The notes beneath the pieces were generated by a model. That model saw nothing but the letters and a program-made list of their open reading frames with translations, searched no databases and had not been told where the DNA came from. This document shows, piece after piece, positions 1 through 64,000 of a stretch of DNA of 64,000 nucleotides (within the stretch, counting starts at the first letter, position 1; every line of letters starts with the position of its first letter). This stretch comes from an uncultured Flavobacteriales bacterium (GTDB taxonomy: Bacteria; Bacteroidota; Bacteroidia; Flavobacteriales; Crocinitomicaceae). The stretch spans positions 62,001 to 126,000 of the forward strand of contig CAMLHZ010000003.1 of assembly GCA_946480085.1 (NCBI GenBank), given 5' to 3'. The position numbers and the translations under genes were made by a program.

Positions 1-52
1 CTTGTGCTTTTAGCGATAGAAAAAATAAGAAGAGGGTTAATATTGTTTTCAT
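1..52 (-). CDS. 5' end of a secreted protein (partial)
   Basis: An ATG at 52 on the minus strand opens a reading frame that runs off the left edge. The 17 visible codons give a lysine, a hydrophobic stretch and an ending KAQ, the usual form of a Bacteroidota signal peptide with cleavage near AQ. The gene lies downstream of the membrane protein at 72-536, 19 bp away, so the two may be co-transcribed. Nothing can be said about its function. Confidence 0.55.
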   Translation of the reverse strand, partial: MKTILTLFLFFLSLKAQ

Positions 53-71
53 AGGTGTGTTTTAAGAAGGT

Positions 72-536
72 TTAAACATCCAACAGATCAGCCTCGCTTT
101 TCTGCTGTTTCTCGAGCATTTGTTTGTACTTGGGATAGGAAGTCTTAAAATGAATTATCCCATATGAGAAGCCAATAAATGCTCCAATGTACATGAGGTA
201 ACCTCCGATTTTCAATTCTGGTGCATATTGTTCTCTAAACAGAAATGAGATATCTGCCAGAATAGTAGTTAGTAGAACACAAATGAATATCGACAAGAGT
301 ACCCGAATGATGAATAATCGAAGCGCAATTCTGTTGGAAAAGGAAATACCGACAATCAGTAAACAAAGACCAAAATAAATTAGAAAAGGTATGTATTGCC
401 AGCTATAGTTTTTAACGTAATATACGTAGGATCGATCACTGTTGGGAACTGATCCTGCTCTGTAAGGTAGAAAAAGTCCTGCTATGAAAATAATAGCGAT
501 TAATAGAGCAAGGTAGTTTTGCGTTTTTCTTGACAT
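72..536 (-). CDS. Four-helix membrane protein, unknown function
   Basis: This 154-residue protein has four hydrophobic segments (about residues 8-25, 47-65, 70-95 and 112-128) and a short charged C-terminal tail rich in K, Q and E. I recognise no family. It starts 66 bp from the divergent sensor kinase at 603, so the two share an upstream region. The membrane topology is clear from the sequence; the function is unknown. Confidence 0.6.
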   Translation of the reverse strand: MSRKTQNYLALLIAIIFIAGLFLPYRAGSVPNSDRSYVYYVKNYSWQYIPFLIYFGLCLLIVGISFSNRIALRLFIIRVLLSIFICVLLTTILADISFLFREQYAPELKIGGYLMYIGAFIGFSYGIIHFKTSYPKYKQMLEKQQKSEADLLDV

Positions 537-602
537 GAACTTATAACGTTGACAGGAAAATAAAAGTACGCAATAAAGCGTTTTTATTAAATTCGTTTAC
601 CA

Positions 603-2159
603 ATGAATTTATATTCGAATAAGCAGAAGTGGAAAATTGTATTGCTCGTGGTGGCTTTGGTGCTTGTAGCCATGTCGCTTTGGGTTTCCAATACCACGGT
701 TCAAAAAGTTTCTGATCGAGAACGTTTGCGCGCCAAACAATGGGCGGACGCGATCAAGAAAAAAGCGGAATTGGTGGAATTTACCGATCGTGCGTTTGTT
801 CAATTGAGAAGGTACGAGAGACGTAAAATTCAGTTATACCTTGATGCGATTGCTGAAATCTCTAAACCAATCATGGGAGACGCTATTCCAAGTTATGCCT
901 TTCCTTCAGCCATTATCGATGAAAACAATGATATTCCTGTAATTCTGGTAGACGATCAGGATGTGGTTTCCAGCTACTCTAATCTAGACCTGGACACTTC
1001 GGATATTCGAAAATTGTATCCTGAGTACAATAGAAAGCAATTGCAAAAGGCATTCGAAGACAGTTTGCTTCAATTGACGAAAGTTTGGGAAATTGATCAC
1101 ATTCCGTTGAAAGTAGAAGTGGTAGAAGGATTGACGATGACGTCGTTTTATACAGATTCAAAACGAACGATTGCTTTAGAAAACGAACGTGATTCATTAA
1201 TCAATTCATTCAATACTGAGTTGATTCAGGATACAAGATTGATTCCGGTTCTTTTAATGAATTCAATAAATGATTCGGTTGTTGCGAGTAATCTTCCTAA
1301 GGATAAAATCACAGAGAAGAATTTGAAGAAAACGATTGCCGATTTTAAATTGGTGAATGAACCCATTCGTGTGAAGTTTGGCGACATAGATGAGTATTTG
1401 ATTTACTACGACAATTCAGATGAGTTGAAACAGCTTCAGAACTTCCCATACATTCAGTTCTTCATTATTGGCTTGTTTATTATGATCGGTTATTTGCTTT
1501 TCAGTACGTTCCGAAAGGCAGAACAAAATCAGGTTTGGGCTGGAATGGCAAAGGAAACTGCGCACCAGTTAGGAACACCACTTTCTTCATTAATGGCTTG
1601 GGTACAACTGCTGGAAGCTCAGAATATTGATCCTACGATTATTGCTGAAATGCAAAAGGATATTGAACGCTTGGATAACGTATCACAACGCTTCTCCAAA
1701 ATTGGTTCGGAAACTCAACTTCTTCCGGTAAATATCAATACTACCGTTCAAAGTGTAATGGATTATTTACGACCGCGTATTTCCCAAAAGGTGGAACTCT
1801 CTTGTAAACTTCTTGAAGGCGAAACACTGGTGGCTCATAATCCGCCTTTGTTGGAATGGGTAATGGAAAACATTGTAAAGAATGCAGTGGATTCCATGGA
1901 ATCGAAAGGTAGTATTAAGGTTGCCGTTTCTACCGCACCAGAATGGGTTCATATCGATATTTCAGATACAGGTAAAGGATTACTTCCAAAACAGTTTAAA
2001 TCCATTTTTCAACCAGGTTATACCACCAAAAAACGTGGTTGGGGATTGGGACTTTCGCTTGTAAAACGAATTGTGAAGGAATACCATAAGGGAAAAGTGT
2101 TCGTATTGCATTCCGAAGTTGGGAAAGGAACTACGTTTAGGATTAGCCTTCCCTTATAG
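603..2159 (+). CDS. Sensor histidine kinase, membrane-bound
   Basis: A 518-residue two-component sensor. A transmembrane helix at about residues 10-28 and another at about 283-302 enclose a sensor region of roughly 250 residues that is presumably periplasmic. The cytoplasmic part starts with an unusual dimerisation box, ETAHQLGTPLSS, with the phospho-accepting His at about 321. The ATPase domain follows, with an N box (ENIVKNAVDS), DTGKG and GWGLGLSLVK. No response regulator gene is adjacent, so the kinase is an orphan here; its partner and signal cannot be read from the window. The H box with HQLGTPLS is typical of a large Bacteroidota kinase group. Confidence 0.9.
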   Translation: MNLYSNKQKWKIVLLVVALVLVAMSLWVSNTTVQKVSDRERLRAKQWADAIKKKAELVEFTDRAFVQLRRYERRKIQLYLDAIAEISKPIMGDAIPSYAFPSAIIDENNDIPVILVDDQDVVSSYSNLDLDTSDIRKLYPEYNRKQLQKAFEDSLLQLTKVWEIDHIPLKVEVVEGLTMTSFYTDSKRTIALENERDSLINSFNTELIQDTRLIPVLLMNSINDSVVASNLPKDKITEKNLKKTIADFKLVNEPIRVKFGDIDEYLIYYDNSDELKQLQNFPYIQFFIIGLFIMIGYLLFSTFRKAEQNQVWAGMAKETAHQLGTPLSSLMAWVQLLEAQNIDPTIIAEMQKDIERLDNVSQRFSKIGSETQLLPVNINTTVQSVMDYLRPRISQKVELSCKLLEGETLVAHNPPLLEWVMENIVKNAVDSMESKGSIKVAVSTAPEWVHIDISDTGKGLLPKQFKSIFQPGYTTKKRGWGLGLSLVKRIVKEYHKGKVFVLHSEVGKGTTFRISLPL

Positions 2160-2160
2160 G

Positions 2161-2245
2161 AATTATCATTTTCACAATTATTAATTATCAATTTTTTAGA
2201 GGTGCGAAGAAAAAATGATAATTAGGTCATTAATAATTGATAGTT
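2161..2245. repeat. Intergenic AT-rich palindrome
   Basis: Imperfect inverted repeat made of variants of TTAATTATCAATT, located between the kinase and the sigma factor. Similar sequences occur near 47330-47412 and 52009-52085, so this is a dispersed intergenic repeat. It could fold as a hairpin in the transcript; no function is shown. Confidence 0.5.
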
Positions 2246-2308
2246 ACGAAGTTGTTACTTTTATTTTTTATTGCATTCAGAGGTAAACCAAGCTCAGAAA
2301 ACTAGACC

Positions 2309-2842
2309 ATGTCAGAAGCACAAGAAATACAAAAGGCCAAAAGCGACCACAGGTATTTCGGCGTACTCTACGAACGGTACTTCGAACAGATGTATCGGTT
2401 CATTTTTAAAAGAGTAAGCGGAAATGAAGAGGTTGCCGGCGATTTAACACAGCAGCTTTTCATGAAAGCAATGGCGAATTTACCGAAGTATGAAGATCGA
2501 GGCTTGCCATTCAGTGCATGGCTTTATCGAATTGCTCAGAACGAAGTGAACATGTTCTTTCGTTCTCAAAAGAAAAACTATTCCGTTGAAATCAACGATC
2601 GACAATTACTGGGAATTCTCGAAGAAGCGACTGACGAAGCTGTTTCTCAAGAAGATCTTGATCAATTGATTCGTGTAATTAATGACTTGGAAACAGAACA
2701 GGCCGACATTCTTGAGCTTCGTTTTTTTCAGGAAATGAGTTTCAAGGAAATAGCCGATATTTACAATATATCTGAAGCAAACGCAAAAATGCGCGTTTAT
2801 CGTTTGCTTGAGAAAATCAAAATGAATTGGAAGAAATCATGA
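2309..2842 (+). CDS. ECF-type RNA polymerase sigma factor
   Basis: This 177-residue protein has the two-domain layout of sigma-70 family ECF factors. Region 2 (about residues 18-90) contains DLTQQLFMKAMANLP and AWLYRIAQNEV. Region 4 (about 120-175) is a helix-turn-helix with LRFFQEMSFKEIADIYNISE. It is predicted to direct RNA polymerase to a small regulon that cannot be seen here. The stop codon overlaps the start of the next gene (ATGA), which suggests translational coupling to a small membrane protein that may control it. Confidence 0.88.
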   Translation: MSEAQEIQKAKSDHRYFGVLYERYFEQMYRFIFKRVSGNEEVAGDLTQQLFMKAMANLPKYEDRGLPFSAWLYRIAQNEVNMFFRSQKKNYSVEINDRQLLGILEEATDEAVSQEDLDQLIRVINDLETEQADILELRFFQEMSFKEIADIYNISEANAKMRVYRLLEKIKMNWKKS

Positions 2843-3045
2843 GAGAGTTCAAACGTTCTACAGAAGACAAAAAATTGGAGCCGTCGAAAGAACAAATGGC
2901 GCGCTACAAGGACTTTGCTACGCTCTCACACCAATACGAGCGCATTGCCAAACGTCCAAAAAAACCAATATATAAAGATCCGAAATTGTTCCTTTTCCTA
3001 CTGATTGTTGGAATAGTTGCTTTGTTGTTGTTTTGGGAAAAATAG
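2839..3045 (+). CDS. Small single-pass membrane protein coupled to the sigma factor
   Basis: The ATG at 2839 overlaps the sigma factor stop codon as ATGA, which decides the start over an in-frame ATG at 2827. The 68-residue product has a charged N-terminal part and one C-terminal transmembrane helix (about residues 47-65). By position it could be a membrane anchor or anti-sigma partner, but no zinc-finger anti-sigma or FecR motif is visible. The function is therefore inferred from gene order only. Confidence 0.65.
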   Translation: MREFKRSTEDKKLEPSKEQMARYKDFATLSHQYERIAKRPKKPIYKDPKLFLFLLIVGIVALLLFWEK

Positions 3046-3051
3046 TTATGT

Positions 3052-3075
3052 TCCGCCGCGGCGGACTCGATAACC
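3052..3075. repeat. GC-rich palindrome, dispersed copy 1
   Basis: TCCGCCGCGGCGGA is a perfect 14-bp palindrome followed after three bases by GATAACC. A near-identical copy lies at 61031-61052. It sits between two gene ends that converge (3045 and 3132) and may act as a transcription stop or be a remnant of a dispersed element. Confidence 0.5.
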
Positions 3076-3131
3076 TTTTATTTCATCTTTCGTTTGGAAG
3101 GATTTGGTCTTCGTGCGGAGTCGAGAAGACG

Positions 3132-6100
3132 TTAAAACCCTTCAATATCCAATTGTCGCATGGCAATGAACGCCTTGCGCGTAACTTCACCAACACCGGG
3201 AACTTCAACGTGAATAAGGTACACTCCTGACGCAACCGGAATTCCAACTCTATTGGTTAAGGTCCAGTCGAGGAAGGTTTGCGGTGCATCTTTCTTGTAT
3301 TGTTGAATCAATTTTCCACTTACGTTGTAAATGGTCACGGTACATTTTTCAGGAAGATTGGTAATCTTAATGCGGTTATCTACTTTACTTCTTTCGTATT
3401 CACTGAAGGCGTAATATGGATTTGGAACAATGTTGATCTGATCCAGAACTTTCAATAAAGAACTCGCATCATTCGTATTGGTTTCGTAGCCATTCATTGT
3501 CCAGCCGTACATCGGAATTCCACCGTTTGCATTGGTTGCAACAAAGTTTTCATATTCTTTATTGATTCGAATTCGCAAACGAACATCAGAACTTAATAAG
3601 GTTGCACCTTCTGTCAGTTTCGGATTTCCAACCCACATCAGGTTGGTGAACATTTCACGATAAGCAAGCGGGGTTCCTGTGGCAAATTGATCATAAATCC
3701 AATTGTTTACGCCATCGTAATTCGGACACGGGAAACCATTGATTCCAACTCCAAATACATAAACGGAATGTTGCCCGCCCATTACTGGTGTTCCGTTCGA
3801 ATCAAATTCATCTGATGTTGGGTTCCAGATCATGTCCTGACCGTTGCTTCCACCCAGGAATGAATTCTCTCCAAAAGCCATGTGCAGACGATAACCTGTT
3901 TCCAGATCAATCGCGTATCCGGGGAACCAACCCATTCCTGTGGTTCCGGAACCGTCAGGATTTCCTTCTTTGTCGACGCTTACATGCTGACGTGGTTTCC
4001 CTGATTCACCATTTCCTTCAGCCAGATTCACATCTCTACAATGTTCAATAACAACACAGCGTGTCCATTTACTTTTATCGCTCGTAATTACTACATCTAC
4101 ACTTTGAGCACGTGCAATTGTTCCATTAATTCGTGCATAGCTTGATCCTCCAACGAAAGATGGTGGATAAGAAAGTGGCATAAAATCACATTGGAAACCA
4201 GTAACGGAATGATGGGTAAATCCACCATTTACAATTTTCGTGTAATTCTGTTTTGGATCGATCTGAGTTGCGTCAACGTAGCAAGCCGGATTTCCGTATC
4301 CTAAAGCCGGATTGTCTTCATCAGCGTTATAGGAGTAACCACCAGTTCTGATCCAGTTTTTTGGAGTGAACGAAGCGTCATCAGTAACAAAAGAAAGCCA
4401 ATTTTTGGTCGAATCTTCGTATTCTATGCTGCTGGCAAGCGGTTCTGCATACAATTTCCATTCAGGACTGGTAGTTGTACTAACTGCGTAGTAAGGGTTA
4501 TTATAAATTTGAACCGAAACACCCCATTTTGGAACAAGAAATTCATTGTTTTGTGCAATAGCAGTCGCCGAACTTACCTGATCTAAGAGTGTTCCACCGG
4601 CATAATCGTAACGGTAAACTGTCCAATTGCTTGAATCTACCGGATTGGCTCCCGGATCACTGAATTCGCAGGTAAAATAACCACCTACAACGTTTAATGG
4701 GTCAATGATCTTAACACCGATTGGTCCTGCATTAGGTGCATATGTCAATTCTTCAGAAAAGCCTTGCTGTAAAATTTGTTCTTCGGTTTCTGCTGATAAT
4801 CTCAGGTTATTTCCACCATTTCCTCTACCGTCTAATCTGGTAATTGGAGGCTGGAAACCGTATTCAGCATAATGAGCAGTTCCGTTTGCTTCCGGATTTG
4901 GTGCGTGCGGAATGACTTCCACATATTTTATCTCACCAATTCCCGCTTTTCGACTTCCGAGGAAAGGCAATTTTTGTCCTTCTATAGCTTGTGGATCATT
5001 TGGATCGTAAGTTAAGTAGTTGTTGTAAGCGTAAGCAATTGCCATGTAGTAATAGCGCTTGAAATTCACCAGTTTTCTGTCGCCTGTTGCAAACAGATCT
5101 TCGGTAACTCGAAATGAATGACGAATTCCTTTGTTTTCGCCGTCTACTTTTTCAATGGGAATACTAGCGTTTAATTGTTCATCAAATTCGAAATTGATTA
5201 AACGATCTACTCCATCTTTAATATCGCATTGAGCCGCAATTCGCGCTTTTGTTGGGTCGAATAGATCGGAAGCACTGATTCCTTTATTTTTCAACTGAAA
5301 AATCATGTATCCCTGAAATCTGTATTTTTTATCAGGATTAGGAAATGTAGTTGAAATGAACGGATCCGTTTCTACATATTCCTCGTTCATGTTATTCGAT
5401 GGGGAAGTATTGGAAAGGTAAAGGATCGCTTCGTTCTCCAGTTCTTGCGCTGTAAGCGTTGGCGCATGTGGCCCCTCAACTACACGGAAACAGTTCTCGA
5501 ATAACGCCTGGGCTTTGTCGTCTGCTCTGCGCAAAGAAATAACTGATTGAAAAGGATCTCCTCCTGTTAAGTTTCGTGCCCAAACAACTCCAACTGTAAT
5601 GTTATTTACAGCGCCCGGAAGTAAAACGAATGGTCCGGCTGATTGCAGGAAACGACGGTCGTACGGTAAATTATTTGCTGTTTGTTCTGTCCAATTTGCT
5701 TGTGGGACACCATTGGTTCCCCAACCCAGCGGATCAGTATCACCAGGGAACATGAAATCACATGGAACGGTTGGGTCTGCAGTTGGATCTGAAATATGTG
5801 CATTTCCACCATAGTAAAAAGGCGTTCCATCTTTCCATCTACCACGTAAAAAATTGTAATAATCTGCTGCTGCGCTTGGATCGGTCTGAGCTGGATTTGC
5901 ACCACCCCCAGTATTTACGTAGTAAAGAAAACGACGCATACCGAAACGTTCGTTGTCTACAACACCATCACCGTAACCAATTCCGTTCAACGCTTCATTC
6001 ACGCCAATTCCGAAGGCGTTATCTAATCCGTCATTGTCTTGGTATGGACCTTCGAAGAAGTCAACACCAACTGACGGTGGGTTTGCGCCATATCCAAAGA

Positions 6101-7112
6101 AACCGGTATTGTCTTCATCAACACCATCGCCATTGTAAACATAACCCAAACCACGATTCACATCACAACCGACGTAATCGTCAAAAGGATTCCCAAGTGC
6201 AGCATCAATGAAAATTCCGAAATACGTATTGTAAAGCGTTTGCGTTCCACGATTGATCAATTCGTAATTGTAGAAGGTCATATTATTCACGTCATCGTTG
6301 GTTGCAAAAGCAAAAGCCTGAGCGTGAATTTCCATACCAATAGGATCGGCACCGGATTCGGTATGAATATTTCCTTTGTCGTTCAAAACCCACCAAAGGT
6401 TATTATCTCCATATAAACTTACCCTTCTATCGGTTTTACAATCTTTTGCCATGTCCAGATCGTACCAGGGATAATCACCTTCATCCGGATTGTAGTTTCC
6501 GTCTTCATCTCTGTCGAAGAATGGGGCTAAGTAGTAATCCTGACCAAGTGTAACATCACCATGAGCCGGCCAGTTTTTAATGAATTCGGGAACCTGATAA
6601 TTCGGGAAATTTTGCTGTTGAAGATTCGTTCCATTTTGTTCATCTTCTATTCCAGCCAAATACCATGAATTAAATTCGGCAACTTTGTCTTTACTCGATT
6701 CATAATGCTGATCATATTTCAAACATTCTGCTGGAGAAATTTCTGCCGGACCCTGACTCAACGGGCCTGTCCAGTAATCTTGTCCATCTCTGTAACGCAA
6801 AGCTGCTAGCTTTAGCTGACCATTTACATCAGTTCCACCCAGCCAAAGTGCGGAAGTGAATAATGCCATAATTCCGGAGTTCTTCGGAACTTCGTATTGA
6901 GAGAGATTTTGTCCGGGAATTTGCCAAAGATTTCCTGCAGTGTGGATCATTGCACGTACGTTATTGTATTGCAAGTAGGTGCTTTTGTTTGGTGGTGCAC
7001 ACATTGCTCCTTTTGAAACCTTGTTATTGGTCTTCGATTTTTCGCCAAGATATTGCTGGGCAATAAGGTTCGAGGATAGGAATAGTACAAAGAATACCAG
7101 AAGAAATCTCAT
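3132..7112 (-). CDS. Large T9SS-exported surface protein
   Basis: The ATG at 7112 is preferred because it opens directly into a signal peptide (MRFLLVFFVLFLSSNLIAQ); upstream in-frame codons lack this character. The mature protein is about 1307 residues, rich in N, D, G and Y, with Asp-rich loops (DRDEDGNYNPDEGDYPWY) that look calcium-binding. The C-terminal 90 or so residues (VPNPYYAFSEYE, then NVSGKLI, VASGVYLIHVEVPG) form a T9SS sorting domain. It is therefore predicted to be exported to or through the outer membrane. No enzymatic domain is recognisable; a structural or adhesive role is possible but not shown. Confidence 0.85.
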   Translation of the reverse strand: MRFLLVFFVLFLSSNLIAQQYLGEKSKTNNKVSKGAMCAPPNKSTYLQYNNVRAMIHTAGNLWQIPGQNLSQYEVPKNSGIMALFTSALWLGGTDVNGQLKLAALRYRDGQDYWTGPLSQGPAEISPAECLKYDQHYESSKDKVAEFNSWYLAGIEDEQNGTNLQQQNFPNYQVPEFIKNWPAHGDVTLGQDYYLAPFFDRDEDGNYNPDEGDYPWYDLDMAKDCKTDRRVSLYGDNNLWWVLNDKGNIHTESGADPIGMEIHAQAFAFATNDDVNNMTFYNYELINRGTQTLYNTYFGIFIDAALGNPFDDYVGCDVNRGLGYVYNGDGVDEDNTGFFGYGANPPSVGVDFFEGPYQDNDGLDNAFGIGVNEALNGIGYGDGVVDNERFGMRRFLYYVNTGGGANPAQTDPSAAADYYNFLRGRWKDGTPFYYGGNAHISDPTADPTVPCDFMFPGDTDPLGWGTNGVPQANWTEQTANNLPYDRRFLQSAGPFVLLPGAVNNITVGVVWARNLTGGDPFQSVISLRRADDKAQALFENCFRVVEGPHAPTLTAQELENEAILYLSNTSPSNNMNEEYVETDPFISTTFPNPDKKYRFQGYMIFQLKNKGISASDLFDPTKARIAAQCDIKDGVDRLINFEFDEQLNASIPIEKVDGENKGIRHSFRVTEDLFATGDRKLVNFKRYYYMAIAYAYNNYLTYDPNDPQAIEGQKLPFLGSRKAGIGEIKYVEVIPHAPNPEANGTAHYAEYGFQPPITRLDGRGNGGNNLRLSAETEEQILQQGFSEELTYAPNAGPIGVKIIDPLNVVGGYFTCEFSDPGANPVDSSNWTVYRYDYAGGTLLDQVSSATAIAQNNEFLVPKWGVSVQIYNNPYYAVSTTTSPEWKLYAEPLASSIEYEDSTKNWLSFVTDDASFTPKNWIRTGGYSYNADEDNPALGYGNPACYVDATQIDPKQNYTKIVNGGFTHHSVTGFQCDFMPLSYPPSFVGGSSYARINGTIARAQSVDVVITSDKSKWTRCVVIEHCRDVNLAEGNGESGKPRQHVSVDKEGNPDGSGTTGMGWFPGYAIDLETGYRLHMAFGENSFLGGSNGQDMIWNPTSDEFDSNGTPVMGGQHSVYVFGVGINGFPCPNYDGVNNWIYDQFATGTPLAYREMFTNLMWVGNPKLTEGATLLSSDVRLRIRINKEYENFVATNANGGIPMYGWTMNGYETNTNDASSLLKVLDQINIVPNPYYAFSEYERSKVDNRIKITNLPEKCTVTIYNVSGKLIQQYKKDAPQTFLDWTLTNRVGIPVASGVYLIHVEVPGVGEVTRKAFIAMRQLDIEGF

Positions 7113-7170
7113 AGCTGCAGTTTGTGACGGTGAATTTACGAAAAACCGAGGAATTGAAGAGGTAAACGAT

Positions 7171-7197
7171 GTAGAGACGCGATGGATCACGTCTTTA
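7171..7197. repeat. GTAGAGACG-type palindrome
   Basis: The sequence TAGAGACGCGAT-GG-ATCACGTCTTTA is an imperfect inverted repeat in the gap between two minus-strand genes. Elements starting GTAGAGACG are familiar dispersed intergenic hairpins; only one copy was noticed in this window. Confidence 0.4.
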
Positions 7198-7207
7198 CCA
7201 GTTTTTG

Positions 7208-7882
7208 TTATAAATACTTACTCGCTTCGCGGTAGGCTAATCCTTTGATCGGGTGTTTTTCCAGGATTTCCTCTACGGCTTTTGGGTCGAATTTGGAAAG
7301 TTGACGAAGCGACCATCCAATGGCTTTTTGAATGAAGAATTCTTTAATTGGTAGAAATTGAACGATGAGGTCTTCGAGGTAAAGAACATCAACTTCATCT
7401 TTGTATTTCAGTTGATAAATAAGGCAAGAGCGTTGCAGCCAGAAATTTTCTGAATACCGCCAGAGTTCAAATGTTTCTCTTGCTTTTTCAGGATAGAGCT
7501 TTGCCCATTTTCCAAGGTAATTCGATGCAATAGCGTCAACACTGTCCCACCAGCAATTCGTGCTCAGGATCCATTTTAGTTCCTCTGCATCTGCCGGAGA
7601 GTAGTATTTTTTTGGCCAGGAATTTAGCCAGTCGATCGCCACATAATGATAATCGCGCTCTTCTTTTTCAAAAAGAGCGCGAATAATGTTCCATCTTTCG
7701 TTTCTATCGTCAAGATCTTTTACCGCGTCGACCCATGATTTTTGGGCTGTTCGACGAACCTCAGTGCGCATTCCAATGTACTCAAAGTTGTCTTTCATGT
7801 AAGCTTTGGCAGTTGCAGCCCGTTGGGCATTTCTGCATGGCTCAAACAGATTTTCCAGTTGAGAAATGGCGTCCTGGATCAT
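7208..7882 (-). CDS. DNA alkylation repair protein, AlkD-like
   Basis: This 224-residue, all-helical protein matches the HEAT-like AlkD family of DNA glycosylases that remove N3- and N7-alkylated purines. Visible family signatures are TNCWWDSVDAIASN (about residues 107-120, carrying the catalytic-site Trp and Asp), WLQRSCLIYQL with the conserved Arg, and AIGWSLRQLSKFDP with the second Trp. Length is normal for the family (about 220-240). Its start codon abuts the stop of the carbonic anhydrase gene (no gap), so it is probably the last gene of a SulP-carbonic anhydrase-AlkD transcript, though the functional link is unclear. Confidence 0.88.
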   Translation of the reverse strand: MIQDAISQLENLFEPCRNAQRAATAKAYMKDNFEYIGMRTEVRRTAQKSWVDAVKDLDDRNERWNIIRALFEKEERDYHYVAIDWLNSWPKKYYSPADAEELKWILSTNCWWDSVDAIASNYLGKWAKLYPEKARETFELWRYSENFWLQRSCLIYQLKYKDEVDVLYLEDLIVQFLPIKEFFIQKAIGWSLRQLSKFDPKAVEEILEKHPIKGLAYREASKYL

Positions 7883-8509
7883 TTAGAATTGGTTGATCTG
7901 GAAGACAGGTTTCAAGTCGCTAGAAGCGTTGAACGTTGAATCCAGGTTTCTCAGGATTCCATCACTTAAACTGTATACCAAAGCATGAATTTCTGGTGTA
8001 TTTCCATTTTGCCATTCTTCCTGAATGAAAGAAATCTTCGCCATATTTCTTGCTTGCTCAATCGCATTCAATTCCACCAAACGATTTGTGCGTTCTGTTT
8101 CGTCAGCTATACCATCCAATTCTGCCTGATACTTGATGTAAACATTTTTGATGCTTACCAACCAGTTATCTAAGAATCCAAAGCTTTTGTTACTCATTGC
8201 CGCAGCAACACCGCCGCATCCGTAATGACCTACGATCAAAATTTGACGTACTTTCAGGTATTTCACGGCGTAATAAACTACGCTTAGCAAGTTGATATCC
8301 GAGTTGATTACCTGGTTTGCGATATTGCGTTGAACGAAAATACTTCCTGGAGGAAGATTTACGATTTCGTTTGCAGGTACACGGCTATCAGAACAACCAA
8401 TCCATAAATATTCCGGATTTTGTCCTTTTGCCAAGTTGTCGAAAAAGGTTGGGTCCTTTGCTAACGTGTCTTCAACCCATTGTCTATTTCCTTCAAAAAT
8501 TTCTTTCAT
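7883..8509 (-). CDS. can: Beta-class carbonic anhydrase
   Basis: A cytoplasmic zinc enzyme interconverting CO2 and bicarbonate. The 208-residue sequence shows the beta-class zinc site: CSDSR with Cys39, Asp41 and Arg43, and HYGCGG with His95 and Cys98. The FVQRNIANQV stretch is also typical. It overlaps the SulP transporter gene by 4 bp, strongly suggesting one operon. The pairing with a SulP permease suggests that bicarbonate is what the pair handles. Confidence 0.95.
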   Translation of the reverse strand: MKEIFEGNRQWVEDTLAKDPTFFDNLAKGQNPEYLWIGCSDSRVPANEIVNLPPGSIFVQRNIANQVINSDINLLSVVYYAVKYLKVRQILIVGHYGCGGVAAAMSNKSFGFLDNWLVSIKNVYIKYQAELDGIADETERTNRLVELNAIEQARNMAKISFIQEEWQNGNTPEIHALVYSLSDGILRNLDSTFNASSDLKPVFQINQF

Positions 8510-10020
8510 AATGTTTTTTTCGGTGATAGTATTTCTATTTCTATATTCTTGTCTTTTGCGCGTACAATGAAATCGTCAATAGATTCCGTTATGTCGTAAG
8601 CAAGATACTTAACATCTCTTTGATCGATAATCACTTTCACATTGTTCGGAATGTTGGTCAACGTTTTCAGTAACGAAGCCTTATTCAGGAATGTCATGTG
8701 TTCAGTCAATCGAATAGTATAAACGTTGTCATTCACATGCATGTAATGAGATAGCTTAAAATTGTGGTATAAAATTACAAGGAAGGACACAATTAAACCA
8801 GATAATATTCCAATTAACAAATCTGTACATAAGATACAGATGATGGTCGCTAAAAATGGAATGAATTGCAGCCAACCTTCTTTGTACACCTTTTTAAACA
8901 AACTTGGTTTTGCCAGTTTAAATCCAACTTGAATCAATATTGCCGCTAAAGAAGCGTATGGAATGAATCCAAAAAGACTTGGAAGGAGCAGTACGGCTAA
9001 GGCGATAAAAACTCCATGGGAAATGGCCGCCAGCTTGTTTGTTCCACCAGAATTAATGTTTGCTGAAGTTCTAACTACCACTTGTGTAACTGGAAGTCCA
9101 CCAATCAATCCCGAAAGAATATTTCCGGTTCCCTGAGCAATTAATTCTCTGTTTCCCGGAGTAACCCTTTTCTTCGGATCAAGTTTATCTGAAGCTTCAA
9201 CACTTAACAAGGTTTCCAAACTTGCTACTATTGCAATGATGATTGCAACGATGTAGACTTCCTTGTTTGTTGCCAGTTGTGAGAAATCAGGGAAAGTGAA
9301 AAACTCCTTCATTGGTTTACCCGCAATTCCTAAATCCACTCGGTGCTGCAAATCGATAGCCCAGGTAGTTCCTTCAAGCCCTAGTGTTATCAAAATTCCA
9401 ATTAACACTACAATTAAAGGTCCTGGAACGAATTTTAGAAAGGTACGTTGAATTAATTTTCGTTCCCACAGAATGAGAAGAAAAAGCGAAAAAGCACAAA
9501 TAATGACTGCGCTTGGAGTGATGAACTTCAAACTGTGATAGAGTTCTGTAAAGGTGTTTTCTCCATCGGCCTGCAAAAACGATTCATCGCCTTCGTAGTC
9601 CTTATCGTAACCCAAGGCATGTGGCCATTGTTTGAAAATAATCAATAAACCAATTGCGGCAAGCATCCCTTTCACCACTACATTAGGGAAGTAAAACGAT
9701 AAGTAGCCAGCTTTTACCAATCCAAAAATGATTTGAATCACACCAGCAACCACAACCGCACAAAGGAAAACTTCAAATGAACCTAAATCTTTAATCGAGT
9801 CTGCAACAATGGTTGCCAATCCAGCAGCTGGACCAGAAACTCCAATTGCGGAACCCGAAATAAGTCCAACTACCAATCCACCAATGATTCCGGCAATTAA
9901 TCCGGAAAATGGATTTGCTTCCGATGCCAGAGCAATTCCAAGACATAGCGGTACGGCTACTAAAAATACAACAAGACCAGCCGGGATGTCTTGCTTCCAA
10001 GTTTTAAAAATATCTCTCAT
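8506..10020 (-). CDS. SulP-family anion transporter with STAS domain
   Basis: A 504-residue inner-membrane permease of the SulP/SLC26 family. Residues 1 to about 420 hold the transmembrane core, with early motifs PAGLVVFLVAVPLCLGIALA and GVSGPAAGLATIVA. The C-terminal 80 residues (NNVKVIIDQRDVKYLAYDI) form a cytoplasmic STAS domain, somewhat short. SulP proteins move sulfate, bicarbonate or other anions with Na+ or H+. The overlapping downstream carbonic anhydrase favours bicarbonate as substrate, which is inference from gene order. The upstream gene at 10050 is 29 bp away and probably in the same transcript. Confidence 0.92.
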   Translation of the reverse strand: MRDIFKTWKQDIPAGLVVFLVAVPLCLGIALASEANPFSGLIAGIIGGLVVGLISGSAIGVSGPAAGLATIVADSIKDLGSFEVFLCAVVVAGVIQIIFGLVKAGYLSFYFPNVVVKGMLAAIGLLIIFKQWPHALGYDKDYEGDESFLQADGENTFTELYHSLKFITPSAVIICAFSLFLLILWERKLIQRTFLKFVPGPLIVVLIGILITLGLEGTTWAIDLQHRVDLGIAGKPMKEFFTFPDFSQLATNKEVYIVAIIIAIVASLETLLSVEASDKLDPKKRVTPGNRELIAQGTGNILSGLIGGLPVTQVVVRTSANINSGGTNKLAAISHGVFIALAVLLLPSLFGFIPYASLAAILIQVGFKLAKPSLFKKVYKEGWLQFIPFLATIICILCTDLLIGILSGLIVSFLVILYHNFKLSHYMHVNDNVYTIRLTEHMTFLNKASLLKTLTNIPNNVKVIIDQRDVKYLAYDITESIDDFIVRAKDKNIEIEILSPKKTL

Positions 10021-10049
10021 GAATAAAAATGATAACGTATAACCTAATT

Positions 10050-10400
10050 TTAGCTAAGTACGTTCGTCATTTCCGGAGGATTGTCGAGTGGAATTCTGTC
10101 TTGACCAATTGGTTTTGCGGCAGCGTTGCAGAACCCTGTCTTGTCAAGAAGCTGAATGGAAAAATGAAAATTTGAACTACAGATTCCTTCTTCCAGATGA
10201 AGTTCTTCTTCCAGAAGGTTTACTGCGCGTTTACTGCTTTTGTTTGAGTCTGAATCAGAATCGGTGTCGGAATCGTCTTCGTCTGATGCGAATTCGATTT
10301 TTTCTTTTTGCCAACCATATGTCCATACCAGATTCCCAACCAAATTACTGGTCAATGCAAGGAAACAAATAAGGGAATATGTTCGCAAATGTTTTAACAC
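10050..10400 (-). CDS. Small exported or membrane-anchored acidic protein
   Basis: A 116-residue product with an N-terminal hydrophobic helix (about residues 8-28), then a low-complexity acidic and serine stretch of D/S repeats (about 39-56), then an acidic EEE-rich part with two Cys. No family is recognised. It lies 29 bp upstream of the SulP gene in the same direction. The ORF on the opposite strand here has a less protein-like composition. Confidence is moderate because the protein is short and unrecognised. Confidence 0.5.
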   Translation of the reverse strand: MLKHLRTYSLICFLALTSNLVGNLVWTYGWQKEKIEFASDEDDSDTDSDSDSNKSSKRAVNLLEEELHLEEGICSSNFHFSIQLLDKTGFCNAAAKPIGQDRIPLDNPPEMTNVLS

Positions 10401-10601
10401 GGTGTAAATATACGTACAAGGGTAGATTTGCCTGAATCATTCGTTAACTTTTTTGTTAAAATGCTGATGACGTATTGTTATTGTTGACTTCTACAGGAAT
10501 GGAAGTGTAGTTAATAATCGAAGTTTACCCCGATTAGGGTAGCGAGAGAATAGGTGCATACTACAAAGTAGTAGTTGATGGTTATCAATGTGTGACTGAC
10601 A

Positions 10602-10632
10602 TTTGGAATTTAATTGGAAACGTGTATTTTAG
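10602..10632 (+). promoter_or_regulatory. Bacteroidota-type promoter for the cyclo-ligase gene
   Basis: TTTG at 10602-10605, a 19-bp spacer and TATTTTAG at 10625-10632 match the Bacteroidota consensus TTTG-N19-TAnnTTTG with one mismatch. The start codon follows 25 bp downstream. Confidence 0.5.
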
Positions 10633-10657
10633 CCGTTCTTAATCAGGTTGAAAGCGT

Positions 10658-11224
10658 ATGCTAAAGGAAGAGTTGAGAGATATTTATAAGGAGAAACGCC
10701 GAACTTTACCGCCAGGTGAGTTAGAGCGCTTATCTGAAATAATTGTTGAGCAAACATTGACTCACTTTCAGTTGAGCGGTAAGATCATTTCCTTATTTCT
10801 TCCAATTGAGCGTCATAAAGAAATCAATACTTATTTGCTTTGGGAACGCGCTTCTAACTTGGGTGCAACCATAGCTGTTCCAAAAACGAATTTTGACACC
10901 TTGGAAATGCGTCATTATTTGTTTGAACAAACCGATCAATTAGAATTGAATGAGAAAGGAATTCCAGAACCCAAAAAGGGGAAAGTAATTGCTGCAGATA
11001 GATTTGAGATCGTTTTTGTTCCCTTACTTGCCGTTGATAAAAGTGGAAATCGGGTAGGTTACGGAAAAGGATTCTATGATAGATTCCTGCGTAAGTGTTC
11101 TCCCTCTTGTCAGTTTATTGGGTTGCATTTCTTTAATCTCGAAGAGAGGATCGAAGATGTTCTTCCAACTGATGTGAAATTGAATGCAGTTGTAACTCCT
11201 ACGTCCATTTATCGTTTCGATTGA
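10658..11224 (+). CDS. 5-formyltetrahydrofolate cyclo-ligase
   Basis: Converts 5-formyl-THF to 5,10-methenyl-THF with ATP, returning a storage folate to the one-carbon pool. The 188-residue length is normal. The family signature GYGKGFYDRF lies at residues 134-143, and the ATP-binding start shows KEKRRTLPP (about 11-19). A strong promoter candidate lies just upstream. The gene is the last backbone gene before the integrated element; its 3' end is 148 bp from the left end repeat and is not disrupted. Confidence 0.93.
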   Translation: MLKEELRDIYKEKRRTLPPGELERLSEIIVEQTLTHFQLSGKIISLFLPIERHKEINTYLLWERASNLGATIAVPKTNFDTLEMRHYLFEQTDQLELNEKGIPEPKKGKVIAADRFEIVFVPLLAVDKSGNRVGYGKGFYDRFLRKCSPSCQFIGLHFFNLEERIEDVLPTDVKLNAVVTPTSIYRFD

Positions 11225-11358
11225 TGTCAAACACATAGGAACATTCACCAAAATCTTTAAAATCCTTTAGAATCCCTGCATCCCAATCACAATAAAGGAT
11301 TCAGCGCATTCGTTATACATAGAGGAACTAGCAGGATTCTAGGGGAATTGGGGGTCAG

Positions 11359-11389
11359 AAACTCAATATTCCTACCCTTTTTAGTACCC
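11359..11389. repeat. Left end of the integrated element (attL-like repeat)
   Basis: The 17-bp sequence TACCCTTTTTAGTACCC (11373-11389) has a partner at 42506-42522, TACCCTTATTCGTACCC, identical at 15 of 17 positions. Both copies are followed by AAACT within one base. A 9-bp AAACTCAAT also occurs in both ends (11359-11367 and 42524-42532). The recombinase gene starts 52 bp further in. This fits recombination ends, though mismatches mean the exact core is not resolved. Confidence 0.5.
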
Positions 11390-11441
11390 AAACTGCGGGT
11401 TATTCCTTATATGTTTGAATCAACCAATTAAAAGAATCACC

Positions 11442-12776
11442 ATGAAATTAAAGATCAATTTCATACTAAAAACGGGAGTTCAAGGAGAAATTCCTGTATT
11501 AGCTGTAATGAACTTCGGTTACAAAGAGTTCGATGCGTTGAAACAAACGTATGTGTATAAACCACTGCGTTATTACACAGGAGTTAAAGTTACGAAATCT
11601 GCTTGGGATGAATTAGAAAAACTTCCGAGAGATAAATCCAAACGAGCAACGCTTCTGCAAATTGAAAAGCAAGCAACGGATATTTTCAATTATCTGATCA
11701 CAACAGAAACAGTAACCCCTGAACGCTTCAAACAAGAGTTGGACGTTAAGATCAAGAAGAAAGAAGAACAAGCAATCGTAACCCGAGTTCGATTGGTAGA
11801 TTTCATTGAAAATGAAATCCTGTTAGAAAATGGAATCAAACAAGGAACTAAGAACTGCTATCAAGTTTTAGCGAATCGAATAGCTGATTTTGAAACTAAA
11901 ATCGGAAAGCATTTGTACAGTAGTGATCTGAATGAGGAATTGTATGTGAGTTTTATGAATACGATCCGTGAACGCTGTACACGAATCAATGCGGTTACTC
12001 ATTACTACAAAGCTTTTAAAGCAGTGTTGAACAGAATTGCTCGAAAGTATAAAGTGAATGTGTTCAACCCCACAAAAGAACTGCGAACCACGGACAAATT
12101 ACGTTCGGTTACGGAAGAGAAAATTTATCTTGAATTTTCGCAGATTGAGAAGATTATCGCTTATCAACCAACCTCGGATGAATTAGCAAACGCAAAACTC
12201 ATTTTACTCACACTTCTTTTCACTGGATGCAGATATTCCGACGTTCATAAGATCAAGCCCGAATACACATACTCGAAAAACAACGTAACGTTTCATTACG
12301 CACGTTATTTGACAACGAAAACCGATACAGAAATCGTTGTACCAATTTTAAAACCATTGCAGGAAGCATTTGATGCAAACGGAGGAATCGCAGAACCCAT
12401 GGCAATGCAAAAGTTCAACACACTCGCACGGAATATTGCTGAAAGTGTTGGATTAAAGGAAGAAATCACCCTCTCTCATACGAACTCTTTTGGTAAGAAA
12501 GAACTAACAACCAAAAAGCTGTTTCAACTGATTAGTTCACATATCGGGCGTAGGTCATTTGTTACCAATTTGATGAGTTACATTCCGATTACGGTGTTAA
12601 GTAAGATAACTGGACACACCAATTCAGCAGTAGAATCTGATTTCAAAGGATTGGGTAGTAGTGAGATTTTCAAGTACAACAAAATTTCATTGGTCGATAA
12701 CGCTGCACTACTTGTGAAAATACTCCGAATTTATACGGAAGATAAACTGGATGATTTCCCAATAAACTTGGTGTAA
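11442..12776 (+). CDS. Tyrosine recombinase (integrase) of the element
   Basis: This 444-residue site-specific recombinase has the Bacteroidota layout: an N-terminal arm-binding region, a SAM-like core-binding domain (about 110-215) and a C-terminal catalytic domain. The start at ATG 11442 is chosen over a TTG at 11415. Catalytic residues seen are Arg264 in TGCRYSD, His367 and Arg370 in SHIGRRSF, and His392 in ITGHT. The usual nucleophile position nine residues later is Phe401; the nearest Tyr is Tyr412 in FKYNK. Either the active-site helix carries an insertion or the enzyme is impaired. Located just inside the left end repeat, it is presumably the integrase of the 31-kb element. Confidence 0.92.
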   Translation: MKLKINFILKTGVQGEIPVLAVMNFGYKEFDALKQTYVYKPLRYYTGVKVTKSAWDELEKLPRDKSKRATLLQIEKQATDIFNYLITTETVTPERFKQELDVKIKKKEEQAIVTRVRLVDFIENEILLENGIKQGTKNCYQVLANRIADFETKIGKHLYSSDLNEELYVSFMNTIRERCTRINAVTHYYKAFKAVLNRIARKYKVNVFNPTKELRTTDKLRSVTEEKIYLEFSQIEKIIAYQPTSDELANAKLILLTLLFTGCRYSDVHKIKPEYTYSKNNVTFHYARYLTTKTDTEIVVPILKPLQEAFDANGGIAEPMAMQKFNTLARNIAESVGLKEEITLSHTNSFGKKELTTKKLFQLISSHIGRRSFVTNLMSYIPITVLSKITGHTNSAVESDFKGLGSSEIFKYNKISLVDNAALLVKILRIYTEDKLDDFPINLV

Positions 12777-12784
12777 GATCAAAT

Positions 12785-12816
12785 AAAAAGCGACCTCAAT
12801 TCGGGGTCGCTTTTTT
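12785..12816. terminator. Bidirectional intrinsic terminator
   Basis: AGCGACC and GGTCGCT arms, flanked by an A run on the left and TTTTTT on the right, lie between the convergent recombinase and excisionase-like genes and can stop transcription from both sides. Confidence 0.85.
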
Positions 12817-12821
12817 GGTGG

Positions 12822-13154
12822 TTACATCGTTGTTGATGCTTGTTTGCGTTGGATGTATTCCATGATTGCACTGCGGGAAAAACGCACGGTTCTCTCGTTG
12901 ATCCGAATAGCAATCAAAACTCCATCACGAACGAGTTTAATAAGGGAGTTCTTCCCGATTTTCAAGATGCGTTTCACTTGCTCATTGTTAAGCAATTCAT
13001 CTTCGTTTTTAGGTGCGCTAGGTTCAACAACTGTACTGCGATTTCGATTTCTTTCCAGTTCCAAAATGCGCTTTTGCTGTTCTCCAACTGTTTGTTTCAA
13101 TCGTTCAATTTCCTCGCACATTTTTTCGATGGCGAGTTTAACCACTGTTTCCAT
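12822..13154 (-). CDS. Excisionase-like helix-turn-helix protein
   Basis: A 110-residue protein. Residues 1-40 are a predicted coiled coil (EKMCEEIERLKQTVGEQQKR). Residues 52-105 form a MerR/excisionase-type winged helix (NNEQVKRILKIGKNSLIKL, then a wing RINERTVRFSRSAIMEYI). Such proteins next to a tyrosine recombinase usually act as recombination directionality factors or as regulators. It converges on the recombinase gene, with a shared terminator between. Confidence 0.8.
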   Translation of the reverse strand: METVVKLAIEKMCEEIERLKQTVGEQQKRILELERNRNRSTVVEPSAPKNEDELLNNEQVKRILKIGKNSLIKLVRDGVLIAIRINERTVRFSRSAIMEYIQRKQASTTM

Positions 13155-13357
13155 GATTAAAGGTGTTTTTTAATGGTTGATCTCCTTTGTTTTTTAATCT
13201 CTCCATCCATTCAGAAATAGGAATGTATCTTAGATATAATCCAAGTATATGAAAGAAATGAAAACCGAAAAAACATTGGGGTACTCCAAAAATTCAACTT
13301 TTTCTAAGTTTTAACATTTGGGGATCGAAAAGGACTCAAAAGGATCAAAAATGGAGT

Positions 13358-14230
13358 TTATTCGAGTCCCTTTTTAACGGTTTCAATATCGGAATCAATG
13401 AGTGAAGTTGCAGAAACCGAACCGATGTTTTCGAAAAAAGACCGAACGATGAGCAGATTTTGAAGTGTTGCTTTTTCACTGGAAAAGGTCAACGGATGAA
13501 GTAGTTTTTTGTACAGTTCCGAATGCGTGATTTGACTATACGAAATCCCTAAAAAGGAATGCAAAGCATCCGCACACTTGCTGACATTCTTTTTGTGTTT
13601 TGTACCTATTAACTGCGAAATGTAATAAGCAATCAAAACCTGTTGTGAACGGGTGAATTTGGCTTCATACGATTGTTGACCAATAGCAAAACCTTCACTA
13701 GAAATCGGTTGTTCGGTACCGTCTTGCTTATCGGAAAATTCTTCGCTCAATTCTTGTGTTGCCCGATCCAACGCCAAGAGCAAAACAACCTTTTCATCAC
13801 TGTATTTCACTAACCGTCGTTCGGTGTCTATCAGTTCTAAAACCGATTTGTTGCTTTCTTCAATGGCTTGCAGGTAGAGCCAGTTCAACTGGTAGAGCCT
13901 TTCGGCAACGGAGGCATTGATGATAAACGTCTGTTCAATGATATTCGAAGTCATTTCCTGAATGGGCGAAAGGTTGGAAAGCGTCAATTCGAGCGGGTTC
14001 ATTTCACCTAGTTTTTGATGATGCCTGAACGTGGAAACCAACGAATGATAAAATACGGAATAGCAGGGAATGTTTTCGTTTTCCAGGAACAACGTGCGCC
14101 TGAAATATTCGCTCGCATACGATTTGTCTGTTGCTTTCTCTAAATTCAACAGATACCGACGTTTCAACGATTGATAAAAACGTGTATAGGCTTTTTGAAA
14201 CAGCTCTTCAGGTGATTGATTTGCTTCCAT
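13358..14230 (-). CDS. Element-borne protein of unknown function, possibly RteC-like
   Basis: A 290-residue, soluble, helix-rich protein without signal peptide. I do not recognise it firmly. The C-terminal part (FTRSQQVLIAYYISQLIG, then SKCADALHSFLGISYSQI) recalls the C-terminal layout of RteC regulators of Bacteroides conjugative transposons, but this is weak. Its upstream region (14305-14450) carries an ordered array of 21-bp iterons, so the protein may bind them and act in element control or replication. Neither is proved by sequence; a diverged replication initiator remains possible. Confidence 0.65.
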   Translation of the reverse strand: MEANQSPEELFQKAYTRFYQSLKRRYLLNLEKATDKSYASEYFRRTLFLENENIPCYSVFYHSLVSTFRHHQKLGEMNPLELTLSNLSPIQEMTSNIIEQTFIINASVAERLYQLNWLYLQAIEESNKSVLELIDTERRLVKYSDEKVVLLLALDRATQELSEEFSDKQDGTEQPISSEGFAIGQQSYEAKFTRSQQVLIAYYISQLIGTKHKKNVSKCADALHSFLGISYSQITHSELYKKLLHPLTFSSEKATLQNLLIVRSFFENIGSVSATSLIDSDIETVKKGLE

Positions 14231-14304
14231 AATAGAATAACGTTTAGGGATCGTAAATCTTACATCAAACAGGCAAAATTCCTGAACCCCAGTAAAAACC
14301 CATG

Positions 14305-14450
14305 TTACACCATTCTACACCATGTTTGCAGTAGCTTACCGCAAGTAGTGCATTAGTTGATCGCATGAAATTCCAACTTTACACCATTACATTTCAACTT
14401 TACACCATGGGTTAAGTACTTTACACCATTGACAGAGTACTTTCCACCAT
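14305..14450. repeat. 21-bp iteron array (TTTACACCAT)
   Basis: Four copies of the motif TTTACACCAT (last one TTTCCACCAT) start at 14378, 14399, 14420 and 14441, that is exactly 21 bp apart, or two helical turns. Two further shorter copies, TTACACCAT at 14305 and TCTACACCAT at 14314, lie about 65 bp before the ordered block. Such spacing puts every site on the same face of the DNA, as in plasmid replication origins or operator arrays. The array is 75 bp upstream of the unknown protein that starts at 14230. Confidence 0.8.
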
Positions 14451-14461
14451 TCATCTAAAAC

Positions 14462-14919
14462 AGCATATATTTCGCTGAAAAAGCGACTATCCGACTCCAT
14501 TTCTACTCGATTCCAACTCGAATCTGTTTCGATGAATCTTTCTTTCCGACTTGACCAATTCAACTATCCGACTTGACTAACTTTTCTTTTCGATAGACGA
14601 ATAGATTGTTGTTATTGCGCGTAGTTGAATCCGAGTCGGTTTTGAGTCCATTTCGAGTAGGATTGATTTCGACGAATCTTACTTTTCGACTAGCCCAATT
14701 CAACGTTTCAACTTGCCGAAGTTTACTTTTCAATAGACGAATAAGCTGCTGTTACTGTGGTTGGTTGAATCCGAGTCGGTTTGAGTCGATTTTGAGTTGA
14801 ATCTCTTTCGACGAATCTTTCTTTTCGACTTGACGAATCGTTTGATCCGATTTGCCCAAGTTTACTTTTCTATCGACTAAGCCTTTACATACAGAAAAAT
14901 AGGTAAAAGTCAAGTCGAA
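14462..14919. repeat. Three tandem ~140-bp repeats
   Basis: Three degenerate copies are marked by GAyGAATCTT at 14531, 14671 and 14810 (spacing 140 and 139 bp). Other shared parts are TTGAATCCGAGTCGGTTTTGAG before copies two and three, and TTTACTTTTC or CTTTTCTTTTC followed by a GACGAATA or GACTAA block. The motif TTCGACTTGAC at 14824-14834 recurs inverted as GTCAAGTCGAA at 14909-14919. No convincing gene is encoded here. The whole 728-bp gap 14231-14958 consists of the iterons plus this repeat. Confidence 0.75.
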
Positions 14920-14958
14920 TAATCCACTTTCTTCGAGTTAACTTGTAAAGAAAAAAGT

Positions 14959-15267
14959 ATGAGTAAAGAAATTACCGTAAATGAGCTGTTAGATGCAGTT
15001 TTGGCAAACCTGCCAGTACAAACTATCCATCCGATTCACAAAGCCATGTTGGAAGAGTCATGTGAACATGTATTGAAAAAGAAAGACGAATTTGATTCGA
15101 TCGAAGAAATGGAAAAAGCAATTCACTTATCTTTTTTGGTTCTCAACCCAGTGTTCCAATCAACAATGAATGCTGCTTTGGAGTATGCAGATACGGTAAC
15201 GATTAATTACCGAGGTGTGAACGAAATTTTGACTAGTGAATCTCCAATACTGAAATCGGTGAATTGA
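14959..15267 (+). CDS. Small acidic protein of unknown function
   Basis: A 102-residue soluble protein with an acidic helical middle part (EESCEHVLKKKDEFDSIEEM). No family is recognised. It follows the 140-bp repeats directly and precedes the hairpin array, so it is embedded in repeat-rich DNA of the element. The AAAGAAAAAAGT stretch before the ATG is a typical AT-rich Bacteroidota leader. It could be a repeat-associated maintenance or regulatory protein, which is speculation. Confidence 0.55.
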   Translation: MSKEITVNELLDAVLANLPVQTIHPIHKAMLEESCEHVLKKKDEFDSIEEMEKAIHLSFLVLNPVFQSTMNAALEYADTVTINYRGVNEILTSESPILKSVN

Positions 15268-15281
15268 AATAGAATAAAAAA

Positions 15282-15674
15282 TTAGTTGCCCACCTTTTAG
15301 TGGGCAGTTAGCACTTTATTCGGTCAAAATTCCCCATCAAACCATAATAAAAAGTTAGTTGCCCACTAAAAGGTGGGCAGTTAGTGTTTTTTTAAGCAAT
15401 TTTCGGTTCAAAGGAATAATAAAAAATTAGTTGCCCACTAAATGGTGGGCAGTTATGATTTTATTCAGATGGATCATTTTCAAAACAGAATAAAAATCTA
15501 CTTGCACCACCCTCTATGGGGCAAGTAACTTTTTATTTGGCAGTTTATCAATTTTCGAGGTTAAAAAATCTTAGTTGCACCACCTAACGTGGGGCAAGTA
15601 GAATTTAATTGCTCAAAATCGGGTTTCGAAAAGGAATAAAAAAACAGTTGCCCCACCCATTGCGGGGCAACTAG
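15282..15674. repeat. Six 72-bp tandem units, each with a 30-nt hairpin
   Basis: Hairpin units start at 15282, 15355, 15427, 15499, 15571 and 15645, a spacing of 72-74 bp. Units 1-3 pair TGCCCAC with GTGGGCA, and in plus-strand RNA the stem extends by G-U pairs. Unit 4 pairs TACTTGC with GCAAGTA, and unit 6 pairs AGTTGCCCC with GGGGCAACT. Stem bases change on both sides together between units 4 and 6. Each unit is preceded by an A run (AATAAAAA or similar), so on the minus strand each is a terminator-shaped hairpin plus T run. The spacers are themselves similar, so this is a degenerate tandem repeat rather than a CRISPR. It fills the 440-bp gap between two convergent genes. Confidence 0.85.
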
Positions 15675-15707
15675 AAAAAAATTGGAAACACCGACATTTG
15701 TGAGCTT

Positions 15708-16034
15708 TCAAGATTTAAGCAACAGCTTCTTGTATTTCCTGCGCTCCAAAGCCAGCCAATCATAAATTCCAGTTGCCAACCGTTCAAAAGACTCGTTGTC
15801 ATTAAAAGCAAGTTCCGTAACATGGTAGGCTCGGTCGCAATACTGATCCGTTAAATGCTCCAAACGTCTGTCGTTAATATTGAGTTCCATGAGAGAGAAA
15901 ACGGCTTGGGATATATCCAACGTGGCATTGTCGTTTCCGAACCCTAATAAGTTTAACCCGCAAACGGTATGTTCGTGCTTTAAATCGTCTTTTATCAATT
16001 GAATGATAAGCTTTTTGGAAGTTTTTTTCTGCAT
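15708..16034 (-). CDS. Small protein of unknown function
   Basis: A 108-residue soluble protein, lysine-rich at both ends (MQKKTSKKL, ERRKYKKLLLKS), with a central acidic part. No family recognised. It is divergent from the XRE regulator at 16209, sharing a 174-bp upstream region. Transcription leftward from it would run into the six terminator-shaped hairpins. The other small frame overlapping this region is less protein-like. Confidence 0.55.
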   Translation of the reverse strand: MQKKTSKKLIIQLIKDDLKHEHTVCGLNLLGFGNDNATLDISQAVFSLMELNINDRRLEHLTDQYCDRAYHVTELAFNDNESFERLATGIYDWLALERRKYKKLLLKS

Positions 16035-16169
16035 GACTCAATATTTTTATTGAATCAAAAGTAAACAAATAATGTTTCTTATGAAACAAATTTCAATTAC
16101 AAAGAAACATTTAATGATTACATGTAATCTTTTTACGTTTACATATCTAGTATTCACGAGGGGTTAGGC

Positions 16170-16201
16170 TTTGAACGTAAGTCAGAAATTTTTTATCTTT
16201 A
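16170..16201 (+). promoter_or_regulatory. Promoter for the XRE regulator
   Basis: TTTG at 16170-16173, a 20-bp spacer and TATCTTTA at 16194-16201 resemble the Bacteroidota promoter with one mismatch. The ATG at 16209 is only 7 bp further, so the mRNA would be nearly leaderless. Confidence 0.4.
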
Positions 16202-16208
16202 TCCCACC

Positions 16209-16445
16209 ATGGGTGAAAATGATAAGGTAAAAATAAACCGAATTGCAGAAGTCTTATTTGAATTAGAGATTTCACAAACTGAATTGGCTGAACGTCTTGG
16301 AAAAAAGAGACAAGTAATCAATCGCTATTGCAAAAATGCTGGTCAACCCACCTTGGCATTTTTACGAGAAATTGCACTTGCATTGGGTGTAAACGTTCAG
16401 GAGCTTTTGGCTCCTACTCCTTCAAAAGAAAAAGAGGATAAATAA
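16209..16445 (+). CDS. XRE-family helix-turn-helix regulator
   Basis: A 78-residue protein that is essentially one Cro/C1-type HTH domain: RIAEVLFELEISQTELAERL, then KKRQVINRYCKNAGQPTLAF and LREIALALGVNVQELL. It is probably a local repressor or regulator for the element. It is divergent from the unknown gene at 15708-16034, and its stop lies 53 bp from the end of the convergent multicopper oxidase gene. Targets cannot be identified from the sequence alone. Confidence 0.85.
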   Translation: MGENDKVKINRIAEVLFELEISQTELAERLGKKRQVINRYCKNAGQPTLAFLREIALALGVNVQELLAPTPSKEKEDK

Positions 16446-16498
16446 CAATTGTATTATTTCAGTATCAACAAGATTTGTTCATCTCATTTCACTTCGCC

Positions 16499-18241
16499 TC
16501 AATTCCTCACCAAATGCAATTTCTGCGCTCCTTTTTCTGAAACAATCGTCAGAAAATAGATGCCCGCATTTAAAGTCGATGCGCTTACCTTGATCCCTTC
16601 TTCCGCTGAAACATTGGAGTAATCACGTTTCAAAACTTCTTTGCCTTGCGCATCGGTCAATTGTATAGTAACGCTTTCATTGCCCCATTTGCCTGTAATG
16701 TTCCATTCATCGGATGATGGATTCGGAAAAACTTCAAAAGAGGAAATGTCATTTTCATTTATTCCTGCAAACGGATCAACCACCAAAAAAGACCCCATCA
16801 TTCCATCGTCTTCGTGATGCAACAAATGACAATGATACATGTACGGAACCATCTCATCGGTGAAGGTGGTAAACCGTGTAATAAATTTCACGCTGTCTTC
16901 GGGCATTACTAAAACCACATCTTTCCAGCCTTGTTCTGTTATTGGAGGAGTAGTTCCATTCTTTTCGATTACATTAAACTGAATGTCGTGAATATGAAAA
17001 GGGTGCGCAATTAGTGTATTGTTTTTCAATGTCCAGATTTCCGTTGAATTCAATGGAATCGTGATATTGATTGAATCCATATTGAAGGTGGTGTTATTGA
17101 TTCCAAACGGTCCTTCAGCACGATTAGGGGTGTCTCCTTGTACGAGTGTAATCGTATCAAAAACCAAGGTTCTATTAACGTCTACATCAGCAATATCAAA
17201 AGGCACATAAGGAACTAATGTTGATGGAATGGATGTAATTGGACTTCCTGTTTGTGCGCCAATTGTAAATTCTACCAAATTGAAGTCTGCACCGTTCAGG
17301 AAATTGTCCATATACATGTCCATGGTGTCTGCTCCGCTACCAACCGAAGGAGATCCGAAGATTCCATCAGGCATTTCAGAACCGTAACTCACCAAATCAA
17401 CAGTTTGTCCGTTCATACCACTCAAATCAACAAGAATTTCCGACCGTTCTCCTGGTGCAATCAATAAACGTGTCAATGCGTTTGGTGTTTCTACCAAACC
17501 GCCGTCAGTAGCAATTTGGTAAAAGGTCATGTTGTTGGAGAATCCAAAATAAAACGAACGCATACTGCTTCCATTTAAGAGGCGCATTCGAACCACTTGT
17601 GAAGGAAGGTTGTGCGTTGCATTACGTGTACCATTCACAAAAACTGCCGTGTCCATGTGATCTGCAATTGCAATTTGTTGTAACACATCAAATGCCTTTG
17701 TTTGAACAATCAATGGAATGTCGTCCACTCCATACGTTTGAGGTAAACCCAATGCCAATTCTGCTGGATCGTGAATAATGAATAAACCTGCAAGCCCTTT
17801 CCCAACATGCAATTCCGTTTTTCCTTCACCATGTGGGTGATACCAGAATGTACCTGCATTGTTTAATATTTCAAACGAAGGACTCCACGTAGAACCTGCC
17901 GAAATAGATTGATGCGGACCACCGTCATTTTCAGGCGCAACATGTAAACCGTGCCAATGCATTGTTGTGGCGACGGTCAGGTTGTTGATGACATTTAAGG
18001 TTACCACATCATTCTTGTTGACAATGATAGTCGGAGAAAGAAATGAACCGTTTATACCATAAGTTGGCGTTGGATTTCCGGGATACAATTGCGTTGTACC
18101 TGATTGAACATTCAGGTTAAATGTAGTTCCTGTTAGTGCAGGAGGTATGTAGAGTGCGTTTTGAGCCAGTCCATTCCCTGAAATACAAAGAATGAACGCT
18201 GCAAAAAAGATTTTTAGCAATTCTAATTTGATGCGTACCAT
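16499..18241 (-). CDS. Multicopper oxidase with T9SS sorting domain
   Basis: A 580-residue CueO/laccase-type oxidase, probably oxidising Cu(I) or organic substrates with O2. Signal peptide residues 1-26. All four copper-ligand motifs are present: HWHGLH (95-100), WYHPHGEGKTELH, HPFHIHDIQF and HCHLLHHEDDGMM, whose Cys, His and Met fit the type 1 site. The last 85 or so residues (FEVFPNPSS, LTDAQGKEV, NAGIYFLTIVS) are a T9SS type A sorting domain, so the enzyme should be surface-bound or released rather than periplasmic. Its start overlaps the end of the 18223-18927 gene, placing it last in a metal operon. Confidence 0.92.
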   Translation of the reverse strand: MVRIKLELLKIFFAAFILCISGNGLAQNALYIPPALTGTTFNLNVQSGTTQLYPGNPTPTYGINGSFLSPTIIVNKNDVVTLNVINNLTVATTMHWHGLHVAPENDGGPHQSISAGSTWSPSFEILNNAGTFWYHPHGEGKTELHVGKGLAGLFIIHDPAELALGLPQTYGVDDIPLIVQTKAFDVLQQIAIADHMDTAVFVNGTRNATHNLPSQVVRMRLLNGSSMRSFYFGFSNNMTFYQIATDGGLVETPNALTRLLIAPGERSEILVDLSGMNGQTVDLVSYGSEMPDGIFGSPSVGSGADTMDMYMDNFLNGADFNLVEFTIGAQTGSPITSIPSTLVPYVPFDIADVDVNRTLVFDTITLVQGDTPNRAEGPFGINNTTFNMDSINITIPLNSTEIWTLKNNTLIAHPFHIHDIQFNVIEKNGTTPPITEQGWKDVVLVMPEDSVKFITRFTTFTDEMVPYMYHCHLLHHEDDGMMGSFLVVDPFAGINENDISSFEVFPNPSSDEWNITGKWGNESVTIQLTDAQGKEVLKRDYSNVSAEEGIKVSASTLNAGIYFLTIVSEKGAQKLHLVRN

Positions 18242-18927
18242 ATTTTTTGACGTATAATAATGTTGTTTCCGCTAAGAATGAGGTAATAAAAATTAGCGGG
18301 GAATGATGGCATTTCAACACATGATGATGTTGGAATACCACTCGTAAAAACTTCCTTTCCGTTTAGATCAAGAAGGGTGAGATCAGTAAATTTAGACTTG
18401 GAATCGGTTAATTGAAATTGATTTCCGATAATGGTATAGGCTTGACTTGCAGAAATAGACTCACTTATTCCAGCAGTAGATTCCGCATTTATGATCCAAG
18501 TGAGCGTATCTACTTGTAGTGGCGAATGAATTTCATAAATGGTGTATCGAATGATTCCAGTTCCTGCATTCGTATTCGGGAAGCAATGAATCAACATCAA
18601 TCCATCGTCTCCGGGAAGAACAGGCAATGTCGTTGAACTATCTATAAGCGATGGAAAACAGGTGTTATTATCGCAAATAGTAGCCGTCCAATCATTCGGC
18701 ATGGAGACAGAAGACTTCTTCCAGACAAATTGCAATGTATCGTTATTCGGATGAACTTGCGTGATATTCATAGTCACCGAATTGTTTACGGTTGTATTTG
18801 AAATCAACGTGTCGTTTGGTGAATGAAAATAAGATTGGGCATAACCGATTGTGGTGGTCGCACTAAACAGCACAACCACCAGAACCAATTGCCAAAATAC
18901 CTTATTGGAAAAATTAGCGAACCACAT
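18223..18927 (-). CDS. T9SS-exported protein of the copper operon
   Basis: A 234-residue protein from the ATG at 18927, chosen because it overlaps the upstream gene less (14 bp) and opens close to the signal peptide, which ends in IGYAQ. The central part contains a fold seen in other Bacteroidota secreted proteins (FVWKKSS, ATICDNNTCF), with a Cys pair that may be a disulfide or metal site. The C-terminal part (LLDLNGKEVF, ANFYYLILSGNN) looks like a T9SS sorting domain. Function is unknown; position between a thioredoxin-like protein and the multicopper oxidase suggests they work on the cell surface together. Confidence 0.75.
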   Translation of the reverse strand: MWFANFSNKVFWQLVLVVVLFSATTTIGYAQSYFHSPNDTLISNTTVNNSVTMNITQVHPNNDTLQFVWKKSSVSMPNDWTATICDNNTCFPSLIDSSTTLPVLPGDDGLMLIHCFPNTNAGTGIIRYTIYEIHSPLQVDTLTWIINAESTAGISESISASQAYTIIGNQFQLTDSKSKFTDLTLLDLNGKEVFTSGIPTSSCVEMPSFPANFYYLILSGNNIIIRQKIWYASN

Positions 18928-19702
18928 TGATTTTCTCAGTAACGAAAGTTCCATTCATTTCTAAATTCAAAATGTATGATCCTACGGGAAGACTTGAAAG
19001 ATCAATTTGTTTTTCGATTAAACCCTTATTCAGTTTTTCTTTTTCAAAAGTCATCACGGCTTTTCCTGAAAGATCAGTGATCTGCATGTTGATTTCAGCA
19101 CCTTGTAACGCTTCAAAATTTACCGTTACAATTCCCGAAGCGGGATTTGGGTAAGCACTCACATTTTGAAGTGGTGTTTGCTCTGCTACTCCTGCTGTAA
19201 ATGTGTTCAGGATCAAATCACGCATCGTAGTTGTGTCTGAAGTATTGAAATCTTGAGTCACAAACAAAACGTCGTGATTATCACCCCCTAAAAGCACCAC
19301 TGTTGGCATACCGAAACCGCCGTAATATGCAACCTGAACAGCGCCACTATCCATTGGAGCAAAAAGAGGTAAATTGTTATTCACCACCCAATTCGACGAA
19401 TAAGTACAAGTTGTACTGTTTTGGTACGGAAATGAATAAGCCTTAACCAGACCTGGATTTGAAGCGTTGATGTTGTTTGCCATCGTTTGCATTTTCGAAG
19501 CTACAGGTGGACAAGAACCACAATTTGGCATATAAAAAATCAGCATAACTGCTTTTCCTGCATCCAGATCAGAAAATAGATCTACGTTATTTCCATTGCA
19601 ATCCTGCCCTGAAAAATTCATTGCTGTTGTTTGGCTAAAGCCAAGAAATGCTAGCATAGCAAATGAAGCCGTTGCCAGACTTTTGTAAAGTGTAGTTTTC
19701 AT
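18914..19702 (-). CDS. Thioredoxin-like protein with T9SS sorting domain
   Basis: A 262-residue exported protein. Signal peptide residues 1-23 (LAFLGFSQ). The thioredoxin fold of TlpA/AhpC type carries the CxxC site MPNCGSCPP at about residue 60, and GGFGMPTVVLLGG supplies the cis-Pro loop. The C-terminal 75 residues (NVSAYPNPASGIVTV, SLPVGSYILNLE) are a T9SS sorting domain. It is probably a surface thiol-disulfide or copper-delivery protein for the adjacent multicopper oxidase; that role is inferred. It starts 6 bp from the metal-binding lipoprotein upstream. Confidence 0.88.
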   Translation of the reverse strand: MKTTLYKSLATASFAMLAFLGFSQTTAMNFSGQDCNGNNVDLFSDLDAGKAVMLIFYMPNCGSCPPVASKMQTMANNINASNPGLVKAYSFPYQNSTTCTYSSNWVVNNNLPLFAPMDSGAVQVAYYGGFGMPTVVLLGGDNHDVLFVTQDFNTSDTTTMRDLILNTFTAGVAEQTPLQNVSAYPNPASGIVTVNFEALQGAEINMQITDLSGKAVMTFEKEKLNKGLIEKQIDLSSLPVGSYILNLEMNGTFVTEKINVVR

Positions 19703-19708
19703 AATAAT

Positions 19709-19906
19709 TTAGTTATTGTTTTTTGATTTGACACCCTCAAGATCCATATTACATACCGGGCAAGAACCTGCCTTGTTGTATGTTTTTGAACCTTCACATT
19801 TCATAGGGCATTGATATGAACTGAACTTTTCACTGCCTGAATTACAAGAAGTGAAAAGTGATGTTACCACCATAGCGAGTGATAGAACTAAAGTAATTTT
19901 CCGCAT
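19709..19906 (-). CDS. Heavy-metal-binding-domain lipoprotein
   Basis: A 65-residue lipoprotein: lipobox LFTSC at about residues 17-21, then one heavy-metal-binding domain with YQCPMKCEG, a short linker and GSCPVCNMDLEG. These CPM/CPVCNM motifs are the copper-binding signature also found on P-type ATPases and CusB proteins. It is likely a copper chaperone or buffer anchored in a membrane. It is the first gene of the four-gene operon running to 16499. Confidence 0.85.
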   Translation of the reverse strand: MRKITLVLSLAMVVTSLFTSCNSGSEKFSSYQCPMKCEGSKTYNKAGSCPVCNMDLEGVKSKNNN

Positions 19907-19969
19907 TTTTTTTCAAATTGATTATTAATAGAGAAAATCAAGCGTAGCCTGAATACTGATCCTCAAAAA

Positions 19970-20410
19970 TCAAATGATAAATACGCAGTTTTTTAAATGA
20001 ATTGGAACTTTGAGTTCGGGAGGTGGTGCATGTACCGAAGGCTTAATATGCTTAGGTACATAAAGTTCATGATCCTGCTCTATGACAAACATGTCAGCTG
20101 GTTCGGTAACGATAACCGATGAAAAGAATACAATTGCAGAGGTCGGTTTTTGATCTTCGCTCGCCTTTTTAAGACAAACCTGAACATCTTTACAGCATCC
20201 TTTTTTCATTGGTTTTCCCGCACAACAAGACTTTGGCGCACTGAAACCAACCAATGAAACTGTTTTGATTTTTCCTCCGCAATAATGGATATTAGCAGTC
20301 AGTCTAACACTTATTAGAAGATAAAATACTGCAAGGCTATATACCAAAATTGTTTTCACAGAGCTAAATATAAGTTCTTTAATGGATAACGAAAAATTAA
20401 CAGAAATCAA
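19970..20410 (-). CDS. HYC_CC_PP family protein (copy 1)
   Basis: A 146-residue exported protein with an N-terminal hydrophobic segment (about residues 18-36). It has the family marks in order: HYCGGK, CC (KSCCAG and KGCCKD), and PPPE near the end. This family is common next to copper efflux genes in Bacteroidota, but no biochemical role is known to me. It is transcribed opposite to copy 2 at 20513, with a shared intergenic region of about 100 bp. Confidence 0.85.
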   Translation of the reverse strand: MISVNFSLSIKELIFSSVKTILVYSLAVFYLLISVRLTANIHYCGGKIKTVSLVGFSAPKSCCAGKPMKKGCCKDVQVCLKKASEDQKPTSAIVFFSSVIVTEPADMFVIEQDHELYVPKHIKPSVHAPPPELKVPIHLKNCVFII

Positions 20411-20468
20411 AAAGAACCTTAATTATAGGAAAGCTATTGAGTGCTTTTTTAACTTTAAGTTGAAATTA

Positions 20469-20500
20469 GTTGCTTTAAAACAGCGAGTAGTTTACATTTG
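20469..20500 (+). promoter_or_regulatory. Promoter in the divergent HYC_CC_PP region
   Basis: GTTG at 20469-20472, a 20-bp spacer and a perfect TACATTTG at 20493-20500 fit the Bacteroidota promoter. The ATG at 20513 is 12 bp downstream. It would drive the rightward metal operon. Confidence 0.45.
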
Positions 20501-20512
20501 CTTACAGTCAAA

Positions 20513-20935
20513 ATGAGAATGAAACGGATTTTTTCACTTATAATAATGGTTTTATACCTGCTTCCAGCTCTTGGAATGACGGTATCTACGCATTATTGTG
20601 GTGGAAAATTGGCGGATGTTTCTTTATTTGGTTCAAAACCAAAAATGAGTTGTGCTTGCGGGGCAATGGCTTCAAAGAACAAGGTTCATATTAAGAAAAA
20701 ATGCTGTGAACAAGTAACCTTTTCTTTAAAACTTGACAATCAGCAATTAAAACAATCAACTTTAGATCATAAGAGTCCTAACGCGGAGATATTAGCAGAA
20801 AAACAGTTCGATTTCGGTTTCATTCGAAATACGATTATTGTAATGCCTAAAGTAGCATTAAGCTACTCTCCAAATCTACCGCCTGGTAGGTACAAAGAGC
20901 CCATTTACATTCAAAACGACTCCTTTCTAATTTAG
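20513..20935 (+). CDS. HYC_CC_PP family protein (copy 2)
   Basis: About 140 residues from ATG 20513 (a TTG at 20498 is the other option). Signal or anchor helix about residues 5-23, then HYCGGK, MSCACGAM, KKCCEQ and LPPGRYKEP, the family's HYC, CC and PP marks in order. It differs enough from copy 1 that this is not a recent duplication. First gene of the rightward metal operon to 26933. Confidence 0.85.
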   Translation: MRMKRIFSLIIMVLYLLPALGMTVSTHYCGGKLADVSLFGSKPKMSCACGAMASKNKVHIKKKCCEQVTFSLKLDNQQLKQSTLDHKSPNAEILAEKQFDFGFIRNTIIVMPKVALSYSPNLPPGRYKEPIYIQNDSFLI

Positions 20936-21017
20936 AATCCAAAAGCCATTAGGCTTGTCTTGATCTGTAATCCTGCTTTTAGGGTTATCCATTAGTTATT
21001 CAGCAAAAAATTATAGT

Positions 21018-21866
21018 ATGAAAAAGTTACAGCACCTTATGCTGGGAATGTCGTTATTATTGGCATTCACCAGTTGTGCAACCCCAATAAAAAATGCAAA
21101 AACCGAAACTTACAAAGTTGCGGGAAATTGTGAAATGTGTAAAAGCACTATCGAAACTGCAGCAAATAAGAAAGGCATTTCTTTAGCTGAATGGGACCAG
21201 GACAAAAAAGTCATGAAGCTTACCTATGACTCTAAGCAAACCACAGCATCCGAAGTACTTAAAAAAGTGGCTTATGCAGGATATGATAACGAGCAATTCT
21301 TAGCCCCTGATGATGCTTATACCAAGCTTCCTGGATGTTGCCAGTATGACCGTCTGAAAAAAGACGCTGTGGTAACGGACAATACGGTGAATGATTCGCC
21401 AAAAAATGAGCCTGTTGTGAAAGAGCAAGAGAAAGTGAATCAACTTGCGAAGGTTTATGATCAATACTTTGCGCTGAAAGACGCATTAGTAAAAGATGAT
21501 GGCACAGTGGCATCTTCTAAAGCCCTTGCATTGGCAAAGGCGATCAACGAAGTGGATATGAAAGCTATGTCATCTGAGGAGCATTCAGCATGGATGAAAG
21601 TAGAAAAGGATTTATTGATGCATGCGGAACACATCAGCGAAACAAAAGACATTGCACACCAACGTGAGCATTTCTCATTGCTTTCACAAGGTGTTTATTC
21701 GTTAACGAAGGCATTCAAGTTAGATGAAACGGTTTACCTGCAACATTGTCCGATGTACAATGATGGAAAAGGTGCGGATTGGTTGAGCAAGGAAAGTACA
21801 GTGAAAAATCCGTATTACGGAAGTTCCATGTTGTCTTGCGGAAAAACAACAGAGACGATCAAATAA
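21018..21866 (+). CDS. HMA-DUF3347 lipoprotein
   Basis: A 282-residue lipoprotein (lipobox FTSC, Cys20). Residues 30-95 are a heavy-metal-associated domain with GNCEMCKSTIE. Residues 135-280 are a DUF3347 domain (YFALKDALVKDD and a C-terminal HCPMYNDGKGADWL). DUF3347 is often fused to copper-efflux adaptors, so copper binding at the outer leaflet is likely. It is separated from the AraC regulator by 4 bp, so the two are co-transcribed. Confidence 0.88.
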   Translation: MKKLQHLMLGMSLLLAFTSCATPIKNAKTETYKVAGNCEMCKSTIETAANKKGISLAEWDQDKKVMKLTYDSKQTTASEVLKKVAYAGYDNEQFLAPDDAYTKLPGCCQYDRLKKDAVVTDNTVNDSPKNEPVVKEQEKVNQLAKVYDQYFALKDALVKDDGTVASSKALALAKAINEVDMKAMSSEEHSAWMKVEKDLLMHAEHISETKDIAHQREHFSLLSQGVYSLTKAFKLDETVYLQHCPMYNDGKGADWLSKESTVKNPYYGSSMLSCGKTTETIK

Positions 21867-21870
21867 ACGA

Positions 21871-22431
21871 ATGAAGGTTTATATCAAAAACATGGTATGC
21901 AACCGTTGTAAGATGGTAGTGAAGTCTGAGTTTGAACAGCTCGGACTTCATCCGCTTACGGTTGAGTTGGGTGAAGTGGAGCTTGATCGTGCCTTATCCG
22001 AATACGATAAGGAACAGCTTGTTTTGAGGTTCGAGGAACTGGGCTTTGAATTGATTGATGACAAAAAGAGCCGGATCATTGAAAAAGTAAAAAACAGTAT
22101 TGTTCAATTGGTTCATTATCCATCAGAACGACTTCGAACAAACTTGTCTCAACACATCAATGAGCAAATTCCGCTAGATTACAATTACATCAGCAACTTA
22201 TTCAGTGAGGTAGAAGGTACGAGTATTGAACAGTACTATATAGCTCAGAAAATTGAACGGGTTAAAGAATTGCTGGTTTATGATGAATTGTCTTTGAGCG
22301 AAATAGCTTACCAATTAGAATACAGCAGTGTTTCACATTTGAGTAAACAGTTCAAAAAAGTTACTGGATTAACAACGTCTCATTTCAAGCAGTTGAAATC
22401 GCAAAAACGAACGCCGATAGAAAATCTGTAA
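21871..22431 (+). CDS. AraC-family regulator with metal-binding head
   Basis: A 186-residue regulator. The N-terminal 70 residues resemble a small HMA fold with CxxC (VCNRCK, Cys10 and Cys13). Residues 85-180 are an AraC-type double HTH (SNLFSEVEGTSIEQYY, SLSEIAYQLEYSSVSHLSKQ, FKKVTGLTTSHFKQ). This suggests direct sensing of copper or a similar ion by the N-terminal part. Its targets are probably the surrounding metal genes. It is only 4 bp from the HMA-DUF3347 gene. Confidence 0.9.
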   Translation: MKVYIKNMVCNRCKMVVKSEFEQLGLHPLTVELGEVELDRALSEYDKEQLVLRFEELGFELIDDKKSRIIEKVKNSIVQLVHYPSERLRTNLSQHINEQIPLDYNYISNLFSEVEGTSIEQYYIAQKIERVKELLVYDELSLSEIAYQLEYSSVSHLSKQFKKVTGLTTSHFKQLKSQKRTPIENL

Positions 22432-22510
22432 ATCATAACAAACGATTCCACAATTGTATCACGAACTACTAAACGAGTGTTCAGACCTTTGTGAAATAAA
22501 AATTAATGGT

Positions 22511-23233
22511 ATGATACACACGTATAGTATTGCCGGAATGACTTGTGGAAGTTGTGAGGCAAAAGTAAAAGGAAGTTTGTTAACGTTACCTGACGTTACC
22601 TCTGTTGAGGTTTCAAAAGAGAACAAAACTGTTGTGATTGGGATGGACAAACACATTTCAATTGGCAGTTTACAAGAAGCTCTCGGAGGAAAGGAATCTC
22701 GTTACCAAATAACGGCAAAGGAGCACAGTGAATTGAGTGAGCAAGCGAAAAGTTGGATTGAAACATACAAGCCAGTTTTATTGATTTTCGGATATATCAC
22801 ATTGACCACATTGTTGGTTCAATTGGTTGCCCATCACTTTGATTACATGCATTGGATGCGCCACTTTATGGCAGGGTTCTTTTTGGTTTTCTCCTTTTTT
22901 AAGTTGTTGAATTTAAAAGGATTTGCAGAAAGCTATAGCATGTATGATGTTATTGCAAAACGATTCAAAGCATGGGGATATTTCTACGCACTGATCGAAT
23001 TGTCGTTAGGATTGGCTTTTTTATTAGACATCGAGCCGTATATCGTAAATTGGATAACACTAGTCGTAATGACAATTAGTTTAATTGGAGTACTGCAAAG
23101 TGTACTGAATAAAAGAAAAATACAATGTGCTTGTTTGGGAGCTGTTTTCAATTTGCCAATGAGTACCATTACAATTATTGAAGATGCGCTGATGATTGCT
23201 ATGAGCGCAGTAACACTGATACTATTACAATGA
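22511..23233 (+). CDS. HMA domain fused to MauE-like membrane protein
   Basis: A 240-residue protein from ATG 22511; an in-frame TTG at 22454 lacks support. Residues 4-68 form a metal-binding domain with MTCGSCEAKVK. Four transmembrane helices follow (about 90-110, 122-140, 153-175 and 185-205), in the arrangement of MauE/DoxX proteins, with a cytoplasmic-looking Cys pair CACLG at about 205-209. MauE-type proteins handle redox or disulfide transfer; here metal transfer across the inner membrane is possible. Its last codon overlaps the start of the CopA-like gene by 4 bp. Confidence 0.85.
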   Translation: MIHTYSIAGMTCGSCEAKVKGSLLTLPDVTSVEVSKENKTVVIGMDKHISIGSLQEALGGKESRYQITAKEHSELSEQAKSWIETYKPVLLIFGYITLTTLLVQLVAHHFDYMHWMRHFMAGFFLVFSFFKLLNLKGFAESYSMYDVIAKRFKAWGYFYALIELSLGLAFLLDIEPYIVNWITLVVMTISLIGVLQSVLNKRKIQCACLGAVFNLPMSTITIIEDALMIAMSAVTLILLQ

Positions 23234-25446
23234 AAAATGCTTTAATACTGGTGTTGTTTGCACTACTCTCACTCAATACGTTCGCACAGAAAAAAGTGCG
23301 GTATGATTTGTATGTGAGAGACACCGTTGTAAATTTTTCAGGAAAACAAAAACACGCCTATGCTGTCAATGGAAGTATTCCAATGCCTGAATTGCATTTT
23401 ACGGAAGGTGATACAGCTGAAATATGGGTACACAATGAATTGAGAACTGAAACTTCTATTCATTGGCATGGGTTAATCTTGCCGAATGAACAAGACGGTG
23501 TGCCTTATTTGACAACAGCACCAATTAAAGCAGGAACAACGCATTTGTATCAATTCCCCATCGTTCAAAACGGAACCTATTGGTATCACTCACACACAGG
23601 TTTGCAGGAGCAGAGTGGAATGTATGGGGCATTTATCATTCATAAGAAAGATGAGCCTAAAATGTTGGAATATACAGTTGTTTTGAGTGATTGGACAGAG
23701 ATGAAGCCTTTTGAAGTGCATCGTAGATTACACATGGCCAATGACTGGTCAGCAATCAAAAAAGCCAATCTTCAAAAAGGTGCGGTGCAAAGCTATGCCG
23801 ATGCAATTGGAGCAGGAAGTCTTAAAACCAAATTCGGTAACGAATGGAAACGTATGTTAGCAATGGATGTGAGCGATGTCTATTACGATAAATTGCTCAC
23901 CAACGGTCGCCAAGAGGATAATGCGCCAAAGTTCAAGGCTGGCGATAAAGTAAGAATCAGAATTATCAATGGTGGTTCCTCATCTTATTTTTGGATGCGC
24001 TATTCTGGAGGTAAAATGGATGTTGTTGCCAGTGATGGAATGGACGTTGTTCCCGTGCCTGTTGATCGGTTTATTATCGCTGTTGCTGAAACGTATGACG
24101 TTATCATCACCATTCCTTCAGACAGTACCTCTTTCGAACTTCAGGCAACTTCCGAAGATCGGATCAGAAGTACATCGTTATGGCTTGGTTCTGGAGTAAA
24201 ACAATTGATTTCCCCCTTAGAACCGCTGAAATATTTTGAGGGCATGCAAATGATGAACGACATGATTAAAATGGATGGAAATCTGGACGACATGGGAATG
24301 AACATGAGTTTGCAACAAATGGATATGAATGTGGTAATGTATCCCGAAATCACTGGTGGTAAGAAGAAAAAACAGAAGAGCAAACACATGAATATGAGCG
24401 ATGGCAGTCAGTACAACAGTAACCAACTTTCGGAAATTGTTACGCTGAACTACAACATGCTCAAATCACCAGTAAAGACTACTTTGCCCGATGCAAAAAC
24501 AACCGTTTATAACTTTGAACTAACTGGGAATATGAACCGTTATGTTTGGAGTATCAACAACAAGACAGTTTCCGAAACAGATAAAATCTTAATCAAAAAG
24601 GGAGAGAATGTACGCATCATCATTTACAATAATTCCATGATGCGCCATCCGATGCATTTACACGGACACTTTTTTAGAATCTTAAACGGCAACGGCGAAT
24701 ACTCACCATTGAAAAATGTATTGGACATCATGCCGATGGAAACTGACACCATTGAATTTGCAGCTACGGAAAGCGGCGATTGGTTCTTTCACTGTCATAT
24801 CCTCTATCACATGATGAGCGGAATGGGTCGAATATTTTCTTACGAGAATTCACCTCCTAACCCACAATTGCCAGAACCCAAAAAAGCATTGCGAAAACTG
24901 TATGCCGATGATCGGGAGTTTCATTTCATGTTCCAAAATGACTTTGCCTCCAATGGAAACGACGGTGAAATGATGTTACAAAATACCCGTTGGAATCTTC
25001 AGGCAGAATGGCGTTTGGGTTATAACAATATGCACGGTTACGAAACAGAAACACACTTCGGACGATATATCGGAAAAATGCAATGGCTGTTTCCGTATGT
25101 AGGATTTGACTGGCGTTACCGTAAAATGGAAATGGGTGAAACGGAACGCAACCTGTTCGGACAAACAAATACCAAAGACCGCCGTGGGGTTATCTGCTTC
25201 GGTTTGCAATACACATTGCCAATGCTTATCATTGCTGATGCACGAGTTGATACTGATGGGAAATTACGTTTGCAATTGATGCGAGAAGATATTCCCCTAA
25301 CGAAACGTTTGCGCTTAGGGCTGATGTATAACTCGGATTTTGAATACATGGCTGGATTAAAATATGTCTTAAATAAATCCTTTTCTTTATCAGCACATTA
25401 TGATAGCGATATGGGGTTTGGTGGAGGATTTACATTTACCTATTAA
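23230..25446 (+). CDS. Multicopper oxidase with C-terminal CopB-like barrel
   Basis: A 738-residue fusion. Residues 1-19 are a signal peptide. Residues 25-545 hold a CopA-type copper oxidase with HWHGL, WYHSHTGLQEQ, HPMHLHGHF and HCHILYHMMSGM. Between, residues about 338-395 are methionine-rich (GMQMMNDMIKMDG, NMSLQQMDMN), a copper(I)-binding type of segment. From about 560 to the end, alternating amphipathic strands (WNLQAEWRLGYN, YVGFDWRYRK) ending in GFTFTY resemble the CopB outer-membrane barrel of copper resistance operons. Oxidase and barrel are thus in one chain, probably exposed at the outer membrane. Confidence 0.88.
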   Translation: MKNALILVLFALLSLNTFAQKKVRYDLYVRDTVVNFSGKQKHAYAVNGSIPMPELHFTEGDTAEIWVHNELRTETSIHWHGLILPNEQDGVPYLTTAPIKAGTTHLYQFPIVQNGTYWYHSHTGLQEQSGMYGAFIIHKKDEPKMLEYTVVLSDWTEMKPFEVHRRLHMANDWSAIKKANLQKGAVQSYADAIGAGSLKTKFGNEWKRMLAMDVSDVYYDKLLTNGRQEDNAPKFKAGDKVRIRIINGGSSSYFWMRYSGGKMDVVASDGMDVVPVPVDRFIIAVAETYDVIITIPSDSTSFELQATSEDRIRSTSLWLGSGVKQLISPLEPLKYFEGMQMMNDMIKMDGNLDDMGMNMSLQQMDMNVVMYPEITGGKKKKQKSKHMNMSDGSQYNSNQLSEIVTLNYNMLKSPVKTTLPDAKTTVYNFELTGNMNRYVWSINNKTVSETDKILIKKGENVRIIIYNNSMMRHPMHLHGHFFRILNGNGEYSPLKNVLDIMPMETDTIEFAATESGDWFFHCHILYHMMSGMGRIFSYENSPPNPQLPEPKKALRKLYADDREFHFMFQNDFASNGNDGEMMLQNTRWNLQAEWRLGYNNMHGYETETHFGRYIGKMQWLFPYVGFDWRYRKMEMGETERNLFGQTNTKDRRGVICFGLQYTLPMLIIADARVDTDGKLRLQLMREDIPLTKRLRLGLMYNSDFEYMAGLKYVLNKSFSLSAHYDSDMGFGGGFTFTY

Positions 25447-25481
25447 CAATCAATGAATACGAATAAACTAAAACTATAAAT

Positions 25482-26933
25482 TTGAAAAAATTACTACTTA
25501 CAATTCTATCCATGAATTTCCTGTCTGCTTCTTTTAGTCAGACAATCAATTGGGATGCTCCCGTTACAGTTGCAATGGGAAGTATGTACAACAACATTTA
25601 TCCACGACTTACGCTAACCGATAATGATGTTCCGTTGGTTTCGTGGATGAACGATAACAATGACAAGATTTACACAGCTCGTTGGAACGGAGCTTCGTTC
25701 AATATGCCCGTAACGATCAATCCAGCAGGGGTACTTCCTTTTATTGCGACTTGGGCAGGTTCCGAAATTGCATCGTCAGGTGATACCGTATTTGTAACAT
25801 TCAGCACAGATTTTAGCCAAACAAGTAAGGTCTACACGGTTAGATCATTGGATGGAGGAATGACTTTTCAAGACACTGTTCGTGTAGACCAAATTGGAAC
25901 TGATACACCACGTTTCCCAACTGTTGCGGTTGGATATGGAGGAAATCCCGTAATAGCGTTTATGCAACTAGACGGAAGCTTTGGTAATGCCGAATATGCC
26001 GTTACCAAATCTATGAATGGGGGAACAAGCTATATGCCGTCTATTATACCTTCGCTAGGAGCGGTTGGAACTGTTTGTGATTGCTGTCCTGCTACAATCA
26101 TTGCCAGCGGTAATCAACATGTGCTGACTTATAGAAATAATGACAATAATATTCGCAATATGTGGGCTTCATATTCCACAGACGGAAGTGCAAGTTATCC
26201 TGTTTCTTCAGAGATAGACGAGACCGATTGGATGATTATGTCTTGCCCTTCAAGCGGACCTTCTAACGTAATTAATGGTGATTCACTTGTTTCAACTTGG
26301 ATGAGTAATGGAAAAGTTTATGTTGGGACTACCAATCTTACCAATCAGCAAAATGGAATGCAATTCCAGTTATTCCCTATGGGTACGGGGACAGAAAATT
26401 ATCCAATCATTGCAGGAAAGGGTGATACATTGGCAGTGGTTTGGCAAGGTTCAGATGCAGGAACTCCAAGAGTGTTTTTTACAAGTTCGGTTTCAGGTGC
26501 AAGTGGATTAGGAATCGTAATTGACACCCTAACCGCAACATTCAGCGGAAATCAAACACGTCCTGATCTGGAATATTCAAACGGCAAATTTCATGTGGTT
26601 TACAGTGACGGCAATGGGAATGATGTGAAGTATTTGACGGGAACGGTTGGACAATCTGTTGGATTGGATGAAAATACAAAACCATCACTTTCAATGTTTA
26701 TTAGTCAATCGGGTGAAACCTCTTCAATTCATATCCAATCGGATATCCAGCAAAATGCATCTATACTGGTGGTTAATTCACTTGGGCAAACCTTATCAAC
26801 ACAAGAAACCATACTTAATTCGGGGGAATCGATTATTGAACTATCCAATAGCATTTCGAAGGGAATGTGCTTTGTTACTCTTACTTCAGAATCGGGTGAG
26901 GTGATAGTACAAAAAGCTGTATTGAATAATTAG
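25482..26933 (+). CDS. Sialidase-fold T9SS protein with CDCC motif
   Basis: A 483-residue exported protein; the start is a TTG at 25482 that opens directly into a signal peptide (MKKLLLTILSMNFLSASFSQ). The middle part is a six-bladed-type beta-propeller (repeats such as SLDGGMTFQD, SMNGGTSYMP, STDGSASYP, the Asp-box pattern). It has a CDCCPA motif at about residue 202, an uncommon Cys cluster suited to metal binding. The C-terminal tail (SLSMFISQSGETSS, GKMCFVTL-like end) is a T9SS sorting domain. Enzymatic sialidase activity is not implied. It is the last gene of the copper operon. Confidence 0.82.
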   Translation: MKKLLLTILSMNFLSASFSQTINWDAPVTVAMGSMYNNIYPRLTLTDNDVPLVSWMNDNNDKIYTARWNGASFNMPVTINPAGVLPFIATWAGSEIASSGDTVFVTFSTDFSQTSKVYTVRSLDGGMTFQDTVRVDQIGTDTPRFPTVAVGYGGNPVIAFMQLDGSFGNAEYAVTKSMNGGTSYMPSIIPSLGAVGTVCDCCPATIIASGNQHVLTYRNNDNNIRNMWASYSTDGSASYPVSSEIDETDWMIMSCPSSGPSNVINGDSLVSTWMSNGKVYVGTTNLTNQQNGMQFQLFPMGTGTENYPIIAGKGDTLAVVWQGSDAGTPRVFFTSSVSGASGLGIVIDTLTATFSGNQTRPDLEYSNGKFHVVYSDGNGNDVKYLTGTVGQSVGLDENTKPSLSMFISQSGETSSIHIQSDIQQNASILVVNSLGQTLSTQETILNSGESIIELSNSISKGMCFVTLTSESGEVIVQKAVLNN

Positions 26934-26942
26934 GAATTATCA

Positions 26943-26998
26943 TTTAAATAAACAATCAACTGCCTAGCAAATGATAGGCAGTTGATTGTTTATTTAAA
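26943..26998. terminator. Perfect 24-bp hairpin between convergent genes
   Basis: Arms at 26943-26966 and 26975-26998 pair without mismatch over 24 bp around an 8-nt loop. The ends of the arms are A- and T-rich, so the structure can terminate both the copper operon and the TonB receptor gene. Confidence 0.85.
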
Positions 26999-27018
26999 CA
27001 GCTCAAGACGGTTTAATC

Positions 27019-29436
27019 CTAAAACTTATAATTATATCCAATCCTTACGACCTGTGTCTCGTAGTAGTCTGAGCTTATATAACTGAATCCATTACCTTGA
27101 ATTCGTTTTTTAATGACCATTGTATTTAGCAAATCAGTAGCATTTAGAAACACTTCACCTTTACCTTTCTGTATTTTCTTTTTTATCCCCATATCCAACG
27201 AAAAACGTGAATCGATTTTCCCTTGCGGGATAATGTCAGGTGCAAGGTAAACTGCTACCAGTTGAACATCTATATCTTTCTTGAAATGAAAGGTATTATT
27301 CAGCTTTGCATTCCCTGAATAGATGCTTTGCTGATCAGCAGAAAAAGTATGTACGATTGGGTACTTATTTTCAACACTAAAAGCGTTGATTTGGTTGTAG
27401 TAAACATTTCCATTGACGTTGAAGGAATACCACTTAGCAAGATCCATAGAGAATGTCATTTCAACACCTGCATTGTAGCTTTTTCCTGCATTCTGAAATA
27501 CGGCATAAATCAGGTTGCTTCCGGGAACGGTACTTGAAATGCGTGTGATTGTTCCGTTCGCTTCTCTTCCATACAAAGCAGTGTAAAAATATCCTTTTTC
27601 CAAAGCTGATTTAAAGCCTAATTCTAATGAGTTGGTGAACTGAGGTTTTAACGCAGGGTTCCCGACTTTGATTATTTCGGCATCGTCATACTTAGGGAAA
27701 ATACGAATGTCTACTTCATTTGGTCTATCAACTCGACGATTATAAAATAAGGAGATTTTGTTTTTGTCATTGAACTTGTACGCCAATCGCATGGTTGGAA
27801 AAGGCTGCATATAATTATACCCATCACTTTTATAAGTGCTGTGATTGGGGTTCACTTTATAATTCAATAAAACGTATTCTACCCGCAAACCAATTTCGGC
27901 TTCTACTTTCTTACGATCCACAATATAGTTCCCGTAAATAGCTGGAATTACTTCCTTGTAATTTGCCCATCCACCTGCAGTCGTGTCTAAGGGCGAATTG
28001 ATGCCAGGGTAGAATTGCATGTTTGTCGGAATGGTTCGGTAACGGAATTTAGCACCTGTTTCCAAACGACCGAATTTCAATGGTTTTACGTAATCCAAAT
28101 TGAAATCTGCTACCTGTTCATCGGAAAGCAATTTAAATGAATCATGTCCTGTATATGTTGGATAGATGTTGTCGAAGAAATATTTTTCATTTTCACGGTG
28201 AAAAGTGTAGTTAAATCCGGCATTCAAAATATGACCGGCTTGAGCGAATTTATGTTGGTAGGCAAGAGTCCCCATAGCGGTAGTCTTCAACTCATCTTCT
28301 AAGAATTGCCATAAGCGGATGCGTTCGGATGAATCCCTGTTGAAAAAAGGTTGGTCGCCATTGTCTATAATCTTTTCCATTCCATACAGACCCGAAATAG
28401 TTAAAGTGTTCTTGTCATTGAAAGAATAATCAAAACCTAATTTGGCATTTGCGAAGTGCGTATTTCTGTTTCTCTTGGTTTGTTGGTCGATAATCGTTCC
28501 GTCGTCGTACGTTCGGGTAACGAATTCGTTCTTATTTAAGGTTTGTGTGTATAGGTAATCACCTTGGAAAAACAGGTTCATTTTGTTTTTTCGATAGCTC
28601 AATGAAACCGTTGGATTGACTTTTGGGGTGTACTGATATTGCGGACGAATGGTAGGCAGGTTTTCTTTTTTAACCCACAAAGCTCCCAAACCGCTATTCA
28701 GTCCAACTTTTCCAGAAAAACCTTCCTGCTTGTTTTTCTTTAGGATGATATTGATGATTCCCGCGTTTCCATTCGCATCGTATTTCGAAGAAGGATTATT
28801 GATGATCTCAATGCGTTCAATTGCAGATGCGGGAATATTATCCAACCCATACTGATCTCCAAATCCTGTCAATGCTGTTTGTTTTCCATCAATAAGGATC
28901 GTTACTTTTTCATTTCCACGTAGTTGTACTTTTCCGTCCTGAACGGTAACGCCTGGTAGGTTCTGCATTGCCTGTAAAACAGATCCTCCGCTTTGGCTCA
29001 CATTGTCTTCAACAGAAAACACTTTTTTATCCATCTTATCACTTACCTCTTCGATTTGACCAGTAATTACTACTTCTTCTAAAGACTCAACGGTCTCTTC
29101 CAATTGGATCACCGACAAATCCAAAAAGTCGGAAAGTGAACCCACATAGATGAGTTTATTCAATGTACTGTATCCAAAGGAAGTTACAACTAAAACATAG
29201 TTGCCTGTTTTAACCGGTGAAAGGGAAAAGCGACCTTCTTCATCGGTAATTGTTCCGATCACAAGGGCAGAATCGATTTCTGTTTTGAGGACAACCTGAA
29301 CATAGGGTAAAGCAGTATTATCCGCCTTACCCTTAATTGTTCCGGAGACCGTTACATTTCCACTTTGAGCAAATACCTGAGATGAAAGGATTAGCCCTAT
29401 CAAGACAATCCAATTTCGGAAATGGAGGATTTTCAT
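27019..29436 (-). CDS. TonB-dependent outer-membrane receptor
   Basis: An 805-residue receptor. Signal peptide 1-23 ending FAQ, then a carboxypeptidase-regulatory-like domain (about 28-105), a plug with VLQAMQNLPGVTVQDGKVQL (about 150-180), and a barrel ending YNYKF. No SusD gene is adjacent, which argues against glycan uptake. In the copper-metal neighbourhood, and 1 bp from a PepSY-like lipoprotein and a two-component system, metal or siderophore uptake is likely, but the substrate is not known. Confidence 0.92.
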   Translation of the reverse strand: MKILHFRNWIVLIGLILSSQVFAQSGNVTVSGTIKGKADNTALPYVQVVLKTEIDSALVIGTITDEEGRFSLSPVKTGNYVLVVTSFGYSTLNKLIYVGSLSDFLDLSVIQLEETVESLEEVVITGQIEEVSDKMDKKVFSVEDNVSQSGGSVLQAMQNLPGVTVQDGKVQLRGNEKVTILIDGKQTALTGFGDQYGLDNIPASAIERIEIINNPSSKYDANGNAGIINIILKKNKQEGFSGKVGLNSGLGALWVKKENLPTIRPQYQYTPKVNPTVSLSYRKNKMNLFFQGDYLYTQTLNKNEFVTRTYDDGTIIDQQTKRNRNTHFANAKLGFDYSFNDKNTLTISGLYGMEKIIDNGDQPFFNRDSSERIRLWQFLEDELKTTAMGTLAYQHKFAQAGHILNAGFNYTFHRENEKYFFDNIYPTYTGHDSFKLLSDEQVADFNLDYVKPLKFGRLETGAKFRYRTIPTNMQFYPGINSPLDTTAGGWANYKEVIPAIYGNYIVDRKKVEAEIGLRVEYVLLNYKVNPNHSTYKSDGYNYMQPFPTMRLAYKFNDKNKISLFYNRRVDRPNEVDIRIFPKYDDAEIIKVGNPALKPQFTNSLELGFKSALEKGYFYTALYGREANGTITRISSTVPGSNLIYAVFQNAGKSYNAGVEMTFSMDLAKWYSFNVNGNVYYNQINAFSVENKYPIVHTFSADQQSIYSGNAKLNNTFHFKKDIDVQLVAVYLAPDIIPQGKIDSRFSLDMGIKKKIQKGKGEVFLNATDLLNTMVIKKRIQGNGFSYISSDYYETQVVRIGYNYKF

Positions 29437-29437
29437 G

Positions 29438-29881
29438 TTATTCAGTAATCACTTTGATGAATGTACCATTGCTATCGAAAATAACGTCTTTTTTGTTTAC
29501 CTCAGCTTCGTAGTTGACTGTACCATCATTTAGAACAATTTTAGCAGCTTCTTTTACTTTTTGACCTTTGTAATTCAATTCTATATAGTCTAAAACTGCC
29601 TTTGGAAGTGCGCTCGTTTCCATTTCTGTTTCTGTTTCCAAGATAACACCACTTGTATTGATAACTACAGAAGTTTCTATTTCACCGTTTTCAAATTCGG
29701 CTTCGTAATTCGAACCTTCTTGTTCCCAATCCACATCAGTAATTGTTGGAAATTGTTTTTTGAAAGCCTCCTGAACTGTTGCCGGGATTTTCGAGCCTTT
29801 TCCTTCCTTTTCTGTTTTTTGAGCAGAACTACATCCAGCTATTGATAGTGCCAATGTTCCTGTTAAGATTAATCGTTTCAT
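29438..29881 (-). CDS. PepSY-like lipoprotein
   Basis: A 147-residue lipoprotein (lipobox SIAGC, Cys17) with two PepSY-like repeats: VQEAFKKQFPTITDVDWEQEG and KAVLDYIELNYKGQKVKEA, each followed by a beta hairpin. Such proteins occur next to two-component systems and TonB receptors in Bacteroidota and may modulate the sensor. It is 54 bp downstream of the kinase gene and 1 bp upstream of the TonB receptor. Confidence 0.82.
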   Translation of the reverse strand: MKRLILTGTLALSIAGCSSAQKTEKEGKGSKIPATVQEAFKKQFPTITDVDWEQEGSNYEAEFENGEIETSVVINTSGVILETETEMETSALPKAVLDYIELNYKGQKVKEAAKIVLNDGTVNYEAEVNKKDVIFDSNGTFIKVITE

Positions 29882-29934
29882 GAAGATTATTTTATAAGTT
29901 ACAAGACAAACTTCCGAACCGATTCTGAAGACAT

Positions 29935-31212
29935 TTAGAATTCAATACTGAAGGCGTGTAAATGATCATTAAATTGATAAGAAAGCGTCCAATTATAACG
30001 ATCACAAATTTCTTTGGAGATTGCAAGTCCTAAGCCGCTATTGGTTGTCTCAGAAGATGAAATTCCAAAACGAATAAACAAATTATCCGCACTCAATGAG
30101 GCTGCCCCAGTATTCGAAAAAGTGAGTTTATTGCCAGTTAGATTAATTCGTAAAATATCATTCTTATTACCATGCCTAATCACGTTTGTAGCTAAGTTAT
30201 TGAATAACACTTCCAATAAAGTAGGATTACATTTCACGGAATAATGTTCGACGTTCATTTGAACGTGAATACCTTTGCTTTGAAAGTAATCATCCAACAA
30301 TTCAATATTCTCTGCTAATGTTTGTTTAATATTTACTGGCATCTCTTCTGCAAACTGATGATTTTCTATTTTGGCTAAAAGCAAAAGATTCTTATTGATT
30401 CGCGAGATTCGGGAAAGACTTGAATTGATCGCTTCAATAGTCGAAGCTTCTTGTTCGGACAGGGTGTTATTCTGCAACAAGACATCCATTTTGGTTTTTA
30501 AAACAGACAAAGGAGTTTGCAATTCGTGAGAAGCGTTTTCGATGAACCGTTTTTGTTGATTGAATGTAGTCGCATTCTTTTTAATCAATGTGGTCAGCTC
30601 TTGATTCAATTCTTCAAATTCCTCAATATCGGATTGTTCAAATTGAATGTGCTGGTCTTTACTTAGATCAAAGTTCTTGAGTTGATCCAGGGTTTTGTAG
30701 AATGGTTTCCAGCTTTTTTTAGAAATTCGTTTGTTTAAAAAGACAAAACCAATAACTAAAAGAAAAAAGAAAAATACCGTAACAAAGGCAATTGCAATCA
30801 GCGTTTCATCTGCTTCTTCGACATTCGTAGAGATCGTCAGCTGATAAGGTTTTTCATTCACCCAAATCGCAGTAGATAAAACCCTGAAGCGATCTATTTC
30901 ATGCTCGAAAGGATTGTAGGTTCTCGTTGTATAAATACGATTTTGGGTTATGTTCTTTTCGTCAATAGCGACCAACTTTGTTCCCGGTTGCAGTTTATTC
31001 CAAATTTTAAGTGTTTGGTTGAGTTGTTTTTCATCGACTTTTGCCGTTTGAATTCCCTTTTCCATTCGTTTACGGATGATCCAGTTGTGTTCATCCAATT
31101 CTTCCATCCAAATAGCATCGACAACAAAATAGTAGACAGGAACACTGCATACCAAAATAACGAGTGCGTAAATGGTGAATGATCGAAAAGGTTTATCCAG
31201 TAATTTACTCAT
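29935..31212 (-). CDS. Sensor histidine kinase
   Basis: A 425-residue sensor from ATG 31212, which overlaps the regulator's stop codon as ATGA. Transmembrane helices at about 13-32 and 148-170 flank a short periplasmic sensor. The HisKA box is FIENASHELQTPLSVLKTK (His about 229), and the ATPase domain shows LFNNLATNVIRHG and SGLGLAISKEI. The signal is probably periplasmic metal or envelope stress, inferred from the metal neighbourhood. Partner regulator at 31209. Confidence 0.92.
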   Translation of the reverse strand: MSKLLDKPFRSFTIYALVILVCSVPVYYFVVDAIWMEELDEHNWIIRKRMEKGIQTAKVDEKQLNQTLKIWNKLQPGTKLVAIDEKNITQNRIYTTRTYNPFEHEIDRFRVLSTAIWVNEKPYQLTISTNVEEADETLIAIAFVTVFFFFLLVIGFVFLNKRISKKSWKPFYKTLDQLKNFDLSKDQHIQFEQSDIEEFEELNQELTTLIKKNATTFNQQKRFIENASHELQTPLSVLKTKMDVLLQNNTLSEQEASTIEAINSSLSRISRINKNLLLLAKIENHQFAEEMPVNIKQTLAENIELLDDYFQSKGIHVQMNVEHYSVKCNPTLLEVLFNNLATNVIRHGNKNDILRINLTGNKLTFSNTGAASLSADNLFIRFGISSSETTNSGLGLAISKEICDRYNWTLSYQFNDHLHAFSIEF

Positions 31213-31883
31213 AGTTCCCATTTATAGCCCGTTCCGTAAATTGTTTTGAGATAATTATCGCATCCTGCTTCGGTCAACTTCTTTTTGAGGTTCTTTACAT
31301 GAGCATACACGAAATCGTGATTATCAAACATATCTGCAATGTCTCCGGAAAGATGTTCTGCCAATGCATTCTTCGAAATGACCTTATTCTTATTGCCCAA
31401 AAAGAGCAACAACAAATCAAATTCTTTTTTAGTGAGTGAAACTATATTTGAGCCAACCGTAACTGTTTTGGAAAGTATGTCTACTGTCAATTCATCGTGT
31501 GTTATGGTATTCGAATTGTCAAATTGCTTTCTACGAATAACTGAATAGATGCGTGCAGATAGTTCGGATAGATGAAAGGGTTTGGCTAAATAATCATCCG
31601 CTCCCAACTGTAATCCCTTAATTTTATCGTCAAGCGCACCTTTTGCGGAAATGATAATAACACCATCCGAACGTTTTTCAGCTTTCAGTCTTTCCAGTAC
31701 TTCCAAACCATTACCAAAGGGAATCATTAAATCCAATAAAATACAGTCGTACGTGTATGCAGAAATTTTGTCAATAGCTTGGTTATAATCTGCTGCCAGT
31801 TCACACAAATAATCTTGGGCATTCAAGTATCCAATAATATCTTTTGATAATTCGAGTTCGTCCTCTATAATTAGAATTTTCAC
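31209..31883 (-). CDS. OmpR-family response regulator
   Basis: About 224 residues from GTG 31883 (a TTG at 31898 is less likely because MKILIIEDE is the standard start). Receiver domain with acidic pocket EDE, Asp51 in CILLDLMIP, and Lys in AKPF; C-terminal winged helix with SLTKKEFDLLLLF and IYGTGYKW. It overlaps the kinase start by 4 bp. It probably controls the metal efflux genes that begin divergently at 32101. Confidence 0.92.
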   Translation of the reverse strand: MKILIIEDELELSKDIIGYLNAQDYLCELAADYNQAIDKISAYTYDCILLDLMIPFGNGLEVLERLKAEKRSDGVIIISAKGALDDKIKGLQLGADDYLAKPFHLSELSARIYSVIRRKQFDNSNTITHDELTVDILSKTVTVGSNIVSLTKKEFDLLLLFLGNKNKVISKNALAEHLSGDIADMFDNHDFVYAHVKNLKKKLTEAGCDNYLKTIYGTGYKWEL

Positions 31884-32100
31884 TCGATAAAGATACAATG
31901 CAAATTCTGAAGGAATTTTGAATTGTTTTTACTCCTCTAATAAGCAATAATTATGTTTTCTATTTCTAATAGAAAAAGTAACTTTATAATTCAGCAAAGA
32001 CATTCGCGGAAAATTTCAACTTTCACACGGCGTCTAACCTCACCATTTAATTTTTAAAATCAACGACAGAAACACTTGTTTTTCATTATATTTATGCCCA

Positions 32101-32502
32101 ATGAATAAACTGAAAAAAGCATTTGTTTTGTTTCTTGTTCTGGTGATTACTTTCCCAGGAGAAACAGCGCATGCCTTTTCTTTTGTTCCAAAATTCATTG
32201 CTCATTACAATCATCACAACGAGGAGCACCATGAAATAGGGTTTCTTGAATTTATTGGTGAACATTTTACAAGTGATCAGGAACACGACAAACACGAACA
32301 TCACGATAGCGAACAGGAGAATTGCCCCTTTTCACATAACCATGGAACAGCTCAATTGGTTTATATTTTCAAAAAAGAACCCAATCTGATCATAGAGCAT
32401 ACAACGGTTGTTGTAGACAAAGAAAAATCTGAATTACCTGATTACCGCTTTACCTTTTCCGAATACAACGGAAGCATCTGGCAACCGCCTAAAATAGCTT
32501 AA
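32101..32502 (+). CDS. His-rich exported protein
   Basis: A 133-residue protein with a signal peptide (about 1-25, ending AHA) and many His in NHHNEEHHEIG, EHDKHEHHDSEQENC and FSHNHG. This is a metal-binding type of composition, suited to Cu, Zn or Ni. It precedes the CusA-like pump gene by 65 bp and is probably its periplasmic metal buffer. I recognise no defined domain. The C-terminal WQPPK is typical of such Bacteroidota proteins. Confidence 0.7.
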   Translation: MNKLKKAFVLFLVLVITFPGETAHAFSFVPKFIAHYNHHNEEHHEIGFLEFIGEHFTSDQEHDKHEHHDSEQENCPFSHNHGTAQLVYIFKKEPNLIIEHTTVVVDKEKSELPDYRFTFSEYNGSIWQPPKIA

Positions 32503-32567
32503 TACACTCGTTTCTCGAAATTCCGAATACCTTCGGAAGAGCTATTTATTACATTAAATTTTATTTT

Positions 32568-35500
32568 ATGCTGGATGCAGTTATTCGCTTTTCCATTAGG
32601 AATAAGCTAATTATAGGCATGCTAATGCTTGCTTTAGTTGGTTGGGGAAGTTATTCATTGACAAGACTTCCCATTGATGCCGTTCCTGATATTACAAACA
32701 ATCAGATTCAAATTATTACTTCCGCTCCCTCGCAGTCGGCACAGGACATTGAGCGGTTGGTTACTTACCCTGTGGAGCAGTCGGTTGCCACCATACCAGA
32801 GATTGAAGAAGTGCGATCCTTTTCACGCTTTGGATTAAGCGTTGTTACCGTTGTCTTTAAAGATGGCGTAGACATTTATCAGGCTCGCCAAATGGTTTCC
32901 GAACGGCTAACAGTAGCTATGAACGAGATTCCTTCAGGTGTTGGAATCCCTGAATTGGCACCTGTTACAACAGGATTGGGCGAGATTTACCAATACACCA
33001 TTCACGCCAAAAAAGGGTATGAAAAAAAGTACTCCGCTATGGAACTGCGTACTATTCAGGATTGGATTGTGCGCCGCCAGCTATTGGGTGTAGAAGGTAT
33101 TGCCGATGTGAGCAGTTTCGGAGGTTACCTAAAGCAATACGAAGTTGCCCTGAACCCCGATAAACTCAATAGTTTGGGAATCACCATAACCGATGTGTTT
33201 AACGCACTTGAAAAAAACAACCAGAACACAGGAGGTGCATACATTGATAAAAAACCAAATGCTTGGTACATCCGCAGTGAAGGATTGATTGGAAGCATTG
33301 AAGACATCAAACGTATCGTTGTGAAACAAATGGACAACGGATTGCCTGTTTTAATTCGGGATGTGGCACAGGTTCGCTTTGGAAATGCCATTCGCTATGG
33401 AGCTTTAACCTACAACGATAAAGGAGAAGCCGTGGGTGGAATTGTGATGATGCTGAAAGGAGCAAATTCCTCGCAGGTCATAGCGAACGTAAAAAAACGG
33501 ATTGCACAAATTGAAAAAACGTTGCCCAAAGGTGTACGCATTGAACCCTTTTTAGATCGCACAAAATTGGTAGACAGTGCCATTGGAACGGTTTCAAAAA
33601 ACTTGTTGGAAGGTGCGCTGATAGTGATATTTATTTTGGTCTTGTTCCTCGGAAATTTCCGTGCAGGATTGATTGTGGCTTCCGTCATTCCATTGGCAAT
33701 GCTGTTTGCCATTTCATTGATGAATTTATTCGGTGTTTCAGGAAACCTGATGAGTTTGGGAGCAATAGATTTCGGATTAATTGTGGATGGTGCAGTAATC
33801 ATTGTGGAGGCAACACTCCATCACATGAAACACCTGCAAGTTGATCGAAATCTGACACAACATGAAATGGACAAAGAAGTCTATAAATCTGCGAGTAAAA
33901 TCCGTTCATCGGCAGCATTCGGAGAAATCATTATCTTAATTGTTTATCTGCCCATTTTAGCGTTGGTTGGCATTGAAGGAAAGATGTTCAAGCCCATGGC
34001 GCAAACGGTTTCTTTTGCCATCTTGGGTGCATTTCTACTCTCCCTTACTTACGTTCCAATGATGAGTGCCTTGTTTTTGAGCAAGAATACCAAACACAAA
34101 CGTAATTTTTCAGATCGCTTAGTGGATGCCATTCAGCGAGTGTACAATCCTATTATCAACAAAGCACTGAATGTTCCGAAATGGATCATTGGTTCTGCGG
34201 TAGTATTGTTTGTTGCGTCTTTGTTATTGTTTACCAAATTGGGTGCAGAATTCCTTCCCTCCTTGGACGAAGGCGATTTTGCGGTCGAAACCCGTGTGAT
34301 GTCTGGTAGCAGTTTAGAAGAAACCATTGATGCGTCGAACAAAGGCTCTAAAATATTATTGGAGCGTTTTCCCGATGAAGTGGAAATGGTAGTTGGGAAA
34401 ATTGGTTCGGGAGAAATACCCACCGATCCCATGCCCATTGAAGCCTGCGATATGATGGTGATTTTGAAAGACAAATCAAACTGGACAAAAACAAAAGACA
34501 AAGACGAACTGGCTAACCTGATGACTGAGGAGTTGGAAGATGTTCCGGGAGTTACCTTCGGATTTCAGCAACCCATTCAAATGCGTTTCAACGAACTCAT
34601 GACGGGAGCAAGACAAGACGTAGTGATCAAAGTCTACGGGGAAGATTTAGACATGCTGACCAGTTACTCCAAGAAAATTGCAGGGATTGTAGGTACTATC
34701 GACGGCGCAACTGATTTGTACCTCGAAAATGTAAAAGGCGCACGTCAAATTCTTATTTCCTATGATCGGGATGCACTTGCCCGCTTTGGTTTGAACATTG
34801 AAGACATCAATACCGTTATCAATTCCGCATTTGCAGGACAATCGGCGGGATTGGTGTATGAAGGTGAAAAACGTTTTGATCTAGTGGTTAGAATGGAAAA
34901 GGAACTGCGCACAAGTATCGAAGACGTTCAGAACTTATACGTGAAAGCACCTAATGGAAATCAGATTCCACTTTCACAAGTAGCAAGTGTTTGTTTTGAT
35001 GATTTAGCACCTATTCAGATTCAGCGAGACGATGCAAAACGAAGAATAACCATTGGATTCAACGTGCGTGGGCGAGATGTAGAAAGCCTCGTCAAAGAAC
35101 TTCAACAGAAAGTAGAACAAAACGTTGACTTTGCACCTGGTTATTATCCAACTTACGGCGGAACATTTGAGAACCTGCAAGAAGCACGAGGTCGTTTGTC
35201 AATAGCCGTTCCCGTTGCATTGTTACTCATCTTGATGTTACTTTATTTCACCTTCAGTTCCATGCGTCAAAGTTTGCTGATTTTTTCAGCCATTCCATTG
35301 TCTGCAATTGGTGGAGTAGTTGCCTTGTGGTTGCGTGATATGCCTTTTAGTATTTCTGCGGGAGTCGGTTTCATTGCACTCTTCGGAGTAGCCGTGTTGA
35401 ATGGTATTGTTCTCATTGGAGAATTCAACCACTTGAAAAAAGAAGGTATAGACGACGTGAAAGAGCGCATTTTAAAAGCAACGCAGACCCGTCTGCGTCC

Positions 35501-36938
35501 AGTTGTAATGACAGCAGCAGTTGCTTCCCTCGGATTCTTGCCCATGGCACTTTCTCACGGAAGCGGTGCAGAGGTTCAAAAACCATTGGCAACCGTTGTT
35601 ATTGGTGGATTAATTACTGCCACATTACTCACTTTGGTAGTGCTTCCATGCATTTATTACCTCACAAATAGACCGAAAGCCATGAACAAAAAGACAAGAT
35701 TCATCACCAAACCAATCGGAATCCTCATTCTTGGTTTACTGGTAGCGCAATTCGGATATGGACAAACTACCCTTTCATTGGATTCTGCATTGCAGGTTGC
35801 TTACTCAAACAATAAAAGTTTGCAATCCAAATCGAAACAAATCCAGTATTACGATCAGTTGAAGAAAACCAGTAGTGAATTGCCCAAAACAGATGTAAGT
35901 GTAATGATTGGTCAGTACAACAGTTATTACAAAGGCGATAACAACATTACCATTTCGCAAACCATTCCTTTTCCAACGGTATTTGTTGCAAAGTCGAATT
36001 TAGCACAATCTCAATCCGAAGGGGCTACTTTGGCACTTGCAGTATCTAAAAATGAGTTGACCTTCGAAATTCGTCAGCTCTACACGCAAAGTACCTACTG
36101 GAATTCCTACAAAAAACTGTTAGCAAAGCAAGACACCTTGTTGCAACGTTTTGCAAAAGCAACCGATTTGAATTATCAGACAGGAGAAGGATCATTACTC
36201 GAAAAAACAACCGTTGAAACTCGTTTGAATGAGGTGCATAGTAAGCAGAATCAAGTAGATGCCGAGTTGAATGGAATAGCCCGAAGATTACAGTTTTTGT
36301 TAGGTTCTAAAACGTCTGTTCAATTCGAAGTAAGCGCGCTCACTCCACTAAACATGATTTCGTTGCAAGATACATCGGCATTGAAAAACAATCCACAAGC
36401 CGAGTATTTGGAACAGCAGATTGCCATTGCAGAAAATGAGCGAAAACTTATGACCAATTCGGCTCTTCCGGAGTTTCGGGTAGGCTATTTCAATCAAACA
36501 CTATACGGTGGGTTGCTTGCTGAAAATTCAACCCAGTTGGCAGGACGTTCAGATCGTTTTCAAGGATTTCAGGTTGGTTTAACCATTCCGCTTTGGTTTG
36601 GTCCTGATCTAAACAAAGCTAAAGCCGCTTCCATTAATCGGGACGTGAAAAGTTTGGAGTACGAGAGTTATTTGAACGGATTACAAAGCGAGTACGAAAA
36701 GGCACTAATGAAAGTACAATCGAGTAAAAACCTAATGGATTATTACACCACTTCAGCCATGCCGAATGCCGAACTGATTGAAAAGCAATCCATCAAATCA
36801 TTCGAATTGGGTGAAATCAATTTCACGACACATTTATTAAATACACAGCAAACAATAGCTATTGGTGAAGGGTACTTAAACGCAGTAATCGAATACAATT
36901 CAAGCCTGCTTTACCTGAACTACCTAATGGCTGAATGA
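32568..36938 (+). CDS. CusA/CzcA-type RND pump fused to TolC-like channel
   Basis: A 1456-residue fusion of two efflux parts. Residues 1 to about 1035 are the heavy-metal RND transporter: start MLDAVIRFSIRNKLIIGML, FDGV-like IVDGAVIIVEAT in the proton relay, and late GVAVLNGIVLIGEFN. At about residue 1039 comes MNKKTRFITKPIGI, an internal signal-peptide-like segment ending QFGYGQ. Residues 1065-1456 are a TolC/CusC-type channel (TTLSLDSALQVAY, TSSELPKTDVSVM). With the adaptor at 36955, it would form a complete Cu/Ag or Zn/Co export complex from periplasm to outside. Such fusion is known in Bacteroidota. Confidence 0.92.
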   Translation: MLDAVIRFSIRNKLIIGMLMLALVGWGSYSLTRLPIDAVPDITNNQIQIITSAPSQSAQDIERLVTYPVEQSVATIPEIEEVRSFSRFGLSVVTVVFKDGVDIYQARQMVSERLTVAMNEIPSGVGIPELAPVTTGLGEIYQYTIHAKKGYEKKYSAMELRTIQDWIVRRQLLGVEGIADVSSFGGYLKQYEVALNPDKLNSLGITITDVFNALEKNNQNTGGAYIDKKPNAWYIRSEGLIGSIEDIKRIVVKQMDNGLPVLIRDVAQVRFGNAIRYGALTYNDKGEAVGGIVMMLKGANSSQVIANVKKRIAQIEKTLPKGVRIEPFLDRTKLVDSAIGTVSKNLLEGALIVIFILVLFLGNFRAGLIVASVIPLAMLFAISLMNLFGVSGNLMSLGAIDFGLIVDGAVIIVEATLHHMKHLQVDRNLTQHEMDKEVYKSASKIRSSAAFGEIIILIVYLPILALVGIEGKMFKPMAQTVSFAILGAFLLSLTYVPMMSALFLSKNTKHKRNFSDRLVDAIQRVYNPIINKALNVPKWIIGSAVVLFVASLLLFTKLGAEFLPSLDEGDFAVETRVMSGSSLEETIDASNKGSKILLERFPDEVEMVVGKIGSGEIPTDPMPIEACDMMVILKDKSNWTKTKDKDELANLMTEELEDVPGVTFGFQQPIQMRFNELMTGARQDVVIKVYGEDLDMLTSYSKKIAGIVGTIDGATDLYLENVKGARQILISYDRDALARFGLNIEDINTVINSAFAGQSAGLVYEGEKRFDLVVRMEKELRTSIEDVQNLYVKAPNGNQIPLSQVASVCFDDLAPIQIQRDDAKRRITIGFNVRGRDVESLVKELQQKVEQNVDFAPGYYPTYGGTFENLQEARGRLSIAVPVALLLILMLLYFTFSSMRQSLLIFSAIPLSAIGGVVALWLRDMPFSISAGVGFIALFGVAVLNGIVLIGEFNHLKKEGIDDVKERILKATQTRLRPVVMTAAVASLGFLPMALSHGSGAEVQKPLATVVIGGLITATLLTLVVLPCIYYLTNRPKAMNKKTRFITKPIGILILGLLVAQFGYGQTTLSLDSALQVAYSNNKSLQSKSKQIQYYDQLKKTSSELPKTDVSVMIGQYNSYYKGDNNITISQTIPFPTVFVAKSNLAQSQSEGATLALAVSKNELTFEIRQLYTQSTYWNSYKKLLAKQDTLLQRFAKATDLNYQTGEGSLLEKTTVETRLNEVHSKQNQVDAELNGIARRLQFLLGSKTSVQFEVSALTPLNMISLQDTSALKNNPQAEYLEQQIAIAENERKLMTNSALPEFRVGYFNQTLYGGLLAENSTQLAGRSDRFQGFQVGLTIPLWFGPDLNKAKAASINRDVKSLEYESYLNGLQSEYEKALMKVQSSKNLMDYYTTSAMPNAELIEKQSIKSFELGEINFTTHLLNTQQTIAIGEGYLNAVIEYNSSLLYLNYLMAE

Positions 36939-36954
36939 TAGAAAAATTAGAGAT

Positions 36955-38133
36955 ATGAAAACGAATTGGTTAATATATTTAGCGTTCCTTGGTTTACTTG
37001 CATCTTGCGGAGGTGAAGAAGCAAGCACGGAACCGAAAGAAGAACATCACGACGAACAAGCTGAAACAGTTGAATTGACACAGGCGCAATATGAATCTGC
37101 TGAAATTTCACTGGGAAGTATCGAAAAACGAAGCATTAGTGGAGTTATTTCTGTGAACGGCTTTTTAGATGTTCCGCCTCAAAGTAAAGTTTCTGTTTCC
37201 GCACCCATGGCAGGGTTCGTAAAATCTACACAGTTATTGCCAGGTTCAAAAGTTTCAAAAGGACAAGTTGTTGCCATCATGGAAAATCAGGACTACATCC
37301 AATTGCAACAAGAGTATTTGGAAAACTACGGACAACTGGAGTTTCTGAATTCAGAGTACGAGCGTCAAAAAGAATTGGCAAAGGAAAACATAAATGCCAA
37401 AAAATCATTGGAACAGGCGAAGGCAAATTACCTGTCTGCAAAAGGGCGCATTGAAGGGTTAAAATCCCGATTGGAACTGTTGAAAATCAATGTCAATAAA
37501 CTTCAAAACGGAAAAATTCAGAACACCATCAATCTGTATTCTCCGATTTCGGGGTACGTTACCAAAGTAAACACCAATATTGGGGCATTTGTGAACCCAA
37601 CCGATGTGCTAATTGAAATTGTAAACACCGCAGAGTTACACGTTGAATTGACTGTTTACGAAAAAGACATTCCCTCTATTCGTGAAGGACAACGGGTATT
37701 GTTCAGTTTGACCAATGAAACGAAGGAGCGTGAAGCACGTGTAAAATTGATTGGAAGAGAAATCAACAGTGAACGCAGTGTAGAAATCCATTGCGACATC
37801 ACCAAAAACGACAAAGAGTTGATTCCTGGAATGTACTTGAAAGCCGTGGTTGAAACAGATAATGCCATGGTTACTGCCGTGCCTGAAAGTGCCATTGTCA
37901 CTTATGAGGGTAAATCCTACATTTTCATCAAAGAAAAAGAACATCAGGAAGGCAAAGAGAAAAACGTTGTCTTCAAAATGGTGGAAATTGTTGTTGGAAA
38001 AGCAGAAGCAGGTTTCGTTGCAATCACACTTCCTGAAGGATTCGATTTGAGAAAGCAATTGGTAGTGCGTGGAGCATACAGTTTGTTAGCAAAAATGAAA
38101 AATTCCGAGGAAGAAGGCGGACATGCTCATTAA
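36955..38133 (+). CDS. Periplasmic adaptor of the RND pump (CusB/CzcB-like)
   Basis: A 392-residue membrane-fusion lipoprotein (lipobox LLASC, Cys18). It has a His-rich start (EEHHDEQ), the lipoyl halves VSVSAPMAGFVKST and LYSPISGYVTKVNTN either side of a coiled-coil hairpin (about 120-180), and a beta-barrel region. It bridges the inner-membrane pump and the outer channel. It follows the pump gene by 16 bp. The C-terminal HAH end may add metal binding. Confidence 0.9.
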   Translation: MKTNWLIYLAFLGLLASCGGEEASTEPKEEHHDEQAETVELTQAQYESAEISLGSIEKRSISGVISVNGFLDVPPQSKVSVSAPMAGFVKSTQLLPGSKVSKGQVVAIMENQDYIQLQQEYLENYGQLEFLNSEYERQKELAKENINAKKSLEQAKANYLSAKGRIEGLKSRLELLKINVNKLQNGKIQNTINLYSPISGYVTKVNTNIGAFVNPTDVLIEIVNTAELHVELTVYEKDIPSIREGQRVLFSLTNETKEREARVKLIGREINSERSVEIHCDITKNDKELIPGMYLKAVVETDNAMVTAVPESAIVTYEGKSYIFIKEKEHQEGKEKNVVFKMVEIVVGKAEAGFVAITLPEGFDLRKQLVVRGAYSLLAKMKNSEEEGGHAH

Positions 38134-38221
38134 TAATCTTGGGGCAAAGGCTTGGAGGATCTTAACATGAAGTAATGACTTTTTCATCTCTGAGTTCTTT
38201 GCCCTTATTCAATTAAAAGAT

Positions 38222-40249
38222 ATGATTAGTAAAGATCCAAATCACGTTCATACCTACGATGCACAGGGCAGAATGACGTGCTGTTCGTTGGAAGAAAAGA
38301 TAGATGCCAAAACGGGTACTCCACACAGTTGTTGTGAGGTTCATGAACAAGAAGCAGAAGACGGGCACGATCATTCTCACGGAGAAAAACCGAGTTGGAT
38401 GCAGTACGCTCCTGCAATCGTAAGTTTCACACTTTTGTTAACGGGAATATTGTTCGAACAGGTCTTCAAACCTGCTTTTTTCAAAGATCCCATCAAACTC
38501 ATTTGGTATTTAGTGGCATACGTTCCCGTTGGCTTACCTGTGATGATCGATGCAGTTAAATCCATCGCAAAAGGAGCATTCTTTTCCGAGTTCTTCCTGA
38601 TGACCATTGCCACAGTCGGTGCGTTTTTTATTGGCGAATATTCCGAAGGAGTTGCCGTAATGGTATTCTATTCCATAGGCGAATTGTTTCAATCATTAGC
38701 CGTACAGAAAGCCAAACGAAGCATCAAAGCCTTGCTTGATATTCGACCTGATACCGTCAATGTTTTGCGGGATGGACAGTTGAAAAGTGTTTCCCCTTCA
38801 GAAGTTCAGATCGGAGAAGTCATTCAGGTAAAGTCAGGAGAAAAAGTAGCATTAGACGGTGAATTGATTTCCGATACTGCCTCATTCAATACCGCTGCAT
38901 TAACGGGTGAAAGCAAACCCGATAACAAAGCAAAAGGCGAAACCATATTGGCAGGAATGATCAACCTTCAATCTGTTTCAGATATTCGGGTTACTGCTTT
39001 GTTCAAAGACAGCAAGCTTTCCAAAATATTGGCAATGGTTCAGGATGCCACTTCACGCAAATCCCAAACCCAATTGTTCATTTCAAAGTTTGCAAAAGTC
39101 TATACACCAATCGTGGTGTTTCTGGCGGTCGGAATCTGCTTACTTCCTTCTTTGTTCGTGTCTGATTATCAATTTTCAGACTGGTTGTACCGAGCATTGG
39201 TATTCTTGGTGATTTCCTGTCCGTGTGCATTAGTGATTTCCATTCCATTGGGCTATTTCGGCGGAATCGGTTTGGCATCCCGAAACGGAATCCTGTTCAA
39301 AGGTTCCAATTACTTGGATGTAATGACCAAGATTGATACTGTGGTGATGGACAAAACAGGTACACTGACCAAAGGCGTTTTCAACGTGCAAGAAGTTGTT
39401 GCCGGAGGAATCGATCCAATGGAATTGTTGAGGCTTACTGCATTCATTGAAAGCAAATCAACACATCCTATAGCTTCAGCAATAGTTCAATTTGCAGGAG
39501 ATTCACCTAACAATGCTACAATCCAGCAAGTCGAAGAGATTTCGGGACATGGTTTGAAAGGAATAATAGATGGAAAAGAGGTTTTAGCAGGGAATTTAAA
39601 GCTGTTGAAGAAATTTGCTATTGCTTTCGATTCCGAACTAGAACAGATTGTAGAAACTATTGTGGTAGTTGCCATAAATGGAAAATATGCGGGTTACATC
39701 ACCATTGCAGACGAAATCAAAGAAGATGCCGAGCAAGCAATCAAAGATTTGCACGGTTTAGGAATCAAAACAGTTATGCTTTCAGGCGACAAGCTAAGCA
39801 TCGTAAATAAAGTAGCTAAAGCACTTTCAGTTGATGAAGCTTTTGGTGATTTACTTCCCGAACATAAAGTAGAAAAAGTACAGGCGTTGAAGGATCAGAA
39901 AAGAACCCTTGCCTTTGTGGGCGATGGTGTGAACGATGCTCCAGTAATTGCTTTAGCAGATGCAGGAATTGCCATGGGCGGTTTGGGAAGCGATGCAACC
40001 ATTGAAACCGCTGATATTGTCATTCAGAACGATGAACCGTCAAAAATTGTTTCGGCAATCAAAATCGGGAAACTCACAAAGAAGATCGTTTGGCAAAACA
40101 TCATGTTGGCAATGGGGGTTAAAGTGATTGTTTTAGCTCTTGGTGCGGGAGGAATAGCAACCCTATGGGAAGCCGTTTTTGCCGATGTCGGAGTAGCGTT
40201 ATTAGCCATTCTGAATGCTGTTAGAATTCAAAGGGTGAAACTGGTTTAG
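38222..40249 (+). CDS. Zn/Cd-type P-type ATPase
   Basis: A 675-residue metal-exporting P1B ATPase. The first 60 residues are Cys- and His-rich (CCSLEEK, HSCCEVHEQ, HDHSHGE) but lack a classical HMA domain. Metal-binding membrane motif SCPCALVISIP (CPC about 333-335), phosphorylation Asp377 in DKTGTLTKG, TGES and GDGVNDAP are present. The SCPCALVISIP and terminal DVGVALLAILNAVR patterns fit the Zn/Cd/Pb subgroup rather than the Cu subgroup. It would move metal from cytoplasm to periplasm for the RND pump to take further. Confidence 0.92.
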   Translation: MISKDPNHVHTYDAQGRMTCCSLEEKIDAKTGTPHSCCEVHEQEAEDGHDHSHGEKPSWMQYAPAIVSFTLLLTGILFEQVFKPAFFKDPIKLIWYLVAYVPVGLPVMIDAVKSIAKGAFFSEFFLMTIATVGAFFIGEYSEGVAVMVFYSIGELFQSLAVQKAKRSIKALLDIRPDTVNVLRDGQLKSVSPSEVQIGEVIQVKSGEKVALDGELISDTASFNTAALTGESKPDNKAKGETILAGMINLQSVSDIRVTALFKDSKLSKILAMVQDATSRKSQTQLFISKFAKVYTPIVVFLAVGICLLPSLFVSDYQFSDWLYRALVFLVISCPCALVISIPLGYFGGIGLASRNGILFKGSNYLDVMTKIDTVVMDKTGTLTKGVFNVQEVVAGGIDPMELLRLTAFIESKSTHPIASAIVQFAGDSPNNATIQQVEEISGHGLKGIIDGKEVLAGNLKLLKKFAIAFDSELEQIVETIVVVAINGKYAGYITIADEIKEDAEQAIKDLHGLGIKTVMLSGDKLSIVNKVAKALSVDEAFGDLLPEHKVEKVQALKDQKRTLAFVGDGVNDAPVIALADAGIAMGGLGSDATIETADIVIQNDEPSKIVSAIKIGKLTKKIVWQNIMLAMGVKVIVLALGAGGIATLWEAVFADVGVALLAILNAVRIQRVKLV

Positions 40250-40312
40250 GTTTCATTGGAACTATATAAAATGGTAGATTTATGCATCTACTTTAAACTA
40301 AAAAAGTCAAGT

Positions 40313-40804
40313 ATGAAAAAACAACTACTGGTTCTTTCCATGCTATTATTTACAGTAATATCATTTGCACAGGAACAAAAAAAGCTGCCGTCGGTATCAT
40401 TAAACACAGTTGACGGAGAACAGGTTAATACAGGGAATTTAGGTATTAAAGGACCAATTATTATTACGTTTTGGGCATCGTGGTGTCCAACTTGTAAAAG
40501 AGAAATGGGAACATTAAACGAACTCTATGCCGATTGGCAGGAAGAAACAGGAGTTACCATTGTAGCAGTATCGGTTGATGATGAAAAGACAAAAAACAAT
40601 GTTCCGACTTTGGTAAACGCAAATGGTTGGGAATTCTTAGTTTTGATGGACTCAAATAGCGATTTTAAAAGAGCAATGGGCGTTAGTAATACTCCCCACA
40701 CCTTTTTGATCAACGAGAGTGGCGAGATTGTTTATACCAGAAACAATTATTCTCCTGGCGATGAAGACTTGTTGTATGAAGCATTATTAAAACTTAAAAA
40801 ATAG
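40313..40804 (+). CDS. TlpA-family thiol-disulfide protein
   Basis: 163 residues from ATG 40313, which opens into the signal peptide (KKQLLVLSMLL to SFAQ); earlier codons lack this character. Thioredoxin fold with WCPTC, the cis-Pro loop SNTPHTFLINE and a VSVDDEK stretch. Predicted periplasmic; may reduce or protect Cys of metal proteins. It lies 64 bp after the P-type ATPase and 4 bp before an HMA-like protein, so one operon. Confidence 0.88.
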   Translation: MKKQLLVLSMLLFTVISFAQEQKKLPSVSLNTVDGEQVNTGNLGIKGPIIITFWASWCPTCKREMGTLNELYADWQEETGVTIVAVSVDDEKTKNNVPTLVNANGWEFLVLMDSNSDFKRAMGVSNTPHTFLINESGEIVYTRNNYSPGDEDLLYEALLKLKK

Positions 40805-40807
40805 AAG

Positions 40808-41158
40808 ATGAGAACAATATTATTTATAGCATTTTTATTTGCTACTCAACTAGTTGTAGCACAGAAAGCACCGAAAAGACAAACAATCACAGTTAAAACT
40901 CCGAACACATGCAGTCATTGTAAAGTATGTGAAACGTGTGGAGGGAAATTGGAAAGTGAAATGGTTTTTGTGAAAGGAATCCAGTTGGTAACTTACAACG
41001 AAGCTGACCAAACGACAACTGTAGTTTATTGGACTAAGAAAATCACACCTGAACAAATTCGTAAAGAGATTTCACTACTTGGTTTTGATGCCGATGAAGT
41101 GAAAGCTGATCCAAATGGTTACAAGCAACGTGATGGTTGTTGCAAAGGAGAAGAATAG
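40808..41158 (+). CDS. Exported HMA-like metal-binding protein
   Basis: A 116-residue protein with signal peptide ending VVAQ, then a Cys-rich start CSHCKVCETCGGKLE (four Cys) leading into an HMA-type fold (ITPEQIRKEISLLGFDADE), and a C-terminal CCKGE. It is a likely periplasmic copper or mercury chaperone. Gap to the TlpA gene is 4 bp; its 3' end is 20 bp before the methyltransferase start. Confidence 0.8.
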   Translation: MRTILFIAFLFATQLVVAQKAPKRQTITVKTPNTCSHCKVCETCGGKLESEMVFVKGIQLVTYNEADQTTTVVYWTKKITPEQIRKEISLLGFDADEVKADPNGYKQRDGCCKGEE

Positions 41159-41177
41159 AAAATTGATAAAATCAGAA

Positions 41178-41792
41178 ATGGAAAACATGGATAACAAGGG
41201 ACATTGGGAAACAGTTTATGAAACAAAAACATCCGACCAAGTAAGTTGGACACAGGAAGTTCCAAAAACGTCTCTTGAATTTATAGGCTCGTTGAATTTG
41301 GAAAAATCTGCACGCATCATCGATATTGGTGGTGGAGACAGCAAACTGGTTGATTTCTTATTGGAAGATGGTTTTGAAAACATTACCGTCTTGGATATTT
41401 CAGAAAAAGCACTGGAACGAGCTAAGGAAAGATTGGGATCAAAAGCCGATTTAGTGAATTGGGTCGTGAGTGATATTACAGCGTTTGAACCCAACACGAC
41501 ATTTGACGTTTGGCACGACAGAGCTGCTTTTCACTTTTTGACCACTACGGAACAAATTGAAAAGTACATGACAACTGCCCGAAATTCTGTAACGGGTTAT
41601 TTAACTATCGGAACGTTCTCCGAAAATGGTCCGAAAAAATGCAGTGGGTTAGACATCAAGCAGTACAGTGAAGAAACATTGACTGCCGAATTGCAAAACG
41701 GATTTGAAAAGATTCGCTGTATAACCGAGGATCATACAACACCATTTGATACCACACAAAATTTCCTGTTTTGTAGTTTCCGCAAGAGTTAA
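41178..41792 (+). CDS. Class I SAM-dependent methyltransferase
   Basis: A 204-residue enzyme from the ATG at 41178 (ATG 41187 is possible; an upstream start at 41115 would overlap the previous gene). SAM-binding motif I IIDIGGGDSKLV (about 51-62), then LDISEKALERAK and DVWHDRAAFHFL. The substrate is unknown; related proteins are often annotated simply as methyltransferases. Placed between an HMA-like protein and a MerC-like protein, it may methylate a metal or metalloid, but nothing in the sequence shows this. Confidence 0.85.
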   Translation: MENMDNKGHWETVYETKTSDQVSWTQEVPKTSLEFIGSLNLEKSARIIDIGGGDSKLVDFLLEDGFENITVLDISEKALERAKERLGSKADLVNWVVSDITAFEPNTTFDVWHDRAAFHFLTTTEQIEKYMTTARNSVTGYLTIGTFSENGPKKCSGLDIKQYSEETLTAELQNGFEKIRCITEDHTTPFDTTQNFLFCSFRKS

Positions 41793-41812
41793 ATAACCTA
41801 TTATTTGTGATA

Positions 41813-42409
41813 ATGAGTAAGGCTAAAAATTTAAGCAAATGGGGTGTAATTGGAATGCTGTTAGTGGCAATTCTCTCACCGTGCTGTTTTCCAATATTTG
41901 CGCTAGCTGCATCTGCACTTGGTTTGGGTAGTTTCGAGGTTTTCGGTGGTTGGACAATGTGGATTTTTCAAATAATGGTCGTTGTATCATTGGTTGGTTT
42001 TTTCATTTCATACAGGAAACACAGATGTATGTATCCGCTCATGATTGCAATTCCAAGTGCCATTCTGATCTTTTACGGATACCATTTCAACAATAGCAAA
42101 TACTGGGTCTATTTCCTTTATGCAGGAATGCTAGGACTGTTGGTTGCAACAATTGTAGATTATTATCGCCACAGATTACATGGTCGTTGTTGTGATTCAG
42201 ATGAGGAAGTAGAATTGCATTCCACCATTACTTGTCCCAACTGCGGACACAAAAAGGATGAAATCATGCCCACGGATGCATGTACTTATTTTTACGACTG
42301 TGAGAAGTGCAAAACAGTTCTAAAACCGTTGGAGGGTGATTGTTGCGTTTATTGCAGTTACGGAACAGTGAAATGTCCACCCATTCAAAAAGGAGAAAGT
42401 TGCTGTTAA
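41813..42409 (+). CDS. MerC-like membrane protein fused to GDCCVxC domain
   Basis: A 198-residue protein from ATG 41813 (a GTG at 41807 is the alternative). Residues 1-120 have four helices of the MerC mercury-transport type, with the Cys pair SPCCFPIF in the first helix. Residues 127-198 are a GDCCVxC domain (STITCPNCGHKKDE, DACTYFYDCEKCKTVL, GDCCVYCSYGTVKCPP). In other bacteria that motif can hold selenocysteine; here it is Cys. Probably a mercury or copper uptake or buffering protein. It is the last cargo gene before the right end repeat. Confidence 0.85.
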   Translation: MSKAKNLSKWGVIGMLLVAILSPCCFPIFALAASALGLGSFEVFGGWTMWIFQIMVVVSLVGFFISYRKHRCMYPLMIAIPSAILIFYGYHFNNSKYWVYFLYAGMLGLLVATIVDYYRHRLHGRCCDSDEEVELHSTITCPNCGHKKDEIMPTDACTYFYDCEKCKTVLKPLEGDCCVYCSYGTVKCPPIQKGESCC

Positions 42410-42793
42410 ACACCATGCATCTGCTACTTTAACCCCTGAGAACGGGAATTAGAGGGAATATAGAGGATTATTTATAACCCTCTGGGAACGTTGGGAGTAC
42501 AATAGTACCCTTATTCGTACCCTAAACTCAATGATTATTCTTAAATCATTGATAAATAGCATTTTAAATCTGTGTTTTGATTCTTTATTTGTTCCACATA
42601 GTCACATAGACTTTTCGCATAGAAACATAGTTGATTTAGAATATGCTGTGTTAACCTCATTGGTGTCTGGTTTTAATATTTTAGCTATTAAAACCGATGT
42701 GCCTAAGTCAAAACTATTTGAAGGATGTGTTTCAATAACACTTTAGTTCCTCATTTGAAACTATTTGGTACGATTTTACGTTTAAGAAATCGC
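42410..42793. other. Right-end gap of the element
   Basis: This 384-bp stretch holds the right end repeat (42506-42532) and AT-rich sequence with no convincing gene. At 42593-42632 short CACATAG/CGCATAG/AAACATAG repeats occur, a pattern often seen in Flavobacteria intergenic DNA; a related AAACACATAG lies left of the element at 11230-11239. This could mark the pre-insertion locus. Confidence 0.5.
42506..42532. repeat. Right end of the integrated element (attR-like repeat)
   Basis: TACCCTTATTCGTACCC at 42506-42522 matches the left copy (11373-11389) at 15 of 17 positions in the same orientation, followed by TAAACT here and AAACT there. AAACTCAAT at 42524-42532 matches 11359-11367. A direct-oriented pair at both ends is what recombinase-mediated integration leaves. 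Confidence 0.5.
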
Positions 42794-43351
42794 ATGAAAT
42801 CTGTTGGATTGATTTTGCTACTCTGCCTATTCGTAGGACTCACATCTCCTGAAAAAACGGAACGTGTTGCCTTCGGTGTGCGCATTGGTTTGGTAGCGAA
42901 CGGACAGATGGTGAATTATGTTGCGATCAAATACAACGCTACCGGAACAATCAAAGAACAACGATTCTATACCCGAGATGAGTTTATTCATGTTCTTAGT
43001 GGCGATTGGCCGACGCCATACAATCCAACGATGACAAACTTGTTCGAACAGAACAAGATTGAAGGTGGTGTAATCTTCAAAAAGGAATTCATGAAGAAAT
43101 ACACCTACTGCGCTGCGTTTGATAGTTTATGGAAGATACGTTATGCTGATTATCCCGCAAGAGGTGGGCCAAACGAACGTGGTTGGAGTGTAGGAATTTA
43201 TAGTCCTTCGTTGAAACAAACCAAGTACCTGGCAGAACGTTATAACATTTCGTATTTAGATAACGATTATGTTATGGACACGAATTTTTGGCATTTGCTG
43301 CGTGATGTCACGGATTCGGTTTGGATAAAGGAGTATAAAGGTTTGAAATGA
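42794..43351 (+). CDS. Exported protein of unknown function
   Basis: About 185 residues from the ATG at 42794, chosen because it begins the hydrophobic signal segment KSVGLILLLCLFVGLT; upstream codons (42725) look like untranslated sequence. The mature part has no family I recognise; it is aromatic-rich (WPTPYNPTMTNLF, YADYPARGGPNERGW). Just outside the right end repeat, so it is probably backbone, and the element may have separated it from earlier neighbours. Confidence 0.6.
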   Translation: MKSVGLILLLCLFVGLTSPEKTERVAFGVRIGLVANGQMVNYVAIKYNATGTIKEQRFYTRDEFIHVLSGDWPTPYNPTMTNLFEQNKIEGGVIFKKEFMKKYTYCAAFDSLWKIRYADYPARGGPNERGWSVGIYSPSLKQTKYLAERYNISYLDNDYVMDTNFWHLLRDVTDSVWIKEYKGLK

Positions 43352-43371
43352 TGTTGATTGAAAATTGGTAG

Positions 43372-43400
43372 GGGCGGCCTTCGACTCCGCTCAGTCACCC
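43372..43400. repeat. Dispersed CTTCGACTCCGCTCAG element
   Basis: Contains CTTCGACTCCGCTCAG, an intergenic motif often repeated in Bacteroidota genomes. Only one copy noticed here, between two convergent genes. Confidence 0.35.
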
Positions 43401-43409
43401 TCACCCTTA

Positions 43410-43865
43410 TTAGTTTTTGAAAAATATATACGCATTCAACGACGTTGCAATTAACATCCATACCAAATAAGGCGCCAACCAAAAGGATTTTTCCTTTAAG
43501 CCTGGCCAGTATCTGTAGAACATCACCATGATGAGAATTGTCAAAGCGCTGATGATAATCAATCCAAAGGCAATGTTATGTGAATAGAAGAAAACCGGAT
43601 TCCATAATACATTGAGTACCCATTGAACAGCAAACATGATGTAAAAACCGCGTGAGTTAATCAATTTGGATCCGTAAGCCATGTAAATCGCAAAACAAAT
43701 CATAATGCTTGTCCAGGCGAACCCGAAGACCCAACCAGGAGGCGTCCATGGTGCCTTGTTCAAATTTGCATACCAATCTGAAGGAACACCATCGCTTGTA
43801 TAATAACTACCAATGGCCAATGCGGCAAAGTTCAAAACGATAAAAAACAGAATTCTGTAAACCAT
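43410..43865 (-). CDS. tspO: TspO/MBR family protein
   Basis: A 151-residue membrane protein with five helices and the Trp/Pro-rich family signature APWTPPGWVFGFAWT at about residues 38-52. Later motifs NVLWNPVFFY and YLVWMLIATSLN fit. Bacterial TspO proteins bind porphyrins and affect stress and tetrapyrrole handling. Length is normal (about 150-160). It stands alone; the adjacent genes converge or diverge. Confidence 0.92.
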   Translation of the reverse strand: MVYRILFFIVLNFAALAIGSYYTSDGVPSDWYANLNKAPWTPPGWVFGFAWTSIMICFAIYMAYGSKLINSRGFYIMFAVQWVLNVLWNPVFFYSHNIAFGLIIISALTILIMVMFYRYWPGLKEKSFWLAPYLVWMLIATSLNAYIFFKN

Positions 43866-43987
43866 ACTTCTTCAATTGTATTTCCTCTTTTATGTGGAAA
43901 CAGATCTTTTCCAAGGTAGGAATAATGATGAGGATATGGTGTTAAATCTTGCTAAGAAAAGTTGTATAGTTTACGTGTGCACTAAAA

Positions 43988-44018
43988 CAAAAAAACCACC
44001 TGCTTTCACAGATGGTTT
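43988..44018 (-). terminator. Intrinsic terminator of the glycosyltransferase gene
   Basis: Minus-strand hairpin AACCATCTG/CAGGTGGTT (one G-T pair) followed by a T run. It lies 22 bp past the stop at 44041. Confidence 0.7.
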
Positions 44019-44040
44019 CAGTTTTTATTTGAAATGGATC

Positions 44041-45927
44041 TTACGATCTTTTCAATTCTTTCAATGTGCTGAAGAATACCAATCCGTATCCTGTAGCCAG
44101 CATCGCGTGGAACGGAACCATTCCGAAATCCATGTAGATTGCTCTATTCACTGCAGTGAAACCAAAAACAATCATCAAGATTCCTTCTCCGATCGTGATA
44201 AGTGAAATGCTCTTTTTGTCGTATTTGTTTCCTTTGAATTCCTTTTTGCTGTTTACATTGAATTTAGGAGTTCTTACAAACGAAGATTTAATTCCTAAAT
44301 AACCTTCCAATACAGCGACGGTGTTACTCAATGACAATCCTAGAGAAACAACAAGGAATTGGAAGAAACGACCAACAAAACGGAAGAAAGATGTAAATGT
44401 ATTGCTTGTTTTGTCGCGGTATGCCAACCAGTAGTAATACATTAAGAAAACAGTACTGGAAATAAATACCGAACCAAATTTAATGACGTAGTTCAAATCA
44501 GAGAAGCTGTCTTTGATATGCAATACTGCCAAGCTCATCAACGACATGATCAGAATGAAAACGAAAACTGAAGAATTGAAAAGGTGAGACATTCCGTGAA
44601 TACGGTCGCTCAATTTCACCCCTTTAAATGTTAAGATCGTTTTCCACATTTTTACGAAACATTCAGCTCCACCTTTCATCCAACGGTGCTGTTGTGCTTT
44701 CAATGCCGACATTGTAATTGGCAATTCAGCCGGTGCAACAATGTTTTCCATGTATTTGAATTTCCATCCGCGTAATTGTGCACGGTAGCTCAAATCCAAA
44801 TCTTCAGTCAGTGTATCGTGTTCCCAACCACCAGCGCTTTCAATACACTTTTTGCGCCATACACCGCCAGTTCCATTGAAATTGATAAAGTGTCCTGCTG
44901 CATTTCTACCACCTTGTTCAGCGGCAAAGTGACCATTCAAACCAAAAGCCTGAAGTTCTGTAAGCAATGAGTATTTTTTGTTCAAGTGTCCCCAACGCGT
45001 TTGTACTACTCCGATATCATCTGAATCGAAGTTTGGCATTACACGTTTCAACCAATCTGGTTCAGGAACGAAATCCGCATCAAAAATGGCAATGTAATCA
45101 CCTTTTACCTGATCCATTGCTGAATCAAGTGCTCCGGCTTTGTAACCGGTTCTGTCAACACGGTGAATGTGTGCAATTTGAATTCCGCGAGCGGCAACTT
45201 CAGCAACTTTTGCAGCGATAATATCTTTTGTTTCGTCCGTTGAATCGTCCAAAACCTGAATGTCGAATTTATCTCTTGGATAATCGAAAGCCGCACATGC
45301 TTCAATGATGCGTTCTGCAACATATTCTTCGTTATACATTGGCAACTGAATAGTTACTCTATGCGCGTTTTCAGGGTCAAACGGAATCTCAGGTTTAGTT
45401 GCCACCTTCTTTCTGTTTCTCGCATAAGCAATTGAAAGTGAAAGTTGAAGAATAGAGTAGAAGAATACCAAAACCAAACAAATACCATAAATCACCAAAA
45501 TGATCTTTGCCACAAGGTGTGACCAGTAATGTTCTTTCTCACCTGAATCTCCCCAGTTGAACAACCATGTTACTTTCGTTGAAGAGCGGAATGGATTCTT
45601 TTGATCCATTTTGTACTCTGATGTATGATCAGTATCGATTTTTACAACGAAAGTTTCTTCTTTATAGTTTTTATCCGCTACAGATAAGTTGAATTTTACG
45701 GTGTCTGCAGCCTCTAGCTGTACATCCTTGAAAAAGAATTTACCGTCAGCATCAGTAGTAGTAAGGTATTTCTTACCTGTTTTCTGGTTTACCAACTGAA
45801 CTGGAACATCATCCAATGCACCGTCGGTTCTTAAGTCACGGAAATAACCAGAAACGTCGCGTTTCATTTGTGCCATTGAAGTCAATGAAATCAACGCAAC
45901 GACTAAAACAAGAAGCGGTCTTGTCAT
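44041..45927 (-). CDS. Cellulose-synthase-like glycosyltransferase with exported head
   Basis: 628 residues from ATG 45927, where a signal peptide begins (MTRPLLVLVVALISLTSMAQ); an upstream start at 45996 is unlikely. A beta-sandwich domain of the carboxypeptidase-regulatory type (about 25-115) precedes a transmembrane segment (about 140-165). The family 2 transferase follows with DDSTDE (about 227), DAD (about 280), and QQHRW (about 412), then several C-terminal helices. It would polymerise a sugar at the inner membrane, with the N-terminal domain outside. The product is unknown. The layout of an extracytoplasmic head before a glycosyltransferase is unusual. Confidence 0.85.
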   Translation of the reverse strand: MTRPLLVLVVALISLTSMAQMKRDVSGYFRDLRTDGALDDVPVQLVNQKTGKKYLTTTDADGKFFFKDVQLEAADTVKFNLSVADKNYKEETFVVKIDTDHTSEYKMDQKNPFRSSTKVTWLFNWGDSGEKEHYWSHLVAKIILVIYGICLVLVFFYSILQLSLSIAYARNRKKVATKPEIPFDPENAHRVTIQLPMYNEEYVAERIIEACAAFDYPRDKFDIQVLDDSTDETKDIIAAKVAEVAARGIQIAHIHRVDRTGYKAGALDSAMDQVKGDYIAIFDADFVPEPDWLKRVMPNFDSDDIGVVQTRWGHLNKKYSLLTELQAFGLNGHFAAEQGGRNAAGHFINFNGTGGVWRKKCIESAGGWEHDTLTEDLDLSYRAQLRGWKFKYMENIVAPAELPITMSALKAQQHRWMKGGAECFVKMWKTILTFKGVKLSDRIHGMSHLFNSSVFVFILIMSLMSLAVLHIKDSFSDLNYVIKFGSVFISSTVFLMYYYWLAYRDKTSNTFTSFFRFVGRFFQFLVVSLGLSLSNTVAVLEGYLGIKSSFVRTPKFNVNSKKEFKGNKYDKKSISLITIGEGILMIVFGFTAVNRAIYMDFGMVPFHAMLATGYGLVFFSTLKELKRS

Positions 45928-45981
45928 GTAAAAAGTGTTTTTAGTGTGTGCTCCAAAAATATTGGAAACCGCAAAAGTAAT

Positions 45982-46057
45982 AAAAATCAAAGTCAAAAGA
46001 GGACTTTCCCGAAACTTCGGGATTCAACCATCTTTTGACTTTTAACTTTTGATTTTT
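45982..46057. repeat. Intergenic long palindrome (TCAAAAG type)
   Basis: Arms AAAAATCAAAGTCAAAAGA and its inverted variant around CCCGAAACTTCGGG (46008-46021). It lies between two minus-strand genes and may also stop transcription from kbl. Confidence 0.6.
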
Positions 46058-46060
46058 GCT

Positions 46061-47251
46061 TTACTTTATTACGTTCAATTCTTTCCCAACTTTGATGAAC
46101 GCTGCAATTGCTTTGTCCAAATCTTCGATAGAATGAGCAGCAGAAATTTGTGTTCTGATACGAGCTGCACCTTTTGCTACAACTGGATAGAAGAATCCGA
46201 TAGCATAAACACCTTCTTGCAATAATTTATCGGCGAACTGTTGAGACAATGCAGCATCGTACAACATAATCGGAACGATAGGAGAATCTCCGGGTTTGAT
46301 ATCAAAACCAGCTGCGATAATTCTTTCCTTGAAATATTTTGTGTTCGATTCTAACTTATCGCGTAACTCAGTTGAGCTTCCTAAGATGTCGAACACTTTG
46401 TTAGCTGCACCAACGATAGAAGGAGCAAGAGAGTTTGAGAATAAGTATGGACGAGAACGTTGACGTAGCAATTCAATAACTTCTTTCTTTCCGGTTGTAT
46501 AACCACCCATTGCCCCACCAAGTGCTTTTCCTAAAGTTCCTGTAACGATATCAACGCGATCCATACAGTTGTGGTATTCAGGAACACCACGACCCGTTTT
46601 TCCAATAAAACCAGCACTGTGACATTCGTCAGTCATTACCAATGCATCGTATTTATCAGCCAAATCACAGATTTCGTTCATACGAGCAATATCTCCGTCC
46701 ATAGAGAAAACGCCATCTGTAACAATAATTCTATGACGTTGAGCTTGCGCTTTAATCAATTGTGCTTCCAAATCAGCCATGTCGCTGTGTTTGTAACGGT
46801 AACGAGCTGCTTTACACAAACGGATTCCATCAATGATAGAAGCGTGGTTCAATTCGTCAGAAATGATTGCATCTTCTTCTCCAAAAAGAGGCTCGAAAAC
46901 ACCACCATTTGCATCGAAAGCTGCTGCATAAAGAATCGTGTCTTCTGTTCCGTAGAACTTGGCAATTTTTGCTTCTAATTCTTTATGAATATCTTGTGTA
47001 CCACAAATAAAACGAACAGAAGACATTCCGAAACCGTGCGTATCCAAAGCATCTTTTGCCGCTTGAATCACTTCAGGATGTGAAGAAAGTCCCAAATAAT
47101 TATTAGCACACATAATCACCACTTCATCACCTGAACTAACATTTACACGTGCTCCTTGCGGAGTAGTAATGATGCGCTCGCGCTTAAAAATTCCTCCTTC
47201 TTGTATCGCATTTAGTTCACCAGAAAGGTGCTCTTTTATTTTTCCGTACAT
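46061..47251 (-). CDS. kbl: Glycine C-acetyltransferase (2-amino-3-ketobutyrate CoA ligase)
   Basis: A PLP enzyme that splits 2-amino-3-ketobutyrate with CoA into glycine and acetyl-CoA in threonine breakdown. The 396-residue length and the motifs are those of Kbl: [37 protein letters not shown] and the PLP Lys242 in [10 protein letters not shown]. Its usual partner, threonine dehydrogenase (tdh), is not adjacent here. A promoter element TATCTTTG is present on the minus strand just upstream. Confidence 0.96.
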
Positions 47252-47270
47252 AATTTCGTGTTTAGTGGGA

Positions 47271-47278
47271 CAAAGATA
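47271..47278 (-). promoter_or_regulatory. -7 promoter element for kbl
   Basis: On the minus strand this reads TATCTTTG, a perfect TAnnTTTG element, 20 bp before the kbl ATG. A clear -33 TTTG is missing at the right distance; only a T-rich TTTTC is there. Confidence 0.45.
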
Positions 47279-47329
47279 ATTTTAATTGAGAATTGAAAAT
47301 GGAAAATTAAAAAGAGAAATATGCGCCAA

Positions 47330-47412
47330 TAATGATCAATTATTAATTGTCAAGATAGCTTTCGGTTTTGGAGTCGGAATTGATAATTAAATCATTTATA
47401 ATTGATAATTAT
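47330..47412. repeat. Intergenic AT-rich palindrome, copy 2
   Basis: Inverted variants of TTAATTGTCAAGATAGC and AATTGATAATTAAATCATT. It resembles 2161-2245 and shares TAATTGTCAAG with 52009-52085. Confidence 0.55.
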
Positions 47413-48440
47413 TGTTCGACCCACACCTTAGCACCTTCTGAGCAATTGGTGCAAATGTCGATTTGATTTCTATCGGTCAATACTGCTTTTCGGAAACCAA
47501 CGTATTCTTCACTTTTCCAGATTTGGTTGAAGGATTGCGTTTTCAAAGAACCAAGTGGATGTTCAGCATCCTTATCAAAGCAGCACGGAACAACTTGACC
47601 GTCGAAAGTGATCACACTTGAACTCCACATGCGCCAACAGTGATTTCCACCAACAAATTTCACGCGATAGGTTCCATCTTTTTGCTTGATATAACGAGAA
47701 TATTCCTCGTTTTCAGGAATCAATTCGTTTCCGTTTTCATAGTTGTAAACCTGAGCAGTTTTGAAGCGTACTTCGTCTATTCCAATTTCGTCGGCCAATT
47801 GTTGAACTTCTTCAACCTGATGTTCGTTCGCTTTCACCACCAAAAACTGAAAAATGAGGTAAGGCGTCTGACTTTTCAATTCCTCTTTCGCTTTTGTTAG
47901 CGCTTTTGAGCCGTCGATTACTTTTTGCAAAGTGCCGTTAACTCTATACGATTCATATGTTTCTTGTGTAAGACCGTCTATGGAAATGATCAATCGATCC
48001 AAACCCGACTCAACAATTTCCTTCGCTTTTTTATCGTCAATGAAATGCGCATTGGTTGATGTTGCCGTATATATCCGTTTTTGTTTTGCGCTTTTCACAA
48101 TCTCCAAAAATTGAGGATGCAAAAATGGTTCGCCCTGAAAATAATAGTTGATGTAAAAAACAGTCGGTGCCAATTGATCCAGCCACTGTCTGTGTTCTGT
48201 TAGATCCAATTTTCCGGTAGGTCGGGTAAAGATCTTTAAACCACTCGGACAGGCCGGACAACCTAAATTGCAAGCCGTAGTTGGTTCGATACTTAAGGAA
48301 AACGGTTTCCCGAAAGTTAACGCTCGTTTGGTAATCCTTGAATAATAGAAGCTGAATTTCAGCGCGACCAAATTGAAAAAACGACGAACACTGAGGTGTC
48401 TCAAAATATTCAAATTATCGTTTCGTCGGGCGTTCTGCAT
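47409..48440 (-). CDS. Radical SAM / SPASM protein
   Basis: 343 residues from ATG 48440; an upstream start at 48527 would add an unrelated basic tail. The radical SAM cluster CNLGCPAC has Cys57, 61 and 64, followed by GEPFLHP. The C-terminal SPASM region has CCFD and CTNCSEG for auxiliary iron-sulfur clusters. Such enzymes modify peptides, cofactors or other substrates; no precursor peptide gene is visible nearby, so the substrate is unknown. It stands alone between intergenic repeats. Confidence 0.87.
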   Translation of the reverse strand: MQNARRNDNLNILRHLSVRRFFNLVALKFSFYYSRITKRALTFGKPFSLSIEPTTACNLGCPACPSGLKIFTRPTGKLDLTEHRQWLDQLAPTVFYINYYFQGEPFLHPQFLEIVKSAKQKRIYTATSTNAHFIDDKKAKEIVESGLDRLIISIDGLTQETYESYRVNGTLQKVIDGSKALTKAKEELKSQTPYLIFQFLVVKANEHQVEEVQQLADEIGIDEVRFKTAQVYNYENGNELIPENEEYSRYIKQKDGTYRVKFVGGNHCWRMWSSSVITFDGQVVPCCFDKDAEHPLGSLKTQSFNQIWKSEEYVGFRKAVLTDRNQIDICTNCSEGAKVWVEQ

Positions 48441-48678
48441 GGTACAAACGAAAGTACGGAGAATCAGAGGAAAACGGAAAGACAAAAGAGGAAAGTTGAA
48501 ATCGAATGAATGATTTAATCTCTTCATTTCGTTTTTACCCTGAATATCATAGGTTTTGAACTTGCTTTCAATCTTGGCTAAATATTTGTGGAAACCGACC
48601 GACTTCGGACGATCAAGTAATATTAACTTTACTGTAACTTTTTAGGATCGTTTTAGTCTGAAAAGCAACACCCCAACT

Positions 48679-51060
48679 ATGAAAAACTGTTTACTCGCGC
48701 TTAGCGTGGTTTTTATTTCCATTTCAGCCAACGCTCAAAAAATACAGGTTGTTGACCTAGAAACAGGTGAACCCATTCCGTTTACGAAAATTACTTGTGA
48801 GAGCAAAACCCTTCTTGCAGATATTGATGGTTATTTTACGATTGATTGTAAAAAGTCAAATGCTGCCTTTCACGTTACGGGCTATCGTGATACAACCATT
48901 TTACTAACGAACCAGCTTTCTATTGGTCTTCAATCTTCAGGCAAATCACTGGATGAAGTGGTGATCTCGAGTGTTGATGAGGAAGCGAATCGCATTATGT
49001 CGAAAGCGGCCGACAACCGAAAATCGAATCATCCCAATGGAAAATCATCATACATCTACAATGGCTACAGCAAGTTTTATGTAACCATGAATCCTGAGGC
49101 TCTGGCGAAAATTCCAGCGGATACAAAAGACAGTAATCTCCTTGAAATGAAGAAATTCTTCGATGGACAGCATTTGTTTTTGATGGAAAGCACAACTAAA
49201 AAATATTTTGAACCACCGTTTCGAGAAAAAGAAGAGATAACTGCGTACAAAGTTTCTGGTTTCAAAGATCCCACATTTTCCACTTTTGCGAGTGAACTTC
49301 AAACGTTTCATTTTTATGAAAATCAGTTCAGCATTTTTGGTGAAACCTTTATTAGTCCAATTGCTTTCGGGAATACACGACGTTATGTTTTTCAATTGAT
49401 GGAAACCATTGTTTCGGAAAGCGGAGATTCTACATTCCATATTAAGTTTCGTCCTCAAAAAGACAAAAATTTTGAAGGATTGCGAGGAGAGATTTTTATT
49501 AACTCGAGGAACTACGCCATTGAAAAAGTAATTGCTGCACCTGCCGAGAAAAAGGAAACGTTTTATGCGAAGATCACTCAGGAATATCAATATGTGGAAG
49601 GTCGTTGGTTTCCTGCAAAATTGTCTACCGAAGCTGTTTTTGCTTCTTTGAAGGTGACGGATTCAATTCCCGATGCCTACATGATTGCTAAAGGAACAAC
49701 GTACATTGAAGATTTGAAGTACGATGTTGATATGAAAGGTGAGAAGTTTAATGCTGCTACTGTGATTACCAATATCGATGCTGGAGATAAAGATTCAGCT
49801 CATTGGGAGAAAGAACGGGTAAATGAGCTTTCCGAGAAGGAGGAACGAACCTACGAATTGATAGATAGTATTGGTAAGGTATACAAGTTCGATAAAAAAA
49901 TGGGATTCATTAGCTCATTAGCCAGTGGAAAGATTCCAATCGGTTATGCGCAGCTTGATTTGGCGCGATTGTTCAATTATCATGAATACGAAGGTTACCG
50001 TTTTGGTTTGGGATTGGAGAATAGTCCGAAACTGATGAAACGAGTGACCATTGGTGGTTATGGTGCTTACGGAAATCGGGATAAAGCCTGGAAGTACGGA
50101 ACATACATGAGTGTATTACTTTCACCTAAACGGTTTCTGAAAATGGACATGCGCTATCAAGATGATATTGCAGAACGTGGAGGTTCTATTTTCTATCCGC
50201 AGCGAGATGTGATTCAATTGAATTCGGTTTATCAGGATTTCTATATCTCCAAAATGGACAAACAGCGCATTGCTTCGGTTGGATTGAATGGGTATTTCCG
50301 TCCAACACTGGGTTGGAGAATAGGAACATCTTATCAACGAGTTACGTTTACTCAGGATTATTGGTTCAAGTTGAACGACGATACATTGCGGAAATTGGAT
50401 CAGCACGAGATCAGTGGTGAATTGGTTTGGGGAATTGGCGACAAAGTGACTTTTTTAGCTGGTAAACGTGTTGTAACGGCATCCAATAAACCACATTTTC
50501 GGTTTGCAGCAGTGCTTGGTTTAAAAGGATTGGAAATGAGTACCCTAAACTACCAACGTTTTGCCCTGGAAGTTACACAACGTGTTCAAATTCGTGCAGC
50601 TGGTTTACTGCAATTGAAGTTGATGGGAAGTCAAACATTGGGTAATGTTCCTTTATTTATGCTGAATGCAGCTTCGGGAACCGGAGGAAATTGGAATTTA
50701 TCTGTTCCAAATTCATTTGAGACGATGTCGGCTTCTACGTTTTACAACGATAAGTTCACAGCGTTTTTCGTTCGATACACTACAAAGAGCTTGAAAACGA
50801 ATCTGAAATGGACAGCCCCACGATTGGGAGTTCATTACGCTATGGGAACCGGAAGTTTCTCAAATGCTGAAAATCACAACGTGGTGGTTCCTGATATGCG
50901 AAAAGGATATTACGAAACAGGAGCATTTCTGGAAAATGTCTTGATTTTAAATACTTCAGGATTTGGTATTGGTGCGTTTGTTCCATTCGGAGCATTGGTT
51001 TCACCGGATTTATCTAAAACACTTACACTGAAGCTTGCATTTACTTTTGTGTTGAATTAG
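48679..51060 (+). CDS. DUF5686 outer-membrane protein
   Basis: A 793-residue protein. Signal peptide to about residue 19 (SANAQ), then a carboxypeptidase-regulatory-like domain (about 22-95) that contains a STDE-like anchoring style, then DUF5686 (ANRIMSKAADNRKSNHPNG at about 104-122), and a beta-barrel C-terminal half ending in LAFTFVLN. This family is widespread in Bacteroidota; a role in the outer membrane is likely and function is unknown. It stands alone, with a hairpin element after its stop. Confidence 0.85.
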   Translation: MKNCLLALSVVFISISANAQKIQVVDLETGEPIPFTKITCESKTLLADIDGYFTIDCKKSNAAFHVTGYRDTTILLTNQLSIGLQSSGKSLDEVVISSVDEEANRIMSKAADNRKSNHPNGKSSYIYNGYSKFYVTMNPEALAKIPADTKDSNLLEMKKFFDGQHLFLMESTTKKYFEPPFREKEEITAYKVSGFKDPTFSTFASELQTFHFYENQFSIFGETFISPIAFGNTRRYVFQLMETIVSESGDSTFHIKFRPQKDKNFEGLRGEIFINSRNYAIEKVIAAPAEKKETFYAKITQEYQYVEGRWFPAKLSTEAVFASLKVTDSIPDAYMIAKGTTYIEDLKYDVDMKGEKFNAATVITNIDAGDKDSAHWEKERVNELSEKEERTYELIDSIGKVYKFDKKMGFISSLASGKIPIGYAQLDLARLFNYHEYEGYRFGLGLENSPKLMKRVTIGGYGAYGNRDKAWKYGTYMSVLLSPKRFLKMDMRYQDDIAERGGSIFYPQRDVIQLNSVYQDFYISKMDKQRIASVGLNGYFRPTLGWRIGTSYQRVTFTQDYWFKLNDDTLRKLDQHEISGELVWGIGDKVTFLAGKRVVTASNKPHFRFAAVLGLKGLEMSTLNYQRFALEVTQRVQIRAAGLLQLKLMGSQTLGNVPLFMLNAASGTGGNWNLSVPNSFETMSASTFYNDKFTAFFVRYTTKSLKTNLKWTAPRLGVHYAMGTGSFSNAENHNVVVPDMRKGYYETGAFLENVLILNTSGFGIGAFVPFGALVSPDLSKTLTLKLAFTFVLN

Positions 51061-51072
51061 TAGCATATTTTG

Positions 51073-51138
51073 TCTCCTCCCTTGAGAAGAGCAAGCGCTG
51101 CTTGTGATGAATATTAAAGGAGGGTGGTCATCCCTCTT
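51073..51138. repeat. CTCCTCCCTT intergenic hairpin element
   Basis: CTCCTCCCTT pairs with AAAGGAGGG about 30 bp later, with CCCTCTTTTT after. It separates two convergent genes and may terminate transcription of the DUF5686 gene. Confidence 0.5.
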
Positions 51139-51158
51139 TTTAAGTGAGAAGAGCGAAA

Positions 51159-51983
51159 CTATAAGTGGATGTGCTCTGCAACAATATCTTCTCCCAGAAA
51201 AGTGGAAGCTTTTGCTGAAAAATCAGTTGCGTTTTCTGTAGTGAGGTATCTCGTTTTGGATTCCTTTGAACAAAGTGCATCAATTTCCGGATGTCGCTGC
51301 ATGTAGTCTACTAAACTATTCGCAACAAGTTCACCTTGAGCAATGACTTGAATATTGTCAGGAAGCAATTCTTCCAAACGATGCTTGATCAATGGGTAAT
51401 GTGTACAAGCAAGTAATATCGTATCGATTTTGGGATCTTGTTGTAGAAGTGAAATTAAATCCTGCTGTAAGAAAAATGTGCCGCCAGGAGAATCGAACGC
51501 ATTGTTTTCAATGAGCGGAACCCACATAGGACATGCTTGTTGGGTGACGATTAACTCCGGAGACATCTTACCCAACTCAATAATGTAGCTTTCCGATTTC
51601 ACTGTTCCTTCAGTACCTAGAATTCCAACATGTTTGGAGCTTGTGCTCTTTTCCAACGCCTCCGTACTCGGACGAATAACTCCCAGAACCCTTTTCGTGC
51701 TATCTAAGAGCGGTAATTGTTTTTGCTGAATGTTTCGAAGTGCTTTTGCTGAAGCTGTATTACACGCCAAAATAACCAGCGAACAACCCTCGTCGAACAA
51801 ATGTTGAACAGCTTCCCAGGTGTATTCGTAGATGACATCAAAACTCCGCGAACCATATGGCGCACGAGCGTTGTCACCCAAATACAGATAATCGTACTGT
51901 GGAAGTTTCTTTCGTAACTCACTTAGAACAGATAATCCTCCGTATCCGGAATCAAAAACACCAATTGGACCAGCTTTAGTCAT
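51159..51983 (-). CDS. murI: Glutamate racemase
   Basis: Converts L- to D-glutamate for peptidoglycan. The 274-residue protein shows GVFDSGYGGLSVLSEL at the start, GDNARAPYG, the first catalytic Cys in ACNTASAKAL (about 75) and the second in LLACTHYPLIK (about 186). Length is normal. The nearest cell-wall cluster is uppS-bamA at 54-57 kb. Confidence 0.96.
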   Translation of the reverse strand: MTKAGPIGVFDSGYGGLSVLSELRKKLPQYDYLYLGDNARAPYGSRSFDVIYEYTWEAVQHLFDEGCSLVILACNTASAKALRNIQQKQLPLLDSTKRVLGVIRPSTEALEKSTSSKHVGILGTEGTVKSESYIIELGKMSPELIVTQQACPMWVPLIENNAFDSPGGTFFLQQDLISLLQQDPKIDTILLACTHYPLIKHRLEELLPDNIQVIAQGELVANSLVDYMQRHPEIDALCSKESKTRYLTTENATDFSAKASTFLGEDIVAEHIHL

Positions 51984-52008
51984 GGTTCAAAAGTAATGAG
52001 AAATAGAA

Positions 52009-52085
52009 TGAATTATCAATTATGAATGAACTAATTGTCAAGTCCCTGCTATCTTGATAATTCATCATTATTACATTCATAATTA
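52009..52085. repeat. Intergenic AT-rich palindrome, copy 3
   Basis: Long inverted repeat built from ATTATCAATTATGAATGA and TTGATAATTCATCATT, with TAATTGTCAAG and CTATCTTGA in the centre. It resembles the copies at 2161-2245 and 47330-47412. Confidence 0.55.
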
Positions 52086-52088
52086 CCT

Positions 52089-52967
52089 TTACCCAAACTG
52101 TACCGAAGTCATATTCAAGCTGCCCCCAACCAATTCATCATTGAAAAGGGCAATATTGTCTTTTTCATCAGAAACACCCAAGGTGTATATCAATGGATAG
52201 TAATGGTCGGGAGTGGGAATTGCCAATGCTACTGAACTTCCTAGTTTTTGGTAATCTATAAGTGATTGGTGGTTTTTTTCCTGAACCAATTTTTTGAATA
52301 GTTCATGAGCTTCAATTGCCCAGTCATAACCGTAGTTGGGTTCATTGAGTTTATTCCAGGCAACTTTTCCAAGATTGTGAACCATATTTCCGCTTCCAAT
52401 GATCAGAACGCCCATTTTTCGTAATTCTTTTAATTGTTTTGCGAGTTCGTAGTGATATTGTGCGGGTTGATTGTAATCGATACTTAATTGTAAAACCGGA
52501 ACATATGCATTCGGATACATATGTCGAACAACGGTCCATGTTCCATGATCTAATCCCCATTCGTGATCCAAACCAACCGATGTAGACGTTATCAGGTTCT
52601 TGGTTTGCTCAGCTACAAGAGGTGACCCCGGAGCTTTGTATTGCACGTCGAACAACTCTTGTGGGAAACCACCAAAATCGTGAATCGTTTTGGGTTGTTC
52701 CATGGCCGTAATGTATGTTCCTCGCGTTAACCAATGTGCTGAGATCACCAAAACAGCCTTGGGAGTTGGCAAATGTTCCACCTGCTTTTTCCATTGCTGT
52801 GAAAAGTTGTTGTCTTCAATTCCGTTCATTGGCGAACCGTGTCCGATAAACAAAACGGGATAAGTATAATCTTCTTCAGAAAGAAGGTTTTTGAGCGATA
52901 GGGCAGAGCCCAGGCTTCCAAGTGCGGCAAATCCTAGCATAGATCGAATAAATGATTTACGTTCCAT
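52089..52967 (-). CDS. 4,5-DOPA dioxygenase-type extradiol protein
   Basis: A 292-residue protein of the class III extradiol dioxygenase family (DODA/YgiD). Motifs: LFIGHGSPMNG with an iron-binding His, SAHWLTRGTYIT, GLDHGTWTVVRHMYP and GSGNMVHNLG. An N-terminal segment (MERKSFIRSMLGFAALG) not found in YgiD looks like a short twin-arginine-less signal, so the enzyme may be exported or membrane-linked. True substrate unknown; DOPA-like aromatic rings are the family's substrates. Confidence 0.88.
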   Translation of the reverse strand: MERKSFIRSMLGFAALGSLGSALSLKNLLSEEDYTYPVLFIGHGSPMNGIEDNNFSQQWKKQVEHLPTPKAVLVISAHWLTRGTYITAMEQPKTIHDFGGFPQELFDVQYKAPGSPLVAEQTKNLITSTSVGLDHEWGLDHGTWTVVRHMYPNAYVPVLQLSIDYNQPAQYHYELAKQLKELRKMGVLIIGSGNMVHNLGKVAWNKLNEPNYGYDWAIEAHELFKKLVQEKNHQSLIDYQKLGSSVALAIPTPDHYYPLIYTLGVSDEKDNIALFNDELVGGSLNMTSVQFG

Positions 52968-53035
52968 GGTGCTAATTTACGAAAAATATAATTACCATGG
53001 TAAATAATTGAAGCTTAACGAAAACATGAATTCAT

Positions 53036-53057
53036 GATTTTACGAATTCGTGAAATC
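53036..53057. repeat. Intergenic palindrome GATTTTACGAATTCG
   Basis: GATTTTACGAATTCGTGAAATC is 20/22 self-complementary. It lies in the gap after the dioxygenase start; part of the dispersed intergenic hairpin set. Confidence 0.4.
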
Positions 53058-53163
53058 ACGTTCTCAAAAATCAATTGTTAGATTGAGCCTGACTGTCAAA
53101 TGCCTTCAGTCAAACATGTGATTCCGGCGAGAGGAGGAATCGTATCGAAATTTGACTGCAAAG

Positions 53164-53205
53164 AAAAACCCCGTAGTGATGGAAACATCTACTACGGGGT
53201 TTTTA
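53164..53205 (-). terminator. Terminator of the ompH gene
   Basis: AAAAACCCCGTAGT and ACTACGGGGTTTTT arms around a 13-nt loop; T runs on both strands. It follows the minus-strand gene ending at 53224. Confidence 0.85.
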
Positions 53206-53223
53206 TATCGTTTAAAGTACTTA

Positions 53224-53730
53224 TTACTTGATAGCGTCAAGTCTAAGAACTTCTGTAATTACTTCGTTGGTTATATCCGTTCCACCTGAGTTGAACAAAA
53301 GCACCGATTCGTCGATTACGTAATTCAGTTTTTTGGCAGTTGAAACTGTGTTTACAGCTTTCTTCACCATATCCAATGTTTTCTTATTTAACTCAGCAGA
53401 ATACATTTGCAAATCACGATCAATTGATTGCTCACGTGTTTGGATACGTGTTTGAAGATCACGAATTTGTCCTTCGTAGCTGCGCTTTACTAAGTCAGAC
53501 CATTCCGGGTGAGCTTGGTAAAAAGCAATCATTGTTTGCAATGTGCTATCCATATCAGTTAATTCTTTTACTCCATTTTGTTCGATCAATCCAATTTCCT
53601 GAATTGCTTTTTTACGAGATGGAATTGTGTCAAGAACTTTTTGCGAGTTAACGTGACCCATTTTAGATTGAGCGTTAACAGATGTAATTGAGATAACTGC
53701 TAATAAAAGGGCGAAAAATAGTTTTTTCAT
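53224..53730 (-). CDS. OmpH/Skp-like periplasmic chaperone
   Basis: A 168-residue periplasmic chaperone that protects unfolded outer-membrane proteins on their way to BamA. Signal peptide (about 1-20, SVNAQ), then a long coiled-coil region (QEIGLIEQNGVKELTDM, QIRDLQTRIQTREQSIDR). Paralogue of the next gene upstream (53784-54299), 53 bp away. Together with bamA and uppS it forms an envelope-assembly operon. Confidence 0.88.
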   Translation of the reverse strand: MKKLFFALLLAVISITSVNAQSKMGHVNSQKVLDTIPSRKKAIQEIGLIEQNGVKELTDMDSTLQTMIAFYQAHPEWSDLVKRSYEGQIRDLQTRIQTREQSIDRDLQMYSAELNKKTLDMVKKAVNTVSTAKKLNYVIDESVLLFNSGGTDITNEVITEVLRLDAIK

Positions 53731-53783
53731 TGTTTTTGTTGTGTTTTGTGTTGTTTATGGTCGATTCAGTTGAATCTGCTTAC

Positions 53784-54299
53784 TTATTTACTTACTCCCA
53801 GTTCTTTTAAAACTTCGTCGCTGATATCAAATTTGCTGTCGGCAAAAACCAGATTACTTTGGTTGGCTTTATCGAAAACAAATGAGTAGTTTCTTTTTGA
53901 GGCAACAGCTTGCATTGCTTCGTATACTCTATCTTGAATTGGTTTAATCAGTTCCTGACGTTTCTGGAAGTATTCACCTGAAACACCGAAACGCATTTTC
54001 TGCATTTCCATGGCTTCTGTTTCAAGCGTTTTGATCTCTTGTTCGCGTTTTGCTTTTTCCTCTGAAGGAAGAAGGTCTTGTTCGCGCAAGAAATTCTCTT
54101 TTTTTACTTTGATCAATTCATAGCGTTCTTCGATTTCTTTGGTCCAACGTTCAGCGAGTTTGTCTAATCGATCTTTGGCGTCTTTGTATTCTGGCATCTT
54201 GCCAAGAATGAACTCCGAATCGATGTAGCCATACTTCTGTGCCGAACTGACAAAGCTCGTGCCAAGTATTACAAAAAGGAAGAAAAGCAGGTTTCTCAT
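53784..54299 (-). CDS. OmpH/Skp-like periplasmic chaperone (second)
   Basis: 171 residues from ATG 54299, which begins the signal peptide (RNLLFFLFVILG to SAQ). The start KYGYIDSEFILGKMPEYKDA is classic OmpH, followed by a charged coiled coil (RYELIKVKKENFLREQ). It lies 82 bp after bamA, as is usual, and is paralogous to the 53224 gene. Confidence 0.9.
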   Translation of the reverse strand: MRNLLFFLFVILGTSFVSSAQKYGYIDSEFILGKMPEYKDAKDRLDKLAERWTKEIEERYELIKVKKENFLREQDLLPSEEKAKREQEIKTLETEAMEMQKMRFGVSGEYFQKRQELIKPIQDRVYEAMQAVASKRNYSFVFDKANQSNLVFADSKFDISDEVLKELGVSK

Positions 54300-54381
54300 A
54301 GTCAAAATCTTAAGCGAAATAGCTAAGAACGGCGAATATAGCAATTTTATTGTTCACAGTTGGATATGTTTCGGAATGAGC

Positions 54382-56943
54382 TTACAACTCACCAAGGTTC
54401 ATACCGATAGTGAATGTAAATTTACCTGCATAACCTTTGTTAGCACGCTGTAGATCCAAACCGTTCAAATAACCACTTGAGTGCGGATCCAAAGTATCGA
54501 ATCCCCAACCGTAGTCCAATCCTAACATACCAAACATTGGTAAGAAAATACGAACTCCAGCTCCGGCACTTCTTTTCACATTGAACGGATTAAACGTTCT
54601 CAAAGATGTGTACGTGTTCGCTGCTTCAGCAAATGCCAGAACGAATACAGTTGCCTGTGGATTCAATGAGATGGGGTAACGTAATTCCAAAGCATATTTA
54701 GTAATTACAGGATCACCACCACTTGATGACAATTCGTTATCGTCGTAACCGCGTAAAGCAATGATCTCACGACCAGCAAAACTTGTCATACCTGATAAAC
54801 CGGAACCTCCAAGTACAAAACGCTCAAACGGAGTTAATCCTTTTGTTTTGTTGTATCCGCCCATTAAACCAAATCCGAAACGCGGAGATAGTACCAATTT
54901 TTTGTCTTTCGTTAATGGCAAGTAATATTCACCAGTCAATTTCAACTTAAAGTACTCCAAATACTTGTACTGATCCTGCATACTTGCATTCGTGAAGTCT
55001 TTGTTTCTGAATACGCTGTAAGGGATAGAGCTTTTCGCGCTGAACGAAAGGCGTGAACCGTCTTGCGGGTAAATCGGTGAGTTGATAGAGTTACGTTGAA
55101 GAACGTATTTTAAACTGATATCATTTGAATATCCATTGCTGAATGATGGGAAGTAAGAAGTATAGTTTCTTACATCGTAATATTGGTAAGCCAATTCGTA
55201 GTAAGCACTAAAGTAATCGTCTGGAATTTTCTTTCTTCTTCCTAAACCAACTGATGCTCCTGAAATGGCAATTCCTGAATAACTTGGATCTGATTTCTTC
55301 AATGTCGCAGATGCGTAACTTGAGAATGAAGTGTGATTCAATCCAAAGCTAAATGAATTCGGTTTCTTTCCACCCATCCAAGGCTCAGTAAAGGATAAAT
55401 TGTATCCCTGGTAATATCTACCATTACTTTGTGCACGAATAGAAAGGCGTTGACCGTCTCCAGTTGGTAGCGGCGACCAAGCTCCTTTTTTGAAGAAATT
55501 ACGCATTGAGAAGTTACTGAAAGTTAATCCCAATGTTCCGATAATTCTACCGGCACCGTAACCTCCAGAAAGCTCGATTTGATCTGCGCTTTTCTCTTCA
55601 ACAATGTATTCGATATCTACCGTTCCGTCGGTAGGATTAGGAATAGGATTCACCGCGAATCCTTGTTCGTTGAAATAACCCAGCTGAGCTAATTCACGTT
55701 GTGTACGAATAATGTCGTTACGGTTGAATAAATCTCCCGGCTTGGTACGTATTTCTCTACGGATAACGTGTTCGTTTGTTTTGTTGTTTCCTTTGATGAT
55801 AATGTTGCGAACACGGGCTTCTTTACCTTCCATGATACGCATCTCGTAGTTGATGTGATTCTCATTTACACCTGTTTCCACTGGATTTATCTGGAAGAAC
55901 AAGTACCCACGGTCCATGTAAAGTGAAGTAATGTCTCTACCATCCTGACTTTGGAAAACACGCTGCTCGAAAAGAGGTTTGTTGTAAACATCACCATATT
56001 TAATTCCAAGAACGGTATCCAGCATTCCTGAAGAATACTTTGTATTACCCACCCATGAAATGTTTCCGAAATAGTATTTTGCACCTTCGTCGATACGCAT
56101 GTAAATTCCCATGTTTCGCTCATCGATCTGATAAACTGAATCGGTAACAAGGAAGACATCACGAAGCCCGGTACTTCTTAATTTGTCGAGAACAGCATCT
56201 TTGTCTCTTCCGTAAGCCGTTGAATTGAATTTAGAGCGCTTAAAGAATCTCCACCAACGTTTTTGTTTGGTGTCTTTCATCGCGCTTTTCAGTTTCCACA
56301 TTTTTACTGAAACGGCACCGTCGATAATGATTTCTTTAATTCTAACCTTTTCACCACGATTAATAGCTACCTGGAAAATTTCAGAGTTATTGATCAAAGT
56401 ATCCTGAATGCGGATAATATTTACGTTAACGTTGTTGTATCCTTTTTCCTTGAAGTAGTTGCGGATAATGCTCTCGGTGTTGAACACGAGATTCTCGGTA
56501 ATTGTTTTCCCGGAATTTAGTTTTACTTCCTCACGAATTTTGTCTACATCTCGTCTTGGAATACCGGAATACTTGATTCGGCTAATCTTTGGTCGCGGCT
56601 GTAAACGAATAATAAGGTAGATCACACCTGCGGAAACACGTTCAGAAACGATGTCAACGGATGAGAAAAGTCCTTCATCCCAAAGGTTTTTGATAGCATT
56701 GGAGATCTTATCAGAAGGAATCATGATTTCTTCACCCTGACGAAGTCCGGCAATCAATTTAATGGCTTGATGATCGTAATTATCGGCACCTTCAATTTTG
56801 ATAGGACCAAGAATATATTTCTTTGGTTTAGCATAGTCGAAGTCTTCACCACCAATTGTAGTTGGTCCGGTTAAGGAATCAGGTCCTTGCGCAAACGCAC
56901 TTAGTGAAAGAAGACAAATTAATAATAGGAAGAGGTTTTTCAT
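54382..56943 (-). CDS. bamA: Outer membrane assembly factor BamA
   Basis: An 853-residue Omp85-family insertase of outer-membrane proteins, from ATG 56943 (a TTG at 56949 is the alternative). Signal peptide 1-18 (LSAFAQ), then POTRA domains (about 45-420; recurring patterns such as KGNNKTNEHVIRREI), and a C-terminal 16-strand barrel (GGYGAGRIIGTLGLTF, the LRGYDDNE lid motif, and the end FTIGMNLGEL). It lies 2 bp after uppS and upstream of two OmpH genes, a standard Bacteroidota order. Confidence 0.95.
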   Translation of the reverse strand: MKNLFLLLICLLSLSAFAQGPDSLTGPTTIGGEDFDYAKPKKYILGPIKIEGADNYDHQAIKLIAGLRQGEEIMIPSDKISNAIKNLWDEGLFSSVDIVSERVSAGVIYLIIRLQPRPKISRIKYSGIPRRDVDKIREEVKLNSGKTITENLVFNTESIIRNYFKEKGYNNVNVNIIRIQDTLINNSEIFQVAINRGEKVRIKEIIIDGAVSVKMWKLKSAMKDTKQKRWWRFFKRSKFNSTAYGRDKDAVLDKLRSTGLRDVFLVTDSVYQIDERNMGIYMRIDEGAKYYFGNISWVGNTKYSSGMLDTVLGIKYGDVYNKPLFEQRVFQSQDGRDITSLYMDRGYLFFQINPVETGVNENHINYEMRIMEGKEARVRNIIIKGNNKTNEHVIRREIRTKPGDLFNRNDIIRTQRELAQLGYFNEQGFAVNPIPNPTDGTVDIEYIVEEKSADQIELSGGYGAGRIIGTLGLTFSNFSMRNFFKKGAWSPLPTGDGQRLSIRAQSNGRYYQGYNLSFTEPWMGGKKPNSFSFGLNHTSFSSYASATLKKSDPSYSGIAISGASVGLGRRKKIPDDYFSAYYELAYQYYDVRNYTSYFPSFSNGYSNDISLKYVLQRNSINSPIYPQDGSRLSFSAKSSIPYSVFRNKDFTNASMQDQYKYLEYFKLKLTGEYYLPLTKDKKLVLSPRFGFGLMGGYNKTKGLTPFERFVLGGSGLSGMTSFAGREIIALRGYDDNELSSSGGDPVITKYALELRYPISLNPQATVFVLAFAEAANTYTSLRTFNPFNVKRSAGAGVRIFLPMFGMLGLDYGWGFDTLDPHSSGYLNGLDLQRANKGYAGKFTFTIGMNLGEL

Positions 56944-56945
56944 GT

Positions 56946-57683
56946 TCAAAGTTGTTCTGAGACCATTCCGAAGCGGCGCTCTCTGTTTTGATAGTCAATC
57001 ACGGCTTTGTATAAATCATCTTCTCTGAAATCGGGCCAGAGAACGGGGGTGAAGTAGAACTCGGAATAAGCGGCTTGCCACAAAAGGAAGTTGCTTAATC
57101 GTTGTTCACCGCTTGTACGAATAACAAGCTCGGGGTCTGGAATTCCAGCAGTATTTAAATAAGACGAAATCAATTCGTCGTTAATCTCAGCATTTGCAAT
57201 TTTGCCCGATTGTTGGTCGTTGGCAATACGTTTAATCGTATCAGCAATTTCCCAACGAGAGCTATAGTTAAGTGCTATGACAAGGCTAATTGTTTGATTG
57301 TTTTTTGTGGATTCAACGGCGTTGCGTAATTCCAACTGACAATCTTCAGGCAAACCGTGAACATCACCGATACTCAACAAGCGAACATCTTGTGCGTTCA
57401 ATTCGTCAACTTCTCCGGCGATGGTTTTTACCAAAAGATCCATTAATCCTTCAACTTCGTCTTGCGGACGATTCCAATTTTCTGTGGAGAAGGCGTACAT
57501 GGTAATGAATTTCACGCCAATATTTTTCGCACCTGTAAGAGCTGCTCTAACGGAATCTACACCAAAGGAATGTCCAAGCAAACGTTCGCGACCTTGTTTC
57601 TTGGCCCAGCGTCCGTTTCCATCCATAATCACAGCAATATGCTGCGGTACTCCTTGAGGTATGATCTGACTTCGTAAATCCAT
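56946..57683 (-). CDS. uppS: Isoprenyl transferase (undecaprenyl diphosphate synthase)
   Basis: A 245-residue cis-prenyltransferase making the C55 lipid carrier for peptidoglycan. Motif IMDGNGRWAKKQG with the catalytic Asp21, TMYAFSTENWNRP, and the late RTSGEQRLSNFLLWQ are all present. It precedes bamA with a 2-bp gap. Confidence 0.96.
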   Translation of the reverse strand: MDLRSQIIPQGVPQHIAVIMDGNGRWAKKQGRERLLGHSFGVDSVRAALTGAKNIGVKFITMYAFSTENWNRPQDEVEGLMDLLVKTIAGEVDELNAQDVRLLSIGDVHGLPEDCQLELRNAVESTKNNQTISLVIALNYSSRWEIADTIKRIANDQQSGKIANAEINDELISSYLNTAGIPDPELVIRTSGEQRLSNFLLWQAAYSEFYFTPVLWPDFREDDLYKAVIDYQNRERRFGMVSEQL

Positions 57684-57752
57684 GTATGTTAAACGAAATT
57701 AATGAAAGAATCTTTTATTGTTCGGTAAATAAATTGTTTTATAACAGACCTT

Positions 57753-57800
57753 AACAAAAAGAGGGATTTCAGTGTTAACCGAGACCCCTCTTTTTTTGTT
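57753..57800 (-). terminator. Terminator after atpC
   Basis: AAAAAGAGGG and CCCTCTTTTTTT arms form a hairpin with a T run, just past the minus-strand atpC stop at 57813. Confidence 0.7.
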
Positions 57801-57812
57801 TATTACTACGTA

Positions 57813-58100
57813 TTATTCAGCTAATACGATCATTTTATTGTTTTGAAATTCCAAAACTCCACCTTTGATAGCCACGTTAAGTACTTTTCCGTTAGAAGAA
57901 GTGCTCAAAGCGCTACTCGTTTTTTCATTTGGAACGAAAGCGTTTGTAAGATCGATCTTAACTGAACCTTCTTTCAATCCCGAAATGATAGGAGCGTGGT
58001 TATTCAAAATCTGGAACGAGCCATCTAACCCAGGAAGTTGAACTGCTTCAGCTTCACCTTTGTAAAGAACCGTTTCAGGAGTGATAATTTCTACTTGCAT
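57813..58100 (-). CDS. atpC: F1 ATP synthase epsilon subunit
   Basis: 95 residues from ATG 58100, where the family start MQVEIITPETVLYKGEAEAV is seen; an earlier start at 58127 adds unrelated residues. Short, without the C-terminal helical domain of the E. coli protein (139 residues), as in many Bacteroidota. It couples F1 to the rotor. It lies 84 bp after atpD. Confidence 0.93.
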   Translation of the reverse strand: MQVEIITPETVLYKGEAEAVQLPGLDGSFQILNNHAPIISGLKEGSVKIDLTNAFVPNEKTSSALSTSSNGKVLNVAIKGGVLEFQNNKMIVLAE

Positions 58101-58113
58101 ATCTCTAAGATTA

Positions 58114-58182
58114 GAGACAAAAGACATTAGACAATAGACAGAGACAATGAGTCTTTAGTCTTTAGTCTTCGGTCTTCAGTCT
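58114..58182. repeat. Intergenic AGAC/GTCT palindrome
   Basis: Short repeats TTAGACAATAGACAGAGAC and GTCTTTAGTCTTTAGTCTTC form a long imperfect hairpin in the gap between atpD and atpC. Confidence 0.55.
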
Positions 58183-58184
58183 GT

Positions 58185-59708
<1,524 letters not shown>

Positions 59709-59721
59709 CTAAATTTGGGCA

Positions 59722-59753
59722 CAAAAGTACTGCTTTTATTCTTTTAAGCGAAA
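59722..59753 (-). promoter_or_regulatory. Promoter of atpD-atpC
   Basis: On the minus strand TTTC, a 20-bp spacer and a perfect TACTTTTG (59729 down to 59722) match the Bacteroidota promoter, with one mismatch in the -33 box. The ATG is 34 bp downstream. Confidence 0.55.
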
Positions 59754-59821
59754 TAGAATTGAATTTATTTCGGTTTTTATTTTAAATCAGGGATTTATCG
59801 TGCGTTTTGAAACGATAAAAA

Positions 59822-59854
59822 AAGAAAAAGAGGTCCGAAATACGAACCTCTTTT
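59822..59854 (-). terminator. Terminator of the tonB gene
   Basis: AAAAGAGGTTCG/CGGACCTCTTTT hairpin with a T-rich tail on the minus strand, about 75 bp past the TonB stop. Confidence 0.75.
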
Positions 59855-59928
59855 CAGGATGTGTAGAACTGAATAACTATGAAATTTTACATCCTTTGCA
59901 CACGGAGTATGTCTATGTGCGTCTTTAA

Positions 59929-60771
59929 TTATCTAAACGTGATTGGAATGGTGAAGTAACTGTCAACTGGAATGCCATTTACTTTCCCTGGTTCCCATCT
60001 TGGCATTGCTTTTACAAGGCGCACTGCTTCGTCGTCACACTCCGGACAATCCACAGCTTTCTTTTTAACAGTAACTCTGGAAATAGATCCGTCTTTGCTT
60101 ACAACGAATTTCACGCGAGTTGTTCCTGAACCTTCTTCTGGTGCTTTTGCATTCTTGATGAAGAATTTTGTTTGTGCTTCTTCACCACCAATGAAATACG
60201 CTGCCTCATCTACGTTCATTACAATTCCATTGCCATCTACAATAAGAGTTGGGCCTTTAGGCTCGTCTGGAACAATAATGTCTCCGCCAAATGGATCAGT
60301 GCCTTTTGTGTCTTTATCAGCTATATCTACATCTCCGGTAGGAACATTTAAAGAAGCAGTATCTTGTTTGTTATCAGTAATCTTGAATTGAACAAAGCTA
60401 ATTGCTAACGCAGTACTCTCCTGCGTAGGTTTTTCTACTTGTTCTGGTTTTTCTTCGATTTCTGGCTTTTCGTCTATTGGGTCAATGGGACCCGCAACCA
60501 CTACCACTTTGTTTTCTTTCTTTTTGTGAATTTCACCTCCCGCAGTAGCTGCGTAAATTCCACCAACGCCTACTGATAATCCCAAAAGGATCAAGATCAT
60601 TTGTCTGTTGTAATCGCGTCTGATTTTGTAAGCGCCGTATTTTTTGTTTCTCTTTTCAAAAACGGTGTCGTTTCTTGTGTCTGATGTAACCAACTGCCAG
60701 CTTTTAGTGCTGAAGTAATCGTAAAGTGCGAAAGCGAGTATTACGGCTACAATGATGATTCCTGCTGTCAT
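59929..60771 (-). CDS. Energy transducer TonB
   Basis: 280 residues from ATG 60771; a start at 60930 would add 53 residues that do not look like a TonB N-terminus. A first helix (about 3-20) is followed by a cytoplasmic-looking basic part (KRNKKYGAYKIRRDYNR), a second helix (about 59-76), a Pro/Glu/Lys stretch (EKPEIEEKPEQVEKP) spanning the periplasm, and the TonB C-terminal fold (GTTRVKFVVSKDGSISRV, ending TIPITFR). Transmits proton-motive energy to TonB receptors, such as the one in the element. Confidence 0.85.
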   Translation of the reverse strand: MTAGIIIVAVILAFALYDYFSTKSWQLVTSDTRNDTVFEKRNKKYGAYKIRRDYNRQMILILLGLSVGVGGIYAATAGGEIHKKKENKVVVVAGPIDPIDEKPEIEEKPEQVEKPTQESTALAISFVQFKITDNKQDTASLNVPTGDVDIADKDTKGTDPFGGDIIVPDEPKGPTLIVDGNGIVMNVDEAAYFIGGEEAQTKFFIKNAKAPEEGSGTTRVKFVVSKDGSISRVTVKKKAVDCPECDDEAVRLVKAMPRWEPGKVNGIPVDSYFTIPITFR

Positions 60772-60970
60772 AATGTATTGAATTAAAGGTTTATACTGTT
60801 TGTTTGATAGTATATCTAAGATATCCTTTGGTTCAATAGAATGATCGGAAAAAACCTGAACGGTAGCGTTTTTTGAGTTAAGGATAAAGATGGTTGATTT
60901 AGGTAATCTGGTGAATGGGGCGAATTGCATTTCGCCAATACATTATCCCTCGATATGGGTTGAATTAAAT

Positions 60971-61002
60971 AAAAAAAGTCCCGACTCTTTTGAGCCGGGA
61001 CT
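60971..61002 (-). terminator. Terminator of the TPR gene
   Basis: AGTCCCGGCTC/GAGTCGGGACT hairpin and a long T run on the minus strand, 53 bp beyond the stop at 61055. Confidence 0.85.
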
Positions 61003-61030
61003 TACTATGTTTTGTATAAGGTTGTCGTTG

Positions 61031-61053
61031 TCCGCTGCGGCGGAAGATAACCT
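61031..61053. repeat. GC-rich palindrome, dispersed copy 2
   Basis: TCCGCTGCGGCGGA, one mismatch from the perfect palindrome at 3052-3065, followed in both cases by GATAACC within three bases. Confidence 0.5.
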
Positions 61054-61054
61054 A

Positions 61055-62677
61055 TTAATGTGTCTTGAAATAGATCTTTGCTTGTTCGTTTGCAGGATCG
61101 ATTGTCAATACTTGCTGCCAGAACATTTTTGCTTTTACCGGATCTTTAGCAGGTGAGTTTACGTAGTAATCACCTAAGTACAAACTTGCTTCCTTGATGT
61201 AATCTTTGTAACCAGCGTCTGCTTTGTTTGCATCAGTCAATTTGTCAACGAACATTTGGTAGTATGGTTGAGCTACGTATGTTCTTTTGTTGATATCCAA
61301 ATCCGATTGAGATTGAGCTCTTGCTTTCCAGAAGTATCCTAGTGCAAAACTTGGGTTTAAACGTGTAAGAAGTGAGAATGCTGAATCTGCTTTCACGAAA
61401 TTCTTATCTGTGTCGAAGTAATAAGCTCTTCCTAATTCAAAAGCATCTGTTCCTTTTACTTTTTCTGGCATGTTATCAAGCTTTGCCTGGTAAGCTGTAA
61501 TTGCCAATTTGAAGTCTTTCGCTTTAAATGCAGTATTACCAATTACTGTTAACTGATCTCCCGCCTCTTTGTTCTTATCAGCAGATTTTACCAATGTAGC
61601 AATGGCTTCATTTGTTTTACCCAATTTCACGTAAATGTTACTTAAGTAATTGTAATCACTTCCGATTATTTTACTTGGTTCAACCATGTTGAAGAAATCC
61701 TGAGCAACTCCTAAAGCTTCCTGGTATTTCGCAGGATCAGCAGTAGTTGAATTCAATTCGTACATCGAGTAGAACTTCATTCTTTTTGTATAGAAGTTCA
61801 CAATACCAGCTTGCTCTACTTTGTTCAATTCTTCAAGTGCCGGAGCATATTGTTTTCCAACAAATAAAGAAGTGGCATAACGGTAACGAGCTTGTGGATC
61901 GTTGTTTAATTCAAGATACTTTGTCCAGTAGGTTGCGCTTTTTGCATAGTCCTTTTTCGCACTCATTTGTGCTTCTGCCATACGACGGTATGCCGGACCA
62001 AAATTTGGATCGATCTTAAATGCTTGTTCGTAACCTTCAATAGCCGCGTCAATGTTATTTACACGTTCGTAGATGTATGATTTTTTTACAATCGCCTCAG
62101 CATTTGTAGGTTCCAATTTCAACACCTGGTTGTATTTGTCAACTGCTTCAGAAACGCGACTCGTACTTTGATCCAAAATCACATCTCCTAAAAGCTGCAA
62201 TGCCTGAATGTTATTCGGCTCTAAAGTCAATACTTTGTTCAAATACTTTTCAGCCAATGGTAAATTTTTGATTTTACCTGTAGCATATGTTTCAGCAATT
62301 GCCATTAAAACACAAACATTCTTTTGTTTTGTGCTTTTCAGAAGTGCATTGAATTGTTGTCCAGCTGTTGTTGTGTCACCAGAAAGGTAAGTTGCTTTTG
62401 CGCCAGAAACCTGAGCCAATTTATCTTCAGGATTTTTTGATGCTGCAGATTTAAATTGCTCAATCGCTCCTTTTTCGTCATCCAATGACCAAAGAAGGTT
62501 TCCATAGCAAAATGCGTATTCCACATTTGCAGGGTCTTTTTGTATCAAAGCTTTAAAATCTGCCTTTGCTAGTTCGTAGCGCTCATTTTCAGCTTTCTTT
62601 TTTGCGTCTTTCAAAGTTTGTGCCTGAGCACCTACTGAAAGCATAACTAATAGTCCAACGATGATTTTCTTATTCAT
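61055..62677 (-). CDS. Exported TPR-repeat protein
   Basis: A 540-residue periplasmic protein with signal peptide 1-19 (VGAQAQ) and about a dozen tetratricopeptide repeats (PNNIQALQLLGDVILDQ, PTNAEAIVKKSYIYERV, NFGPAYRRMAEAQM). It probably serves as a scaffold in the TonB/ExbB energy-transduction cluster, as this order (TonB, PstS-like, TPR) is often seen in Bacteroidota. That role is inferred from gene order. Confidence 0.88.
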   Translation of the reverse strand: MNKKIIVGLLVMLSVGAQAQTLKDAKKKAENERYELAKADFKALIQKDPANVEYAFCYGNLLWSLDDEKGAIEQFKSAASKNPEDKLAQVSGAKATYLSGDTTTAGQQFNALLKSTKQKNVCVLMAIAETYATGKIKNLPLAEKYLNKVLTLEPNNIQALQLLGDVILDQSTSRVSEAVDKYNQVLKLEPTNAEAIVKKSYIYERVNNIDAAIEGYEQAFKIDPNFGPAYRRMAEAQMSAKKDYAKSATYWTKYLELNNDPQARYRYATSLFVGKQYAPALEELNKVEQAGIVNFYTKRMKFYSMYELNSTTADPAKYQEALGVAQDFFNMVEPSKIIGSDYNYLSNIYVKLGKTNEAIATLVKSADKNKEAGDQLTVIGNTAFKAKDFKLAITAYQAKLDNMPEKVKGTDAFELGRAYYFDTDKNFVKADSAFSLLTRLNPSFALGYFWKARAQSQSDLDINKRTYVAQPYYQMFVDKLTDANKADAGYKDYIKEASLYLGDYYVNSPAKDPVKAKMFWQQVLTIDPANEQAKIYFKTH

Positions 62678-62791
62678 AACTTTTTTGTTGTAACTGCCAT
62701 TTGCAATTGTCTTGCCAAATTACAGAATCTTCTGTTTATTAACTGAATTTTAAGATTTCTTTTGAGTGAAATGTATGCTAATTGTATTGTG

Positions 62792-63682
62792 CTATTCAAA
62801 AACGAACTTAAATTCTCTTGAAACGCGATAATAAGGTTGTAAACCAGATTTTTTCGCGATCAATTGACCTTTTTCATCAATGATATAATTCAGTAAACCA
62901 GCTTCTAAGGCTTTTTGACCACCATGATAATGCGCGTACCAAAAATGGGTGAAAGGATATTGTTTTTCGTAGACGTAGTACATTGTTGGAATCACGTAGT
63001 TTGAACTATTTCCTTTCGAAACCCGAACCAGTTGTACATTCTCCATGCTTTTTAAAACTTCCTTATCGTCAATGTCACTGATCCAGTTGTATCCGATAAC
63101 CCCAATGCATTGTTTGTGATCTTTCATATAGTTAATCACTTCAGTATTGCTGTGCAAACACTTTACGTGTTTACCGAATTTCTTTCCCTGCTTTTTTAAT
63201 TTGTCGTAGAAATAGTTGAAGTTGGCACTTTGAACATCATCAAATAAAATCTTAGGTGAATTCTCATCATTTGTAACAAGAAGTTCCATGAACTCATTTT
63301 CTGTATAGGTGCTGTCTTCTCCCATTGGCGAGATTAGGGCAATGGCTCCAAGCATTATTTTCTCGGTTCGAATGGTTTGCTTTTGTTTTTTGAAAAATGC
63401 CTTTTCAGATTTATCCAAATCACGAGACATGAAAACCAGATTGGATTTATCTGCAAGGAAGATATTGACCACATCAATTTCTCTTTTGAAGATTGGCGTA
63501 TAACTTTCCTTCGGAGCAAACCCGCTATAGGCTACCAGGGTAGTTTCAATGTAAGGCTGAATGTTTTTCTCGGCATAGAAGCTTGCATGACCCGAATACT
63601 CAGATTCGTTTCCAACCGGAGTATTACAGGAATAAGCAAATAAAAGGACGATTGCTAAACTAAAAATTCGCACGTTTTTCAT
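62792..63682 (-). CDS. PstS-like substrate-binding lipoprotein
   Basis: A 296-residue lipoprotein (lipobox FAYSC, Cys19) of the PstS phosphate-binding superfamily type. Motifs: YIETTLVAYSG, DVVNIFLADKSNLVFMSRDL and CIGVIGYNWISDIDD. No phosphate transport genes are adjacent. In Bacteroidota such proteins occur beside exbBD-tonB-TPR genes, so it may act in TonB energisation or sensing. It overlaps the small membrane gene upstream by 23 bp. Confidence 0.82.
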   Translation of the reverse strand: MKNVRIFSLAIVLLFAYSCNTPVGNESEYSGHASFYAEKNIQPYIETTLVAYSGFAPKESYTPIFKREIDVVNIFLADKSNLVFMSRDLDKSEKAFFKKQKQTIRTEKIMLGAIALISPMGEDSTYTENEFMELLVTNDENSPKILFDDVQSANFNYFYDKLKKQGKKFGKHVKCLHSNTEVINYMKDHKQCIGVIGYNWISDIDDKEVLKSMENVQLVRVSKGNSSNYVIPTMYYVYEKQYPFTHFWYAHYHGGQKALEAGLLNYIIDEKGQLIAKKSGLQPYYRVSREFKFVFE

Positions 63683-63881
63683 CGATTTTGTCTTTTTTGT
63701 ATGCCAGTACCAATCTTATAATTCTGAAAACGGAATATCCCACGAGCATATAAATAACTGCCGTTCTACGTCCACCGTAAACACTGTCGTACAATAGGTT
63801 GGAGAATTGCAGGAAATAAGCAAGTACCAGACACATTGCAATTACACCGAAACCAGTTACATATTTGAGACTTTTGTTCAT
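63660..63881 (-). CDS. Small two-helix membrane protein
   Basis: A 73-residue protein with two helices (about 7-25 and 40-62) and a basic C-terminal end (YKKDKIDEKRANF). No family recognised. It overlaps the PstS-like gene by 23 bp, so co-expression is likely. In this cluster a small membrane protein between tonB and the PstS-like gene is common. Confidence 0.65.
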   Translation of the reverse strand: MNKSLKYVTGFGVIAMCLVLAYFLQFSNLLYDSVYGGRRTAVIYMLVGYSVFRIIRLVLAYKKDKIDEKRANF

Positions 63882-63895
63882 TCTTAGAGATAAAA

Positions 63896-63927
63896 AATCC
63901 CGATCCCGTAAGAACCGGATCGGGATT
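63896..63927 (-). terminator. Terminator of the upstream TonB-like gene
   Basis: AATCCCGATCC/GGATCGGGATT 11-bp stem followed by a T run on the minus strand, 20 bp past the stop at 63947. Confidence 0.85.
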
Positions 63928-63946
63928 AATATGATTAATGATAATT

Positions 63947-64000
63947 CTATCCTGGAGTAAACTTAACTGGTAAGTTGTACCACATGTTAACTGGTTTACC
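63947..64000 (-). CDS. C-terminal end of a second TonB-like protein (partial)
   Basis: The last 17 codons of a minus-strand gene entering from the right edge read GKPVNMWYNLPVKFTPG and stop. This matches the last strand of TonB C-terminal domains (compare the end of the TonB at 59929). A second energy transducer is therefore likely just beyond the window, with exbB and exbD expected further upstream. Confidence 0.65.
   Translation of the reverse strand, partial: GKPVNMWYNLPVKFTPG

Follow-up and report, generated by a model that had tools for sequence, protein, structure and literature searches.

Genes and features around the hairpin array

The window, i.e. the whole 64,000-nucleotide stretch of DNA analyzed here, contains an integrative element in which the following features occur in order: tyrosine recombinase, excisionase-like helix-turn-helix (HTH) protein, 290-aa protein, second repeat array, 102-aa gene, hairpin array, 108-aa gene, Cro/C1 regulator and cargo (Table 1). 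The cargo comprises multicopper oxidases, a CusA/CzcA efflux pump and a metal P-type ATPase. The hairpin array fills the entire gap from the stop of the 102-aa gene on the plus strand to the stop of the 108-aa gene on the minus strand, starting 3 bp past the stop codon of the former and adjoining the stop of the latter. A preliminary description of this DNA had placed the hairpins between convergent genes inside an integrative element, and both statements were confirmed. Window positions 11224-42609 are also found on contig 56 of a Fluviicola genome, G001, with different flanks on both sides, and we are thus dealing with a mobile element located at two different places in two genomes. As the words common to G001 and the window amount to 47%, which is about the share of the element alone, G001 and the host of the window may not be closely related.

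Table 1. Positions of the element, its genes and its repeat units in the window.
Feature	Position	Strand	Remarks
Integrative element, 31.4 kb, metal-resistance genes	about 11231..42609		Same DNA with other flanks in G001 contig 56
Tyrosine recombinase (integrase), 453 aa	11415..12776	+	PF00589, E 3.8e-5, below its cut-off; phrog_1 integrase, E 4.5e-22
Excisionase-like HTH protein	12822..13154	-	PF12728; phrog_66 excisionase and regulator, E 1.6e-5
290-aa protein of element family	13358..14230	-	56 matches including the window's own
Second direct-repeat array, period about 129-140 bp	14520..14877	+	TRF period 140
102-aa protein	14959..15267	+	16 matches, none with a named function
Hairpin unit 1	15271..15343	+	Hairpin 15282-15311, loop CTTTTA
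Hairpin unit 2	15344..15415	+	Hairpin 15354-15385, loop TAAAAG, inverse of unit 1 loop
Hairpin unit 3	15416..15487	+	Hairpin 15428-15455
Hairpin unit 4	15488..15560	+	Stem TACTTGC / GCAAGTA
Hairpin unit 5	15561..15632	+	Mismatched stem
Hairpin unit 6	15633..15706	+	Stem AGTTGCCCC / GGGGCAACT
108-aa helical protein	15708..16034	-	48 database matches including the window's own
Cro/C1-type HTH regulator	16209..16445	+	PF01381 on 16215-16445; phrog regulators

Scans with Pfam and NCBIfam yielded no known domain in the 102-aa and 108-aa genes, and a precomputed Pfam domain was present in none of the 56 matches of the 290-aa protein, which also lacked a confident fold match. The 108-aa protein was modeled as four helices (pLDDT 82.5), with no confident match to a family or fold. 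The second direct-repeat array, possibly an origin, a partition site or a regulatory site, has matches in the sister elements L045, L047, L048, L049 and L053, and differs from that of L049 by 119 substitutions and zero indels.

Anatomy of the array

The array is made up of six units of 71-74 bp (positions 15271-15706) with hairpin centers 71.5-73 bp apart, which bears out the six tandem hairpins of the preliminary description. In a unit, an A-tract (AATAAAAA or similar) is followed by a quasi-palindrome of some 30 bp whose core is GC-rich, then by T-rich DNA and a spacer of about 24 bp; the T-rich 3' side is present in five of the six units, unit 6 being the one without it. Units 1-3 have the arms TTAGTTGCCCAC and GTGGGCAGTTA, which pair well only when two G-T pairs on the plus strand, outside the inner stem TGCCCAC/GTGGGCA, are allowed. 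The stems named earlier for units 1-3, 4 and 6 were all recovered in the sequence, and so were the additional G-U pairs of units 1-3. The stem of unit 5 contains A-G and G-G mismatches. Identity of the units to reference copies of two repeat families is 62-87%.

Against dinucleotide shuffles, the fold z-scores of units 1-6 were -3.1, -3.7, -3.3, -1.9, -1.4 and -3.4, i.e. units 1-3 and 6 form a stable GC-rich hairpin beyond the shuffles while units 4 and 5 are weaker. Folding of both strands, as the preliminary description had proposed, gave z-scores of -8.1 (plus) and -8.3 (minus) for the whole array relative to the shuffles.

Distribution of related arrays

A covariance model of the six units matched six of the 14 genomes belonging to the genus of G001 (E <= 0.01) and none of 135 other genomes in the same search. 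Across the order, matches at E <= 0.001 were limited to five out of 399 genomes, all in that genus; the genus and order sets overlap, and these large searches used stricter filters. A structure-model search of other genomes had also been proposed in the preliminary description. By scanning 84,980 species genomes with the 108-aa protein, at least 8 loci were found (those of G012 and G014 are absent from the list), namely three titled Fluviicola, three from Flavobacteriales MAGs, and one each from a Flavobacterium MAG and a Crocinitomicaceae MAG.

Twelve loci with the 108-aa gene were examined, and a tandem array was found at the 3' end of the gene in eight of them. The number of units is six in the window, L049 and L053, seven in G001 and L069 (one of the latter by eye), five in L045, and four in L048 and L051. 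A single hairpin occupies the same end in L073 and L047, the latter having a three-unit cluster further on as well. In L075, a hairpin of related sequence was recognized at the 108-aa relative by eye only, unmatched by the model, and in L074 no such hairpin was seen beside the relative present there. Seen from the repeats, each of the eight arrays found with at least four units is bordered on its right by a 108-aa relative, and one of these arrays (L069) was itself located through the 108-aa gene. Clusters of two or three units without an adjoining 108-aa gene occur in L046, L050, L052, L054 and L055. An array is also carried by the cultured F. chungangensis MAH-3 (L072).

The left-hand gene of the array varies among elements. 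When L049 is compared with L053, 92% identity ends at the array edge and the flank switches at the first unit. In L051, the left neighbor seems by eye to read away from the array, which is consequently not always situated between convergent genes. The recombinase nearby is of the tyrosine or serine type, depending on the element, and cargo also differs.

Copy number in two copies of one element

Internally, the element copies of the window and G001 mismatch only at positions 25482 and 36889, both outside the array. The array itself has six units in the window and seven in G001; since G001 is a metagenome assembly, misassembly is a conceivable source of this difference. The additional unit is one exact 73-bp copy with its junction inside the arm TGGGGCAAGTA, and it is a hybrid that combines a 5' arm from unit 5 with a 3' arm from unit 4. 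Provided that both assemblies are correct, the number of units evolves more quickly than the remainder of the element, and unequal exchange reshuffles the arms.

Terminator-like signals in the array and at lone hairpins

A loose terminator scan of positions 14200-16600 returned eight sites, compared with 1.8 expected for the region. Seven of these are in the array, on both strands of units 1-3 and on the minus strand of unit 6. By a strict, home-made rule, where the T-tract must come right after the stem, the minus strand of unit 6 scored as strong (hairpin 15673-15645, then TTTTTTTATT; the sole strong strict terminator in the window), the minus strand of unit 4 as weak, and the other four units not at all. 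Applied to six sister arrays, the rule found nothing on either strand in 21 of the 31 units. The earlier view of six terminators in a row on the minus strand was not confirmed: units 1-3 and 6 are terminator-like there by the loose rule, and the strict one leaves one strong and one weak site.

The best hint at function comes from related hairpins that stand alone. A roughly 70-bp motif ending in GAGGTCAC, the 3' end of tRNA-Arg(ACG), has 35 matches in eight of the 14 genus genomes, and the tRNA-Arg(ACG) gene itself is located just upstream in L097, L101 and L106. Out of 29 such attachment-like sites from 17 loci, which are a subset of the 35 matches and include some loci fetched for their hairpins, 22 have a hairpin and a T-tract directly after them, with 2.1 expected. 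Seven of these hairpins are of the TGCCC type and 15 are of unrelated sequence, and the TGCCC palindrome thus seems interchangeable with ordinary terminators at these sites. The lone copies carry other arm sequences than the array units do. Copies scattered outside elements as ordinary terminators had been named in the preliminary description as an outcome that would speak against it; this is half the case, as lone copies do occupy terminator positions, but at attachment-like sites in a few regions and not chromosome-wide.

Paired arm changes and inverted loops

In the window, one pair has changed on both sides, and the observed values were reached by 166 of 500 shuffles, so that covariation among the six units does not exceed chance. 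A wider set of 69 units in 21 clusters (53 distinct arm pairs) was found by pattern, which leaves units without a TGC...GCA stem, e.g. one of L069, uncounted. In this set, both-side changes numbered 54 compared with 27 after shuffling, and pairing was 73.7% compared with 68.4%, levels reached by none of 1000 shuffles in either case, with the shuffles ignoring relatedness. The count of pair types (20 further types) was not above the shuffles, of which 632 out of 1000 reached it. The clearest cases of paired change are perfect 48-nt palindromes, e.g. three of L047 with differing arms. Among homologous arrays, the arms of units 1-3 are unchanged between genomes, without co-variation; mismatches are frequent in the units closest to the 108-aa gene, and several units have decayed stems. 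Covariation of the arms is seen only across the wider loci, in a comparison that ignores relatedness.

Units 1 and 2 do have loops that are inverted copies of each other, as previously described, and the same relation exists inside three other arrays, with one pair each in L045, L047 and L052. In total, exact inversion was seen in four of 23 loop pairs within arrays, compared with 0.08-0.61 expected under three controls; the loop list was made by hand for units with the TGCCCAC/GTGGGCA stem, the L069 units are partly listed, and common descent accounts for loops found in both the G014 and the G009 contig 16 array. Template switching is proposed in PMC8794818 to be able to create and maintain stems and to invert loops, and a table in that paper gives loop inversion alone as exceeding expectation, but not compensatory change combined with loop inversion. 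With the quasi-palindromes treated there, our hairpins have in common that loops are inverted and that stems can become matched again; they differ from them by being tandem, by residing in a mobile element, and by the imperfect outer arms left uncorrected in units 1-3. Template switching probably acts on these hairpins as well. Inverted loops and re-matched stems would then be its products, and paired change is no proof of selection here. With a third of the shuffles reaching the window's value and the arms of units 1-3 staying the same, the statement that paired change means a fold kept by selection was too strong.

Comparison with known repeat systems

The units resemble bidirectional intrinsic terminators in having a GC-rich hairpin between an A-tract and T-rich DNA at the ends of genes. 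Compensatory change, G-U intermediates and bidirectional use are described for ordinary terminators in PMC5381666, and the first two are features of our hairpins too. What differs here is the presence of four to seven tandem copies with a 72-bp period, and most internal units fail the strict T-tract rule; the array is set apart from them by tandem amplification, satellite behavior and frozen arms.

With CRISPR arrays, the units share regularly spaced palindromic repeats and a changing copy number, but the array is unlike them in the divergence of its repeats (62-87% identity to the reference copies) and in spacers that are homologous between arrays and 73% alike between genomes in orthologous units. 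No Cas family was found among 40 window ORFs searched with Pfam and six more searched with NCBIfam, from a list of 85 ORFs of at least 80 aa. Integron attC arrays likewise consist of folded imperfect palindromes in tandem; this candidate was rejected as the units are contiguous at 71-74 bp, with no gene between them and with spacers of about 24 bp. The element integrase had no NCBIfam match (E 0.01), including to integron-type integrases, and only the weak general match to PF00589. That the array is unlike both CRISPR and integrons, as first noted, is hence supported by divergent repeats, absent cassettes and the integrase result. A dispersed family of the REP/BIME type was discarded too, since TGCCCAC-N4-8-GTGGGCA is found 0-9 times per genome in the 14 genus genomes, mostly clustered in a few regions. 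Rfam had no match at gathering score in the window, and a loose search brought up sub-threshold hits to miRNA and unrelated sRNA models, with mir-980 coming closest at 39.3 of 47 bits.

Conservation of the exact letters

When units 1-3 were compared by order with those of L053 and L049, identity was 100% in the A-tract, 96-100% in the arms, 81% on the T side, 73% in the spacer and 44% in the loop; this comparison rests on the arrays of G014 and G009 contig 16, which are 92% alike and come close to a single comparison. It is also the only one free of selection by arms, by which the 'A-type' and 'D-type' groups of units were chosen. For the 108-aa gene, the same two comparisons gave 68-70% at third codon positions and 89-91% at first and second positions. 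The last three units are freer, with arms 70-88% identical. The two arm positions of units 1-3 that are not Watson-Crick paired are kept as well, and the imperfect (G-T) arm pair recurs in the arrays of six other genomes. Spacing is constant at 70.5-73 bp even though spacers of the same array share only about 50% of their letters; the depletion of indels in the arrays did not reach significance (p 0.10 and 0.47). The arm letters are thus under constraint, including the two positions outside Watson-Crick pairing. Terminator function requires pairing, not particular letters. A terminator would explain the hairpin and the T-tract, but not by itself the letters that are kept, and an additional sequence-specific role is possible.

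Explanations for the array

We consider it slightly better than an even bet (probability about 0.5) that a bidirectional intrinsic terminator was amplified in tandem to give the array, which insulates two modules in integrative elements of Fluviicola-type bacteria. With a hairpin between an A-tract and T-rich DNA in five of the six units, transcripts of the 102-aa gene on the plus strand and of the 108-aa gene on the minus strand would both meet hairpins, and the cluster could serve as a fail-safe transcription insulator between the recombination module of the element and its exchangeable cargo. What is established is the anatomy, the recurrence, the copy-number difference, the arm hybrids, the inverted loops and the terminator position of lone copies; termination as the function, insulation, and the direction of transcription that would matter are inferred, as are unequal exchange and template switching as the causes. 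Unequal exchange within arms would change the copy number and shuffle 5' and 3' arms, and template switching at the palindromes would flip loops and possibly re-match arms. This reading draws on the excess of sites in the loose scan, the lone hairpins at tRNA-Arg sites, the stop-to-stop position, the single hairpins at L073 and L075, the inverted loops, the hybrid one-unit difference, and the published features of terminators (PMC5381666). Counting against it are the misses under the strict rule, the frozen arm letters, a T side that is less conserved (81%) than the A side, the orientation in L051, and L074 without a hairpin.

The frozen letters are what would be expected if the units were sequence-specific recognition sites, with the 108-aa protein or a nearby HTH protein binding either DNA at intervals of about seven helical turns or RNA hairpins, in an iteron- or centromere-like manner. 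A-tract and arms are kept while loops, spacers and the third codon positions of the partner gene drift, the imperfect G-T pair persists in six other genomes, the period holds despite divergent spacers, and the 108-aa gene is a constant partner. We regard this as possible but not probable, as the indel depletion lacks significance, units 4-6 are less conserved, the candidate binder has no confident family or fold match, lone copies carry other arms, and the two sister arrays amount to nearly one comparison. A more specific version, which we hold to be rather unlikely, is that the units serve, instead of or besides termination, as an array bound sequence-specifically as DNA or as plus-strand RNA hairpins, the 108-aa helical protein being the foremost candidate and copy number tuning the system; it would account for the frozen arms and A-tract, for the period near seven helical turns, and for gene and array traveling together. 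Should the arms indeed be recognized by a protein, this would be a small, undescribed nucleic-acid recognition system of Fluviicola-type metal-resistance and defense islands. The same conservation of A-tract and arms in units 1-3 weighs against a selfish or neutral quasi-palindromic satellite, in which a palindrome, once perfect, would have been multiplied, inverted and matched anew by slippage, unequal exchange and template switching without any selected function, as does the recurrence at the 3' end of one gene and at terminator sites. The one-unit difference between near-identical elements, the inverted loops and the decayed stems would fit such a satellite, and template switching can create and maintain stems according to the proposal in PMC8794818, but on balance we find it unlikely. 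Least credible, and in our view very improbable, are tyrosine recombinase core sites of the dif or pdif kind for module exchange, with inverted arms around a variable 6-bp center. The geometry TGCCCAC-N6-GTGGGCA in units 1-3 and sister units presumably resembles Xer sites (inverted arms, 6-8-bp center), and the switch of the left flank at the first unit of L049 and L053 as well as the one-unit difference would suit exchange at such sites. A hairpin with a 6-base loop looks identical, however, and this form is non-discriminating; in addition, the G001 junction lies within an arm, the two centers involved differ, no recombinase is linked to the units, and the element ends carry another sequence.

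If the units are an amplified terminator, a palindromic stop signal has been caught in the act of becoming a tandem array within a mobile island, and the case is a clear warning that covarying arms and inverted loops can reflect DNA template switching rather than selection on RNA.

Regions around sister arrays and lone hairpins

The cargo beside the array in two sister elements (L053:9266-13983 and L045:8939-12209) includes an argonaute/SIR2-type protein together with a UG14-type defense reverse transcriptase, or a DNA methyltransferase together with a restriction-enzyme-like protein. A two-component/TonB-receptor module at window positions 27012-31927 is 85% identical to L054:7443-12358, and in L054 this module has hairpins of the array's family on both sides; a lone palindrome was seen by eye in the window at 26927-26996 (model E 5.5). 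Among relatives of the 108-aa protein, P0047 by eye starts with what looks like the tRNA-Arg attachment-like motif in translation, joined to the C-terminal two thirds, which suggests recombination into the 108-aa gene. Sites of the tRNA-Arg motif are found e.g. in L054 (12384-12480), L046 (5311 and 11609), L097, L098, L100 and L101, often as several copies that point the same way at distances of 0.7-12 kb. None of the ten ORFs scanned in three of the motif loci was an integrase; they were metabolic, regulatory, mercury-transport-like or unknown, and the regions look like cassette-like accretion at a tRNA gene.
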